Shown here piece by piece: positions 1 to 64,000 of a stretch of 64,000 nucleotides of DNA. Position numbers and translations under genes: made by a program. Origin of the DNA: Haliotis asinina (lineage: Eukaryota; Mollusca; Gastropoda; Lepetellida; Haliotidae); contig NC_090291.1 of NCBI RefSeq assembly GCF_037392515.1, forward strand, positions 36,913,001 through 36,977,000, given 5' to 3'. Numbering within the stretch: the first letter of the stretch is position 1; the number at the start of each line of letters is the position of its first letter. Under the pieces are notes generated by a model. The model was given only the letters and a program-made list of their open reading frames with translations, had not been told where the DNA came from and did not search any database.

Positions 1-5
1 TTATA

Positions 6-454
6 TACTGTAAACTGTCTTATTTCCGTGCCTTTAAATTTTCGCAAGTGATGGTCACTATAACTTTTCGTGCCCTCATATTTTTGCAAGGTGATCTTGT
101 TACGGAGGGCATCAGTGAACGTTTTTACACGGCACGCAGATGGATGACCATTGAGTTGTTATAGAATAATCAGATTTGTGTAGTGATCTAAAAACAAATG
201 TAATTGATTCAAAATTAATACTTTTGATTGTGTATTAGAGCAATGAAAATAAAACATGATTGAGCCATGTAATAACCAGATTAGCCCAGTGACATGTGAT
301 TGAGCAATGACACCTGTATAGCTTTTATGTTGTTGACTTATTTGAATAGTCAATGATATATCTATATAACCACATGTTTTTATTCTCACGTCATGAAGTC
401 TGATGGGTAGTTCGTGAAAATTAAACAGTCGTGAAAGTTTGGCTGTTTACAGTA
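6..454. mobile_element. MITE-like element with TACTGTAAAC terminal inverted repeats
   Basis: The left end begins TACTGTAAACTGTC and the right end finishes GGCTGTTTACAGTA, its inverse. The similarity extends about 40 bases inward (CCGTG..TTTAAATTTTCGC against TTTAATTTTCACGA read inversely). No transposase reading frame is seen inside, so this looks like a non-autonomous inverted-repeat element. The superfamily is not determined and a target duplication is not clear. Confidence 0.55.
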
Positions 455-1079
455 CATCAACAGGGATGAAGTACATGTAATAACAAGAAGTAGGTTTGAA
501 TCAAAGGGATTAACAACAACAACAATGAATAGTGGCAATAACGCAGTGACAGTATGAGGATATAATTATATGACAAAGAACTCCATAATGTCTCTTACTT
601 ACTGATATTTTATAGTTCCCTAATTAGTGGTATACTACAGAAAAATGTGACCACTGATTCCGGTTTTTAATACTGGATTTAGAAGGCGTACATATGGGCC
701 TGAGCCTTGTATAGTACTGGTAGGCTTGACTGGGTAGACAGTCGTATTGGTTTTTATGTTGATGTGTGCAGATCAGGTTGAGGTGTTTAATTCACTGGGT
801 TGCTGTGTTGGTGACAGAATCGATACATTGTGATGAGAGTCGATCCAGGGGGACCTTGTGTACTATGGCAGTTCTTTATCATGTTAATATAAGTATTCCC
901 CACATTAGACCTGGCTCAATACAAGGGTCATCACCTCCACTGAATTATCGTGTCGCCTGGATAGAACCAAACACTGGGGTGTTGTCACTTACTTCATTAC
1001 GTCAAGTAGCGAGGTGTTGTGGTCATGTCAGGGAAACACATTGTGGGCTTACAACTGTTTTTGTGGTGGCAACATGAAC

Positions 1080-1440
1080 TATTTATGATGTGGTTGAAAA
1101 CTTTGTAGTGTGGTTGAAATCTTTATGGTGTCGTTAAAATCTTTTAGGGGTGGATACAGTTTTATGGTATGATGAAATATTTATGGTGTGGATACATTCG
1201 TTATGGTGTGGTTAAAATCTTTATGGTGTGGTTGAAATCTTTATGGTGTGGTTGAAATCTTTAAGGTGTGGTTGAAATCTATATGGGGTGTGGTTAAAAT
1301 CTTTATGGTGTGGTTAAAATCTTTATGGTGTGGTTAAAATCTTTATGGTGTGGTTGGTGTGGTTGAAATCTTTATGGTGTGGTTAAAATCTTTATGGTGT
1401 GGTTGAAATCTTTATGGAGTGGTTAAAATCTTTATGGTGT
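1080..1440. repeat. 20-bp minisatellite
   Basis: Tandem copies of a unit close to TTTATGGTGTGGTTGAAATC, with G/A alternation at one site (GTTGAAA or GTTAAAA). The left end is degenerate and the middle nearly uniform. A few further copies follow at 1561-1603 after the duplicated block. Confidence 0.9.
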
Positions 1441-1724
1441 AGTATTTAAGCAACACTCTTAGAAATGATAATTTTCTGACAAGGCACTGTGTAATAAAAA
1501 TGTACATAAATATAAAGCCAGAGATTGTACAAGGAAATAACATACAAGAACAAGCTAAAGTTTGGTTGAAATCTTCATGGTGTGGTTAAAATCTTTATGG
1601 TGTAGTATTTAAGCAACACTCTTAGAAATGATAATTTTCTGACAAGGCACTGTGTAATAAAAATGTACATAAATATAAAGCCAGAGATTGTACAAGGAAA
1701 TAACATACAAGAACAAGCTAAATC
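1441..1724. repeat. Local duplication, about 120 bp copied at 163-bp spacing
   Basis: The block beginning AGTATTTAAGCAACACTC occurs at 1441 and again at 1604, and both copies run on to an ACAAGAACAAGCTAAA end. The copies are almost identical. They are separated by remnants of the 20-bp minisatellite, so the duplication probably arose by unequal exchange through that array. Confidence 0.9.
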
Positions 1725-3383
1725 CTAGTAAGATTTAGCCAATAACTCAGGGGAGTGAGAAAAATCTCTCTGACAAAATGAAGGACAAAAATTTATGATT
1801 TAAAACAATGTATCTTCTACCCTTGTGAAAGGGATTTTCCCCAAAGGTAGGCTGTTGTTGGCGCTTTATTTCACTGTTGACAGAGATGGTCACCCTCCCC
1901 CAACAAAGCTGTGTAGTGTTGGTACAAGAGAATACATGGCTAAAGCTGTATGTGTGCATGATTGTGAGAGTGTTGTGATGCTAGATTACATGGGACAATG
2001 TTGTACATTGTGAAGCTAAGCCACAATCCACAGATCAGTCACAGATCGCCATGCTTCATCAGCCACAGACATACTGCCTTGTAGAGGTCTACTGATTTCT
2101 GACACTGGACAGAAGACCTCTGAACTACGGTATCATACCACCATTCTGTCACGACTTTTCATTAAGGGTGAATTTGACCCCTGTGATAACTGTCATATCA
2201 CAATATGTTATTCAGAACTATCACTACTTTTGCCTGTGAGGGAGCAAGTGGACCCTAGTGATAACTCATATCACCGGACTGTATAGTCTGTTTGCAGTGA
2301 AAACATACTGATGGATTTCACTTTAAGCAAAAATGTAAGTCAAATAAAGTGAAGTTAAGATTGCAAATCCTCGTAAGTTTTCCTTGCCAACTGAGCATTT
2401 AAGTCTCAGAATTTTATTCAGCCAGACTGGTCATAGTTTCAAATTGCAATGATGAGTTTGTGTTACAAGGGTCTTTGCACATTGGATGAAACACAGAGAA
2501 CAAGCAGGATTGGTCTTTGTTCACGTGTATCATGTACTGCACATACATTTGTTTCGCTATTGTGTGCATAGCTAGTCTGATTGGCTGTCAAAACTGGGAA
2601 ACCATTTCACACACTAGGTAAAGGATTGTGATTTTGTGTTTGCAGCCACCCAGGCAGAATCTGGGACTAAGATATTTATATATTCTTGTTTTTGATAAAG
2701 AAAAGATTTTATACTTGGAATATGCATGGTAGATATATTGCTATAAAATGAAATTGCAAGTTATTCCATGCTATTTTTGGGTTAAACACAATTTCCTTAT
2801 CATTTATATTTCTATTAATTGCAAGGAATGTGGACAACACAAAGTTACTGATTAAATTGTTATCTACATATTTTTGTGTGTTTATGATGAAATACCATGG
2901 TCTAAGAAGTTATTGATACTATTATATACTTAACTTCCATATGTTTTTGCATATGTGGGGTTTTAAATGAAAAAATGGTGTACGCTCTTTCCATGATTCT
3001 GCTAATCCCTTGTCGAAGCCTCACAAAAGAGATCCTGATTCTATAGGTGATTATTGCTGCACTAGATCATGAGCGTGTTCTTCAACCGAGTGTGTTGGTG
3101 CCTCTCACTGGCCACATACTTGACTGTGCCCTGACTGTCACCATGGAGGAATCCCCCCTCTCTCCTATAGGCCGTTCTTGATAATGTATTTAACACTGTA
3201 CAGTAGGTCAAGGGATTTAACTGGACCTGCCTGAAAGCAGAATGCTGGCCTCAATTCTGCGGCAGATGTCAGTAAAATTCTCAAATGTGGGATAAGAATT
3301 CCTTAATTCATGATTTTATAGCAAGGACTGCTTATATGGCTTTGCAGATGAGACTTTGTGTTTGACAACCAACAGAACCAGAA

Positions 3384-3480
3384 GAGTGAGTGAGTGAGTT
3401 TGGTTTACTGGTTCCAGCAATATCACAGCGGGGTACACCAGAAAAGGGCTTCACACATGAGCCGGGAGAAAGGAGGAATG
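3384..3480 (-). mobile_element. SINE family 1, truncated
   Basis: Read on the plus strand it has the GTGAGTGAGTT tail, then TTCCAGCAATATCACAG and ACACCAGAAAAGGGCTTCAC. The tRNA-like head is missing. Confidence 0.75.
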
Positions 3481-3689
3481 TACATATCAGATTTTAGCAT
3501 GTTTATATTTTATCCAGATTACCTGTCATTTTGTTTTAATCAGCTGATCCTGATATCAGACCTCTAGATATGTTTTTGAGCCATTAACATTGTACTTACA
3601 TGTAATGTCCCTCTCTTGGTAGCTTTATTCTACTCTAGGTAGGTATTCAATACTGGTGATTCTTGAGTGGGAAACAAATGATGTGGTAA

Positions 3690-3785
3690 CGATAGTCTAT
3701 TGCAACCAACTATTGCAATACTATTGCTACCAACTATTGCACGACTATTGCAACCAACTATTGCAATACTATTGCAATAGTTTTC
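3690..3785. repeat. Short tandem repeat of ACTATTGCAACCA type
   Basis: ACTATTGCAA and CCAACTATTGCAATACTATT recur about four times in degenerate tandem form. Confidence 0.75.
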
Positions 3786-4988
3786 TTCTCCTTGGCTTTG
3801 TCTCATTTTGAGTCATTTCCCATATGAACAGTTTTTGTGAAATACAATGTTGAAGTACTTTCAGTCTCATTTGGTAACTGTCAATAAACTTGATCAAGTA
3901 GTCATGTTTATGTAAGAGGTAATAGGGGTGGATAACTCTATATCAAAGAGAACAAATCTGATACTTTCTGTATTTTGAGCTGTGCATTTCTCCAGTGAAG
4001 TGAATTACTGAACTATTGATAGTCACACAAACTATCAATTTGTTTTTACCATCGATTAATTGCGATTGGAGACTCAAAAATTGCAATCCATTGATAGTTT
4101 TATGAATCGTTACAGCCATATGTTTTATGTCACACTCAACAGTTATATGACACTTAATAGTGTATTTATACCATCTACAGTTTACTAGGCCCCCAACAAC
4201 TTAATTCACATCAGATTCTCTGTATTATACACAGTAGTTTATAAGTCACCAGACAGTACATGAACAATTATAGTACATGTACGTGAAACTTCTAGTTTTC
4301 AGGCTATTGTAAGTTTTATTGCCTCTACTAATTATGTTATGGCTGTCTTACAGTCGTGTAATTTTCATGTATCGTATTGCAACATTCCTTTGACTGGTGT
4401 GTATTGTGACAAAGTGTAGTGTTGCAGTCATCTTGGAAAGCAATTTCACCAATCCAAAGATCACTGTGATTTGTCTGTCACACAACACTAAGTGTTTTCT
4501 TGAACTCGGCTTACATAGTTTTGTGAGTTGTTTAAAATTGGTATTGTTTCGTTAAAAAAAAATGTGCTTATTTTATTTAACTAGACTTTGTTTGCATGTT
4601 GGGTTGTATACCTTGACAACATCAAAGCTGAATCTATTTAAACTATTTAGTGTTGGCACACTACCAAAGTACGGTTGTGGTATGTTCATAGTTTTCTACT
4701 GCAAGCTGGCAGACAAATTAAGAAAAATATATAACAAAAGCTAAACATCAAAATGAAATAAAAGTTGGTTGTTGGTTTGTTGTTACAAAAAGGCCGTGGT
4801 CAGATCTCAAGACTGAATGTCAAAAAAGTCTTGTCAAGAGAGCAGATCGATACAGACTATAGCTTTGTGCCTACCCTCAATCCCCATATCTCACCTGAAC
4901 TCTCCCCCCCATCCCCCCACCCCCCCACCTCACCTTTCCCTTCCCTTCCGATCTCCTGGCACCCCTTGGTGTGAAATATCTCCGCCAG

Positions 4989-5133
4989 AGTCACAGTCAT
5001 AAACGTAGCCAAACCAAAGAGAGGGAAATCAGGAGATCATTGCAGATTAAGTCAGTGAGTGTTGTCTTTGAAAACAGCCTGGACCAGATTGTCAGGAAGT
5101 GTGTCTCCAGTAACAAGCTGAAAGTGTCCCACA
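4989..5133 (+). CDS. Possible upstream coding exon of gene A
   Basis: A long C/T tract ends in CGCCAG, followed by 145 bases open in one frame and then a consensus donor GTGAGT. The peptide begins SHSHKRSQTKEREIRR and continues with SVSVVFENSLDQIVRKCV. It is basic, then amphipathic, and resembles no family I can name. The exon enters in phase 0 and leaves with one base of a codon. The next recognised exon (8342) needs two bases, so at least one more exon must lie between them if both belong to one gene. Confidence 0.5.
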
Positions 5134-5506
5134 GTGAGTGTTATTGTCCCTGACATGGTCAACCTGTCGGTCAATACAGTCCTTTCACTACTGGTGTGAT
5201 CAGGGAATGCTGGATCATGTCAGTACGAGATTTACATCATGTCATTGTGCCGGAGTAAAGGAGCTGGAAAATAACTCTTGTAACACATGTGCATTGTTCT
5301 TCTGTTGAGCTTCAAGTGAGGCATACAATATATTTCATACTGGTATACAAATCTTGGCAGTTATTCAGTGCGTTAACTATATGTCTTTCTCTGGATCTGA
5401 CTTCAAAAGATTAATGGTGGACTGCATGTGATATGGTGATTGTAACAATGTATTCAATATTGACCATGTTTTGTATTAAGTGCCAACTATTTGATTGATG
5501 TATCTG

Positions 5507-5840
5507 AGGCCAGACCAGTTTTATTTCTTGTTTTACAGATCTGCTGGTCATATTTTCAAGAATACGAAAAAAAAAAAAATATTAAGACACACATGCTTGG
5601 ACACTAAAACACAGGTATCTAATGTCAGAGCCTTTAATCTGAATTATAAAACAATATTTGTGTTACAAATCAGTGCTTCAAGCACCTCCGCATGTCTGAA
5701 TTTGAAAAACAGTGCCGATGAAAAATTCAAGTAGGTTTTTGCTTTGACTGGTGATTTATTTAATTTCATTTTTTCTCACCTGCCTTTAGGTTTTCTGAGG
5801 GCAAAAATCCATAAAAGAAGAAATAAAATTGGTCAGGCCT
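5507..5840. mobile_element. MITE with AGGCCAGACCAATTTTATTT ends, complete copy
   Basis: The left end is AGGCCAGACCAGTTTTATTT and the right end is its inverse, AAATAAAATTGGTCAGGCCT. The element is 334 bp. Its interior matches, in inverted order, the partial copy at 6779, and the same ends bound the larger copy at 61244. No transposase is encoded, and the open frames inside it are not taken as genes. Confidence 0.8.
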
Positions 5841-6778
5841 TATCAGTTTCTTTAACTATATATGTTCTATTATTGTGCCATCACGTTTTTGTTCAGCATA
5901 TATTTCAACTCAACTGTTTTGATTTTTTGTCTGCTATTTTATGTGATGGAACTTCACCAGCAGCTTGTTTGTCAACAAGAACCTTCACGTTACTGCTCAG
6001 TGACAAAACACTAAGACTCAAGTGGCAAAACATGTGTTTCTGGTCAATCTTGAGTTTGAAACAGTGACCACTAAGCCCTAACTGAGTTCTCTGACACAAT
6101 GGTCTTTGAGAAGGTTGTTAAAATTGCTTGCTCTGTCAAACCCCAAAATGATAGATAATCCAGTAGGTGTTGATCACATGGCTTGTACAAGAATCTGCAA
6201 GAATCTTCTGTGTTAGGAGCATACCAAAGATGGGCAAAGACATGTCACATTTTTTCCAAGTGTCAATGCTCATGGTACTCCTCAGAACTGTGAACATACA
6301 AACTTTCACTTCAAAGACTGCCACATCAAAGTCTGATTAAAATATCATTAACTGTATAATCAACATGTAGGTACCATTATAACTATTTGTTATCCATTTC
6401 TATTTTGCGAGCATGTGTGTCTTATCCAAGTGAAAACTGATGGCATCAATATACTGAAAAAATATGGCTTAACTATTGTTATGTTGTCTAAAGACAAGAG
6501 ATATAGTTTAGACACTATTGTTATTTTATCTCCAGATCAAAGATATAGGTTCTACCCTTGTTTTATCTAAAGGCAAAAAATGTACCTTGGACACTTTTGT
6601 TATGTTACCTATAAACAAAAGATGTAGCTGTTTCAAGACATGTCCAATTTTACATACCAGTTCAACATATTCAATATAGCTTATTGTACATAAGACCTCC
6701 TGTCCTTATACATTGTGCCACATTTAATGACAGGCAATTTTACGCATCAGGAAACATATTGGGTTTTAATGTAATCTA
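5841..6778. other. Intergenic or intronic stretch with degenerate repeats
   Basis: At 6470-6620 there are about three degenerate copies of a unit of roughly 55-60 bp containing TTGTTATGTTGTCTAAAGACA and ACAAAAGATGTAG-like parts. No gene seen. Confidence 0.4.
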
Positions 6779-7010
6779 AGGCCAGACCAATTATATTTCA
6801 CGTTTTACAGATTTTTGTTCTCAGAAACCTAAAGGTAGGAGGAGGGGTCAAAATCACTAGTCAAGGCAAAAACCCTATGACGTGAGTTTTTCAAAGACAT
6901 TAGTTTTCCAGTTCACTCTTCCTGAGGAGCTCAAAGCACTGCTTTCTAACACAAATGTTGTTATGTAATTCAATTTAAAGCCTTCGAGAACAGCTGCCAG
7001 TTTTTCAGTG
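6779..7010. mobile_element. AGGCCAGACC MITE, partial copy
   Basis: Starts AGGCCAGACCAATTATATTT and follows the inverse of the 5507-5840 element through AACCTAAAGG, AAAGCAAAAACC-like and AACACAAATGTTGTT blocks, then loses similarity. The other terminal repeat is missing. Confidence 0.7.
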
Positions 7011-7904
7011 TCAAACTAACTGCCTTGCTTAGTCAAAGTCTTGCTCCCATATATCTTAACATTAGAATTGCTGATAGTCGTGTAAAACCAAACTCATTCT
7101 TTACAGTTAGATGTTATTTTTCAAGTGAGGAAATTTTGTATTTTTCATGCAGATCTAGACATTATGTTTTGTTTTGCAATTCACTGATTTTGGGCATTTA
7201 TACTTTTCATCATTTCCAAGGAAATGATTTGGATTTAACCCCCCCAAAACATCAAGCTGGACTTCAAGGAACTGTCAGATGATATGTTGTTTCCAATATG
7301 TGTGAGCCGAGGTGATATATATGTAATCTTTTGATGGCTTTTGTTTATCTTATTTGTAATAATATGACCAGCGGATCCATAACACAAGAAATAACATTTC
7401 TTGCCTATCATTAAAAAATATATATAAAATGTGTACCTCTCTTTAAGTTTGTTATAAAAAAAAGATCAAAGAAATATATGAAAGATACTTGAATTTTGTT
7501 ATGAATTATATTTATCTCAAAAGAACCTATGTTTGTGAGTAAAAAGATATTTCTTGGTGCCTTGCCACATAAGCCAGGAAACCAGCTGTACTGAGATGTT
7601 AGAGAATATAACATCAGTGAAAAATATCGATGTTCAATGGACATTATGTGCGTAACTTGAAAATTATCTGATATTTTTAAGTTAAGAATTATAGGTTTTG
7701 AATTTTGTCTTCAGACACCATATCATACATTTCATTTTGTGAGATGATATGAATATGATACATTGATTTGATGATGTGTGGCCTTCTTTGTCTAAGATAA
7801 AATGATACCTGACATGTGTTCCATGTGTTGGGATTTTTCAGATGACAGGTAGTCCATGGTTTAATCACAGATGAGAGTTGTGATGTGGTTTAATTGTGTA
7901 AAAG
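7011..7904. other. Stretch with no recognised feature
   Basis: AT-rich sequence. No exon with a consistent frame and splice sites was recognised, and the frames open here carry no known motif. Confidence 0.4.
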
Positions 7905-8220
7905 ATAATTACATCTCAGATGAATTCACAGGATCTCTTTCATCCTCAAATGAAATTTTTGAAAGAGTTATCCCATAGAGGATAAATCATATTTCATCCC
8001 CAGATGAGATTAATCACAGTTTATTCTCAGATAACACCTACCACAATTTATTCTCAGATAGCACTTACCAAAATTTATTGCCAGATGAGATTCATCACGT
8101 TTTATCCCTGGATGAACTTCATTACATTTTATCCTTAGATGAGATTCATCACATTTTATCCTTAGATGAGATTTATCATAACACATCCCCAGATAAAACT
8201 TTATCCTATTTTTCTAGATA
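7905..8220. repeat. Degenerate 27-bp minisatellite
   Basis: The unit is close to CACATTTTATCCTTAGATGA plus GATTCAT. Near 8100-8170 two copies are almost identical, while those toward 7905 are strongly diverged. It lies about 120 bp before the exon at 8342. Confidence 0.85.
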
Positions 8221-8341
8221 TCATATCTACCACCTTGTTCATGAAGTCACATAAGAAAAGACATTGTTATGTTTTTGTTCTATAGAATGGTTAGAATGAT
8301 TCTGCTCTGATACTTTGATACAATATCATCTGTGGTTGCAG

Positions 8342-8465
8342 GAATTCATCACCTGTCTCAACAGCACACACTGGCCAATCATATGCAAGCAAAAAGCGGG
8401 CAGTTGCCAACAGCAGCACACCCACCAAGTCACCAAGGGTGCTTTCAAAGGGAGACAAACATCTG
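8342..8465 (+). CDS. Gene A coding exon, Ser/Thr-rich basic segment
   Basis: Flanked by GTTGCAG and GTAGGAAGT. Only the frame entering with one leftover base links without a stop to the next exon. It gives a 41-residue stretch containing SYASKKRAVANSS and TPTKSPRVLSKGDKHL. It leaves in phase 0. Confidence 0.65.
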
Positions 8466-11400
8466 GTAGGAAGTACATATAAAACATGCAATTGGTCAAA
8501 ACATCGAAGTGATGGGGAAAAGGGTACCAAGAAGATTAATGGTTAATATATATCTATACAGAACATGATACAAATATCACATGTCTATGATCTCACAGGT
8601 GATGTTCCAAAGAAAATGAAATGTTTCAGTTTAGTACCTGTCTGTTGCATTACCTGTAGCACACCAGGAATTCAGTTGTTCAGTCACCTGATTTTCTTGA
8701 GTTTTTGTATTGTTGCATCGACATCCACGACCACCTACCACTTCCTTCTTCATACCCAAAACAACAGAGATGGAAGGGCGGCCTAGTGAATGTCTGGATT
8801 CGATTCCCCACATGGGTACAATGTGTCAAGCTCATTTCTGGTGACCCCAGCCATGATATTGCTGGAATATTGCTAAAAGCAGTGTAAAACTAAACTCACA
8901 CACTCACTCAGAATTAGGTTATGTTGATGGATATAAAATAAATCACTTAGAAGAAAACAAATAGAATTCATTGCTATGGAATAACAGGTGTGAGTGACTT
9001 GGCCTTCCTTTGTCTTCATATTTCATTCTACTTCAGTACTTGCCAAATGGGTTGTCACATCAGAGGAGATTTAGTGCTGGCATGAGAGCAGTGTTTGACA
9101 ACCATTCCTACACATGATTGCCTCTGTAGACTATGGAGCTAAATTCCATATATCTGAAACTGAAAACTGGCCAAAAATGATGAATAAATGCAGTGTTTAT
9201 ATTTTGGATTCTAACACACACAAACAATCTTTCAGAAATGTTATTCTTTTGCTCACTCACTCCCTCCCCCTAACTACCATGCTATTTATGTGTGGTTATC
9301 TTACAGACTGGCGTCCGAGTGGAGAAGAAAATCCTTGACTTAGATAACCAGGACCGGTGGAACACCAGCTACCAGGCACTTCGTCTGGAGAAGGAGTGGA
9401 CAGAACTCCACAATCGCCGCAGCATGAAAAGGAACTCAGAGGTGAGGAGGTTAAGCTTGTCTCATTGGTTACCGGACCCTGGTCCTTGGAATCTCCAGGG
9501 TGTACGTTCTGATGAACCTCTCTATACCCTAGATTCATCTACGGCATCTATAAATTTATAACCTCTCTTGGCTGGCTTTGTAGCGAATCAGGTGTCTTCA
9601 TGGGGAAGTTAAGTGTACTAATCGCAACTCACTTTTGCTTTTTAAATTATCTAACCATTTAAACTTGGCACCACAAACCATGCAGAGATTCTCTGAAAGA
9701 GGTAGAAGGAGTTCTTGCATATATTTTGTTAAAGTTTCAGACCTGTCAGTTTGTATGTTTGTAGCTGTGACCGCTATGTTTGTTGACACTGGCAAGCTTA
9801 GTTGTAATGGCCGCTTACCTGATTGGCTACTGTGAGAATGTGGAACCAGCAAAGGGAGGTAATAAAATTATGGGGCTGATCTGAAGATGAATCCAGGATA
9901 TTATGGAGATTCATTGGAATGAAAACCCTGGAGATATCGAGAGTTTGGGTTTCCTTATTATGCCTAAAAGTGCTAGTTTTTGTTTCACCTTGTGAAAATT
10001 ACATGTGACACACCCTAATGACTAGAAATAGGGGCATTTGGGTAGCCTAGTGGTTAAAGCGTTCGCTCATCATGCTGATGACTGGAGTTTGTTTCTCAAC
10101 ATTTGTACAATGTGTGAAGCCCGTTTCTGGTGTGTACCCTGCCATGAATATTACTTAAAGTTGCATAAAAACTCACTTTCACTAGTAACCCATGCCAAAC
10201 TTAAGGATCCCAGATGGTGAGACTCAGTAATTTGGTTGCATGCATGTCATAGTACCCTGACTGCCTGGATTGTTGGTCACAGTATTGATCACTGGATAAT
10301 CTGGTCCAGACTTCATTGTTTACATGACAGCTGGAATGTTACTGAGGCGTTTGACAACAAACACTAATAAATGAGTTAAGACAGTGGTCCTGCTATGATC
10401 TCTGCTAGCTTGACCCCTTCAGTGTGTGTTGGCTGTGGGTCTGTGTTAATCGTAGTAACCTGTTAATCTGTTAATCCATTAATCTGGTGACACGCACATG
10501 ACCAATATGTTCTGGGAGCACAATAACATGTGTCAGGTCTTATCAGCACAGAAACTAATATTGCTGTGTGTATACAAACATATGTCAGACTGGGGGTGAG
10601 TACAATGTCAGAATTAAATTAAATTACATTTTGTTTTTTCAGTTTGTCCTCACAGTGAAATCTAGCGTTAAAGACACGAGAGAAAATGAAAGCAATTCAA
10701 ATTTTATATATATAAAGTAATTTATACCATTATTCCTGTATATCTTGCTTTTATATTCTCTAAAATAGAATCTTTTCAAATCTTCAACCCTTTTTATGAG
10801 ATTGTTGGTGTGTTTAAGAATTCAAAATATGTATGCTGCATTTATTCATTGTTTTCAAATCTTCATTCAGTTCTCATTTTGAGATATATGGAATTTACGC
10901 CGTAGACTGCTGAGACATTTATGTTTTGTTTTTGATATATGAATGGTTGTGAGACACTCCTCTTATGTCTTATGCTAGCACAAAGCTCCCCTGAGTGACA
11001 ACCCATGTTTTACTGACAGTTGGATAGTATTGAAGCAGAATGAAAACAGAGGACAAAAGAAGGCCCAAACAGTCTCACACTCCTACTAATTCATAGTAAT
11101 TGTTTTCATTATGTTTTATCTAGACACGTTTCCTGTCATTTTGTTACCATCTGTTTGATGCTGTTTTTGTTTTTCAAATTTGAGATTTAGATCAAGCATA
11201 TGTGCTCAAGCAACCTGGAAAGTGTTTAAAGGTGCTGTAAAAAGAGAGTAGACTGTTCCTATAAAATATTTCCTATTTCCACTTAATATGGTTTGGATAC
11301 TGTCAATAACAATATGAAAATAACTTATCGGTCACCCAGTGTTTAATATATCCTTCAAGATTCTGGTTAGAATTGGTCATCAGGAATCTGTTATAGGTGA

Positions 11401-12472
11401 CAAAGGGATCTGGTGGTCAGGCTCACTGACTTGATAGATGAATGTCATTATACTTCTAGTGCATAGCTCGATGCTCATGATGTCAATCCCTGGTTTGTAG
11501 CTTACTCGATTATTTACAGACAGCCATCATATACTTGGAAAATTGCAAGGTGTGGCACACAAACTAACCCGAGTGTTAATACTATTTTTTCTTTAGTGTC
11601 TTTTCTTGATAGTTATGCTGATCTCTGTTGGGTCCTTGCACATAGACTATCCCAACTGCTTAAATTAATACTTATGATGTTGATCATTGGATTGTCTGGT
11701 CCAGACTCAGCTATATACAGACCACCACCGTATGGCTGGAATATTGCTAAGTGCAGTGTAAAACTAAGTTCACTCACTTATTCACTCACTTGCACAGAGA
11801 GTGTGAGCATCATCCATATGCATCCCTCCTCTGACCTGTGTAGGTCCGGAATAGAATAGGTCTTCAGCAATCTATGCTTGTTATAAAAGGCGACTATGCT
11901 TGTAGTAAGAAGCGACTAACGGAATCGGCTGGTCAGGCTCACTGACTTAGTTGACATGTCATTGGTTCCCAATTGTGCCGATTGATGCTCATGCTGTTGA
12001 TCACTGAATTGTCTGGTCCAGACTCAAATATTTACAGACTACCATCACATAGCTGTAATATGCTGAGTGCGGCGTAAAACTAAACACACAGATTCACTCA
12101 CTCACTCACTCACTCACTCACTCACTCACTCACTCACTCACTCACACTCATTGGAACCACTGAGATTCTGTGAATCTACTGATGATTTGTCTCTTTGTCA
12201 GATCCTGCGACATCGTGTGGACAAGATGTACATGATGAGTGGATCAGGAATCAAACTGAGGCCGAAGTATGAGATCAACGATGATGAGCTTCAGCAGCTC
12301 AAGGACCTTTCAGAAGCCAGACAGGTGCTGAGAGACAAGTCTCGCAAGACACAGTGAGTACCCAGTGGAACCAGATGTACACAGGGGAAGTCAAGTCAGA
12401 CCATACATACTCGTACTGTACTCGTCTCTCCTCCTCCTCCTCCTCCTCCTCCTCATCATCATCATCATCCTT

Positions 12473-12507
<35 letters not shown>

Positions 12508-15500
12508 TATCATCATCATCATTGTCGTCATCTTCTTGGTGGTGTTCATGGCCCAGTGTTGAATGTGCCATTGTTTCATTTAGTGGTTAGATTTTGATGT
12601 GTCAGGAACTGGGTTCGAATCTTAGAATATGATCCCTGGTTTGTCAGCACTGCAAGAATCAAGATTTACACATTATAATTATACTTTATTTTTCATCTTT
12701 CATACTCATATTTCATAGGTATTGCCAAATATCTAAAACCTTCATTGCTTCTCTGTCTTTCTGCACTAATCTGAGAGGTGGTTCAAGGACTGAAATACTG
12801 TTCAGAAGGGTGTTAACCCAAATACACTCACCTACCATCAGTCTTATAGTACTCTAAATATTAGCAATTAGCAATCACTTTGAGGATGCACAGTGCATCA
12901 CGACCCTTCTACTTACTTAAGGCTAGTTCACAGGTTGTTCACAGTGGCGTTAAACACAACTGACTGTTTGTGCATCTTATCCTCAGGGTTCAATCAGCTA
13001 ACCTGTTTGAGGAAGGGGTATCTACTTTATCCCATACTCAAGACACCACCCCTACTCATGTTGATCAGTCCCTGGAGACACCAGACTCGGGACAGGGTGT
13101 CTCCCCTCGCAGTGACGCAGCTGTCATGAAGCAGGTCCCAGAGGCAGGCATTTTATCCCGAACCAAGAGCAAGTCACCAGAATACCGTGCTGACAGCCCT
13201 GAGTCTGGGATCCAAGCTGATGTACAGAGAGAGGAAGACTTACAGGATAATCAGTTGTTGGAGCTGGAGGAAGAACCAAAAGACATGGAGGAAGGACCAA
13301 AAGATCTGGAAGAAGAACCAGATATTTCGGAACTTATGAAAGTGGAACTAAGAGGCATTGATGCAGAAAGTCATGGGGAGATTTCAAGAGAGTTTGACGC
13401 TTCCTACATAGATCGTCCAGTCAGTCGTGTCGAGATCCGACGTCAGCACAAACCAGCTTCACCTTCAGAACAAGATTTAGGTATCGTGGATATCCTGAAG
13501 CACCAACTGAGTACCAACAAGGACAAGTGCATGCTGGACATGGTGACACATTCTCCCAACAATTACGGCATCGATGATAACCTCGATGATACACCCCCAG
13601 CCCGTGAGTCCTCCTCACACAAGATCCATATAACGCCTGGCCATGGCAGTTACACTATTCTGCCTTTTGATCCTTACGACAACATCAGGAAGGGCAAGGT
13701 CACGGGAAGTAATTACGTGCACAAGGGTGAATGTTGTCAACCACTAGTGAAGAAGAAAAAGACCAACCGTCAAGTCTTACCAATACAGCAGTTTCCTATA
13801 AGGAAACCCAGCAGTCGATTTGTTGTGGCGCAAAACCCAGTCACGTGTAACTGTCGTCAGAGTTCGTATCAGATGTTGTCAGTACAGGGGTACCACGTTT
13901 TGCTCTCAAAGAGGGTCATGTGACTTTCAGCATTTGTGACCCCTGCTGGAATGGAGATTGTTTCATTTTCAAAGATGATCAAAAAGGAAGCTGCGGAACA
14001 CTTAAACAATTTTTATTTTTCAGTATTTATTTGTAGATGTAATATGCGTGCAATCATTATTTCTTGAAATATTGTGAAAGGTGTATATGACATGTTTTTA
14101 CTTAAGTGATTTTTCCAGGCAATCTATTTTACATTGACTGATTTGTTGTGGCGCAAAACCCAGTCACGTGTAACTGTCGTCAGAGTTCGTATCAGATGTT
14201 GTCAGTACAGGGGTACCATGTTTTGTTCTCAAAGGCAGTCATATGACTTTCAGCAGTACTGACCCCTGCTGGCATGGAGATTTATTTCATTTTCAAAGAT
14301 GATCATAAAGGAAGCTGCGGAACACTTAAACAATTTTCATTTTCAGTATTTATTTGTAGATGATATAAGCGGGCAATCATTATTTCTTGAAATATTGTGA
14401 AAGGTGTATATGACATGTTTTTACTTAAGTGATTTTTCCAGGCAATCTATTTTACATTGACTGATTTGTTGTGGCGCAAAACCCAGTCACGTGTAACTGT
14501 CGTCAGAGTTCGTATCAGATGTTGTCAGTACAGGGGTACCATGTTTTGTTCTCAAAGGCGGTCATATGACTTTCAGCAGTACTGACCCCTGCTGGCATGG
14601 AGATTTGTTTCATTTTCAAAGATGATCATAAAGGAAGCTGCGGAACACTTAAACAATTTTCATTTTCAGTATTTATTTGTAGATGATATAAGCGGGCAAT
14701 CATTATTTCTTGAAATATTGTGAAAGGTGTATATGACATGTTTTTACTTAAGTGATTTTTCCAGGCAATCAATTTGACATTTTTTGTATTTTTGTATGTT
14801 CAAATATTTGGTAAAGCAGTGTATTTTACATTCTGTTGAATGTTGACACTGCTCCCTGGTGCTACTTCTACCTCTACAAGTTGTATTATATTTGTGTTAT
14901 GTTTTGTGGAGTAAGGTATTAATAAGCATTATAATATAGTTATATCCTCCAGTTTTGTTCAGTACAGACTACAAGATTTTTACACATATCTAAGCTATCT
15001 TTTGTCTGAAAACTAATAAATTGAAAAAATGCATTTTTGGTTCCATAAACTGCTCTGAAGGTGCCAGTGTTCTTATGATTATCATAATTTAGGATGAAGG
15101 AATTCATTGCTAGTTTTTTAACCTGACATTTGCTGTTGATTGCATATCAGGAGGAGCTGCATTGAACACTATCTTTCTATATTCTTACTGAGGTCAGAAA
15201 TACAGATTGAATGCATTATGCGACTTTTACACTAAGAATTACTTGAAGAGGAAGAAATTGAACCTATTTTTGTATTTCAGATGCTCGATCTTTTTTTTCC
15301 TTTGTTGCTTCATATCATCATAATCACCACCATATATTCTATTTTTCATACTTGAACTACTGAAAAAAGGGAAAATAAATAATAAAAGTTCATTGGTGTG
15401 TTGTTTAAACAGATTTTTTAACCATCATGTTTATATGGCTATCATAGTGAGTGAGTGAGTGAGTGAGTGTAGAGTGTAGTGCACTCAGCAATATTCCAGC

Positions 15501-18155
15501 TATATGGCGGTGGTCTGTAAATAATCGAGTCTGGACCAGACAGTCCAGTGATCAACACCATGAGCATCGATCTGCGCAGTTGGGAACCCATGACAGGTAG
15601 CTTTCTGCATGCAGAAGAGCTGTGGGATGGCCTAGTGGTTAAAGCACCCTGAAGACCCGAGTTTGATTCCATGGCTACATTCTTTGAAGAACATTTCTGG
15701 TACTCCTTGTCGGATGTTGCTTCAATATTGCAAAAGGTGGTGTAAAACCCTGCTCACTTACTCACTTTCAGCAAGTAGAAATGTACCTGAGCCAAATTCG
15801 GAATACACATGTAATGGTACATTCTGTACTGCAGAAAGTGCTCAACCAGTTCTTTGACTCTAATCGTTGTCTTCAGTTTCTGGATCAGAACTCACATACT
15901 GTTGAAGGAGTTGTATTGCTATATTACAATTGTCTGCCTATCAGTAGACAACTTTAGTCTAATAAATGTTGACTGTTTTCAATATCACAGGGCTAACCCG
16001 TGTTATCTTTGGACAGAGGATAGTCATACTAGTTGATGACTATTGACTAGCAAAAATTGCACAACAGGATTATTTCGTCAGATGGCCAGAGAAATATGGA
16101 GTATTGTATCACATTCAGACACGATTCATATTGCTTACTGGAATGACTACACCCAATTTACTTCCACTTCTGCATGAGAATAAAGAGACAGGTTACCTTA
16201 TCAAGGAATGGACAAGATATTTTTCATTAATTTCATCAAAATATTATCCTACTTTTATGGAACGACTCCTCATCGATACATTTAAAATTTTGTATGTGAA
16301 TAAGGAGACATATTGCCTCATGAAGCAATGAACAAAGATATCATTTTTATTCATTTCATCAAAATATCCTCATTCTGTTCCAAAACTTGTCACTATGTGT
16401 TGTCTGTCATGTGTTCTTCATGGTGAAACCTTCAGTAGGAAAATGGCATTCTTCTACATCAGTGTCTTCATTCATCTACTCTCCCACTTGCTGCTGTCTG
16501 TCACTCCTGCCTGTTTCCTTGGTAAGTTTTCTCCCTTGTTGTATTTTAAGAGTTGTCCCCTTTCTTGATATTCAATGTTTGGTTGTTCCTTTTTATAATA
16601 TGTCATGTTGACACTTTTCAATTAATACCTTATTATCATATATATATCATCATTTTGTCATAGTTATATTCAAGTATATTATTTTTCAGTAGAAAGGGTA
16701 ATATTTCTAACACATGTATACAAATTAGAGTGACTTGTTGATGCTAATGTATTTTCAGTCCAATCCCTAAGGCACCAAAGACAAGCTTGGACCATAGTTA
16801 CATGAAGGTAAGCGTTAAGTTAAACAGAAAATGGAAATTCTCCAACATGTAAGAAGGATAGGGGGGTTGACAGACAAGAACAAATCTCGAGGGGGGATAT
16901 TTGTCTTCTCTGTTTCAAGAAATCTTTCTTACAAACAGTCAATTTCAAGTTGCACTTTGTTAGCCCAGACTGAACTTTGACCAGCCAATTCAAATGAAGG
17001 ATAAGTGATGACAGCTTTGTCAGAAGTGGTTTGTCTTTAATTCTTCACTGCCGAGGCTTACATTCCTTTTTAAGACACAGGATCTATATATGCTGCCCAC
17101 CAGCATTTGCCTACTAACAGGAAGAATTTTAGAAAGCCCTGATGCATAGACTTGGTCAAGAATTGGTCAGTTCATATAAATGAAGCTCTGATGTTATATT
17201 CCAGAGTGTGAAACACAAAGATGGCCACCCAGACATCCACATACAAGGTAGGCTGAATCTGTGCTCACTTTCCAACCCATGCAGATCAATGTTTGTTATG
17301 TCAGCAAGAAGAGACAGCCAAGTTAACGTTCACCCACCTCAGTGACTGCCCAGTCAAGTGTCCATTTGTAATGTTAAGAAGAATGCTTTATACATGAAGA
17401 GACCTACTTAGTTACTGATTTCAGTATCACATCAGCTACATCAGCTAAAGTTTATTTGGTTGTGTGAGTTTGAGTGTTTATTTATATACATCTATGCATT
17501 CTTTCTTTCAGGCCAGGGGTCAGTAGGAACCAGCCAGAGGGGAGACTCTGTTGCAGATAACAGGAGTCCACACCCAGCTGAATGGGTGCCTGAAACTGAG
17601 TCTCATCAATGCCCAGCACCGCAGGGCGAAAAATCTGAGGATGGAAACCGTGGTGGCACTTTTGTCACAGAAGGAGCGGTTGAGACTAATGGTAACCATG
17701 GTGATGTTGCTGAAACTAATGGTAACCATGGTGATGCTGCTGAGGCAGAAAGTAACCATGGTGATTCTGGTGAAACAAAAGGTAACCATGGTGATTCTTG
17801 TGAAGCAGAAGGTAACCATGGCGACAGTGCCAATTTAGAAAAAGAGATCAACCATGATGAAACAAGGAATACTGATGAAAATCATAACAACACTGTAGGA
17901 GAAACAGATTCCACGGAGGTTGTGAAGACAGAGACACAGGAAGTGGATCAGAGTGAGGCTCAGACTGGCCAGGAAGTGGCTGACCAAGAGAAGTCAGATG
18001 GTCAGGGTGTTGATGGACAGGGAGTAGATGAAGGTGATGATGGGAGTACGGAAGAGGTAGAGGAAGGTGTGGAGAAGGGAGAGGAAGTGAAAGACTCTGA
18101 AGAAAATACAGAAAAGGTTCAGCAGGAGGAAGAAAACCAGATTATAGACAGCTGA
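8342..18155 (+). CDS. Gene A: unrecognised coiled-coil/acidic protein with two alternative 3' ends
   Basis: Seen: exons 8342-8465, 9307-9441 and 12202-12353 join without a frame break and all have AG/GT borders. The last ends with two bases of a codon. Both 12987-13923 and 16759-16807 begin with the single base needed, so either can follow. The first choice ends at 13923, the second continues through 17205-17247 and 17512-18155. The shared part is basic and Ser/Thr-rich at first (TPTKSPRVLSKGDKHL), then a charged helical segment (SYQALRLEKEWTELHNRR; DDELQQLKDLSEARQVLRDK). The proximal end adds 311 residues, the distal end about 245 very acidic residues. No enzyme motif, signal peptide or membrane segment is seen. 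The 5' end is not resolved and may include the exon at 4989. The helical part suggests protein binding or a scaffold role, but I do not recognise the family. Two separate genes remain possible. Confidence 0.6.
8773..8911 (+). mobile_element. SINE family 1
   Basis: tRNA-like head remnant GCGGCCTAGTG with a B-box-like GATTCGATTCC, then GTACAATGTGTCAAGC, GATATTGCTGGAATATTGCT and the tail AAAACTAAACTCAC. The A-box region is partly deleted. Confidence 0.85.
9307..9441 (+). CDS. Gene A coding exon, charged helical segment
   Basis: TTACAG before and GTGAGG after; 135 bases, 45 codons, phase 0 at both ends. The peptide runs TGVRVEKKILDLDNQDRWNT and then SYQALRLEKEWTELHNRRSM. It is strongly charged and predicted helical. 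A foldback element sits about 40 bp downstream in the following intron. Confidence 0.8.
9484..9943. mobile_element. Foldback element with long terminal inverted repeats, copy 1
   Basis: The left arm (ATCTCCAGGGTGTACGTTCT...) and right arm (...AACCCTGGAGATATCGAGAG) are inverted copies about 90 bp long. The interior matches the copy at 61518-62024, for example AACCATGCAGAG and TTGTTGACACTGGCAAGCT. It encodes no transposase and is non-autonomous. Confidence 0.85.
10031..10192 (+). mobile_element. SINE family 1
   Basis: A clear A-box-type GGTAGCCTAGTGGTTAAAGC, GTTCGCTCAT, then ACAATGTGTGAAGCCCGTTT and a degraded tail. Confidence 0.85.
10232..10345 (+). mobile_element. SINE family 2, degraded
   Basis: TTGATCACTGGATAATCTGG, TCCAGACTTCATTGTTTACA and AGCTGGAATGTTACTGAG match the core and tail of this family. 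The tail repeat is lost. Confidence 0.6.
11388..11580 (+). mobile_element. SINE family 2, degraded
   Basis: GGTGGTCAGGCTCACTGACTT, CTCGATGCTCATGATG and TCGATTATTTACAGACAGCC fit the family core. It is the first of three copies in a row. Confidence 0.7.
11660..11792 (+). mobile_element. SINE family 2, 5'-truncated
   Basis: ATGTTGATCATTGGATTGTC through GCTGGAATATTGCTAAGTGC and AAAACTAAGTTCACTCAC. Confidence 0.8.
11840..12145 (+). mobile_element. SINE family 2, near full length, with expanded TCAC tail
   Basis: Starts GTCCGGAATAGAATAGGTCTT and includes AAAAGGCGACTATGCTTG, GCGACTAACGGAATCGG, the GATCACTGAATTGTCTGG core and the GCGGCGTAAAACTAAAC tail. The tail runs straight into (CTCA)n at 12094-12145. 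This is the most complete copy of family 2 here. Confidence 0.9.
12202..12353 (+). CDS. Gene A coding exon, last shared exon
   Basis: TTTGTCAG before and consensus GTGAGT after. It enters in phase 0 and leaves with CA, two bases of a codon. The peptide includes ILRHRVDKMYMMSGSG and DDELQQLKDLSEARQVLRDK and is predicted helical. Adding G from 12987 gives Gln and adding T from 16759 gives His, so both continuations are in frame. Confidence 0.8.
12428..12531. repeat. TCC/TCA trinucleotide microsatellite
   Basis: (CTC)n passing into (ATC)n with a few interruptions, starting about 75 bp after an exon. It creates long Ser, Ile, Asp and Met runs in other frames that should not be read as proteins. 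Confidence 0.95.
12987..13923 (+). CDS. Gene A proximal terminal exon
   Basis: Preceded by TTATCCTCAG and open for 311 residues to TGA. Content in order: a Ser/Thr/Pro-rich start, a Glu-rich block at about residues 75-115 (LLELEEEPKDMEEGPKDLEE), a mixed middle with IVDILKHQLSTNKDKC, a segment with HITPGHGSYTILPFDPYDNI, a Lys cluster (VKKKKTNRQ) and a Cys-containing tail (CNCRQSSYQMLSVQGYH). No family is recognised. The last 100 bp and the stop lie inside the 323-bp tandem repeat. A polyadenylation signal at 15374 would end this form. Confidence 0.75.
13817..14771. repeat. 323-bp tandem repeat, three copies, starting in coding sequence
   Basis: GATTTGTTGTGGCGCAAAAC occurs at 13817, 14140 and 14463, exactly 323 bp apart each time. 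Each copy holds the end of the gene A proximal terminal exon, its stop codon and about 215 bp of 3' untranslated sequence. Copies 2 and 3 resemble each other more (GGCATGGAGATT, GATATAAGCGGGCAATC) than either resembles copy 1. Confidence 0.95.
15374..15379 (+). promoter_or_regulatory. Candidate polyadenylation signal, gene A proximal form
   Basis: AATAAA, followed by a second AATAAA a few bases on and a GT-rich stretch (GGTGTGTTG). Another AATAAA is at 15015. Which is used cannot be told from sequence. Confidence 0.4.
15447..15595 (-). mobile_element. SINE family 2, 5'-truncated
   Basis: GTGAGTGAGTGAGTG tail, CACTCAGCAATATTCCAGCT, GTCTGTAAATAATCGAGTCT and the core through GATCTGCGCAGTTGGGAACC. 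Confidence 0.9.
15621..15766 (+). mobile_element. SINE family 1
   Basis: GGCCTAGTGGTTAAAGCACC and AGTTTGATTCC (A- and B-box positions), then TTGCTTCAATATTGC and a GTGTAAAACC tail with CTCAC repeats. It abuts the family 2 copy that lies in the opposite orientation. Confidence 0.8.
16171..16378. repeat. Degenerate duplication at 120-bp spacing
   Basis: TGCATGAGAATAAAGAGACA at 16171 is matched by TGTATGTGAATAAGGAGACA at 16291, and TTCATCAAAATAT recurs at the same spacing. Confidence 0.8.
16759..16807 (+). CDS. Gene A distal-form exon
   Basis: TATTTTCAG before and GTAAGC after. It enters needing two bases, exactly what the exon at 12202 supplies, and codes PIPKAPKTSLDHSYMK. It leaves in phase 0. 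Skipping the proximal terminal exon gives a continuous frame. Confidence 0.6.
17205..17247 (+). CDS. Gene A distal-form exon
   Basis: TATTCCAG before and GTAGGC after. It codes SVKHKDGHPDIHIQ plus one base of a Gly codon completed by the next exon. Small, but the phases fit on both sides. Confidence 0.6.
17512..18155 (+). CDS. Gene A distal terminal exon, acidic with 10-residue repeats
   Basis: Preceded by CTTTCTTTCAG and open for 213 residues to TGA. The first part is polar, then five tandem 10-residue units of the form ETNGNHGDVA occupy 17682-17831. The rest is highly acidic and Gln-rich (EGVEKGEEVKDSEENTEKVQ) and ends IIDS. It is predicted disordered, with no known domain. AATAAA lies 276 bp after the stop. 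Confidence 0.7.
17682..17831. repeat. 30-bp coding minisatellite, five copies
   Basis: Each unit contains GGTAACCATGGTGAT or a near match. At protein level the NHGD core is constant in all five units, while the residues between cores vary. Confidence 0.9.
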
Positions 18156-18297
18156 GTCCAATGTGTCATCCGATGTATGACATCAGCAGTACATCAACTC
18201 GAAAACAGTGTGTTTCAGACAGTGAACGATCAGGAGGATCACTGTCTCTTAGTGTAGATCCATGAGCAAGATCCACTATTTTCATTACAGAGGATCA

Positions 18298-18406
18298 GGC
18301 CCTAGATTTTCAAAACTCTCTTGGTGCTAAGATAGTCTTAAGTGCCATACCTGAACATTAACTTACAACCATCTTAGCTCTAAGTTAGCTTCGAAAATCG
18401 AGGCCT
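18298..18406. mobile_element. Palindromic mini-element of about 105 bp, copy 1
   Basis: The left arm GGCCCTAGATTTTCAAAACT and the right arm ending GCTTCGAAAATCGAGGCC are inverted, and the AACATTAACTTACAAC centre is shared with the copy at 25775. It lies in the gene A distal 3' untranslated region, just before its polyadenylation signal. Confidence 0.8.
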
Positions 18407-18430
18407 ATAATGTGAAACAGTGTGAGCAAT

Positions 18431-18436
18431 AATAAA
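18431..18436 (+). promoter_or_regulatory. Candidate polyadenylation signal, gene A distal form
   Basis: AATAAA 276 bp downstream of the distal stop codon. Confidence 0.4.
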
Positions 18437-19048
18437 TACCCGACAACCACACAGACCAATCCTTGATCATCCTTTTAAAGCAGCTTCCATCTGTATAGAA
18501 ATTGCTGTTGGAATCTCATGTGGGGTCCAACGTTCAGGTGATTCGGGTCTTCCATTATGCCTATTTTATTTTACTTAGTTTATGGATTCGCGGACCCCCA
18601 GATGTGAAGGAAGTGTGGAAAATAAATTGTTTTTGCATATATATTTTTGCCATTATACCAGTATGCTGCCAACCCGATAAAAAAGAAAGAAAGTGAAAAA
18701 ATAGAGGAAAAAAAAGCAAATGATACCTTTGAAATATTCCCTTGAAACAGAGAGAAAGGTAATGCCACAGACTCCTCAGCTGGCATGCTGTACCTGCATA
18801 TACATGTATGATATACTTGGTATGCAAATAACATCCTTATACACTGTATTAACTTTATACCCTCTCTATTGACCTAAAATTTATTTTTCTAAAATCCTTA
18901 AACCAAGTAATCAGAAAAAAGGCTGTAAGTTAACCAAGTAATCAGAAAAAAGGCTGTAAGTTGACTCTGTATACAGTCATTATGTTACATGCTTTATATG
19001 TTAGAGGCATCTTGGCATATTCCTTCACTAGAAGGTGATCAAGTACTA
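18437..19048. other. Intergenic stretch
   Basis: No gene seen. It contains a 32-bp direct duplication (18905-18965, with GTAATCAGAAAAAAGGCTGT twice). Confidence 0.5.
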
Positions 19049-19813
19049 ACAAAAGTAACAAAAGTTTAGCAACGCCCAATGAAACAGTCCACTAAACAGA
19101 AAGAAATGAGGATATTATCACTTTGACCATTTTCAATCACAAATCTGAATCAAACAGTTGTGATGTCAGTACGAAATCGAAAGCCTGTGCACTACAAAGC
19201 GAGAGGGGTGAGTCAGTGAAATTCACATGTACGAACAAGAGGCATGGGGCCAAGCAGAACAGAGATGATTACAGATGAGCAGTGGATCCAGTCATGTTCC
19301 TCTATTCCGCTGAGGACTTTCAGCAAGACATGGTGCACTGGCAAATCCGTTGCGATGTGATGATGTCATGAGATAACAATCTTCACATGGTGTTGTTTTC
19401 CGAGGTCTGTCACTGTTTCATTTTGTGCCTGACATGACTGGAGACATGAAATGGTTCTGTGGGGGACCGGAAAATGTCTAGCAACCTGTCGTAAGCTCAT
19501 CCCGGCTGTCAGCATTCCAATGGCATTTTCTGTAATTCCCCTGTGACGCCCCATTGTGTTACAACCTTGTGATGTGGTGTATTTTTATGACAGTAAGCAG
19601 TTGTGACGTCAATCGTTTAAAGATTGGATTCCAGTGGTACCCATGGTCCGTTATATCATGTGCAGTGTAGCTCACAGGATGCACTTAAATTAAAATTTGG
19701 CCAATTTGGTGTCTTTGTACAATATGACATGCCAGGTCTTACCAGACATTACTAACTAGATAACATTTCTGGAGTTTACAACATTCAAGATTTGGATGTT
19801 GCTAAACTTTTGT
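19049..19813 (-). mobile_element. Tc1/mariner-type transposon relic
   Basis: The left end contains ACAAAAGTTTAGCAACGCCCA and the right end is its near inverse, GGATGTTGCTAAACTTTTGT, with TA on both outer sides as expected for this superfamily. On the minus strand, 19554-19366 encodes the start of a Tc1-like transposase: MGRHRGITENAIGMLTAGMS followed by LRQVARHFPVPHRTIS, the helix-turn-helix that binds the ends. The frame then loses similarity, and the element is about half the size of a complete one with no catalytic domain seen. It is an internally deleted, inactive copy. Confidence 0.85.
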
Positions 19814-19867
19814 TAATGAGTTTATAATGCTGCTTAAACACACGTTGGCAGTAGACACCATGATCAG

Positions 19868-20010
19868 GGAAGATCTAGCTAAGAATTGGTCTTCTGCAAG
19901 CAAATGAACCCGTGCTTAGGGGATGGCTATCATGACAGGTCGGTCAGGCTCCAAGACTTGGTTGATACATACTTACGTATCACAGAAATATTTACAGGCC
20001 ATACTTATGG
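19868..20010 (+). mobile_element. SINE family 2, strongly degraded
   Basis: AGCTAAGAATTGGTCTTC, GGTCAGGCTCCAAGACTTGG and ATATTTACAGGCCATACTTA fit the order of the family, with much divergence. Confidence 0.5.
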
Positions 20011-20385
20011 TGTTGAATTTTCCCTCAGTAGTTCTATGTTTGTTAAATCACAAGAAGAAGGTTAGTAGAATGTAGTAGGGTGATTTCATTTTCTTGGGGC
20101 TATCTAATTTTGCATGTGTTATATTTGGCTATACAGTGTTTTAGTTTCCAGAAAAAATATACACAAAAATGTTAAAATTGCATGCACTTTCTGACACCAA
20201 TCTTGAAGCCAGTTTATGATTAATTCACCATCAATTGTGTGTGTTAGCTTTGAGTGAAAAGTAGGTCAGTAGAAATTATTTCAACCACAATCAGTCATAT
20301 CACTGCAGAAGACATAAAAAATAGACTTTATATGTTCCACCCATTTTTTAAATCAAACTGTGGCCTCCAGTAGAGTGTGTTAAAG
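20011..20385. other. Stretch with no recognised feature
   Basis: AT-rich sequence without open frames of note. Confidence 0.4.
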
Positions 20386-20541
20386 AGTTTGGTTTTATGC
20401 CGCTTTTAGCAACACTCCAGCAACTTCACAGCAGACAACACCAGAAAAGGGCTTCACACATTGTACCCGTGTGATGAATTGAACACATGCCTTTGGCGTG
20501 ACGAGGGAACGCTTTAACCACTAAGCTACCCCCACCACCCT
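20386..20541 (-). mobile_element. SINE family 1
   Basis: GCCGCTTTTAGCAACACTCC, CCAGAAAAGGGCTTCACACA, TTGTACCCGTGTG and the inverse tRNA-like head ACGCTTTAACCACTAAGCTA. Confidence 0.9.
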
Positions 20542-21765
20542 GCCTCTAGTGGAGAGCTTAACCATTGGATTCTACCAATGGGTGCATGGGTGCAGATATT
20601 GGGTGAAATCTGAACAACGATGCTCTCTTTCTACATTTGATGTCATTTATCAACATCTGTGATATGTACTCGTTCTTTCCACTGTATATCAACTTGCCCC
20701 AAACATTTTCAGCTATTGTTTATGTATCTAATCAAATATAACCTCATTTACATATTATTAAGCATCAGCTGTGATAACAATTACATCATGGATGTCGTGT
20801 TCGAGTACCATTGAGTATAAGCTGTAGTCTGCACTGTTGTTGAAGACATATATACATGGCAGTTGAAGCACCTGTAATTGGAAGAGCTATTGGTACTCTC
20901 AGTTGGTTTTTGATTTTAATTTTGGGATAAGTAATGTTTCTACTGGCAAACGAGGATAACTTCAGCACTGACCTGACATGTAGCATATGTGAGGGACGCC
21001 CAGTGGTGCTTGCCATTGTGAGCAAAGGGGTCTGAGGTTGTCTACGATCAAGTGTTTGATCGACCATGAGAGCAAACCATGTGCAGCTACGTGCTGAATC
21101 AATTTTATTGTTATACACTGCACATGCACTAGCCTCCATCTGCTCTACCATTCACAAACCAAATGGATTCACTCATTGCCTTGCACTGCCTACTCCTTGT
21201 AAATGCATTCCCTGCACCGGTCCAACCTATCCTTGTTTGCCAATAATTATGAAAACAATTTCAAAAGAGTAACCACTCTAATCTGATCAATTAAGATAGA
21301 TGTGAAAGAATGATGAAAGATAATTGATTGTTGTTTGTCTTTCCATAAATATCACAGACTATTTCTTTCCAAAAAGTTTTTTTTCCATTGGTGTTAGTGT
21401 TAGAACAGGGCAATGGAAAATTGAAATTATTGAAACAAGTTCTAATTACACTTTTCTTTTTGTTGGAAACTCTTGTTAACCAACATACAACATAAGACCT
21501 TACCATGCATTCACCACAAACCTGTGGTGGACTTGTTGGTTCTCACTCATGACCTCTGACTCAGCACAGCACTCCAAGGTTGTAGCGGCACCTTGATGTT
21601 GTTGGTCTCTTCATGGTATTGTACTGACATCCTTTCATGGATGAGGACCAGTCGTCAGCGATGGAGAAAGTTTCACATTACCCCTCCCTCTTAGGCAGTC
21701 TTGTTTAGGCTTACTGATTGTCTTAGACCCGAACCTTTGAAGAGCTTTATTATGTGAAGTTGGCG
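20542..21765. other. Intergenic stretch with no recognised gene
   Basis: A 121-codon open frame on the minus strand at 20786-21151 has no recognisable motif or neighbouring exon and is not called. Confidence 0.4.
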
Positions 21766-21920
21766 AGTTTAGTTTCTACGCCGCTTTTAGCAATATCTCA
21801 GCAGTATCACAGCAGGGGACACCAGAAATAGGCACATTACACATTGAGCACGTGGGAAACTGAAGTCTGGTCCTTGGCATGATGAGCAAATGCCTTAACC
21901 GCTTGGCGACCCCACAGCCC
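21766..21920 (-). mobile_element. SINE family 1
   Basis: TACGCCGCTTTTAGCAATAT, GGGGACACCAGAAATAGGC and TGCCTTAACCGCTTGGCGA (inverse A-box region). Confidence 0.9.
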
Positions 21921-22340
21921 TTTGATGATGTGAAATTAGGAACACACTGGTTGTGGAGAGTTGTGACAGCCTTTGGTAGCTTCACCAGTGCTCACTCCTG
22001 GGAGTTTCTTGTTTTTGGTCCTGCTGTCTCTGCAAGACATGCAGTGCATGTTGTGGTTCCTCAGGAAAATATATTTGTTCAAAATATGACTCTGTGACAC
22101 TGAGTAGCTAGAACAAGCCCTGAAAAGTAATGAGAAATAAATTCAAGAAGTTGTTATCCATAATCTTTTCCTGTAATGAGTTCAAAGCTAAACCTGCACC
22201 AGCATTACTTTAGCCATGGAGTGACTTTTGAACTGGAATTACTTTGGTAGGTGAAATAGAACCAGTTTGTTAAAAATATCCATCCCCAAAATCAGTATTG
22301 TCAAGGTTTCCTTTGATGGGCATTTATGAAGTTGTGTTGA

Positions 22341-22531
22341 TGAATTACGACAATATTTATGGATATACAACTTTCATTCTGTGAAGACAACATTTCGACA
22401 AAGATTCTAATGTCGTTATCAAGCAAATTAGCAAGCATCATGGCTTAATAACGACATTAAAATCTATGTCAAAACTTCAATCTTCACAGAATAAAAGAAG
22501 TTGTATGTCCATAAATATTGTCACAATTCTT
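22341..22531. mobile_element. Long hairpin (foldback) element
   Basis: The arm at 22341-22427 (CGACAATATTTATGGATATA, TTCTGTGAAGACAACATTTC, TAATGTCGTTAT) is the imperfect inverse of the arm at 22443-22531 (ATAACGACATTAAAATC, TTCACAGAATAAAAG, CCATAAATATTGTCACA). They are separated by only about 20 bases. The whole fits a small inverted-repeat element with almost no interior. Confidence 0.85.
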
Positions 22532-23342
22532 CTCATGGTTTGAAAAACAAACATTAAAATTATCACTATGAAGTAGTTCTGGATTTTTTTCATGAATGTT
22601 TTATATTGATTTAACATGTACACAATGTTATACAGAGAAAGCAGCCATTGCTCTTTGTATGTCATGGCAAGTATTTTTATACTTCAATAATAAAGAACTG
22701 ATATAATTGAAGATTTTCTTCCATTATTTGTCTATCTAGCAGTATTTGGCATATACAAGATACTGATGAAAGCCACATAGAAAATTCAAATACTTGTAAC
22801 AATAAGTGATATCACAGTTTATCAGAGACCAGTCAAATGAACCAGATCTGTCTCTTCATGTTAAATGAGCTTTCTTTCAGCCTATTCTACATGACAATCC
22901 AGGCAGGTAGAATGTGAATAATTTATCAAGTCAAGATAATTGCCACTGTGAAATTGCCACATTAGAAGAGAAACCTTTCCCAGTCTACATGGTTACTCTG
23001 CTGTGTTTTACCTTCCAAAGAACAACCAATCTTGCTTGTCTCCATCCAACATCAAAGGGAAATAACTCTGACACTATACTTAAATGTCATAGTGCAGCCT
23101 GGCCTCCCCTTGGTCCAAGTTTGCCCATTAACTTTGCTTCCACAAACTCGTCAGCAAGATATATGCAACTGGTGTAACCGAGTCACTTCCCTGGTTACAC
23201 AGAAGCATGGTGAAACATGTTACATTTGGGATTACACTTTCTAAATAAGCATGAGGGTTATCTTCTCTGGTTGATTCAGTCTACACTTTCCAGCTCTGCT
23301 CCACAGTCTGTTGCTTCAGTTTGTTTTATTATTACTTGATGT
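22532..23342. other. Stretch with no recognised feature
   Basis: No exon or repeat recognised. Confidence 0.4.
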
Positions 23343-23402
23343 GACACTGCAATATTCCTGCCTGGAAAATGTTTGAGTCTGGACCGGACAATCCTTTGAA
23401 TG
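23343..23402 (-). mobile_element. SINE family 2 fragment
   Basis: ACTGCAATATTCCTGCC and GAGTCTGGACCGGACAATCC only. Confidence 0.5.
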
Positions 23403-23421
23403 AAATTTCGATTGAATTAGT

Positions 23422-23575
23422 ATGGTTTTGGTTTATGCTGATATTAGCAATATTATAGCACCATCATGGTGAAAGACACCCAAATGGGGCTTCACACATT
23501 GTACCCATGTGGGAAATTGAATCTGGGTCTTCAGCATGACAGGCAGATGCTTTAACCACTCGGATACCGCCCTGA
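23422..23575 (-). mobile_element. SINE family 1
   Basis: GGGGCTTCACACATTGTACC, ATGTGGGAAATTGAATCTGG, GTCTTCAGCATGACAGGC and GCTTTAACCACTCGG. Confidence 0.9.
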
Positions 23576-23994
23576 ATGAAACTGACAAATGATCCATGAC
23601 ATAAACCAAGTCTGGGCATCCGATTCACTTGGTCGTATCTTAAGACTGACATGGGCTAAGGGACCAATGCTAACCTTGAACCCTCAGTAATGTCTGACTT
23701 CTGCAGTTCTCTGTACTTCTCAAAGATCTCACTTATCCACACTGTACAGAGACACTTGATGTTCTTTGGAAAAATGGAACCATTACAATGCTTATGACAA
23801 AGAATATTTATTAGGGCTGAATATCTTCATCAAACAATATAGAACAATGAAATGGCACACATACACTGCATGTAAATTACATGGATAGATTGATTTACAT
23901 GGGTAGACTACTGGCATTCAGAGATCTGTAACACTCATGTTATTTAAAATAGTTAAGCAGATTAAAAGCTTTATTTGAATGTGGGAGTATGTCT

Positions 23995-24118
23995 TTAAAT
24001 CCACTTTTAAAAAAATTCCAGCAATAGAATGAAAGGAACAGCATCGGTGGGTACCACATATGGGGAATAAAACCCAGGTCTTTGTTGAGATGGGCAAACA
24101 CTTCTACTGCTTGGCTGG
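23995..24118 (-). mobile_element. SINE family 1, degraded
   Basis: ATTCCAGCAATAGAATG, GGTACCACATATGGGGAATA and AACCCAGGTCTTTGTTGAGA, with a mutated head. Confidence 0.6.
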
Positions 24119-25106
24119 TGACAACTCCCATAACGACGAGTACTGGTTTATTTCTCTTATCAGGGTATACAAGGCATGTCCCTTTAATGCTGTAAAGTAC
24201 ATGTATCATGCATGGACAAATAAAAAATGTTCAACATACACCATATACACTTCATAATCAATTTAAATTTTGGACAAATTGAGAAAATTAGCATTTACGA
24301 ACAGATGGAAAGTGTGAAGAAAGATAAAGCAGGTAACCATGGTGAATGTTGTTTTACATTACAATGACTTGCTCATAACCAAATCAGGTCCACACAAAAC
24401 AGTGGTTGATAGCATGAAGACAATTTGCATAGACTTGTGTGGAGACTATGCTGACTTATATTAGGGAAGCAGTGGTATAATATACACTGTGATGTAATCT
24501 GGACACTCTCTCTGTGGTTTCCCTCTCAGTGAAACAAGTGTTTAGGTTTGTTAGGTATAAAGAAACTGCATATTGTACATTTGCATTCTCAGATACAAGC
24601 TACAGATTGGTTTTGGATAAGCAATTAGACAATATGGCACTGCTGGATACATGATGGCAAAGGACTCATCCACAAGTGATGCGGAATGGTATCATTAACA
24701 AAAGGACTTATTCATGACAAGAAATAAATTACAAGGTCCATGACAATGGACGTTTCTTAACATCGCCTTAGAAAATGATGACTCTTTCACACTTTTCAAA
24801 TAATGCAAGCTGATCTATTAAAACTGCTGGAGAACCTCATACAATATAACAGGGACAGAGCTCAAGTATATTCAATACTAATCCAACCATTATCATTGCA
24901 TAATTCACATGTGTTTACCATGGATATTTTTATTGGCCAATGGGAGACAGAGAAACACTGGGCAGTTTCCAGGGGTTATGTCAACTGTCCAATCAGAACG
25001 CCCTGTGAATATCACAGGTGGTTTGCTGCCTGAACACAGATGAGGTCCCACCTTGCGTGCTCTGGGTCAGTGTTACAATCTTCTCAACTTAGCACAGCTC
25101 TTCCAG
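24119..25106. other. Downstream flank of PDCD5
   Basis: No other gene seen. The part nearest 25106 is expected to be the PDCD5 3' untranslated region. Confidence 0.5.
24929..24934 (-). promoter_or_regulatory. Candidate polyadenylation signal of PDCD5
   Basis: AATAAA on the minus strand, about 170 bp past the PDCD5 stop codon. A second candidate is near 23807. Context alone does not decide between them. Confidence 0.45.
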
Positions 25107-25154
25107 TTACATGTCATCATCTGAATCATCCATCTGACATCTTCGCCGGTCAAA
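25107..25154 (-). CDS. PDCD5: PDCD5 exon 5 (terminal)
   Basis: Acceptor CTATTGCAG. It codes FDRRRCQMDDSDDDM and TAA, matching the FNRRK..DSDEDDDY tail of the human protein in position and charge. Confidence 0.93.
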   Translation of the reverse strand, partial: FDRRRCQMDDSDDDM

Positions 25155-28100
25155 CTGCAATAGAGGAAAACAAGCAGTTAACAGCAGTGATTTTTTACAA
25201 GGGGTGGCAATGCCAATTTGAGTCATCAAGTGAGTGAGTTTAGTTCTATGCGGCACTCAGCAATATTCCAGGAATATGAGCTTTGTAAATAATCACGTCT
25301 GGATCAGACAATCCAGTGATCAACAGCATGAGCATCAATCAGCAAAATTGGGAACCGATGACATCTGATCCCAGTAGTCACCTCTTACGATAAGCATGGG
25401 TTGCTGAAGATCGATATCAAAATTCTTCTATTTCCTACCCATCATGCAGCTCAATGAACTGACACAATGTCCTGACACAATATTTAACAATAACCTGTTG
25501 GATATAAATGTCTGTATTCCACATGCACGGGTCTCTAGGTAAGAAAGACTCCTCACCTTGACTGTTGTCTTCTTCTGAGTCTGTTCACTCACTTTCTCCA
25601 GGAGACCAATCAGTTGATGTTCATCGAGCTGGAAAATAACATACATATCAAACACACAGTATGGAAATATTCCAGCAATGTCACAGAGGGGAACAACAGA
25701 ATGCATACACATTTATAACTCAGTTATGATAAACATTAAAATTCAGAAAATAATCAAATATAGAGTAAAAACCAGGACCTAGATTTTGTAAGCTCTCCTA
25801 GCGGTAAGATAAAAGCCCGACATAAACATTAACTTACAACTACCTTAGCGCTCGGAGAGCTACGAAAATCTAGGCCCCATTATCTATAATCACAAGAATC
25901 CAGTACAATAACTGACACTGTTATCATTCAAGGATTACCTTTGTTACCACCGACACGTTAATTATTAAATTAATACAGAATCACTGGTTACCTTTGTCTG
26001 TATCTGTCCAGTACGTGTCATCTGCACAAGGAGGTTCTCTACCATCTGTGCCTTCTCAGGTTTCGCCACAGCTATTGTGTTTACTACAATACAAACATGA
26101 GTGTGATGGAACAATACTGGTAGCTGTCAAACAGCAAGTTACAAACATTTACAAACATTTCCCTGCTGTCAGTGAATGACACCAAACTGGGTCCAGAATG
26201 AACTATAGTCATAGATATTAATATGGCAGCTCTCTACTTGAGTGAATGGAGAGGACATAAAAAGGGCCATCACACATTTAACCTATGTGATGAAACAATC
26301 CCAGTCTTTTGGCTCAAAAAGTGAATGCTTTAAACACACCCAAGATGTTCTTTATATACATTAATACCTAAACATCAGCCATGAAGTAAACCTGCAGCTT
26401 TCTATCAAGAGGTTATCTATAACCCATTACACATCCCATGATTCTATTGGGATATTACTGAAATCAATACAAAACCTAACTTACTCCCAATATAATAAAT
26501 ACAATACAATTAAATTATTACTGAATAAACAAGAAGAAATGTTAACTCTTTTAGCCATCACTGTTGTACTGTTAAGTTGATACTGGAGTTCAGTAAATGT
26601 TGTAGACCCCACTGTCATGACCTTCAAGTTCAATTCACTGCAATCATCACTGTACTTCCTATAATAGTCCTGTCAATGATTAAGCTACTCCAAAAACCAA
26701 AATAAATCCACTGATGCTGATGAAAGGTGCCCAAATTAAAACATATTTCAGTAATAGTCACTGTTACACGACAAAACAACCTGATTGTATATGCATGATA
26801 CAGATTGTATTAACCATATTCTTTTCGGCATAAATTACAGAAATATGACTAAGAAGTGTAAAGACCCTGCACTCACATCTTGTCCTGGCAGACTGGTCCA
26901 ACACCTGACTGAGGATGGAGTTCTTCATATCCTGAGCCTGTTTCTGAGCCTGCTGTTGCTCTTCTTCAGAGGGCCCACCACCAGATCCCTAGAAAGCACA
27001 AGAGGCACATTGATATAATGTGTACCCATGAACTGCAATGGCAATCCTAGTCCCAAGAGAAAGTGTCTGCTAAGAATGCCACTTACAAACAATGCAATCT
27101 TGAGAGCATGTTCCAGACACCACAGTGTTACCAGTAATTATTCTTGGAAAGTGCATCAGGAAAGCACAGTACTCCTGAATACACATTTATTTGCAGAAAG
27201 TCCAAATAAAAATCATTTATAATGAGCTGGTGACAAATATCTTTCTGTATTTTATCACCCATGTGGTCAACATGGTCAGTGTATGGGTAGTTGCATACAT
27301 ACATCGTATGTCATATGAGTCTTGTAGCGCATTGACTTGGGCCACAACGACAACTGACTATCCATTGATTTGATTGGATAACTGATGACCTCTCAGTTAG
27401 GTCAGGTTGTGATAGAACTTCTTTATCATTAATAACAAACACATGATTTCATTCATTCTACAACTTATAATACATGTTATAATAGTTCAGGCCCAAAGTG
27501 TACTTTATTACACTAAACATGGAGGATAGCAAAATGTACTTTTTCTTCTAACATGCCAAATTAATACTATGAAAAATTCAAGGCAGAAAACAAACAGAAA
27601 AGTGATGGTGTTGATGACTTGAATTAACAACACTCTGTCGGGGCTAACTGACACATGGCTCTACTCATGTCTCATTTTAATTACAAAAAATATCAAAAAT
27701 ACACTATTTTGACACTTTTATGCAGGTAAGACATGGGTAATAAACAAAGGAGCATCTTTAGAATACAGCACAACAACTTCTCATGAGGACATTAGGGTTT
27801 GGTTAACCTCACTTAATCTAACCCTAATCCTCATCACCTACAATTACATAAAAGTGTATCATGGTGTGTCTTTATAGTTTGTGTTGCTGTATTCTTGAGG
27901 TAAGTCTAAATAAAATGCTACACTATGTCTGATAACTTATGAAATATACCTGTGAAGATCTAGTTAGAAATGATCTTCAGTAACCTATGCTTGTTGTAAC
28001 AGGCAAATAATGGGATCGGTGGTCAGATTCGCTGACTAGACAGACACATGACATCAAATCCCAATTACATAGATTGATGTTCATGTTGTTGATCCCTGGA

Positions 28101-28681
28101 TTGTCTGGACCAGATCCGATAATTCACAGATCACCCTAGTTTAGCTAGCTGAACTAAGATCACCCCAATATAGCTGGAACATTGACAAGTGTGGTTTAAA
28201 ACTAAACTCACCCACTCACTCACAAAATCATGACTTTTGTATGGTTTCGGTCAGGCAGATACCATTGCTTTTCCAATAATTCGTATGTAATGAGACTGGT
28301 TGTACTTTTCTCTATGTATTGTGCAGTGCACAGTCCGAGTATCCAACACAAGATGCTCAGTATACTTTATGCATAACTGATAGAAACTTAAGAGAGAGTC
28401 GATCATTCCAAGTCAGGCTGAACTTGACCGTTGGAATCCGCCCGATTCTCCACTACAATATACTTAGCAACTGTGTTAGGCAAGATGATTTTTGTTAACT
28501 GGCTTTTGAATTGTTGTTTTCAGGAGATTGAATGGCTTTTCACGCGGTATTTTCTTTCACATTTTATTCCGGGTGTGTTAACATCAGATGCTAAAAAATA
28601 CATGAATGTACCTACCCCATACTGTTGCTGAAGCTGGGCCATGCGGCGAGCACGGATTGCTTCCAAATCGTCGTCAGCCAT
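25107..28681 (-). CDS. PDCD5: Programmed cell death protein 5 (PDCD5), five exons
   Basis: Exons 28681-28616, 26988-26877, 26083-25992, 25628-25557 and 25154-25107 join in frame to 129 residues, against 125 in human. The protein starts MADDDLEAIRARRMAQLQQQ, then has a Gly/Glu/Gln linker and the conserved helical core: MKNSILSQVLDQSAR, VAKPEKAQMVENLLVQMTR, GLLEKVSEQTQKKTTVK. It ends FDRRRCQMDDSDDDM, the usual acidic tail. The family is a small helical DNA/TIP60- and CCT-interacting protein of nucleus and cytosol, linked to apoptosis and conserved from archaea to animals. The start is the Met in the same place as in the human protein. The gene is divergent from CCNDBP1. No damage is seen, and all splice sites are GT/AG. 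Confidence 0.97.
25229..25410 (-). mobile_element. SINE family 2, nearly complete
   Basis: GTGAGTGAGTTTAGTTCTAT, GGCACTCAGCAATATTCCAG, GATCAGACAATCCAGTGATC, GGGAACCGATGACAT and CACCTCTTACGATAAGC. It lies in PDCD5 intron 4. Confidence 0.9.
25557..25628 (-). CDS. PDCD5: PDCD5 exon 4
   Basis: Acceptor TTTTCCAG and donor GTGAGG; 24 codons, LDEHQLIGLLEKVSEQTQKK and then TTVK. Phase 0 at both ends. Confidence 0.95.
25775..25878. mobile_element. Palindromic mini-element of about 105 bp, copy 2
   Basis: The left arm GGACCTAGATTTTGTAAGCT and the right arm ending GCTACGAAAATCTAGGCCCC are inverted. The centre ACATAAACATTAACTTACAA matches copy 1 at 18298. It lies in PDCD5 intron 3. Confidence 0.85.
25992..26083 (-). 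CDS. PDCD5: PDCD5 exon 3
   Basis: Acceptor TATTGTAG and donor GTAACC. It completes a Leu codon and codes NTIAVAKPEKAQMVENLLVQ, the most conserved part of the family. Phase 0 exit. Confidence 0.95.
26250..26342 (-). mobile_element. SINE family 1 fragment, degraded
   Basis: AAAGGGCCATCACACATTTA, ACCTATGTGATGAAACAATC and GTGAATGCTTTAAACAC keep the order of the family head. It lies in PDCD5 intron 2. Confidence 0.5.
26877..26988 (-). CDS. PDCD5: PDCD5 exon 2
   Basis: Acceptor TTTCTAG and donor GTGAGT. It codes the GSGGGPSEEEQQQAQKQ linker and the start of the core, NSILSQVLDQSARTR, exiting with one base. Confidence 0.95.
27953..28225 (+). mobile_element. SINE family 2, with an internal insertion
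   Basis: GATCTTCAGTAACCTATGCT, GGGATCGGTGGTCAGATTCG, TGTTGATCCCTGGATTGTCT and GCTGGAACATTGACAAGTGT with an ACTAAACTCACCCACTCAC tail. Extra TAGCTAGCTGAACTAAGATC interrupts the part before the tail. It lies in PDCD5 intron 1. Confidence 0.85.
28616..28681 (-). CDS. PDCD5: PDCD5 exon 1
   Basis: 22 codons from ATG to TATGGG, then donor GTAGGT. It carries the N-terminal helix with the LEAIRARRMAQLQ motif. Phase 0 exit. Confidence 0.95.
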
Positions 28682-29026
28682 GATTCTAGAATAAGCGATC
28701 AAACAAAGTTGAAAACTTGATCTGCGGAACAACCAATTCCATATTTTATTACAGCGAAATGCAAGTTTGGGACAATTGCCACAGAACCTTTACAATCCAA
28801 ACAAATAATAAAATGTGTGATGAATTATCTCATATGATTCCTCCAATTTAATTCTGAGGCTTATCAAGATCCAACAACACAAATAATGCTATTTCGTTAT
28901 TTTGGAATTTACTTTTTGTGAAATTAGATCACAATACCGCTGAAAGGTATCGCCTACCAACGTTCTGTAATAGAAAAAGTAATGTGTAGAGTTTACGCCC
29001 CTTCAAGACTTCCGGTGTAAACAACA
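28682..29026. promoter_or_regulatory. Shared divergent promoter of PDCD5 and CCNDBP1
   Basis: Only 345 bp separate the two start codons, on opposite strands. The interval contains an ETS-type ACTTCCGG at 29008-29015. No TATA box is evident at a fitting distance. A bidirectional promoter is inferred from the spacing and not shown. Confidence 0.65.
29008..29015 (-). promoter_or_regulatory. ETS/GABP-type motif
   Basis: ACTTCCGG (CCGGAAGT on the minus strand), 12 bp before the CCNDBP1 start codon, a common site in divergent housekeeping promoters. Confidence 0.45.
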
Positions 29027-29105
29027 ATGGCGGAAAAGGGAGCGCATGCGAACGTCATGAGGAACTTAGTTGATAATTTACAGCTTGTATTGTCGCAAAT
29101 AAGAG
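29027..29105 (+). CDS. CCNDBP1: CCNDBP1 exon 1
   Basis: MAEKGAHANVMRNLVDNLQL and VLSQIR, matching the LRHLAEELRLLLPRVR region of human. The donor GTTGTC is weak, but it is the site that gives the phase fitting exon 2. Confidence 0.85.
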
Positions 29106-32100
29106 GTTGTCATGTGTTTACCATTCATGTGAATTCCTTTTTCGATTCTGATGAGAAATGTTGGTATAGTTGCTTTGTAGATAGCTCCCATGCTGATGGA
29201 TATATTCTTCGTTAGGTTACTCTTAGTTGTGCAACTGTGGTGTATCATAGGTAAGAAAGAGTGTATGGTCGACGAGTAGAAGATCATTCGGAAAGAGCTC
29301 AGACCGTACCCCCGCCATCTTTTTACCTAGTAAATTTGCAACAGGGGAGCCCTTTCCCAGAATATTATTCCAACACTGAAATTAGTTTATTGATTGTTTT
29401 TAATACCTGTTCTAGTTCACTGAATGCATATTTAGGGTGACGTATGCATGTCAGATTGTAATTTGGGTTTTTGTTGGGAGCAGTGGGTACGGGCAAAACT
29501 CTTACCCGTGGCTGATTTGATCGGTTTGGAAACTGCATGCCAAAATATGGGTGTACTGAACTTTACCGACCGGGCACACTTTTTCAGAATAATTAGCGCT
29601 CCCTCAAGATCGGCAAGGGTACCTGACCATAACCGTAAGCCCTAACCCTAAGGATCATAAAAGGTGCCAAACCCTAACCCTAAGGATTGTAAAGGGTGCA
29701 TTAACCCTAACCCTAAGGATCATAAAGGGTACCTAACCGTAATCCCAAACCCTAACCCTAAGGATCGTAAAGGGTGCTCCGCCCACTAAACTGCATTCTA
29801 TCCCAAAACATGACTAGTAGTGAAGGCACTCAATATTTAGATTATGAAACAAGAACAGGTCCATATTTAGTGTATTGAGTGTATGAGCATTTCATGTCAA
29901 AGGTTGTATCTCATCTCAGAGGGTTGACACTATAAAACTGGGCAAAGCCTGGACTAGTCAAATGTAAGTTTGGAATAGGGAAAGACTTCCACCTGTACCA
30001 ACCGTGAAGGTCCGGGGTAGAATAGGCCTTCATCAACCCATGCTTCTCATAAAAGGCGACTATGCATGTCGTAAGAGGCTACTAACAGGATCGGGTGATC
30101 AGGCTCACTGACTTAGCTGACACGTCATCGGTCCAGACTCGATTATTTACAGACCACTGCCATATAGCTGGAATATTGCTGAGTGCAGCGTAAAACTAAA
30201 CTCATTCTCTCACCCACTTAGCCATGTTTACACTTGACACAACAGTAGATCTCAAGCTGCCAGTGCTCATAAGACTCTGCACTGCTATAGAAATGTTACA
30301 CCATATACCTCTCAACATTTGAAAGAGATCACCTTAATGTCAGACAGTGACTGATTGTTGGGAGATGTTGTGATGTAATCTGAGATGCACCTATATTATG
30401 TTTTTTATGGTAACTTGCATTGATGCCTAGTGTGAAAACTCACATCCTGTTTGTATTTAACAGTCTTCAAACATTCACTTAGTTTTTCTCCCAATCCGGA
30501 CACTCAGAATATCCCAATCAAATGTTGGGTAGTATAAATGATATGGGAAGGACTAGTTAGATCTGTAAACTTTGACTGTTGCAGAAGGAGAGTCGCAGAG
30601 GGATGAAAAGGATGTGTTTGATCGTCAGGCTTATTGGAATCACATAGGTATGGGATCGTATTTACCATCTTATCAATCATTTTGTTAAGAAAATGGGGTA
30701 ACCATGGTGACTTGCTAGAAAGTTAAACCTATGTATATTTTTGGGTTGCTAAGACATCAGCACTAATAATAAACACATACAAAGGCAACTGTTACCCTGA
30801 AGAAAGTGAACATATCTAAGTTGGCAGTTTACATGCATCGTACTGTTCACAGATGTTTCAAATTGAGAAATGTCCTCAGCATGTCCACCATAAACACTTC
30901 CACTAATATCTACACTGATACTAAGGCTTTGTACTTTGAAATCTTCTTTGAAAGATGATGCTAAATTGTACCTTAAAATGTTGATGAAAGGCTGGAGCTT
31001 CTAGCATAATCTCATGAAGAAATAGCTCTGATTTTATAGGGTTTCATAGTGTTAGTTAATCAATTATTTGTTATCTCAGTTTTTATATCTGTCAGAACAC
31101 ATTTCTGATTAGATGTGCAACCCTAATGTTATCAGAAGACTTGTATTATATTGTGAGTTACATTTTCAGGGACCGTATTTACAGCTATATCAAATGAAGC
31201 TACCAAACTGTCCATGGCATTCTCCAAGCCTCCAGCCCCGCCCCCTGAGGTGAGTTAGTTACCAAAGCAACTTTCAGGTCACGTGTACAGGTCCATTCAC
31301 AAGCTGATATATTCTATATGAAAGCGGAAAGATGCACAATAGCAGTATATCCATCTGTTTGATTGTTACAGCACTCACAGCCCATGATTACATCCCTGGA
31401 AAAAGCCACCCTGGCTCTTGTGTCTGCCTACTACTCCTTTCCCAAGACTCAAGGTAAAATTTGCATGTCAAGACATATGTATATCACTGAATTGACACAC
31501 AGGTGTGTCATATATGTTGAGACACAGGTATGTCATGTAAGTTGAGACACAGGTGTGTCTCACAGGTATGTCATGTATGTTGACACACAGGTATGTCATG
31601 TATGTTGACACACAAGTGTGTCTCACAGGTATGTCATGTATTTTGACACACAGGTATGTCATGTATGTTGACACACAGGTATGTCATATATGTTGAGACA
31701 CAAGTGTGTCTCACAGGTATGTCATGTATGTTGAGACACAGGTATGTCATGAAGCAAGACACAGGTATGTGATGTAAGTTGAGACACGGGTATGTCATGT
31801 AAGTTTAGAAACGGGTATGCCATGTAAGCTGGGACACAGGTATGTCATGAATCAAGACAGAGGTAAGCTACATAATCTAAGACACAGAAGAGCCTTCATT
31901 GTTATGTTGTAGGGTAAAACATGGAAGCCATATCCATATATAGACATTGACAAGGATTGGGATAGGATTATGATGTGGAAAGTCACCCAACATTGACAGT
32001 GTCAAATATTGTCACTGCCAGTGATATGTTTGACCTGGACTTATTATGGACAAACTGCCTGGAATGATGTCTTTTTTCATGACTTTGGCAACTTTCAGTA

Positions 32101-35100
32101 TTCACCCTTCACTCAGGTTTACAGATATGATTGTGACTCATCATATCAGCTACATATTATTAAATGAATGTGAGCTGCAGTTTGAATGTTTCTTTGACAG
32201 GCATGACATTACGAAAGGCTCTGAAGACAGCTGTCCTGAATATAATAGAGAGTGTCAGAACTCTGGCTCAGAACATCGCTGACTTTGATCTTGGGTAGGT
32301 AAACAGGCTTGAAAAATGGTTCAACCATGAGTGTAAAACAATACTTAATGTTTTTTAGTCAAGCAGAGGATTCAAATTGCAGTAACTACGATATCTGCCG
32401 ACAGATCTGGACGCATAATCGGGTGAACCAGATTTGAACATATTGTTTACTTTTTTTCGTCATATGGACATAACTCTTCACTGCAAATTGTGGCAACTGG
32501 AAAGTGGTATGTGATCACCAGAGACCATATAATAACACATTGGGAGTGAGTGACTGAGTTTAATTTTACGCTGCACTCAGCTGTATTCCAGCTATATGGC
32601 AGTAGTCTGTAAATGATGGAGTTTGGACCTGACAATCCATTGATCAACAACATGAGCATCCATCTACACAATTAAGATACGACTGACATGTGTAAGCGAG
32701 CCTGCTGCACATTTCAGTGCCATGAAAATGTTATAATACTTGTTAGTGAGATATATAAATGTTATTCATTCTCAAACTAATGCCTTGCCTTTGGACTTTT
32801 CTGTGCAATATTCTGTGTGTCGAGCACTGAGCACAGTTAAAAAATCAGATGAAGATATGCAACGTCAATCCTTGGATGGTTGACCGTCTTTTGCAGGTTG
32901 ACTCCTGAGGGTATCTAGGACTTCAATTCATCCCATACAACAAAGCACATGTGACACATTGTGCCTCTGTTCATCTAGCAGAAAATGAGTACCTGATGGA
33001 ATAAGTCGTGTGACTATTTACCTTCCAGCATGGGTTATCAGGGTTAATGATAATTCAGATTGTAGCGCTTTTAGTGTGCCCCTCTGTGGTGTGGAATTCA
33101 GTGGATTACAAATGTCCTTATTATATTTATTATTTATTATTTATTATTATTGTTGTTGTTGACAGGTCCCCTGAGCAGCTGCGAGCTACAGGCATTGTGT
33201 GGCATGGGGCAGACATTCTGTCAACCTTACCTAAAGGTGAGAGGGAGGATACTAATTGTAACATGCAGTCTTCATTTGTGAATCATAGCAAAATGAACAG
33301 TTGTGCACTACACCAAAAGTTTAGAACCACATAATGAAGGTGAGCTGCAGTTCCTGATGTTGTCTTCGAGATATTTGGGTTTTAAATCCTATTGAAAACC
33401 CTGCTTAAGATTATTACTAGGGGTTGGCGATAAAACTGGTTAACTATATTGCAATTTGAAGTTCACAGTATGATTTATTGCGGTACACTTTCACGAAGCA
33501 GTTCACCCAATACGATTGGCAATTTCCTTGACCACAATCAGTAACTTTCATGATGATGTATTTCCTATATGTCATTATACATTAATAGTTTTGTGAATAT
33601 TTATTGGTCGTGCAATTGCATTTGCGTGACTTTTAAACCATGTAAATAAGAAATAATAGATTGGTACTGTCACTTGTTGATAAAAAAACCAAAATGGATG
33701 TTGCTGCAGATGTCTCACATTCCAAACTTTAGAGCGAAGTCTGTAATTTGGAAACATTTTCAATTGATTGCTTTTACAATCAAATTTGAGCCATGACAGT
33801 GGCCAGTGGCATTGTTTGAAAAGAAAGAAAACAGTAATTACATTCCCTTAAACCATGTGTTAAACTCTTATAATATACTGCAATACATGTTGCACTATGC
33901 CAACACAAATCACAATATATCACAGTGCGAAAATTTTGGCCATACCCAACCTGATCTTACAGTAATGTATTTATTATCTCCACAGATAACCAGAGAGCCT
34001 CACTCGCCATTGTTGAAGAGACTTCTGAGTTGGTGAGGGATGCATTACATGAACTGCAAGAGGTGAGACTGGGAGATATTGTTGGATGGCAGGGTTGGAA
34101 GATACAGCTCACCCAGTAGAGTGAGTGAGTGAGTGAGTGAGTGAGTGAGTGAGTGAGTGAGTGAGTGAGTGAGTGAGTGAGTGAGCGAGCGAGCGAGCGA
34201 GCGAGTGAGCGAGCGAACAAGCGAGTCATTACATGAACTGCAAAAGGTGAGACTGGGAGATATTGTTGGGTGACAGGGTTTGGGGATACAGCTCACCCAG
34301 TGGAGTGAGTGAGTTAGTGAGGGATAGCTTTACACTTTATCAACATTCATGCAATATGGTGGAAGCCACATGATATGTACTGCACACATTGTTCCTTTGT
34401 CTGAATGAGCAGTGATTTAACCTCTAGTCTGACTCAGCTTTGTGGAGATGTGATATATCATAAGACTTGAAACTTGATCTACAAATATGATTGACTGGCC
34501 ACAGTGGCTGAATACCAACCTCTGGCATCAATGATGGAATATGATGACACTGTTCACAGTGTTCTGTAGAGTCTCTTCCGTGTGCAGTCAGTGTATATAC
34601 TGTTATGATCCTTGGTCAGTAATGTGCAAGTTAGTTTCCCTAAAGTGATTGACAGTTAGAATGTGCCGCAATTGGGACAATATTCACACATCCTCTTTCC
34701 ATGTCATGATATACGTTATTGATACTTCCTCACTCAGTGACTAACGGGATCGGGCGGGTAGAGTTGCGTGTCACATGACACATCATCTTGTCCAAACTGT
34801 GTTAATGGTCATGCTGTTGATTGCTGGATTGTCTGGTCTAGAATTGAATATTTAGACTAGGCCACCATAAAGCTGGAATATAGCAGAGTTTGTGTTAAGC
34901 AACAAACACAACAAAACTCACTCACCAATTTACGAGCATAGATTGGAAAAGGAAAGGAATGTTCTATTAGTTCTGTAAGATCTCTCCAGCTTGATGTTAT
35001 ATTTCTCATAGCCATTTGTATATTCTCCACCTTTTGAAATCATCAGATGTGTACATGCACATAATCCATGAAGTTAAGCGCACTGCAATGCATATTGGTC

Positions 35101-38100
35101 TTATGAGAATGCTGAACAGTCTTCGTGGTTGATATCTATCTTTATGTCACTTCTGCCACCTCTATGAGTGAGTGAGTTTAGTTGTACACTGCTTTTAGCA
35201 ACATTCCAGCAATATCATGGTTGGAGATGCCAGAAAAGGGTTTCGCACATTGTACCCACATGGGGAAATGAACCCAAGTCTTCAGCATGACGAGCAAACA
35301 CTTTAACCAGTAGGCTACCTGTTATTCTTGAGAACTCAGTCTTATTATTCTTCAGCTCAGTTTTATTCCTTCTGTAGGCTCTGGAGAGTGAAGGCCAGAC
35401 AGATGACCTCGACGAACTGCTGATTGCTGATGGGTTTGTGATGTCTAATGAAGATACATGGACAGACTCGGATAAGGAGGTCCTGGCTGCAAGCATGGGT
35501 CTCATCAAGACCGTCAAGTCCCTGCTGAAGAAGTCAAAGGAATCAGTGAAGCAGAATGCGGTGTGTGACACAGAGGCGAACATCGCTCAGCTGGATGACC
35601 TAGTGGACCACTTGGGCAACCTTAGTCCTGCTGTCGACAACCTCGCCGCCAGCCTCTACCCTCCCATGGTTTATGCCAACATCATGAAGCATGTAAGCAG
35701 ACCTCTTCATATGTAATATTCTCCATGGGGATTGTTAATGGGAATAGGTGACATATTTTGGTCGGGAGAGGGGATTAAATGGACCAGGAATATTCTCCCT
35801 GGAGAATGTGAATAAGAATAGGTGACATATTTTGGTCGGGAGAGGGGACTAAATGGACCAGGAATATTCTCCATGGAGAATGTGAATAAGAATAGGTGAC
35901 ATATTTTGGTTGGGAGAGGGGATTAAATGGATCAGGAATATTCTCCATGGAGAATGTGAATAAGAATAGGTGACATATTTTGGTCGGGAGAGGGGATTAA
36001 ATGGATCAGGAATATTCTCCATGGAGAATGTGAATAAGAATAGGTGACATATTTTGGTCGGGAGAGGGGACTAAATGGACCAGGAATATTCTCCATGGAG
36101 AATGTGAATAAGAATAGGTGACATATTTTGGTTGGGAGAGGGGATTAAATGGATCAGGAATATTCTCCATGGAGAATGTGAATAAGAATAGGTGACATAT
36201 TTTGGTTGGGAGAGGGGATTAAATGGACCAGGAATATTCTCCCTGGAGAATGTGAATAAGAATAGGTGACATATTTTGGTCGGGAGAGGGGACTAAATGG
36301 ATTAGGAATATTCTCCATGGGGATTGTTAATGGGAATAGGTGACATATTTTGGTCGGGAGAGGGGATTAAATGGATCAGGAATATTCTCCATGGAGAATG
36401 TGAATAAGAATAGGTGACATATTTTGGTCGGGAGAGGGGACTAAATGGACCAGGAATATTCTCCATGGAGAATGTGAATAAGAATAGGTGACATATTTTG
36501 GTTGGGAGAGGGGATTAAATGGATCAGGAATATTCTCCATGGAGAATGTGAATAAGAATAGGTGACATATTTTGGTTGGGAGAGGGGATTAAATGGACCA
36601 GGAATATTCTCCCTGGAGAATGTGAATAAGAATAGGTGACATATTTTGGTTGGGAGAGGGGACTAAATGGACCAGGAATATTCTCCCTGGAGAATGTGAA
36701 TAAGAATAGGTGACATATTTTGGTCGGGAGAGGGGACTAAATGGACCAGGAATATTCTCCCTGGAGAATGTGCATAAGAATAGGTGACATATTTTGGTTG
36801 GGAGAGGGGACTAAATGGACCAGGAATATTCTCCCTGGAGAATGTGAATAAGAATAGGTGACATATTTTGGTCGGGAGAGGGGACTAAATGGACCAGGAA
36901 TATTCTCCATGAAGAATGTGCATAAGAATAGGTGACATATTTTGGTCGGGAGAGGGGACTAAATGGATTAGGAATATTCTCCATGGGGATTGTTAATGGG
37001 AATAGGTGACATATTTTGGTCGGGAGAGGGGATTAAATGGATCAGGAATATTCTCCATGGAGAATGTGCATAAGAATAGGTGACATATCTTGGTCGGGAG
37101 AGGGGACTAAATGGACCAGGAATATTCTCCCTGGAGAATGTGCATAAGAATAGGTGACATATTTTGGTCGGGAGAGGGGACTAAATGGACCAGGAATATT
37201 CTCCCTGGAGAATGTGCATAAGAATAGGTGACATATTTTGGTCGGGAGAGGGGATTAAATGGATCAGGAATATTCTCCCTGGAGAATGTGCATAAGAATA
37301 GGTGACATATTTTGCTCGGGAGAGGGGACTAAATGGATTAGGAATATTCTCCATGGAGAATGTGCATAAGAATAGATGACATATTTTGGTCGGGAGAGGG
37401 GATTAAATGGATCAGGAATATTCTCCATGGAGAATGTGCATAAGAATAGGTGACATATTTTGGTCAGGAGAGGGGACTGAATGGATTAGGAATATTCTCC
37501 ATGGAGAATGTGCATAAGAATAGGTGACATATTGTTGTTGGGAGAGGGGACTAAATGGACCAGGAATATTCTCCCTGGAGAATGTGCATAAGAATAGGTG
37601 ACATATTTTGGTCGGGAGAGGGGACTGAATGGATTAGGAATATTCTCCATGGAGAATGTGCATAAGAATAGGTGACATATTTTGGTCGGGAGAGGGGATT
37701 AAATGGACCAGGAGTTTTCTCCCTGGAGAATGTGCATAAGAATAGGTGACATATTTTGGTCGGGAGAGGGGACTGAATGGATTAGGAAAATTCTCCATGG
37801 GGATTGTTAATGGGAATAGGTGACATATTTTGGTCGGGAGAGGGGATTAAATGGATCAGGAATATTCTCCCTGGAGAATGTGCATAAGAATAGGTGACAT
37901 ATTTTGGTCGGGAGAGGGGACTAAATGGATTAGGAATATTCTCCATGGAGAATGTGCATAAGAATAGATGACATATTTTGGTCGGGAGAGGGGATTAAAT
38001 GGATCAGGAATATTCTCCATGGAGAATGTGCATAAGAATAGGTGACATATTTTGGTCGGGAGAGGGGATTAAATGGACCAGGAATATTCTCTATGGAGAA

Positions 38101-41100
38101 TGTGCATAAGAATAGGTGACATATTTTGGTCGGGAGAGGGGACTAAATGGATTAGGAATATTCTCCATGGAGAATGTGCATAAGAATAGGTGACATATTT
38201 TGGTCGGGAGAGGGGACTGAATGGATTAGGAATATTCTCCCTGGAGAATGTGCATAAGAATAGGTGACATATTTTGGTCGGGAGAGGGACTAAATGGACC
38301 AGGAATATTCTCCCTGGAGAATGTGCATAAGAATAGGTGACATATTTTGGTCGGGAGAGGGGACTAAATTGATTAGGAATATTCTCCATGGGGATTGTTA
38401 ATGGGAATAGGTGACATATTTTGGTTGGGAGAGGGGATTAAATGGACCAGGAATATTCTCCCTGGAGAATGTGCATAAGAATAGGTGACATATTTTGGTG
38501 GGGAGAGGGGACTAAATGGATTAGGAATATTCTCCATGGAGAATGTGCATAAGAATAGGTGACATATTTTGGTCGGGAGAGGGGACTGAATGGATTAGGA
38601 ATATTCTCCATGGAGAATGTGCATAAGAATAGGTGACATATTTTGGTCGGGAGAGGGGACTAAATGGATTAGGAATATTCTCCATGGAGAATGTGCATAA
38701 GAATAGGTGACATATTTTGGTCGGGAGAGGGGAATGAATGGATTAGGAATATTCTCCATGGAGAATGTGCACAAGAATAGGTGACATATTTTGGTCGGGA
38801 AAGGGGATTAAATGGACCAGGAATTTTCTCCATGGAGAATGTGCATAAGAATAGGTGACATATTTTGGTCGGGAGAGGGGACTAAATGGATTAGGAATAT
38901 TCTCCATGGGGATTGTTAATGGGAATAGGTGACATATTTTGGTCGGGAGAGGGGATTAAATGGATCAGGAATATTCTCCATGGAGAATGTGCATAAGAAT
39001 AGGTGACATATTTTGGTCAGGAGAGGGGACTGAATGGATTAGGAATATTCTCCATGGAGAATGTGCATAAGAATAGGTGACATATTGTGGTTGGGAGAGG
39101 GGACTAAATGGACCAGGAATATTCTCCCTGGAGAATGTGCATAAGAATAGGTGACATATTTTGGTCGGGAGAGGGGACTGAATGGATTAGGAATATTCTC
39201 CATGGAGAATGTGCATAAGAATAGGTGACATATTTTGGTCGGGAGAGGGGATTAAATGGACCAGGAGTTTTCTCCCTGGAGAATGTGCATAAGAATAGGT
39301 GACATATTTTGGTCGGGAGAGGGGACTGAATGGATTAGGAATATTCTCCATGGGGATTGTTAATGGGAATAGGTGACATATTTTGGTCGGGAGAGGGGAT
39401 TAAATGGATCAGGAATATTCTCCATGGAGAATGTGCTTAAGAATAGGTGACATATTTTGGTCGGGAGAGGGGACTGAATGGATTAGGAATATTCTCCATG
39501 GGGATTGTGGGTAAGATTAGGTGACATATTTTGGTCGGGAGAGGGGATTAAATGGATCAGGAATATTCTCCCTGGAGAATGTGCATAAGAATAGGTGACA
39601 TATTTTGGTCGGGAGAGGGGACTGAATGGATTAGGAATATTCTCCATGGGGATTGTTAATGGGAATAGGTGACATATTTTGGTCGGGAGAGGGGATTAAA
39701 TGGATCAGGAATATTCTCCATGGAGAATGTGCTTAAGAATAGGTGACATATTTTGGTCGGGAGAGGGGACTAAATGGACCAGGAATATTCTCCCTGGAGA
39801 ATGTGAATAAGAATAGGTGACATATTTTGGTCGGGAGAGGGGACTAAATGGACCAGGAATATTCTCCATGAAGAATGTGCATGAGAATAGGTGACATATT
39901 TTGGTCGGGAGAGGGGATTGAATGGATTAGGAATATTCTCCATGGGGATTGTGGGTAAGAATAGGGGACATATTTTGGTCGGGAGAGGGGATTAAATGGA
40001 TCAGGAATATTCTCCATGGAGAATGTGCATAAGAATAGGTGACATATTTTGGTCGGGAGAGGGGACTAAATGGACCAGGAATATTCTCCATGGAGAATGT
40101 GCATAAGAATAGGTGACATATTTTGGTCGGGAGAGGGGACTAAATGGATTAGGAATATTCTCCATGGAGAATGTGCATAAGAATAGGTGACATATTTTGG
40201 TCGGGAGAGGGGACTGAATGGATTAGGAATATTCTCCATGGAGAATGTGCATAAGAATAGGTGACATATTTTGGTCGGGAGAGGGACTAAATGGACCAGG
40301 AATATTCTCCCTGGAGAATGTGCATAAGAATAGGTGACATATTTTGGTCGAGAGAGGGGACTAAATTGATTAGGAATATTCTCCATGGGGATTGTTGATG
40401 GGAATAGGTGACATATTTTGGTCGGGAGAGGGGATTAAATGGATCAGGAATATTCTCCCTGGAGAATGTGCATAAGAATAGGTGACATATTTTGGTGGGG
40501 AGAGGGGACTAAATGGATTAGGAATATTCTCCATGGAGAATGTGCATAAGAATAGGTGACATATTTTGGTCGGGAGAGGGGACTGAATGGATTAGGAATA
40601 TTCTCCATGGAGAATGTGCATAAGAATAGGTGACATATTTTGGTCGGGAGAGGGGACTAAATGGATTAGGAATATTCTCCATGGAGAATGTGCATAAGAA
40701 TAGGTGACATATTTTGGTCGGGAGAGGGGACTGAATGGATTAGGAATATTCTCCATGGAGAATGTGCATAAGAATAGGTGACATATTTTGGTCGGGAAAG
40801 GGGACTAAATGGATTAGGAATATTCTCCATGGGGATTGTTAATGGGAATAGGTGACATATTTTGGTCGGGAGAGGGGATTAAATGGATCAGGAATATTCT
40901 CCATGGAGAATGTGCTTAAGAATAGGTGACATATTTTGGTCGGGAGAGGGGACTAAATGGACCAGGAATATTCTCCCTGGAGAATGTGAATAAGAATAGG
41001 TGACATATTTTGGTCGGGAGAGGGGACTAAATGGACCAGGAATATTCTCCATGAAGAATGTGCATGAGAATAGGTGACATATTTTGGTCGGGAGAGGGGA

Positions 41101-44100
41101 TTGAATGGATTAGGAATATTCTCCATGGGGATTGTGGGTAAGAATAGGGGACATATTTTGGTCGGGAGAGGGGATTAAATGGATCAGGAATATTCTCCAT
41201 GGAGAATGTGCATAAGAATAGGTGACATATTTTGGTCGGGAGAGGGGACTAAATGGACCAGGAATATTCTCCATGGAGAATGTGCATAAGAATAGGTGAC
41301 ATATTTTGGTCGGGAGAGGGGACTAAATGGATTAGGAATATTCTCCATGGAGAATGTGCATAAGAATAGGTGACATATTTTGGTCGGGAGAGGGGACTGA
41401 ATGGATTAGGAATATTCTCCATGGAGAATGTGCATAAGAATAGGTGACATATTTTGGTCGGGAGAGGGGACTGAATGGATTAGGAATATTCTCCATGGAG
41501 AATGTGCATAAGAATAGGTGACATATTTTGGTCGGGAGAGGGGATTAAATGGACCAGGAGTTTTCTCCCTGGAGAATGTGCATAAGAATAGGTGACATAT
41601 TTTGGTCGGGAGAGGGGACTGAATGGATTAGGAATTTTCTCCATGGGGATTGTTAATGGGAATAGGTGACATATTTTGGTCGGGAGAGGGGATTAAATGG
41701 ATCAGGAATATTCTCCATGGAGAATGTGCTTAAGAATAGGTGACATATTTTGGTCGGGAGAGGGGACTGAATGGATTAGGAATATTCTCCATGGGGATTG
41801 TGGGTAAGATTAGGTGACATATTTTGGTCGGGAGAGGGGATTAAATGGATCAGGAATATTCTCCCTGGAGAATGTGCATAAGAATAGGTGACATATTTTG
41901 GTCGGGAGAGGGGACTGAATGGATTAGGAATATTCTCCATGGGGATTGTTAATGGGAATAGGTGACATATTTTGGTCGGGAGAGGGGATTAAATGGATCA
42001 GGAATATTCTCCATGGGGATTGTGGGTAAGAATAGGGGACATATTTTGGTCGGGAGAGGGGATTAAATGGATCAGGAATATTCTCCATGGAGAATGTGCA
42101 TAAGAATAGGTGACATATTTTGGTCGGGAGAGGGGACTAAATGGACCAGGAATATTCTCCATGGAGAATGTGCATAAGAATAGGTGACATATTTTGGTCG
42201 GGAGAGGGGACTGAATGGATTAGGAATATTCTCCATGGGGATTGTTAATGGGAATAGGTGACATATTTTGGTCGGGAGAGGGGATTAAATGGATCAGGAA
42301 TATTCTCCATGGAGAATGTGCTTAAGAATAGGTGACATATTTTGGTCGGGAGAGGGGACTAAATGGACCAGGAATATTCTCCCTGGAGAATGTGAATAAG
42401 AATAGGTGACATATTTTGGTCGGGAGAGGGGACTAAATGGACCAGGAATATTCTCCATGAAGAATGTGCATGAGAATAGGTGACATATTTTGGTCGGGAG
42501 AGGGGATTGAATGGATTAGGAATATTCTCCATGGGGATTGTGGGTAAGAATAGGGGACATATTTTGGTCGGGAGAGGGGATTAAATGGATCAGGAATATT
42601 CTCCATGGAGAATGTGCATAAGAATAGGTGACATATTTTGGTCGGGAGAGGGGACTAAATGGACCAGGAATATTCTCCATGGAGAATGTGCATAAGAATA
42701 GGTGACATATTTTGGTCGGGAGAGGGGACTAAATGGATTAGGAATATTCTCCATGGAGAATGTGCATAAGAATAGGTGACATATTTTGGTCGGGAGAGGG
42801 GACTGAATGGATTAGGAATATTCTCCATGGAGAATGTGCATAAGAATAGGTGACATATTTTGGTCGGGAGAGGGACTAAATGGACCAGGAATATTCTCCC
42901 TGGAGAATGTGCATAAGAATAGGTGACATATTTTGGTCGAGAGAGGGGACTAAATTGATTAGGAATATTCTCCATGGGGATTGTTGATGGGAATAGGTGA
43001 CATATTTTGGTCGGGAGAGGGGATTAAATGGATCAGGAATATTCTCCCTGGAGAATGTGCATAAGAATAGGTGACATATTTTGGTGGGGAGAGGGGACTA
43101 AATGGATTAGGAATATTCTCCATGGAGAATGTGCATAAGAATAGGTGACATATTTTGGTCGGGAGAGGGGACTGAATGGATTAGGAATATTCTCCATGGA
43201 GAATGTGCATAAGAATAGGTGACATATTTTGGTCGGGAGAGGGGACTAAATGGATTAGGAATATTCTCCATGGAGAATGTGCATAAGAATAGGTGACATA
43301 TTTTGGTCGGGAGAGGGGACTGAATGGATTAGGAATATTCTCCCTGGAGAATGTGCATAAGAATAGGTGACATATTTTGGTCGGGAAAGGGGACTAAATG
43401 GATTAGGAATATTCTCCATGGGGATTGTTAATGGGAATAGGTGACATATTTTGGTCGGGAGAGGGGATTAAATGGATCAGGAATATTCTCCATGGAGAAT
43501 GTGCTTAAGAATAGGTGACATATTTTGGTCGGGAGAGGGGACTAAATGGACCAGGAATATTCTCCCTGGAGAATGTGAATAAGAATAGGTGACATATTTT
43601 GGTCGGGAGAGGGGACTAAATGGACCAGGAATATTCTCCATGAAGAATGTGCATGAGAATAGGTGACATATTTTGGTCGGGAGAGGGGATTGAATGGATT
43701 AGGAATATTCTCCATGGGGATTGTGGGTAAGAATAGGGGACATATTTTGGTCGGGAGAGGGGATTAAATGGATCAGGAATATTCTCCATGGAGAATGTGC
43801 ATAAGAATAGGTGACATATTTTGGTCGGGAGAGGGGACTAAATGGACCAGGAATATTCTCCATGGAGAATGTGCATAAGAATAGGTGACATATTTTGGTC
43901 GGGAGAGGGGACTAAATGGATTAGGAATATTCTCCATGGAGAATGTGCATAAGAATAGGTGACATATTTTGGTCGGGAGAGGGGACTGAATGGATTAGGA
44001 ATATTCTCCATGGAGAATGTGCATAAGAATAGGTGACATATTTTGGTCGGGAGAGGGACTAAATGGACCAGGAATATTCTCCCTGGAGAATGTGCATAAG

Positions 44101-47100
44101 AATAGGTGACATATTTTGGTCGAGAGAGGGGACTAAATTGATTAGGAATATTCTCCATGGGGATTGTTGATGGGAATAGGTGACATATTTTGGTCGGGAG
44201 AGGGGATTAAATGGATCAGGAATATTCTCCCTGGAGAATGTGCATAAGAATAGGTGACATATTTTGGTGGGGAGAGGGGACTAAATGGATTAGGAATATT
44301 CTCCATGGAGAATGTGCATAAGAATAGGTGACATATTTTGGTCGGGAGAGGGGACTGAATGGATTAGGAATATTCTCCATGGAGAATGTGCATAAGAATA
44401 GGTGACATATTTTGGTCGGGAGAGGGGACTAAATGGATTAGGAATATTCTCCATGGAGAATGTGCATAAGAATAGGTGACATATTTTGGTCGGGAGAGGG
44501 GACTGAATGGATTAGGAATATTCTCCATGGAGAATGTGCATAAGAATAGGTGACATATTTTGGTCGGGAGAGGGGACTAAATGGATTAGGAATATTCTCC
44601 ATGGAGAATGTGCATAAGAATAGGTGACATATTTTGGTCGGGAGAGGGGACTGAATGGATTAGGAATATTCTCCATGGAGAATGTGCATAAGAATAGGTG
44701 ACATATTTTGGTCGGGAAAGGGGACTAAATGGATTAGGAATATTCTCCATGGGGATTGTTAATGGGAATAGGTGACATATTTTGGTTGGGAGAGGGGATT
44801 AAATGGATCAGGAATATTCTCCATGGAGAATGTGCATAAGAATAGGTGACATATTTTGGTCGGGAGAGGGGACTGAATGGATTAGGAATATTCTCCATGG
44901 AGAATGTACATAAGAATAGGTGACATATTTTGGTCGGGAGAGGGGACTAAATGGATTAGGAATATTCTCCCTGGAGAATGTGCATAAGAATAGGTGACAT
45001 ATTTTGGTCGGGAGAGGGGACTGAATGGATTAGGAATATTCTCCATGGAGAATGTGCATAAGAATAGGTGACATATTTTGGTCGGGAGAGGGGACTAAAT
45101 GGATTAGGAATATTCTCCATGGGGATTGTTAATGGGAATAGGTGACATATTTTGGTCGGGAGAGGGGATTAAATGGATCAGGAATATTCTCCATGGAGAA
45201 TGTGCATAAGAATAGGTGACATATTTTGGTCAGGAGAGGGGACTGAATGGATTAGGAATATTCTCCATGGAGAATGTACATAAGAATAGGTGACATATTT
45301 TGGTCGGGAGAGGGGACTAAATGGATTAGGAATATTCTCCCTGGAGAATGTGCATAAGAATAGGTGACATATTTTGGTCGGGAGAGGGGACTGAATGGAT
45401 TAGGAATATTCTCCATGGAGAATGTGCATAAGAATAGGTGACATATTTTGGTCGGGAGAGGGGACTAAATGGATTAGGAATTTTCTCCATGGGGATTGTT
45501 AATGGGAATAGGTGACATATTTTGGTCGGGAGAGGGGATTAAATGGATCAGGAATATTCTCCATGGAGAATGTGCATAAGAATAGGTGACATATTTTGGT
45601 CAGGAGAGGGGACTGAATGGATTAGGAATATTCTCCATGGAGAATGTGCATAAGAATAGGTGACATATTGTGGTTGGGAGAGGGGACTAAATGGACCAGG
45701 AATATTCTCCCTGGAGAATGTGCATAAGAATAGGTGACATATTTTGGTCGGGAGAGGGGACTGAATGGATTAGGAATATTCTCCATGGAGAATGTGCATA
45801 AGAATAGGTGACATATTTTGGTCGGGAGAGGGGATTAAATGGACCAGGAGTTTTCTCCCTGGAGAATGTGCATAAGAATAGGTGACATATTTTGGTCGGG
45901 AGAGGGGACTGAATGGATTAGGAATATTCTCCATGGGGATTGTTAATGGGAATAGGTGACATATTTTGGTCGGGAGAGGGGATTAAATGGATCAGGAATA
46001 TTCTCCATGGAGAATGTGCATAAGAATAGGTGACATATTTTGGTCAGGAGAGGGGACTGAATGGATTAGGAATATTCTCCATGGAGAATGTGCATAAGAA
46101 TAGGTGACATATTTTGGTCGGGAGAGGGGACTAAATGGATTAGGAATATTCTCCCTGGAGAATGTGCATAAGAATAGGTGACATATTTTGGTCGGGAGAG
46201 GGGACTGAATGGATTAGGAATATTCTCCATGGAGAATGTGCATAAGAATAGGTGACATATTTTGGTCGGGAGAGGGGACTAAATGGATTAGGAATATTCT
46301 CCATGGGGATTGTTAATGGGAATAGGTGACATATTTTGGTCGGGAGAGGGGATTAAATGGATCAGGAATATTCTCCATGGAGAATGTGCATAAGAATAGG
46401 TGACATATTTTGGTCAGGAGAGGGGACTGAATGGATTAGGAATATTCTCCATGGAGAATGTACATAAGAATAGGTGACATATTTTGGTCGGGAGAGGGGA
46501 CTAAATGGATTAGGAATATTCTCCCTGGAGAATGTGCATAAGAATAGGTGACATATTTTGGTCGGGAGAGGGGACTGAATGGATTAGGAATATTCTCCAT
46601 GGAGAATGTGCATAAGAATAGGTGACATATTTTGGTCGGGAGAGGGGACTAAATGGATTAGGAATTTTCTCCATGGGGATTGTTAATGGGAATAGGTGAC
46701 ATATTTTGGTCGGGAGAGGGGATTAAATGGATCAGGAATATTCTCCATGGAGAATGTGCATAAGAATAGGTGACATATTTTGGTCAGGAGAGGGGACTGA
46801 ATGGATTAGGAATATTCTCCATGGAGAATGTGCATAAGAATAGGTGACATATTGTGGTTGGGAGAGGGGACTAAATGGACCAGGAATATTCTCCCTGGAG
46901 AATGTGCATAAGAATAGGTGACATATTTTGGTCGGGAGAGGGGACTGAATGGATTAGGAATATTCTCCATGGAGAATGTGCATAAGAATAGGTGACATAT
47001 TTTGGTCGGGAGAGGGGATTAAATGGACCAGGAGTTTTCTCCCTGGAGAATGTGCATAAGAATAGGTGACATATTTTGGTCGGGAGAGGGGACTGAATGG

Positions 47101-50100
47101 ATTAGGAATATTCTCCATGGGGATTGTTAATGGGAATAGGTGACATATTTTGGTCGGGAGAGGGGATTAAATGGATCAGGAATATTCTCCATGGAGAATG
47201 TGCATAAGAATAGGTGACATATTTTGGTCAGGAGAGGGGACTGAATGGATTAGGAATATTCTCCATGGAGAATGTGCATAAGAATAGGTGACATATTTTG
47301 GTCGGGAGAGGGGACTAAATGGATTAGGAATATTCTCCCTGGAGAATGTGCATAAGAATAGGTGACATATTTTGGTCGGGAGAGGGGACTGAGTGGATTA
47401 GGAATATTCTCCATGGAGAATGTGCATAAGAATAGGTGACATATTTTGGTCGGGAGAGGGGACTAAATGGATTAGGAATATTCTCCATGGGGATTGTTAA
47501 TGGGAATAGGTGACATATTTTGGTCGGGAGAGGGGATTAAATGGATCAGGAATATTCTCCATGGAGAATGTGCATAAGAATAGGTGACATATTTTGGTCA
47601 GGAGAGGGGACTGAATGGATTAGGAATCTTCTCCATGGAGAATGTGCATAAGAATAGGTGACATATTGTGGTTGGGAGAGGGGACTAAATGGACCAGGAA
47701 TATTCTCCCTGGAGAATGTGCATAAGAATAGGTGACATATTTTGGTCGGGAGAGGGGACTGAATGGATTAGGAATATTCTCCATGGAGAATGTGCATAAG
47801 AATAGGTGACATATTTTGGTCGGGAGAGGGGATTAAATGGACCAGGAGTTTTCTCCCTGGAGAATGTGCATAAGAATAGGTGACATATTTTGGTCGGGAG
47901 AGGGGACTGAATGGATTAGGAATATTCTCCATGGGGATTGTTAATGGGAATAGGTGACATATTTTGGTCGGGAGAGGGGATTAAATGGATCAGGAATATT
48001 CTCCATGGAGAATGTGCTTAAGAATAGGTGACATATTTTGGTCGGGAGAGGGGACTGAATGGATTAGGAATATTCTCCATGGGGATTGTGGGTAAGATTA
48101 GGTGACATATTTTGGTCGGGAGAGGGGATTAAATGGATCAGGAATATTCTCCCTGGAGAATGTGCATAAGAATAGGTGACATATTTTTGTCGGGAGAGGG
48201 GACTGAATGGATTAGGAATATTCTCCATGGGGATTGTTAATGGGAATAGGTGACATATTTTGGTCGGGAGAGGGGATTAAATGGATCAGGAATATTCTCC
48301 ATGGAGAATGTGCTTAAGAATAGGTGACATATTTTGGTCGGGAGAGGGGACTAAATGGACCAGGAATATTCTCCCTGGAGAATGTGAATAAGAATAGGTG
48401 ACATATTTTGGTCGGGAGAGGGGACTAAATGGACCAGGAATATTCTCCATGAAGAATGTGCATGAGAATAGGTGACATATTTTGGTCGGGAGAGGGGATT
48501 GAATGGATTAGGAATATTCTCCATGGGGATTGTGGGTAAGAATAGGGGACATATTTTGGTCGGGAGAGGGGATTAAATGGATCAGGAATATTCTCCATGG
48601 AGAATGTGCATAAGAATAGGTGACATATTTTGGTCGGGAGAGGGGACTAAATGGACCAGGAATATTCTCCATGGAGAATGTGCATAAGAATAGGTGACAT
48701 ATTTTGGTCGGGAGAGGGGACTAAATGGATTAGGAATATTCTCCATGGAGAATGTGCATAAGAATAGGTGACATATTTTGGTCGGGAGAGGGACTAAATG
48801 GACCAGGAATATTCTCCCTGGAGAATGTGCATAAGAATAGGTGACATATTTTGGTCGAGAGAGGGGACTAAATTGATTAGGAATATTCTCCCTGGAGAAT
48901 GTGCATAAGAATAGGTGACATATTTTGGTCGAGAGAGGGGACTAAATTGATTAGGAATATTCTCCATGGGGATTGTTGATGGGAATAGGTGACATATTTT
49001 GGTCGGGAGAGGGGATTAAATGGATCAGGAATATTCTCCCTGGAGAATGTGCATAAGAATAGGTGACATATTTTGGTGGGGAGAGGGGACTAAATGGATT
49101 AGGAATATTCTCCATGGAGAATGTGCATAAGAATAGGTGACATATTTTGGTCGGGAGAGGGGACTGAATGGATTAGGAATATTCTCCATGGAGAATGTGC
49201 ATAAGAATAGGTGACATATTTTGGTCGGGAGAGGGGACTAAATGGATTAGGAATATTCTCCCTGGAGAATGTGCATAAGAATAGGTGACATATTTTGGTC
49301 GGGAGAGGGGACTGAATGGATTAGGAATATTCTCCATGGAGAATGTGCATAAGAATAGGTGACATATTTTGGTCGGGAAAGGGGATTAAATGGACCAGGA
49401 ATTTTCTCCATGGAGAATGTGCATAAGAATAGGTGACATATTTTGGTCGGGAGAGGGGACTAAATGGATCAGGAATATTCTCCATGGAGAATGTGCATAA
49501 GAATAGGTGACATATTTTGGTCAGGAGAGGGGACTAAATTGATTAGGAATATTCTCCATGGGGATTGTTGATGGGAATAGGTGACATATTTTGGTCGGGA
49601 GAGGGGATTAAATGGATCAGGAATATTCTCCATGGAGAATGTGCATAAGAATAGGTGACATATTTTGGTCAGGAGAGGGGACTGAATGGATTAGGAATAT
49701 TCTCCATGGAGAATGTGCATAAGAATAGGTGACATATTGTTGTTGGGAGAGGGGACTAAATGGACCAGGAATATTCTCCCTGGAGAATGTGCATAAGAAT
49801 AGGTGACATATTTTGGTCGGGAGAGGGGACTGAATGGATTAGGAATATTCTCCATGGAGAATGTGCATAAGAATAGGTGACATATTTTGGTCGGGAGAGG
49901 GGATTAAATGGACCAGGAGTTTTCTCCCTGGAGAATGTGCATAAGAATAGGTGACATATTTTGGTCGGGAGAGGGGACTGAATGGATTAGGAATATTCTC
50001 CATGGGGATTGTTAATGGGAATAGGTGACATATTTTGGTCGGGAGAGGGGATTAAATGGATCAGGAATATTCTCCATGGAGAATGTGCTTAAGAATAGGT

Positions 50101-53100
50101 GACATATTTTGGTCGGGAGAGGGGACTGAATGGATTAGGAATATTCTCCATGGGGATTGTGGGTAAGATTAGGTGACATATTTTGGTCGGGAGAGGGGAT
50201 TAAATGGATCAGGAATATTCTCCCTGGAGAATGTGCATAAGAATAGGTGACATATTTTGGTCGGGAGAGGGGACTGAATGGATTAGGAATATTCTCCATG
50301 GGGATTGTTAATGGGAATAGGTGACATATTTTGGTCGGGAGAGGGGATTAAATGGATCAGGAATATTTTCCATGGAGAATGTGCTTAAGAATAGGTGACA
50401 TATTTTGGTCGGGAGAGGGGACTAAATGGACCAGGAATATTCTCCCTGGAGAATATGAATAAGAATAGGTGACATATTTTGGTCGGGAGAGGGGACTAAA
50501 TGGACCAGGAATATTCTCCATGAAGAATGTGCATGAGAATAGGTGACATATTTTGGTCGGGAGAGGGGATTGAATGGATTAGGAATATTCTGCATGGGGA
50601 TTGTGGGTAAGAATAGGTGACATATTTTGGTCGGGAGAGGGGATTAAATGGGTTAGGAATATTCTCCATGGAGATTGTGCATAAGAATAGGTGACATATT
50701 TTGGTCGGGAGAGGGGACTAAATGGACCAGGAATATTCTCCATGGAGAATGTGCATAAGAATAGGTGACATATTTTGGTCGGGAGAGGGGACTAAATGGA
50801 CCAGGAATATTCTCCCTGGAGAATGTGAATAAGAATAGGTGACATATTTTGGTCGGGAGAGGGGACTAAATGGACCAGGAATATTCTCCATGAAGAATGT
50901 GCATAAGAATAGATGACATATTTTGGTCGGGAGAGGGGACTGAATGGATTAGGAATATTCTCCATGAAGAATGTGCATAAGAATAGGTGACATATTTTGG
51001 TCGGGAGAGGGGACTAAATGGATTAGGAATATTCTCCATGGGGATTGTGGGTAAGAATAGGTGACATATTTTGGTCGGGAAAGGGGACTAAATGGATTAG
51101 GAATATACTCCATGGGGATTGTGGGTAAGAATAGGTGACATATTGTGGTTGGGAAAGGGGAGTAAATGGACCAGGAATATTCTCCATGGAGAATGTGCAT
51201 AAGAATAGGTGACATGTTTTGGTCGGGAGAGGGGACTGAATGGATTAGGAATATTCTCCATGGAGAATGTGCATAAGAATAGGTGACATATTTTGGTCGG
51301 GAGAGGGGACTAAATGGATTAGGAATATTCTCCCTGGAGAATGTGCATAAGAATAGGTGACATATTTTGGTCGGGAGAGGGGACTGAATGGATTAGGAAT
51401 ATTCTCCATGGAGAATGTGCATAAGAATAGGTGACATATTTTGGTCGGGAAAGGGGATTAAATGGACCAGGAATTTTCTCCATGGAGAATGTGCATAAGA
51501 ATAGGTGACATATTTTGGTCGGGAGAGGGGACTAAATGGATCAGGAATATTCTCCATGGAGAATGTGCATAAGAATAGGTGACATATTTTGGTCAGGAGA
51601 GGGGACTAAATTGATTAGGAATATTCTCCATGGGGATTGTTGATGGGAATAGGTGACATATTTTGGTCGGGAGAGGGGATTAAATGGATCAGGAATATTC
51701 TCCATGGAGAATGTGCATAAGAATAGGTGACATATTTTGGTCAGGAGAGGGGACTGAATGGATTAGGAATATTCTCCATGGAGAATGTGCATAAGAATAG
51801 GTGACATATTGTTGTTGGGAGAGGGGACTAAATGGACCAGGAATATTCTCCCTGGAGAATGTGCATAAGAATAGGTGACATATTTTGGTCGGGAGAGGGG
51901 ACTAAATGGATTAGGAATATTCTCCCTGGAGAATGTGCATAAGAATAGGTGACATATTTTGGTCGGGAGAGGGGACTGAATGGATTAGGAATATTCTCCA
52001 TGGAGAATGTGCATAAGAATAGGTGACATATTTTGGTCGGGAAAGGGGATTAAATGGACCAGGAATTTTCTCCATGGAGAATGTGCATAAGAATAGGTGA
52101 CATATTTTGGTCGGGAGAGGGGACTAAATGGATCAGGAATATTCTCCATGGAGAATGTGCATAAGAATAGGTGACATATTTTGGTCAGGAGAGGGGACTA
52201 AATTGATTAGGAATATTCTCCATGGGGATTGTTGATGGGAATAGGTGACATATTTTGGTCGGGAGAGGGGATTAAATGGATCAGGAATATTCTCCATGGA
52301 GAATGTGCATAAGAATAGGTGACATATTTTGGTCAGGAGAGGGGACTGAATGGATTAGGAATATTCTCCATGGAGAATGTGCATAAGAATAGGTGACATA
52401 TTGTTGTTGGGAGAGGGGACTAAATGGACCAGGAATATTCTCCCTGGAGAATGTGCATAAGAATAGGTGACATATTTTGGTCAGGAGAGGGGACTAAATT
52501 GATTAGGAATATTCTCCATGGGGATTGTTGATGGGAATAGGTGACATATTTTGGTGGGGAGAGGGGACTAAATGGATTAGGAATATTCTCCATGGAGAAT
52601 GTGCATAAGAATAGGTGACATATTTTGGTCGGGAGAGGGGACTGAATGGATTAGGAATATTCTCCATGGAGAATGTGCATAAGAATAGGTGACATATTTT
52701 GGTCGGGAGAGGGGACTAAATGGATTAGGAATATTCTCCCTGGAGAATGTGCATAAGAATAGGTGACATATTTTGGTCGGGAGAGGGGACTGAATGGATT
52801 AGGAATATTCTCCATGGAGAATGTGCATAAGAATAGGTGACATATTTTGGTCGGGAAAGGGGATTAAATGGACCAGGAATTTTCTCCATGGAGAATGTGC
52901 ATAAGAATAGGTGACATATTTTGGTCGGGAGAGGGGACTAAATGGATCAGGAATATTCTCCATGGAGAATGTGCATAAGAATAGGTGACATATTTTGGTC
53001 AGGAGAGGGGACTAAATTGATTAGGAATATTCTCCATGGGGATTGTTGATGGGAATAGGTGACATATTTTGGTCGGGAGAGGGGATTAAATGGATCAGGA

Positions 53101-56100
53101 ATATTCTCCATGGAGAATGTGCATAAGAATAGGTGACATATTTTGGTCAGGAGAGGGGACTGAATGGATTAGGAATATTCTCCATGGAGAATGTGCATAA
53201 GAATAGGTGACATATTGTTGTTGGGAGAGGGGACTAAATGGACCAGGAATATTCTCCCTGGAGAATGTGCATAAGAATAGGTGACATATTTTGGTCGGGA
53301 GAGGGGACTGAATGGATTAGGAATATTCTCCATGGAGAATGTGCATAAGAATAGGTGACATATTTTGGTCGGGAGAGGGGATTAAATGGACCAGGAGTTT
53401 TCTCCCTGGAGAATGTGCATAAGAATAGGTGACATATTTTGGTCGGGAGAGGGGACTGAATGGATTAGGAATATTCTCCATGGGGATTGTTAATGGGAAT
53501 AGGTGACATATTTTGGTCGGGAGAGGGGATTAAATGGATCAGGAATATTCTCCATGGAGAATGTGCTTAAGAATAGGTGACATATTTTGGTCGGGAGAGG
53601 GGACTGAATGGATTAGGAATATTCTCCATGGGGATTGTGGGTAAGATTAGGTGACATATTTTGGTCGGGAGAGGGGATTAAATGGATCAGGAATATTCTC
53701 CCTGGAGAATGTGCATAAGAATAGGTGACATATTTTGGTCGGGAGAGGGGACTGAATGGATTAGGAATATTCTCCATGGGGATTGTTAATGGGAATAGGT
53801 GACATATTTTGGTCGGGAGAGGGGATTAAATGGATCAGGAATATTTTCCATGGAGAATGTGCTTAAGAATAGGTGACATATTTTGGTCGGGAGAGGGGAC
53901 TAAATGGACCAGGAATATTCTCCCTGGAGAATATGAATAAGAATAGGTGACATATTTTGGTCGGGAGAGGGGACTAAATGGACCAGGAATATTCTCCATG
54001 AAGAATGTGCATGAGAATAGGTGACATATTTTGGTCGGGAGAGGGGATTGAATGGATTAGGAATATTCTGCATGGGGATTGTGGGTAAGAATAGGTGACA
54101 TATTTTGGTCGGGAGAGGGGATTAAATGGGTTAGGAATATTCTCCATGGAGATTGTGCATAAGAATAGGTGACATATTTTGGTCGGGAGAGGGGACTAAA
54201 TGGACCAGGAATATTCTCCATGGAGAATGTGCATAAGAATAGGTGACATATTTTGGTCGGGAGAGGGGACTAAATGGACCAGGAATATTCTCCCTGGAGA
54301 ATGTGAATAAGAATAGGTGACATATTTTGGTCGGGAGAGGGGACTAAATGGACCAGGAATATTCTCCATGAAGAATGTGCATAAGAATAGATGACATATT
54401 TTGGTCGGGAGAGGGGACTGAATGGATTAGGAATATTCTCCATGAAGAATGTGCATAAGAATAGGTGACATATTTTGGTCGGGAGAGGGGACTAAATGGA
54501 TTAGGAATATTCTCCATGGGGATTGTGGGTAAGAATAGGTGACATATTTTGGTCGGGAAAGGGGACTAAATGGATTAGGAATATACTCCATGGGGATTGT
54601 GGGTAAGAATAGGTGACATATTGTGGTTGGGAAAGGGGAGTAAATGGACCAGGAATATTCTCCATGGAGAATGTGCATAAGAATAGGTGACATGTTTTGG
54701 TCGGGAGAGGGGACTGAATGGATTAGGAATATTCTCCATGGAGAATGTGCATAAGAATAGGTGACATATTTTGGTCGGGAGAGGGGACTAAATGGATTAG
54801 GAATATTCTCCCTGGAGAATGTGCATAAGAATAGGTGACATATTTTGGTCGGGAGAGGGGACTGAATGGATTAGGAATATTCTCCATGGAGAATGTGCAT
54901 AAGAATAGGTGACATATTTTGGTCGGGAAAGGGGATTAAATGGACCAGGAATTTTCTCCATGGAGAATGTGCATAAGAATAGGTGACATATTTTGGTCGG
55001 GAGAGGGGACTAAATGGATCAGGAATATTCTCCATGGAGAATGTGCATAAGAATAGGTGACATATTTTGGTCAGGAGAGGGGACTAAATTGATTAGGAAT
55101 ATTCTCCATGGGGATTGTTGATGGGAATAGGTGACATATTTTGGTCGGGAGAGGGGATTAAATGGATCAGGAATATTCTCCATGGAGAATGTGCATAAGA
55201 ATAGGTGACATATTTTGGTCAGGAGAGGGGACTGAATGGATTAGGAATATTCTCCATGGAGAATGTGCATAAGAATAGGTGACATATTGTTGTTGGGAGA
55301 GGGGACTAAATGGACCAGGAATATTCTCCCTGGAGAATGTGCATAAGAATAGGTGACATATTTTGGTCGGGAGAGGGGACTGAATGGATTAGGAATATTC
55401 TCCATGGAGAATGTGCATAAGAATAGGTGACATATTTTGGTCGGGAGAGGGGATTAAATGGACCAGGAGTTTTCTCCCTGGAGAATGTGCATAAGAATAG
55501 GTGACATATTTTGGTCGGGAGAGGGGACTGAATGGATTAGGAATATTCTCCATGGGGATTGTTAATGGGAATAGGTGACATATTTTGGTCGGGAGAGGGG
55601 ATTAAATGGATCAGGAATATTCTCCATGGAGAATGTGCTTAAGAATAGGTGACATATTTTGGTCGGGAGAGGGGACTGAATGGATTAGGAATATTCTCCA
55701 TGGGGATTGTGGGTAAGATTAGGTGACATATTTTGGTCGGGAGAGGGGATTAAATGGATCAGGAATATTCTCCCTGGAGAATGTGCATAAGAATAGGTGA
55801 CATATTTTGGTCGGGAGAGGGGACTGAATGGATTAGGAATATTCTCCATGGGGATTGTTAATGGGAATAGGTGACATATTTTGGTCGGGAGAGGGGATTA
55901 AATGGATCAGGAATATTTTCCATGGAGAATGTGCTTAAGAATAGGTGACATATTTTGGTCGGGAGAGGGGACTAAATGGACCAGGAATATTCTCCCTGGA
56001 GAATATGAATAAGAATAGGTGACATATTTTGGTCGGGAGAGGGGACTAAATGGACCAGGAATATTCTCCATGAAGAATGTGCATGAGAATAGGTGACATA

Positions 56101-58193
56101 TTTTGGTCGGGAGAGGGGATTGAATGGATTAGGAATATTCTGCATGGGGATTGTGGGTAAGAATAGGTGACATATTTTGGTCGGGAGAGGGGATTAAATG
56201 GGTTAGGAATATTCTCCATGGAGATTGTGCATAAGAATAGGTGACATATTTTGGTCGGGAGAGGGGACTAAATGGACCAGGAATATTCTCCATGGAGAAT
56301 GTGCATAAGAATAGGTGACATATTTTGGTCGGGAGAGGGGACTAAATGGACCAGGAATATTCTCCCTGGAGAATGTGAATAAGAATAGGTGACATATTTT
56401 GGTCGGGAGAGGGGACTAAATGGACCAGGAATATTCTCCATGAAGAATGTGCATAAGAATAGATGACATATTTTGGTCGGGAGAGGGGACTGAATGGATT
56501 AGGAATATTCTCCATGAAGAATGTGCATAAGAATAGGTGACATATTTTGGTCGGGAGAGGGGACTAAATGGATTAGGAATATTCTCCATGGGGATTGTGG
56601 GTAAGAATAGGTGACATATTTTGGTCGGGAAAGGGGACTAAATGGATTAGGAATATACTCCATGGGGATTGTGGGTAAGAATAGGTGACATATTGTGGTT
56701 GGGAAAGGGGAGTAAATGGACCAGGAATATTCTCCATGGAGAATGTGCATAAGAATAGGTGACATGTTTTGGTCGGGAGAGGGGACTGAATGGATTAGGA
56801 ATATTCTCCATGAAGAATGTGCATAAGAATAGGTGACATATTTTGGTCGGGAGAGGGGACTAGATGGATTTGGAATATTCTCCATGAAGAATGTGCATAA
56901 GAATAGGTGACATATTTTGGTCGGGAGAGGGGACTAAATGGACCAGGAATATTCTCCATGAAGAATGTGCATAAGATAAGGTGACATATTTTGGTCGGGA
57001 GAGGGGACTGAATGGATTAGGAATATTCTCCATGGGGATTGTGGGTAAGAATAGCTCCCGGCAACCAATTCTGGTCAGAAGTGATTAAATAGATCAGGAA
57101 TATTTTTCATGAGGATTCTGTGTAGGAATATATTAGCTGGAAGAAGTGACTAAACTAATCAGATTGTCCGGAATAGTGACTAAGTTGGATTATTTCTCAT
57201 TGTACCCAGTACAACAGTGTTGATTGTTCTTCAGGTTATCAATCACTTGACTGTGTGATCCAAATGTGATTATTTTCAAGCCTCTACAATGTAGCTGGAT
57301 TAAGAACAAGTTTTATTACATACGCACAAAACATTTGCAAAGATCTGGGCAAGAATTGATCTTCAGTAACCCATCATTGTCATAAGAGGCGACTAACGGT
57401 ATCCAGTGGTCAGACTCGCTAACTTGGTTGACAGATGTCATCGTATTCCATTTGTGCAGATTGATACTCATGGTGTTGATCACTGGATTGTCTGGTCCAG
57501 GCTTAAGTATTTACAGACTGCCACCATATACTTGGGAATATTTTCTAAGTGCGGCATAAAACAAATCACTCTCGTACAAAGTCTACAGAATTACTATTTT
57601 ATAAATTGCATTAGTCTGTTTACATAACAAACTCCTCACACTGCATATTGCAGACGGATGAGCTATCAGTGTGCATAGAGAAGTACCTACAGTTCCTCAA
57701 GTGAGTACTTGACACACACTATGTAAATCAAGCTTTCATTATTTGATCCTAATGCATACTTCATAGATGTTCCAGTCCTAATTATTGTCATGAAATATAA
57801 GTTTCTTTTCATCAACATTATCATCATATGAACAGTATTATTATTCAAACTAATATCTCTTTAACATCCTGCTCTAAGAAGAGTGCTAATGCACAGGATT
57901 GGGTGGTCAGACTCACCGACTTGGTTGACATGTCATCATATCCCCATTGCTTATATCGTTGCTTATTATGTTGATCATTGGATTGTTTGGTCCAGACATG
58001 ATTGTTTACAAACCACTGCGATATAGCTTTTTTCTCGGAGTGGCATTATCAACAAACACACCAATTACAACTGTCTTTCTGCTGCAGGCAGTCTCACATG
58101 ACTGGGGAGGGAGACCAACAGTGGCTGGAGTTCCTTCTTAAAGCCAGACAACACAACCGTGACAAAGTCTACAGTCTTGTTCACAAAAGTTAG
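29027..58193 (+). CDS. CCNDBP1: Cyclin-D1-binding protein 1 (CCNDBP1/GCIP), ten exons
   Basis: Exons 29027-29105, 30585-30647, 31170-31249, 31372-31453, 32201-32294, 33166-33236, 33986-34062, 35378-35692, 57654-57700 and 58088-58193 join in frame to 337 residues, against 360 in human. Conserved stretches in order: FTAISNEATKLSMAFSKPP, LALVSAYYSFPKTQG with MTLRKALKTAV, ATGIVWHGADIL, DNQRASLAIVEETSELVRDA, and the signature NIAQLDDLVDHLGNLSPAVD with LAASLYPPM. In vertebrates the protein binds cyclin D1 and GRAP2 and acts as a helix-loop-helix negative regulator of cell-cycle entry. Its central acidic stretch is shorter here (EGQTDDLDELL). The start is the first in-frame ATG. All introns are GT/AG. 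Intron 8 is about 22 kb and is filled by satellite DNA. Confidence 0.95.
29633..29778. repeat. Telomere-like CCCTAA motifs in about 40-bp units
   Basis: Four times the sequence has AACCCTAACCCTAAGGAT followed by a CATAAAGGGTGC-like spacer. Each unit carries two or three CCCTAA hexamers. It lies in CCNDBP1 intron 1. Confidence 0.85.
30003..30212 (+). mobile_element. SINE family 2, internal deletion
   Basis: A well-kept head GGTCCGGGGTAGAATAGGCC, AAAAGGCGACTATGCATG and AGGATCGGGTGATCAGGC, then a jump from ACACGTCATCGG straight to TCCAGACTCGATTATTTACA. The tail is GCAGCGTAAAACTAAACTC. Confidence 0.9.
30585..30647 (+). CDS. CCNDBP1: CCNDBP1 exon 2
   Basis: Acceptor CTGTTGCAG, donor GTATGG. It codes EGESQRDEKDVFDRQAYWNH, aligned with GEAQETTEEFNREMFWRRL of human. 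Confidence 0.93.
   Translation, partial: KESRRGMKRMCLIVRLIGIT
31170..31249 (+). CDS. CCNDBP1: CCNDBP1 exon 3
   Basis: Acceptor CATTTTCAG, donor GTGAGT. It codes GTVFTAISNEATKLSMAFSK and PPAPPPE. Confidence 0.95.
31372..31453 (+). CDS. CCNDBP1: CCNDBP1 exon 4
   Basis: Acceptor GTTACAG, donor GTAAAA. It codes HSQPMITSLEKATLALVSAY and YSFPKTQ, matching FIAVYYLLPKDQG of human. Confidence 0.95.
31488..31875. repeat. About 25-bp minisatellite with palindromic core
   Basis: Copies of GTTGACACACAGGTATGTCA plus TGTAT. The GACACACAGGTGTGTC core is near-palindromic. The units become irregular at the right end. It lies in CCNDBP1 intron 4. Confidence 0.9.
32201..32294 (+). CDS. CCNDBP1: CCNDBP1 exon 5
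   Basis: Acceptor TCTTTGACAG, donor GTAGGT. It codes MTLRKALKTAVLNIIESVRT and LAQNIADFDL, matching ITLRKLVRGATLDIV of human. Confidence 0.95.
32546..32700 (-). mobile_element. SINE family 2, 5'-truncated
   Basis: GAGTGAGTGACTGAGTTTAA, CACTCAGCTGTATTCCAGCT and CTGACAATCCATTGATCAAC. Confidence 0.9.
33166..33236 (+). CDS. CCNDBP1: CCNDBP1 exon 6
   Basis: Acceptor TTGTTGACAG after a TTA/TTG-rich stretch, donor GTGAGA. It codes SPEQLRATGIVWHGADILST and LPK. Ser-Pro-Glu and the Val-Trp pair are kept from human. Confidence 0.93.
33986..34062 (+). CDS. CCNDBP1: CCNDBP1 exon 7
   Basis: Acceptor ATCTCCACAG, donor GTGAGA. It codes DNQRASLAIVEETSELVRDA and LHELQE. The last codons and the donor are duplicated downstream at 34228. 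Confidence 0.95.
34119..34225. repeat. GAGT/GAGC tetranucleotide microsatellite
   Basis: (GTGA)n followed by (GCGA)n, lying between the two copies of the exon 7 end. Confidence 0.95.
34228..34313. repeat. Duplicated end of CCNDBP1 exon 7 and its donor
   Basis: CATTACATGAACTGCAAAAG, GTGAGACTGGGAGATATTGT and TACAGCTCACCCAGT repeat 34044-34118 with few changes. The copy carries a second intact donor-like GTGAGA but no acceptor, so it is probably not an exon. Confidence 0.85.
34737..34926 (+). mobile_element. SINE family 2
   Basis: GTGACTAACGGGATCGGGCG, TGCTGTTGATTGCTGGATTG, AAGCTGGAATATAGCAGAG and a CAAAACTCACTCACC tail. Confidence 0.85.
35165..35325 (-). mobile_element. SINE family 1
   Basis: GAGTGAGTGAGTTTAGTTGT, CTGCTTTTAGCAACATTCCA, TGTACCCACATGGGGAAATG and the inverse A-box region CACTTTAACCAGTAGGCTAC. 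It ends 50 bp before exon 8. Confidence 0.9.
35378..35692 (+). CDS. CCNDBP1: CCNDBP1 exon 8 (largest, signature region)
   Basis: Acceptor CCTTCTGTAG, donor GTAAGC; 105 codons in phase 0. It has an acidic start (ALESEGQTDDLDELL), a basic helix (TVKSLLKKSKESVKQ), then NIAQLDDLVDHLGNLSPAVD and NLAASLYPPMVYANIMKH, which follow human VAQLDDIVDISDEISPSVDD and LALSIYPPM closely. Confidence 0.97.
39871..43643. repeat. Higher-order repeats of 1183 and 1406 bp in the satellite
   Basis: The rare monomer with CATGAAGAATGTGCATGAGA occurs at 39871, 41054, 42460 and 43643: steps of 1183 (16 monomers minus 1 base), 1406 (19 monomers) and 1183. The single-base shortening comes from the GAGAGGGAC monomers near 40281, 42871 and 44051. 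The monomers between markers repeat in the same order over large parts. Confidence 0.9.
48452..57053. repeat. Higher-order repeats of about 2072 and 3478 bp in the satellite
   Basis: The same marker monomer recurs at 48452, 50523, 54001 and 56073: steps of 2071, 3478 (47 monomers) and 2072 (28 monomers). A unique GAATATACTCC monomer recurs at 51101, 54579 and 56651 with the same 3478 and 2072 steps. The copies look nearly identical, hence recent. Confidence 0.92.
57054..57175. repeat. Diverged edge monomers of the satellite
   Basis: GAAGTGATTAAATAGATCAG, GAATATTTTTCATGAGGATT and a further GACTAAACTAATCAG show about two badly degraded units past the sharp end of the homogeneous array. The left edge shows no such units. 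Confidence 0.75.
57346..57572 (+). mobile_element. SINE family 2
   Basis: AAGAATTGATCTTCAGTAAC, AAGAGGCGACTAACGGTATC, GTGTTGATCACTGGATTGTC and GTGCGGCATAAAACAAATC. It ends 80 bp before exon 9. Confidence 0.9.
57654..57700 (+). CDS. CCNDBP1: CCNDBP1 exon 9
   Basis: Acceptor ATATTGCAG, donor GTGAGT. It codes TDELSVCIEKYLQFL, aligned with the KLVSVLKKALEIT region of human. Confidence 0.9.
57880..58055 (+). mobile_element. SINE family 2, degraded
   Basis: GATTGGGTGGTCAGACTCAC, ATGTTGATCATTGGATTGTT and TGGTCCAGACATGATTG. It ends close to the exon 10 acceptor. Confidence 0.8.
58088..58193 (+). CDS. CCNDBP1: CCNDBP1 exon 10 (terminal)
   Basis: Acceptor TTTCTGCTGCAG. It codes QSHMTGEGDQQWLEFLLKAR and QHNRDKVYSLVHKS, then TAG, matching EDSWIPLLINAIDHCMNRI near the human C-terminus. 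Confidence 0.92.
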
Positions 58194-59190
58194 TTACCAT
58201 GCCAGCCAGAGCCTATTGATTATTCACCGATCTGCTGCAGTATTGTCTGCCTGTGTCATTTCTATGTCCAGCACTGTGGTGGCATATTAGTAAATGTATG
58301 ACGGAGAGTGTTAAGTGATCTCCATATGATATAATGTCATATTCCCTAGTGTGTGTGAGAGAATGTTCATTGACCTTTCCACAATACTGTTGCGTTTCCC
58401 CCATTGTGTGTGCCTGTGAGAAAGAATTGAATGGTGATGATATTATCATGGCGTATGAGATATAGTGTTCAGAGAACCCACTCTTTAGATAGCATTGTGT
58501 GTGTACAGCGTGTGTAAGGAAGTGTTCAATAACCTTCGCACAATACTGTAGTCTTTTCCCCAATGTATGTGTGCCAAAGTTTTCATCACATGGTATCCCC
58601 ATCATATCAGTGTGAGAGAGAGTGACTCACAAACTGCCATGGGTCACATACCGATGCGTCGAATTTCTGATTTCTGAGTAGGAAAATGCATTCGAGGAAT
58701 AATCACTGTGATCTTAGCTATGAGTTAGTTATTAAGGCCTTGAATCATACTTGAAAGAGATTGTTGCGGTCAAATGGCCTATTTATAGTTACATTGGGAT
58801 CATGTGATCTGTGGTAAGCAAGGAAAGTTGGATGGTTTGACTTTCGACTTGACTACTCATGATACAATGAGAAACTGATGCATTAATTATATGTTTGGAC
58901 TCTCTCTGTTTTTTTTTTTTCTTACTTTTGTACAAAATTTAGATTGATGCAGTACATAAAATACATTAAATCACCAATTTTATAATTAATTAATAAAACA
59001 TAAAGATTCATTGCTAACATCAACTTCCTAATCTGAGAACCCCTTTACTATGCTCCCCATCAAGAATTTACATTCACCAGTGCAAACATAGACATTTACT
59101 TCAGTCAACTGTTCTAAACTATAATTTTGCAAAATGTTCCATACTGTTCAAAGGTATTATTTACACATGAACTGATACACTGTAAAACAA
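58194..59190. other. 3' untranslated region and downstream flank of CCNDBP1
   Basis: Two related blocks with TGTGTGTGAGAGAATGTTCA and GTGTGTAAGGAAGTGTTCAA, about 160 bp apart, form a degenerate duplication. A candidate AATAAA is at 58992. No other gene seen. Confidence 0.5.
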
Positions 59191-59191
59191 A

Positions 59192-59365
59192 TCATAATGT
59201 TGAAAAGATTATTGTCATGAGTTCAATAAATGATGAAACACAGTGATAATTGGTGAATTGTGAAGAAATCTTTACATCAAAATGCAGTTGTTCATGCTTT
59301 TCAGCAAACTGATGCATGATCCTCATGCAATTCATCTGCACAAGGTTTGCAGTTGGTTCCCTTAA
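59192..59365 (-). CDS. Weak candidate for a terminal exon, minus strand
   Basis: On the minus strand TTTTCTCCCCTGACTTAAG resembles an acceptor, and the following frame is open to a stop. It codes NLVQMNCMRIMHQFAEKHEQ and LHFDVKISSQ. The NCM..MHQFAEKHEQL pattern faintly recalls the NCL.I..FAE pattern of BACK domains in Kelch proteins. No partner exon is seen upstream on that strand within the window, so this may be chance. Confidence 0.2.
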   Translation of the reverse strand, partial: LREPTANLVQMNCMRIMHQFAEKHEQLHFDVKISSQFTNYHCVSSFIELMTIIFSTL

Positions 59366-59827
59366 GTCAGGGGAGAAAATCATGTATGATGTAACCACAT
59401 ATAAATACATAACTTATAATCAAAGACAAGCCAACCCCTTATAAATGAAGTCTCTCCAAGTGTGTAAACATGGTCTGAAATTCGACTGATTAGAACAGTA
59501 CTGCTCAAGCATGATTTGACGGATCAGCACTGTGGACTAGTCAAAATTCAACGTATTAGGCCATAATCATTGCAATGGCAGGATGTTTCCAGTGCTTGAG
59601 ACTGTTGAGTAATACTACACATACTCTACAGTGTATACATTAGGTCCCAAAGGTCACTGGCCAGGATGGCTTGTTAACAAAATATTTTTCAAACCTGACA
59701 TTTACAGTGTATGGCATTTTAACAGACTTGGTGGTTCTCTGAACACATACTGACAAGAAATTACAACTAGACACTCGGACCAGCTTTGCAGAAATGTCAA
59801 ACAATGTTACCATCTTGTAATCTTCTC

Positions 59828-60556
59828 AGTGTGTGAGAGTTGAAACATGCTTATGTTACCATGATATTGTATTCCTAGTGTGTGAGAGAGTTGAAAGCCC
59901 TATTTGTTACCATGCCTTTGTATTCCCAGTATGTGAGAGAGGTGGAGGACCAATATGTTACCATGGTATTGTATTCCCAGTATGTGAGACAGGTGAAAGA
60001 TCCATATTTTACCATGCTACTGTATTCCCTTTAAGTGAGAGAAAGCAGAGTGCCCAACATGTTACCATGCCATTGTATTCCTTTTAAGTGAGAGAAAGCA
60101 GAGTGCCCAACATGTTACCATGCCTTTGTATTCCCAGTATGTGAGAGAGGTGGAGGACCCATATGTTACCATGGTATTGTATTCCCAGTGAGAGGGATGA
60201 AAGATCCATATGTTACCATGGTATTGTATTCCCAGTATGTGAGACAGGTGAAAGATCCATATTTTACCATGCTACTGTATTCCCTTTAAGTGAGAGAAAG
60301 CAGAGTGCCCAACATGTTACCATGCCATTGTATTCCTTTTAAGTGAGAGAAAGCAGAGTGCCCAACGTGTTACCATGCCACTGTATTCCTTTTAAGTGAG
60401 AGAAAGCAAATGCCATTGTATTTCCAGTGTGTGAGAGAAAGCAGAGTGCCCAACATGTTACCATGCCATTGTATTTCCAGTGTGTGAGAGAAAGCAGAGT
60501 GCCCAACATGTTACCATGCCATTGTATTTCCAGTGTGTGAGAGAAAGCAGAGTGCC
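59828..60556. repeat. 51-53-bp minisatellite, about 14 copies
   Basis: Units contain TTACCATG, TTGTATTCCCAGT and GTGTGAGAGA. Starts at 59869, 59920, 59971 and 60022 are 51 bp apart, and later units with GAAAGCAGAGTGCCCAACAT are about 53 bp. Confidence 0.92.
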
Positions 60557-61243
60557 CTACTTGTTACAATGGTTGTGGTAAACAGTTTTACATGTAGCTG
60601 GCTAAAATGACCAGTTTGGGGTATCTTTTTCAAGTACAAAGCAAATGTGCTCTGTGGGTGAAACAAAGGTATAATGCTGGTACACAGTAACGAAGGAACA
60701 GAGAATCAAGGCTATTTAGTAACCAAAATGATTTCTTGATCCTCTTTGTCAATCATTGTGAAATGTTAAAAAAGGAAATAATCTAATATGGAAGGTAGGG
60801 TATGAAAAGAAGGTTTAGTGTTAGCATGGTTAGTAAATGAAACACAAGTCTATTAATTGTGATGTTCCACAGAGCTGAAAGGAAAATGTCATGTTACCGT
60901 GCAGCTTCTTGTATTGATGTGAGCCTGCAGTGTGTCCTTCACCTTCAGCCTTTGGTAATACTATCTAAACAGCTTACTTTATGCACCTATTGGTTATATA
61001 ACAATCTGGTAACATGAGCCATTGGAGTTGCTGAAGATAGGATGAAGGACAAGACAAAACTGATGTCTAGCAGGAACACAGACTGAACCTAAGACTGTCA
61101 GGGTTTCAACCCATTTGACTTTCAGGGTATTTACATGTGGCCAGACATGAAAATTTATGGATAAAAATATTATAATTTGAAGCCACGTTTTAGTGAAAAA
61201 TGAATAGACAGATGGCAGTCCTGAAACATGGTTACAAAGAATA
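60557..61243. other. Stretch with no recognised feature
   Basis: AT-rich sequence, no gene or repeat recognised. Confidence 0.4.
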
Positions 61244-62080
61244 AGGCCAGACCAATTTTATTTCGTTTTACAGATTTTTATCCCCAAAATACTCAAATGC
61301 AGGAGGAATTTGATTTTTAAAAAAATTACCAATCAAAGCAAAAACCCACTTGAGCTTCCATGTAAACCTTTTGGTTTGTTTATATCAACTAAAATAAGTT
61401 GAGTGATTTTGGTTTTCACCCATATTTCATGAGTATTTCACTTATATCACATTAACATAAGGTAGGGAAGCTTAAAACTTTAAAAAAACCCAATATTTTC
61501 ACTTTCTTGAAAAAATCATCCTCGATATCTCCAGGGTATACGTTCCGATAAGTCTCCACTATACCCTGGACGCATCTACGGCTCTGCCTGATAAATTTAT
61601 GACCTCCCTTGACTGTCTTTTGATCCAATCAGGTGTCTACGCTGGGAAGTTGAGCGAACCAATCACAACTCACTTTCGTTTTTGAATTATCTAACCGATT
61701 ATACTTGGCAACAGAAACCATGCAGAGGTTCTCTGGAAGAGGTAGGAGGCTTTCTTGCACATGTTGTTTTAAAGTTTCGGACCTGTCAATTTGTTTGTAT
61801 GACTTCCCTAAAATCTGGGACGCACTGCGAGCAAATCTTCGCAGTTGCAACCGCTACCTTTGTTGACACTGGCAAGCTCGGTTATAACGGCGGCCTAGCT
61901 GATTGGCTACTGTGAGAAGGCGGAGCCAACAAAGGGAGGTAATAAATTTATCGGGCAGAGCCGTAGATGCGTCCAGGGTATAGTGGAGACTTATCGAAAC
62001 GTATACCCTGGAGATATCGAGGATGTGAAAAAATATGACTGGCGGATTCATAAAAGTAGAAATAAAATTGGTCTGGCCTA
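61244..62080. mobile_element. AGGCCAGACC MITE carrying an inserted foldback element
   Basis: Bounded by AGGCCAGACCAATTTTATTT and its inverse AAATAAAATTGGTCTGGCCT, the same ends as the 334-bp element at 5507. It is larger because a complete foldback element (61518-62024) sits inside it, near its right end. Confidence 0.85.
61518..62024. mobile_element. Foldback element with long terminal inverted repeats, copy 2
   Basis: The left arm starts ATCCTCGATATCTCCAGGGT and the right arm ends with its inverse ACCCTGGAGATATCGAGGAT. The arms match for about 95 bp, including CCTGGACGCATCTACGGCTC. The interior matches copy 1 at 9484. The arms are better preserved here, so this copy is younger. Confidence 0.92.
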
Positions 62081-63012
62081 AAAAAAAAATATTATTTGTA
62101 AAAGTTCATGTTATCATCTGCTGTGGATTTGAACTTGGTTTTCCCCTGTCATGAATGGAGCCAAGCAGAAAAACATAACCATTTTAGTTTTACATCGTTT
62201 ATTTTCATAGTTTTACGTATGTACATATATGTACATACTTTTATGCATACAAGTGTATTTATAGTCTTCATGTACAATGATATCTTCTGTACAGGCTTGT
62301 TACCATCGTTACAGTGTATATCTTGTTGGTAGATTATACAATGGTGGCAAAATAAATTAAGTTCATATGAATTTCAGGATTGTGTTATGAGCCTGGAAAA
62401 ATCTGAGAATATTTTATGGCATCTTGTGTCATAATGTAGTATTATTTCCATCAGATGATGATTTGTTTATAAAATTTACAACTTGTGTAAAATACATCAG
62501 AAAGAATATCTATGATATTTTCAAATTCATTTCCAGAGATCTTAGCATTATTTCTTTTAACAAAAAGTTAAACAATGCCTGAAAAATGTATAGGACTGGC
62601 AGACACTTACATGTGAAGATTCTAAAACATCACAACTTGGTCCCACTTTCATGAATAATTATGAGCAAACTGACACAGGGTATCCCACACAAACACACTC
62701 TCATAGAGCCATACATACTGTGTTATATGCTCTGTGTCAAGGAAGCACTCAGACATGATCAAGACGTGGTGGTCTGTGAAGAATCAAGTGAGGAAAGTCA
62801 CATCAGTATTACAGCTCTTTGTGGCTGAAGAACTGAGTGATGGACCAGACACAGTATTATCAATAAACAAATTTGTCGATATGAAGACTTATCAGCACCT
62901 GTGATTACATTAATGTACATGTAATTTTAACCCAATTTTTCATGCTACTGTGATGAACAATTTGAAGGGGAAATCTCAGAGAAGCGACTCTTTGAATGAC
63001 ATTCTTCCTGAG
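62081..63012. other. Stretch with no recognised feature
   Basis: No exon or known repeat recognised. Confidence 0.4.
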
Positions 63013-63264
63013 CAGTCAGCTCTTTCAGCAACAACCTTCAAAAGACACAGAACTTACGATACAATACCAGGAGCATTGGGAAAAGCTTAGCGATTGCAGT
63101 CAGCTCTTTCAGCAACAACCTTCAAAAGACACAGAACTTACGATACAATACCAGGAGCATTGGGAAAAGCTTAGCGATTGCAGTCAGCTCTTTCAGCAAC
63201 AACCTTCAAAAGACACAGAACTTGTGATACAATACCAGGAGCATTGGCAAAAGCTTAGCGATTG
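63013..63264 (+). repeat. 84-bp tandem repeat, three copies, open in one frame
   Basis: CAGTCAGCTCTTTCAGCAAC starts at 63013, 63097 and 63181. Copies 1 and 2 look identical and copy 3 differs at a few bases. Since 84 is a multiple of 3, the frame reading SQLFQQQPSKDTELTIQYQE and HWEKLSDC stays open through all copies and closes with TGA at the end of the third. Whether it is coding is open. Confidence 0.9.
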
Positions 63265-63351
63265 AAGTGTTTGCTTATCATGTCATAGTAAACCTAGATT
63301 TATGAGGGAAACAGGGATACCAAGAATGTTCTTCACACTATGTATGTAGAG

Positions 63352-63495
63352 GGAGTGAGTGAGTATGGTTTTACTCTGCTATTGGCAATATCATGGCAGG
63401 GGACACCAGAATTGATCTTCACACATTGTACCCATATGGAGAATCAAACCCAAGTCTTCAGCATGATAAGCAAACACCTTAACCACAGGCTACCC
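63352..63495 (-). mobile_element. SINE family 1
   Basis: GGAGTGAGTGAGTATGGTTT, GGCAGGGGACACCAGAATTG, CACATTGTACCCATATGGAG and CACCTTAACCACAGGCTACC. Confidence 0.9.
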
Positions 63496-63703
63496 CACTG
63501 TCTCACATATTGGGAGAATAGAACTCAATGAAAAATCATAATCTATCCTGAAGCCTACCCAATGAAAGCCTTATTTCATATTGTTTCTCCATTATTATGC
63601 ATTGATAACATTTTGATATTGCTAATAAATTACAGTAACAGTGCAAATTTGACTTAATCACACTTAACACAAATATATCACATGAATAGTTTCTTTACAC
63701 ATA

Positions 63704-63915
63704 AAAGTGAGTGAGTTTAGTTTTACACCGAACTCAGCAATATGCCAGCTACATGACGGCAGTCTGTAAATATTTGAGCCAGAAAATCCAGTGATCAACA
63801 GCATAACCATCCATCTACACAACTGGGATACAATGACATGTGTCAGCTATGTCAGCCATTAGTTGCCTCTCACGACAAGCATAGGTTACTGGTGATCAAT
63901 TCTGAACAAAAATCA
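63704..63915 (-). mobile_element. SINE family 2
   Basis: GTGAGTGAGTTTAGTTTTAC, GAACTCAGCAATATGCCAGC, AATCCAGTGATCAACAGCAT, GTTGCCTCTCACGACAAGC and GGTTACTGGTGATCAATTC. Confidence 0.9.
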
Positions 63916-64000
63916 GGTACAGAATCTCACAAACTATACAAACATTGAGACACGAACAAAAATCCCTTCAATTCCACCAAATATTAAAATCAACATCATA

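What the first reader, a model, noticed from the sequence alone, without database searches (positions are those of the whole stretch)
35714..57053. A 21-kb, 74-bp satellite array fills one intron of a conserved cell-cycle gene
About 288 uninterrupted, co-oriented monomers make up nearly all of CCNDBP1 intron 8. Homogeneous satellites of this size are usually expected in heterochromatin rather than inside a gene with intact exons on both sides. The gene must be transcribed and spliced across it, and I do not know of this monomer being described.
Basis: partly seen in the sequence, partly recalled or inferred. Interest (0 to 1): 0.75.

Follow-up and report, generated by a model that had tools for sequence, protein, structure and literature searches.

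The report
Giant private minisatellite inside an intron
One intron of an intact cell-cycle-related gene in an animal genome has swollen to 22 kb because a local 74-base repeat was copied about 288 times; we found the repeat at no other place in that genome, so it looks like an overgrown local minisatellite rather than part of a satellite DNA family, and it most likely has no job of its own.

Summary
A 74-bp repeat, 288 monomers in one orientation, fills 35715-57054. It is 97.2% of intron 8 of an open ten-exon CCNDBP1/GCIP gene, the only copy found in the 1.14-Gb genome.

"Satellite" does not fit. Genome-wide, 288 of 288 matches to the 24-bp core (up to 3 mismatches) lie in this array, on one strand. 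Three other long arrays met by sampling are high-copy: 30,205, 31,023 and 4,977 matches on both strands. So this is a single-locus minisatellite of satellite size.

It grew by copying blocks: 78% lies in exact internal repeats of at least 400 bp, the longest 2,847 bp; identical neighbours are rarer than chance (2 against 9.2). Decayed monomers flank its right edge. Its transcribed strand offers no acceptor-like site by a simple rule, so splicing across it is plausible; it was not shown.

Closest known: the human CACNA1C intronic 30-bp VNTR, 3-30+ kb (PMC13131567). This is a new member of that kind. Reads and RNA-seq are needed.

The parts
35715..57054 (+). 74-bp tandem array, 288 monomers, single locus
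57055..57195 (+). decayed monomers at the right edge (about one and a half to two units)
   Evidence: local alignment score 95.5 against 49.0 for the reversed consensus over 57055-57260; 80% match to the array over query 14-76
49057..51903 (+). longest exact internal block, repeated at 52535-55381
   Evidence: 2,847 bp identical, shift of 47 monomers
35693..57653 (+). CCNDBP1 intron 8
   Evidence: GT-AG, frame kept
35378..35692 (+). CCNDBP1 exon 8
57654..57700 (+). CCNDBP1 exon 9
   Evidence: too short to match on its own
29027..58193 (+). CCNDBP1 (GCIP), start codon to stop codon, ten exons
   Evidence: 337-aa frame, Pfam PF13324 and PF20936

Best explanation
A short local repeat inside intron 8 of CCNDBP1 expanded in place into a 21-kb single-locus minisatellite. 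Shown: one locus, one orientation, decayed copies at the right edge, a mosaic of exact internal block copies. Inferred: it grew mainly by out-of-register exchange or repair copying of blocks of many monomers (exact blocks seen here are 0.4-2.8 kb) rather than by single-monomer slippage; it is transcribed as intron and removed by splicing from the exon 8 donor to the exon 9 acceptor; it is tolerated because its transcribed strand offers no acceptor-like and few donor-like sites; it has no function of its own, though it may delay completion of the transcript.
For: Single locus: 24-bp core, up to 3 mismatches, 288 of 288 genome matches in the array, 0 on the other strand, reversed-pattern control 1+1; 37-bp pattern 274 of 274; 43-bp pattern 228 of 228. 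Contrast: arrays of 201, 172 and about 553 bp give 30,205, 31,023 and 4,977 matches on both strands. The small intron-4 minisatellite of the same gene is likewise private, 9 of 9. Blocks: 78.4% of the array in exact repeats of 400 bp or more; identical neighbours 2 against a shuffle mean of 9.2, P 0.0025. Decayed edge. Open single-copy gene. Splice-quiet strand: 0 YAG sites with at least 10 of 16 pyrimidines, against 7.8 per kb on + left of the array and 254 sites in the array's reverse strand.
Against: No reads or RNA were available, so length, joining and splicing are unproved. Splice-quietness belongs to one 74-bp monomer: at 7.8 sites per kb a random 74-bp stretch has none about 56% of the time (my arithmetic), so it shows compatibility, not selection; two of the nine true acceptors also miss the threshold (9 of 16). 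The pattern searches reach about 87% identity, so older relatives elsewhere could be missed; the flank search scores only the best candidates, and a DNA search with the array itself could not be scored.
Confidence: 0.85

Rival explanations
1. Assembly artefact: the array is joined to the gene wrongly, or its length is wrong.
For: The array is longer than most single long reads (recalled) and holds exact internal repeats of up to 2,847 bp, which invite collapse or duplication. No reads could be examined.
Against: No N in the window; the exons on both sides make one open frame and no second gene copy was found; the monomer has no other locus from which it could have been misjoined; decayed monomers sit at the right edge.
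Confidence: 0.07
2. The array has a function: it slows or regulates CCNDBP1 transcription through length, R-loops, G-quadruplexes or RNA structure.
For: GC skew +0.53 along the array, against at most 0.24 (absolute) in 120 sampled 2-kb windows; 276 two-tetrad G4-like matches on the transcribed-sense strand, against 0.40 per kb on + outside it; G4Hunter at or above 1.2 in 10.3% of 25-nt windows; one two-monomer RNA folds at z -4.6. Length of CACNA1C TRACT is linked to expression in two of 49 human tissues (PMC13131567 section 14).
Against: G is only 32%; no R-loop-forming sequence by a QmRLFS-like rule and no three-tetrad motif (the rule also found none that passed fully outside the array). The second fold tested on + is only z -1.8. 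No Rfam match. All these are properties of one monomer that was copied.
Confidence: 0.08
3. It is one array of a dispersed satellite or of a transposable element that carries tandem repeats.
For: Size and homogeneity like a satellite; long high-copy arrays are common in this genome.
Against: No second locus at up to 3 mismatches in 24 bp and none for the decayed monomers.
Confidence: 0.02

Closest known systems
Human CACNA1C intronic 30-bp VNTR (TRACT), PMC13131567; abstract, sections 12 and 14 read
   Same: Tandem array in one intron, same size class (3-30+ kb; allele groups near 6 and 24 kb), many monomer variants.
   Different: 30-bp unit against 74 bp. TRACT is argued to have grown through runs of identical units; here identical neighbours are depleted and exact kilobase blocks dominate. 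Allele variation is known there, unknown here.
Drosophila kl-3 and kl-5 gigantic introns, PMC6508621; abstract and passages read
   Same: Tandem repeats inside introns, transcribed in line with exons.
   Different: Megabases of simple satellite on the Y chromosome, against 21 kb of a private 74-bp unit in a gene that is otherwise about 7.8 kb from start to stop.
High-copy arrays of the same genome (201, 172, about 553 bp)
   Same: Long head-to-tail arrays.
   Different: 4,977 to 31,023 matches on both strands against 288 on one strand at one locus.
Ordinary minisatellite, for example the intron-4 repeat of the same gene (31492-31865)
   Same: Private to this gene (9 of 9), non-coding.
   Different: Under 400 bp against 21 kb.

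Membership tests
Minisatellite / VNTR locus | tandem units of about 10-100 bp, head to tail | tested here: met
   74 bp x 288, all +
Minisatellite / VNTR locus | single genomic locus | tested here: met
   288 of 288 core matches inside the array
Minisatellite / VNTR locus | length differs between individuals | not testable with these tools
   one assembly, no reads
Satellite DNA family | long homogeneous array | tested here: met
   21,340 bp, mean pairwise identity 92.5%
Satellite DNA family | arrays at several loci, high genomic copy number | tested here: not met
   one locus; contrast
Satellite DNA family | heterochromatic location | not testable with these tools
   no chromatin data; it lies inside an open gene near PDCD5
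Repeat carried by a transposable element | same repeat in dispersed element copies | tested here: not met
   no second locus
Switch-region-like R-loop tract | G-rich non-template strand within an intron | tested here: inconclusive
   skew +0.53 but G only 32%
Switch-region-like R-loop tract | R-loop-forming G clusters | tested here: not met
   0 by a QmRLFS-like rule
Ribozyme-bearing tandem repeat | match to a ribozyme family | tested here: not met
   0 Rfam matches at E up to 1 over 35300-57700

The most novel reading that the evidence does not exclude
A change that gave the monomer a perfect 16-bp dyad made the array self-driving: hairpin or cruciform breaks on a G-rich transcribed strand were repaired by copying whole blocks, so that dyad-bearing monomers spread from a non-dyad ancestor and swelled the intron to 22 kb in a recent burst. 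The intron would be a natural system for palindrome-driven block amplification inside a gene that must stay functional. For: the dyad arises in 0.055% of shuffles of the consensus, the decayed flank monomer has the non-dyad state (G15, T18), and block copies are exact. Against: only 127 of 288 monomers have a perfect dyad, 60 keep the G15/T18 state and are spread along the array, and one decayed copy is thin evidence of polarity.
Probability: 0.1. Interest if true: 0.6.

Novelty: new member of a known kind. Interest (0 to 1): 0.36.

Why it matters
It is a clean case of a minisatellite reaching satellite size at one locus inside a gene whose coding frame stays open. It bears on two questions: how a new tandem array is born and grows before it spreads, and what a monomer must lack (splice sites in the transcribed strand) for an intron to tolerate it. 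Its exact kilobase blocks make recent growth datable once several individuals and related species are read.

Tried and rejected
Tried without result: a DNA search of the genome with part of the array could not be scored, so patterns were used. tRNA scan, 0. Rfam on the array, 0. Longest open frames in the array: 36 codons on +, 147 on -, not pursued. Paper searches for abalone satellites, abalone genomes, intronic minisatellites, molluscan euchromatic satellites, monomer letters, CCNDBP1 with tandem repeats and intronic VNTRs gave nothing on this array (listings only). The species was not identified: the interspersed repeats look like those of abalone or another vetigastropod, which is recalled and rests on no call. 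The black abalone assembly of PMC9709981 (passages) differs in size, 1,182,252,637 against 1,143,192,487 bases.

Considered and rejected: dispersed satellite and element-borne repeat (no second locus), ribozyme repeat (no Rfam match), strict R-loop-forming sequence (0 by rule). The lack of acceptor-like sites is not claimed as selection, because it rests on one 74-bp unit.

Limits of the background sample: 40 hand-chosen round-number places, not random. 4 of 20 ten-kb stretches were tandem throughout (L017, L021, L026, L030) and 0 of 20 two-kb stretches (where periods above 1,000 would be missed). Three of the four arrays were counted genome-wide; L017 (period 1,487) was not. Place lists are capped at 100: those are all on C4, those on C3 and C11, those on C1 to C9, so many loci are shown for the last two families, and high copy number on both strands for the first.

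Full report
What is there. TRF reports one array at 35715-57054: period 74, 288.4 copies, 91% matches between neighbours, 0% indels. Anchoring on a conserved 16-mer gives 288 monomers, all on the + strand, with 282 spacings of 74 and 5 of 73. There are 67 monomer sequences; mean pairwise identity is 92.5% and minimum 80% over the 283 monomers of 74 bp. The window has no N.

Where it is. Ten exons between 29027 and 58193, set by eye from GT-AG borders and frame, join into a 1,014-bp open frame of 337 aa. All 9 genome matches to the protein are this gene's own exons; no second copy was found. Intron 8 spans 35693-57653, 21,961 bp. The array takes 21,340 bp of it (97.2%), starting 22 bp after the donor and ending 599 bp before exon 9. 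The other eight introns are 122 to 1,479 bp. Divergent and upstream lies PDCD5 (ATG at 28681, minus strand; Pfam PF01984, 1.8e-32), about 345 bp from the CCNDBP1 start codon.

It is not a satellite family. Three patterns were searched over the whole 1.143-Gb genome. The 24-bp core with up to 3 mismatches gave 288 forward and 0 reverse, with 1+1 for the reversed control; the array alone holds 288. The 37-bp pattern with up to 2 mismatches gave 274, all in the array. The 43-bp pattern with up to 3 gave 228, all in the array. The right flank, which contains decayed monomers, found only the array for that part of the query. For comparison I took 20 hand-chosen 10-kb stretches: four were tandem throughout, L017, L021, L026 and L030. 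Twenty further 2-kb stretches held none. Long arrays are thus not rare in this genome, which lowers the surprise of size alone. But the three that I counted are high-copy on both strands: 15,615+14,590 matches (201 bp), 18,541+12,482 (172 bp) and 3,028+1,949 (about 553 bp). The 74-bp array behaves instead like the small intron-4 minisatellite of the same gene, which is also private (9 of 9 at up to 2 mismatches).

How it grew. Neighbouring monomers are not specially alike: identity at lag 1 is 91.7%, and the best lag up to 32 is 28 monomers at 93.6%. Only 2 neighbouring pairs are identical against 9.2 expected from shuffled order, P 0.0025. By contrast 78.4% of the array lies inside exact repeats of 400 bp or more: the longest is 2,847 bp (49057-51903 = 52535-55381), and a 2,118-bp block occurs three times. 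Copying of blocks of many monomers explains this; single-unit slippage does not. Zero differences in 2,847 bp mean that the last copying was recent or that copies are still being homogenised. At the left end, 16 of the first 24 monomers have A at position 23, against 0 to 5 in each later group of 24, and 17 of the 27 monomers seen only once lie among the first 48. Beyond the right end, sequence to about 57195 aligns to the monomer; 57055-57260 scores 95.5 against 49.0 for the reversed consensus. I find no such trace left of the array (46.5 against 43.0). This fits an array born in place, though only the right edge is visibly old.

How the gene lives with it. By simple rules (YAG with at least 10 of 16 pyrimidines; at least 7 of 9 donor consensus bases) the transcribed-sense strand of the array has 0 acceptor-like and 22 donor-like sites in 21.3 kb, against 7.8 and 3.3 per kb on + left of it. 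Its reverse strand would have 254 acceptor-like sites and 0 donor-like ones. Seven of the nine true acceptors reach the threshold, two have 9 of 16; six of the nine true donors reach 7 of 9. So this orientation is easy on splicing. Since all monomers descend from one, the independent evidence is one 74-bp unit, and a random unit would lack an acceptor about 56% of the time; I do not claim selection. Splicing across the array is inferred from the open frame, not shown.

Other properties. The coding strand has GC skew of 0.51-0.54 in the ten 2-kb bins inside the array, beyond all of 120 sampled 2-kb windows (largest 0.24); short tandem repeats elsewhere in the window reach 0.78. There are 276 two-tetrad G4-like matches, nearly one per monomer, but no three-tetrad motif and no R-loop-forming sequence by a QmRLFS-like rule. 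The consensus contains a perfect 16-bp dyad, found in 0.055% of 20,000 shuffles; it is perfect in 127 of 288 monomers, off by one pair in 92, by two in 60 and by three in 9, and the decayed flank monomer has the non-dyad state. Two-monomer RNAs of the + strand fold at z -4.6 in one place and -1.8 in another; the - strand at -1.8 and -0.3. Rfam gave no match. These are leads, not evidence of function.

Known relatives. The closest in kind is TRACT, the 30-bp VNTR in an intron of human CACNA1C, 3-30+ kb with allele groups near 6 and 24 kb (PMC13131567; abstract, sections 12 and 14). That work argues for growth through runs of identical units, unlike the block mosaic here. Drosophila kl-3 and kl-5 show that intronic tandem repeats, even megabases, are transcribed with their exons (PMC6508621; abstract and passages). 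No paper on this array was found in searches, which cover an open-licence library only.

Verdict. Observation confirmed; interpretation partly supported. It is a very large single-locus intronic minisatellite, a new member of a known kind, most likely without a function of its own. Open: read support for its length, polymorphism, splicing evidence, and its state in related species.

Noticed in passing
31492-31865 (intron 4): A 25-bp minisatellite beginning about 40 bp after exon 4 carries all 10 copies of CAGGTATGT in the window, an 8-of-9 match to the donor consensus, and is private to this gene (9 of 9): an array of decoy donors just after a real one.
   Followed up: partly
34036-34140 and 34220-34324: The 3' end of exon 7 with its donor and the start of intron 7 is duplicated (105 nt, 89% identical) beyond a GAGT microsatellite.
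   Followed up: no
61517-62025: Probable miniature inverted-repeat element: two 94-nt arms, 97% complementary, 321 nt apart.
   Followed up: no
29640-29760 (intron 1): Telomere-like CCCTAACCCTAA stretches inside a 32-bp tandem repeat.
   Followed up: no
L030 (C12:25.0 Mb), L021 (C4:30.0 Mb), L026 (C9:20.0 Mb), L017 (C2:30.0 Mb): Arrays of period 172, 201, about 553 and 1,487 bp fill whole 10-kb samples. The first three are high-copy; the 172- and 201-bp ones may be centromeric, which is a guess.
   Followed up: partly
28681-29027: PDCD5 (minus) and CCNDBP1 (plus) start about 345 bp apart, head to head, so they may share a promoter region.
   Followed up: partly
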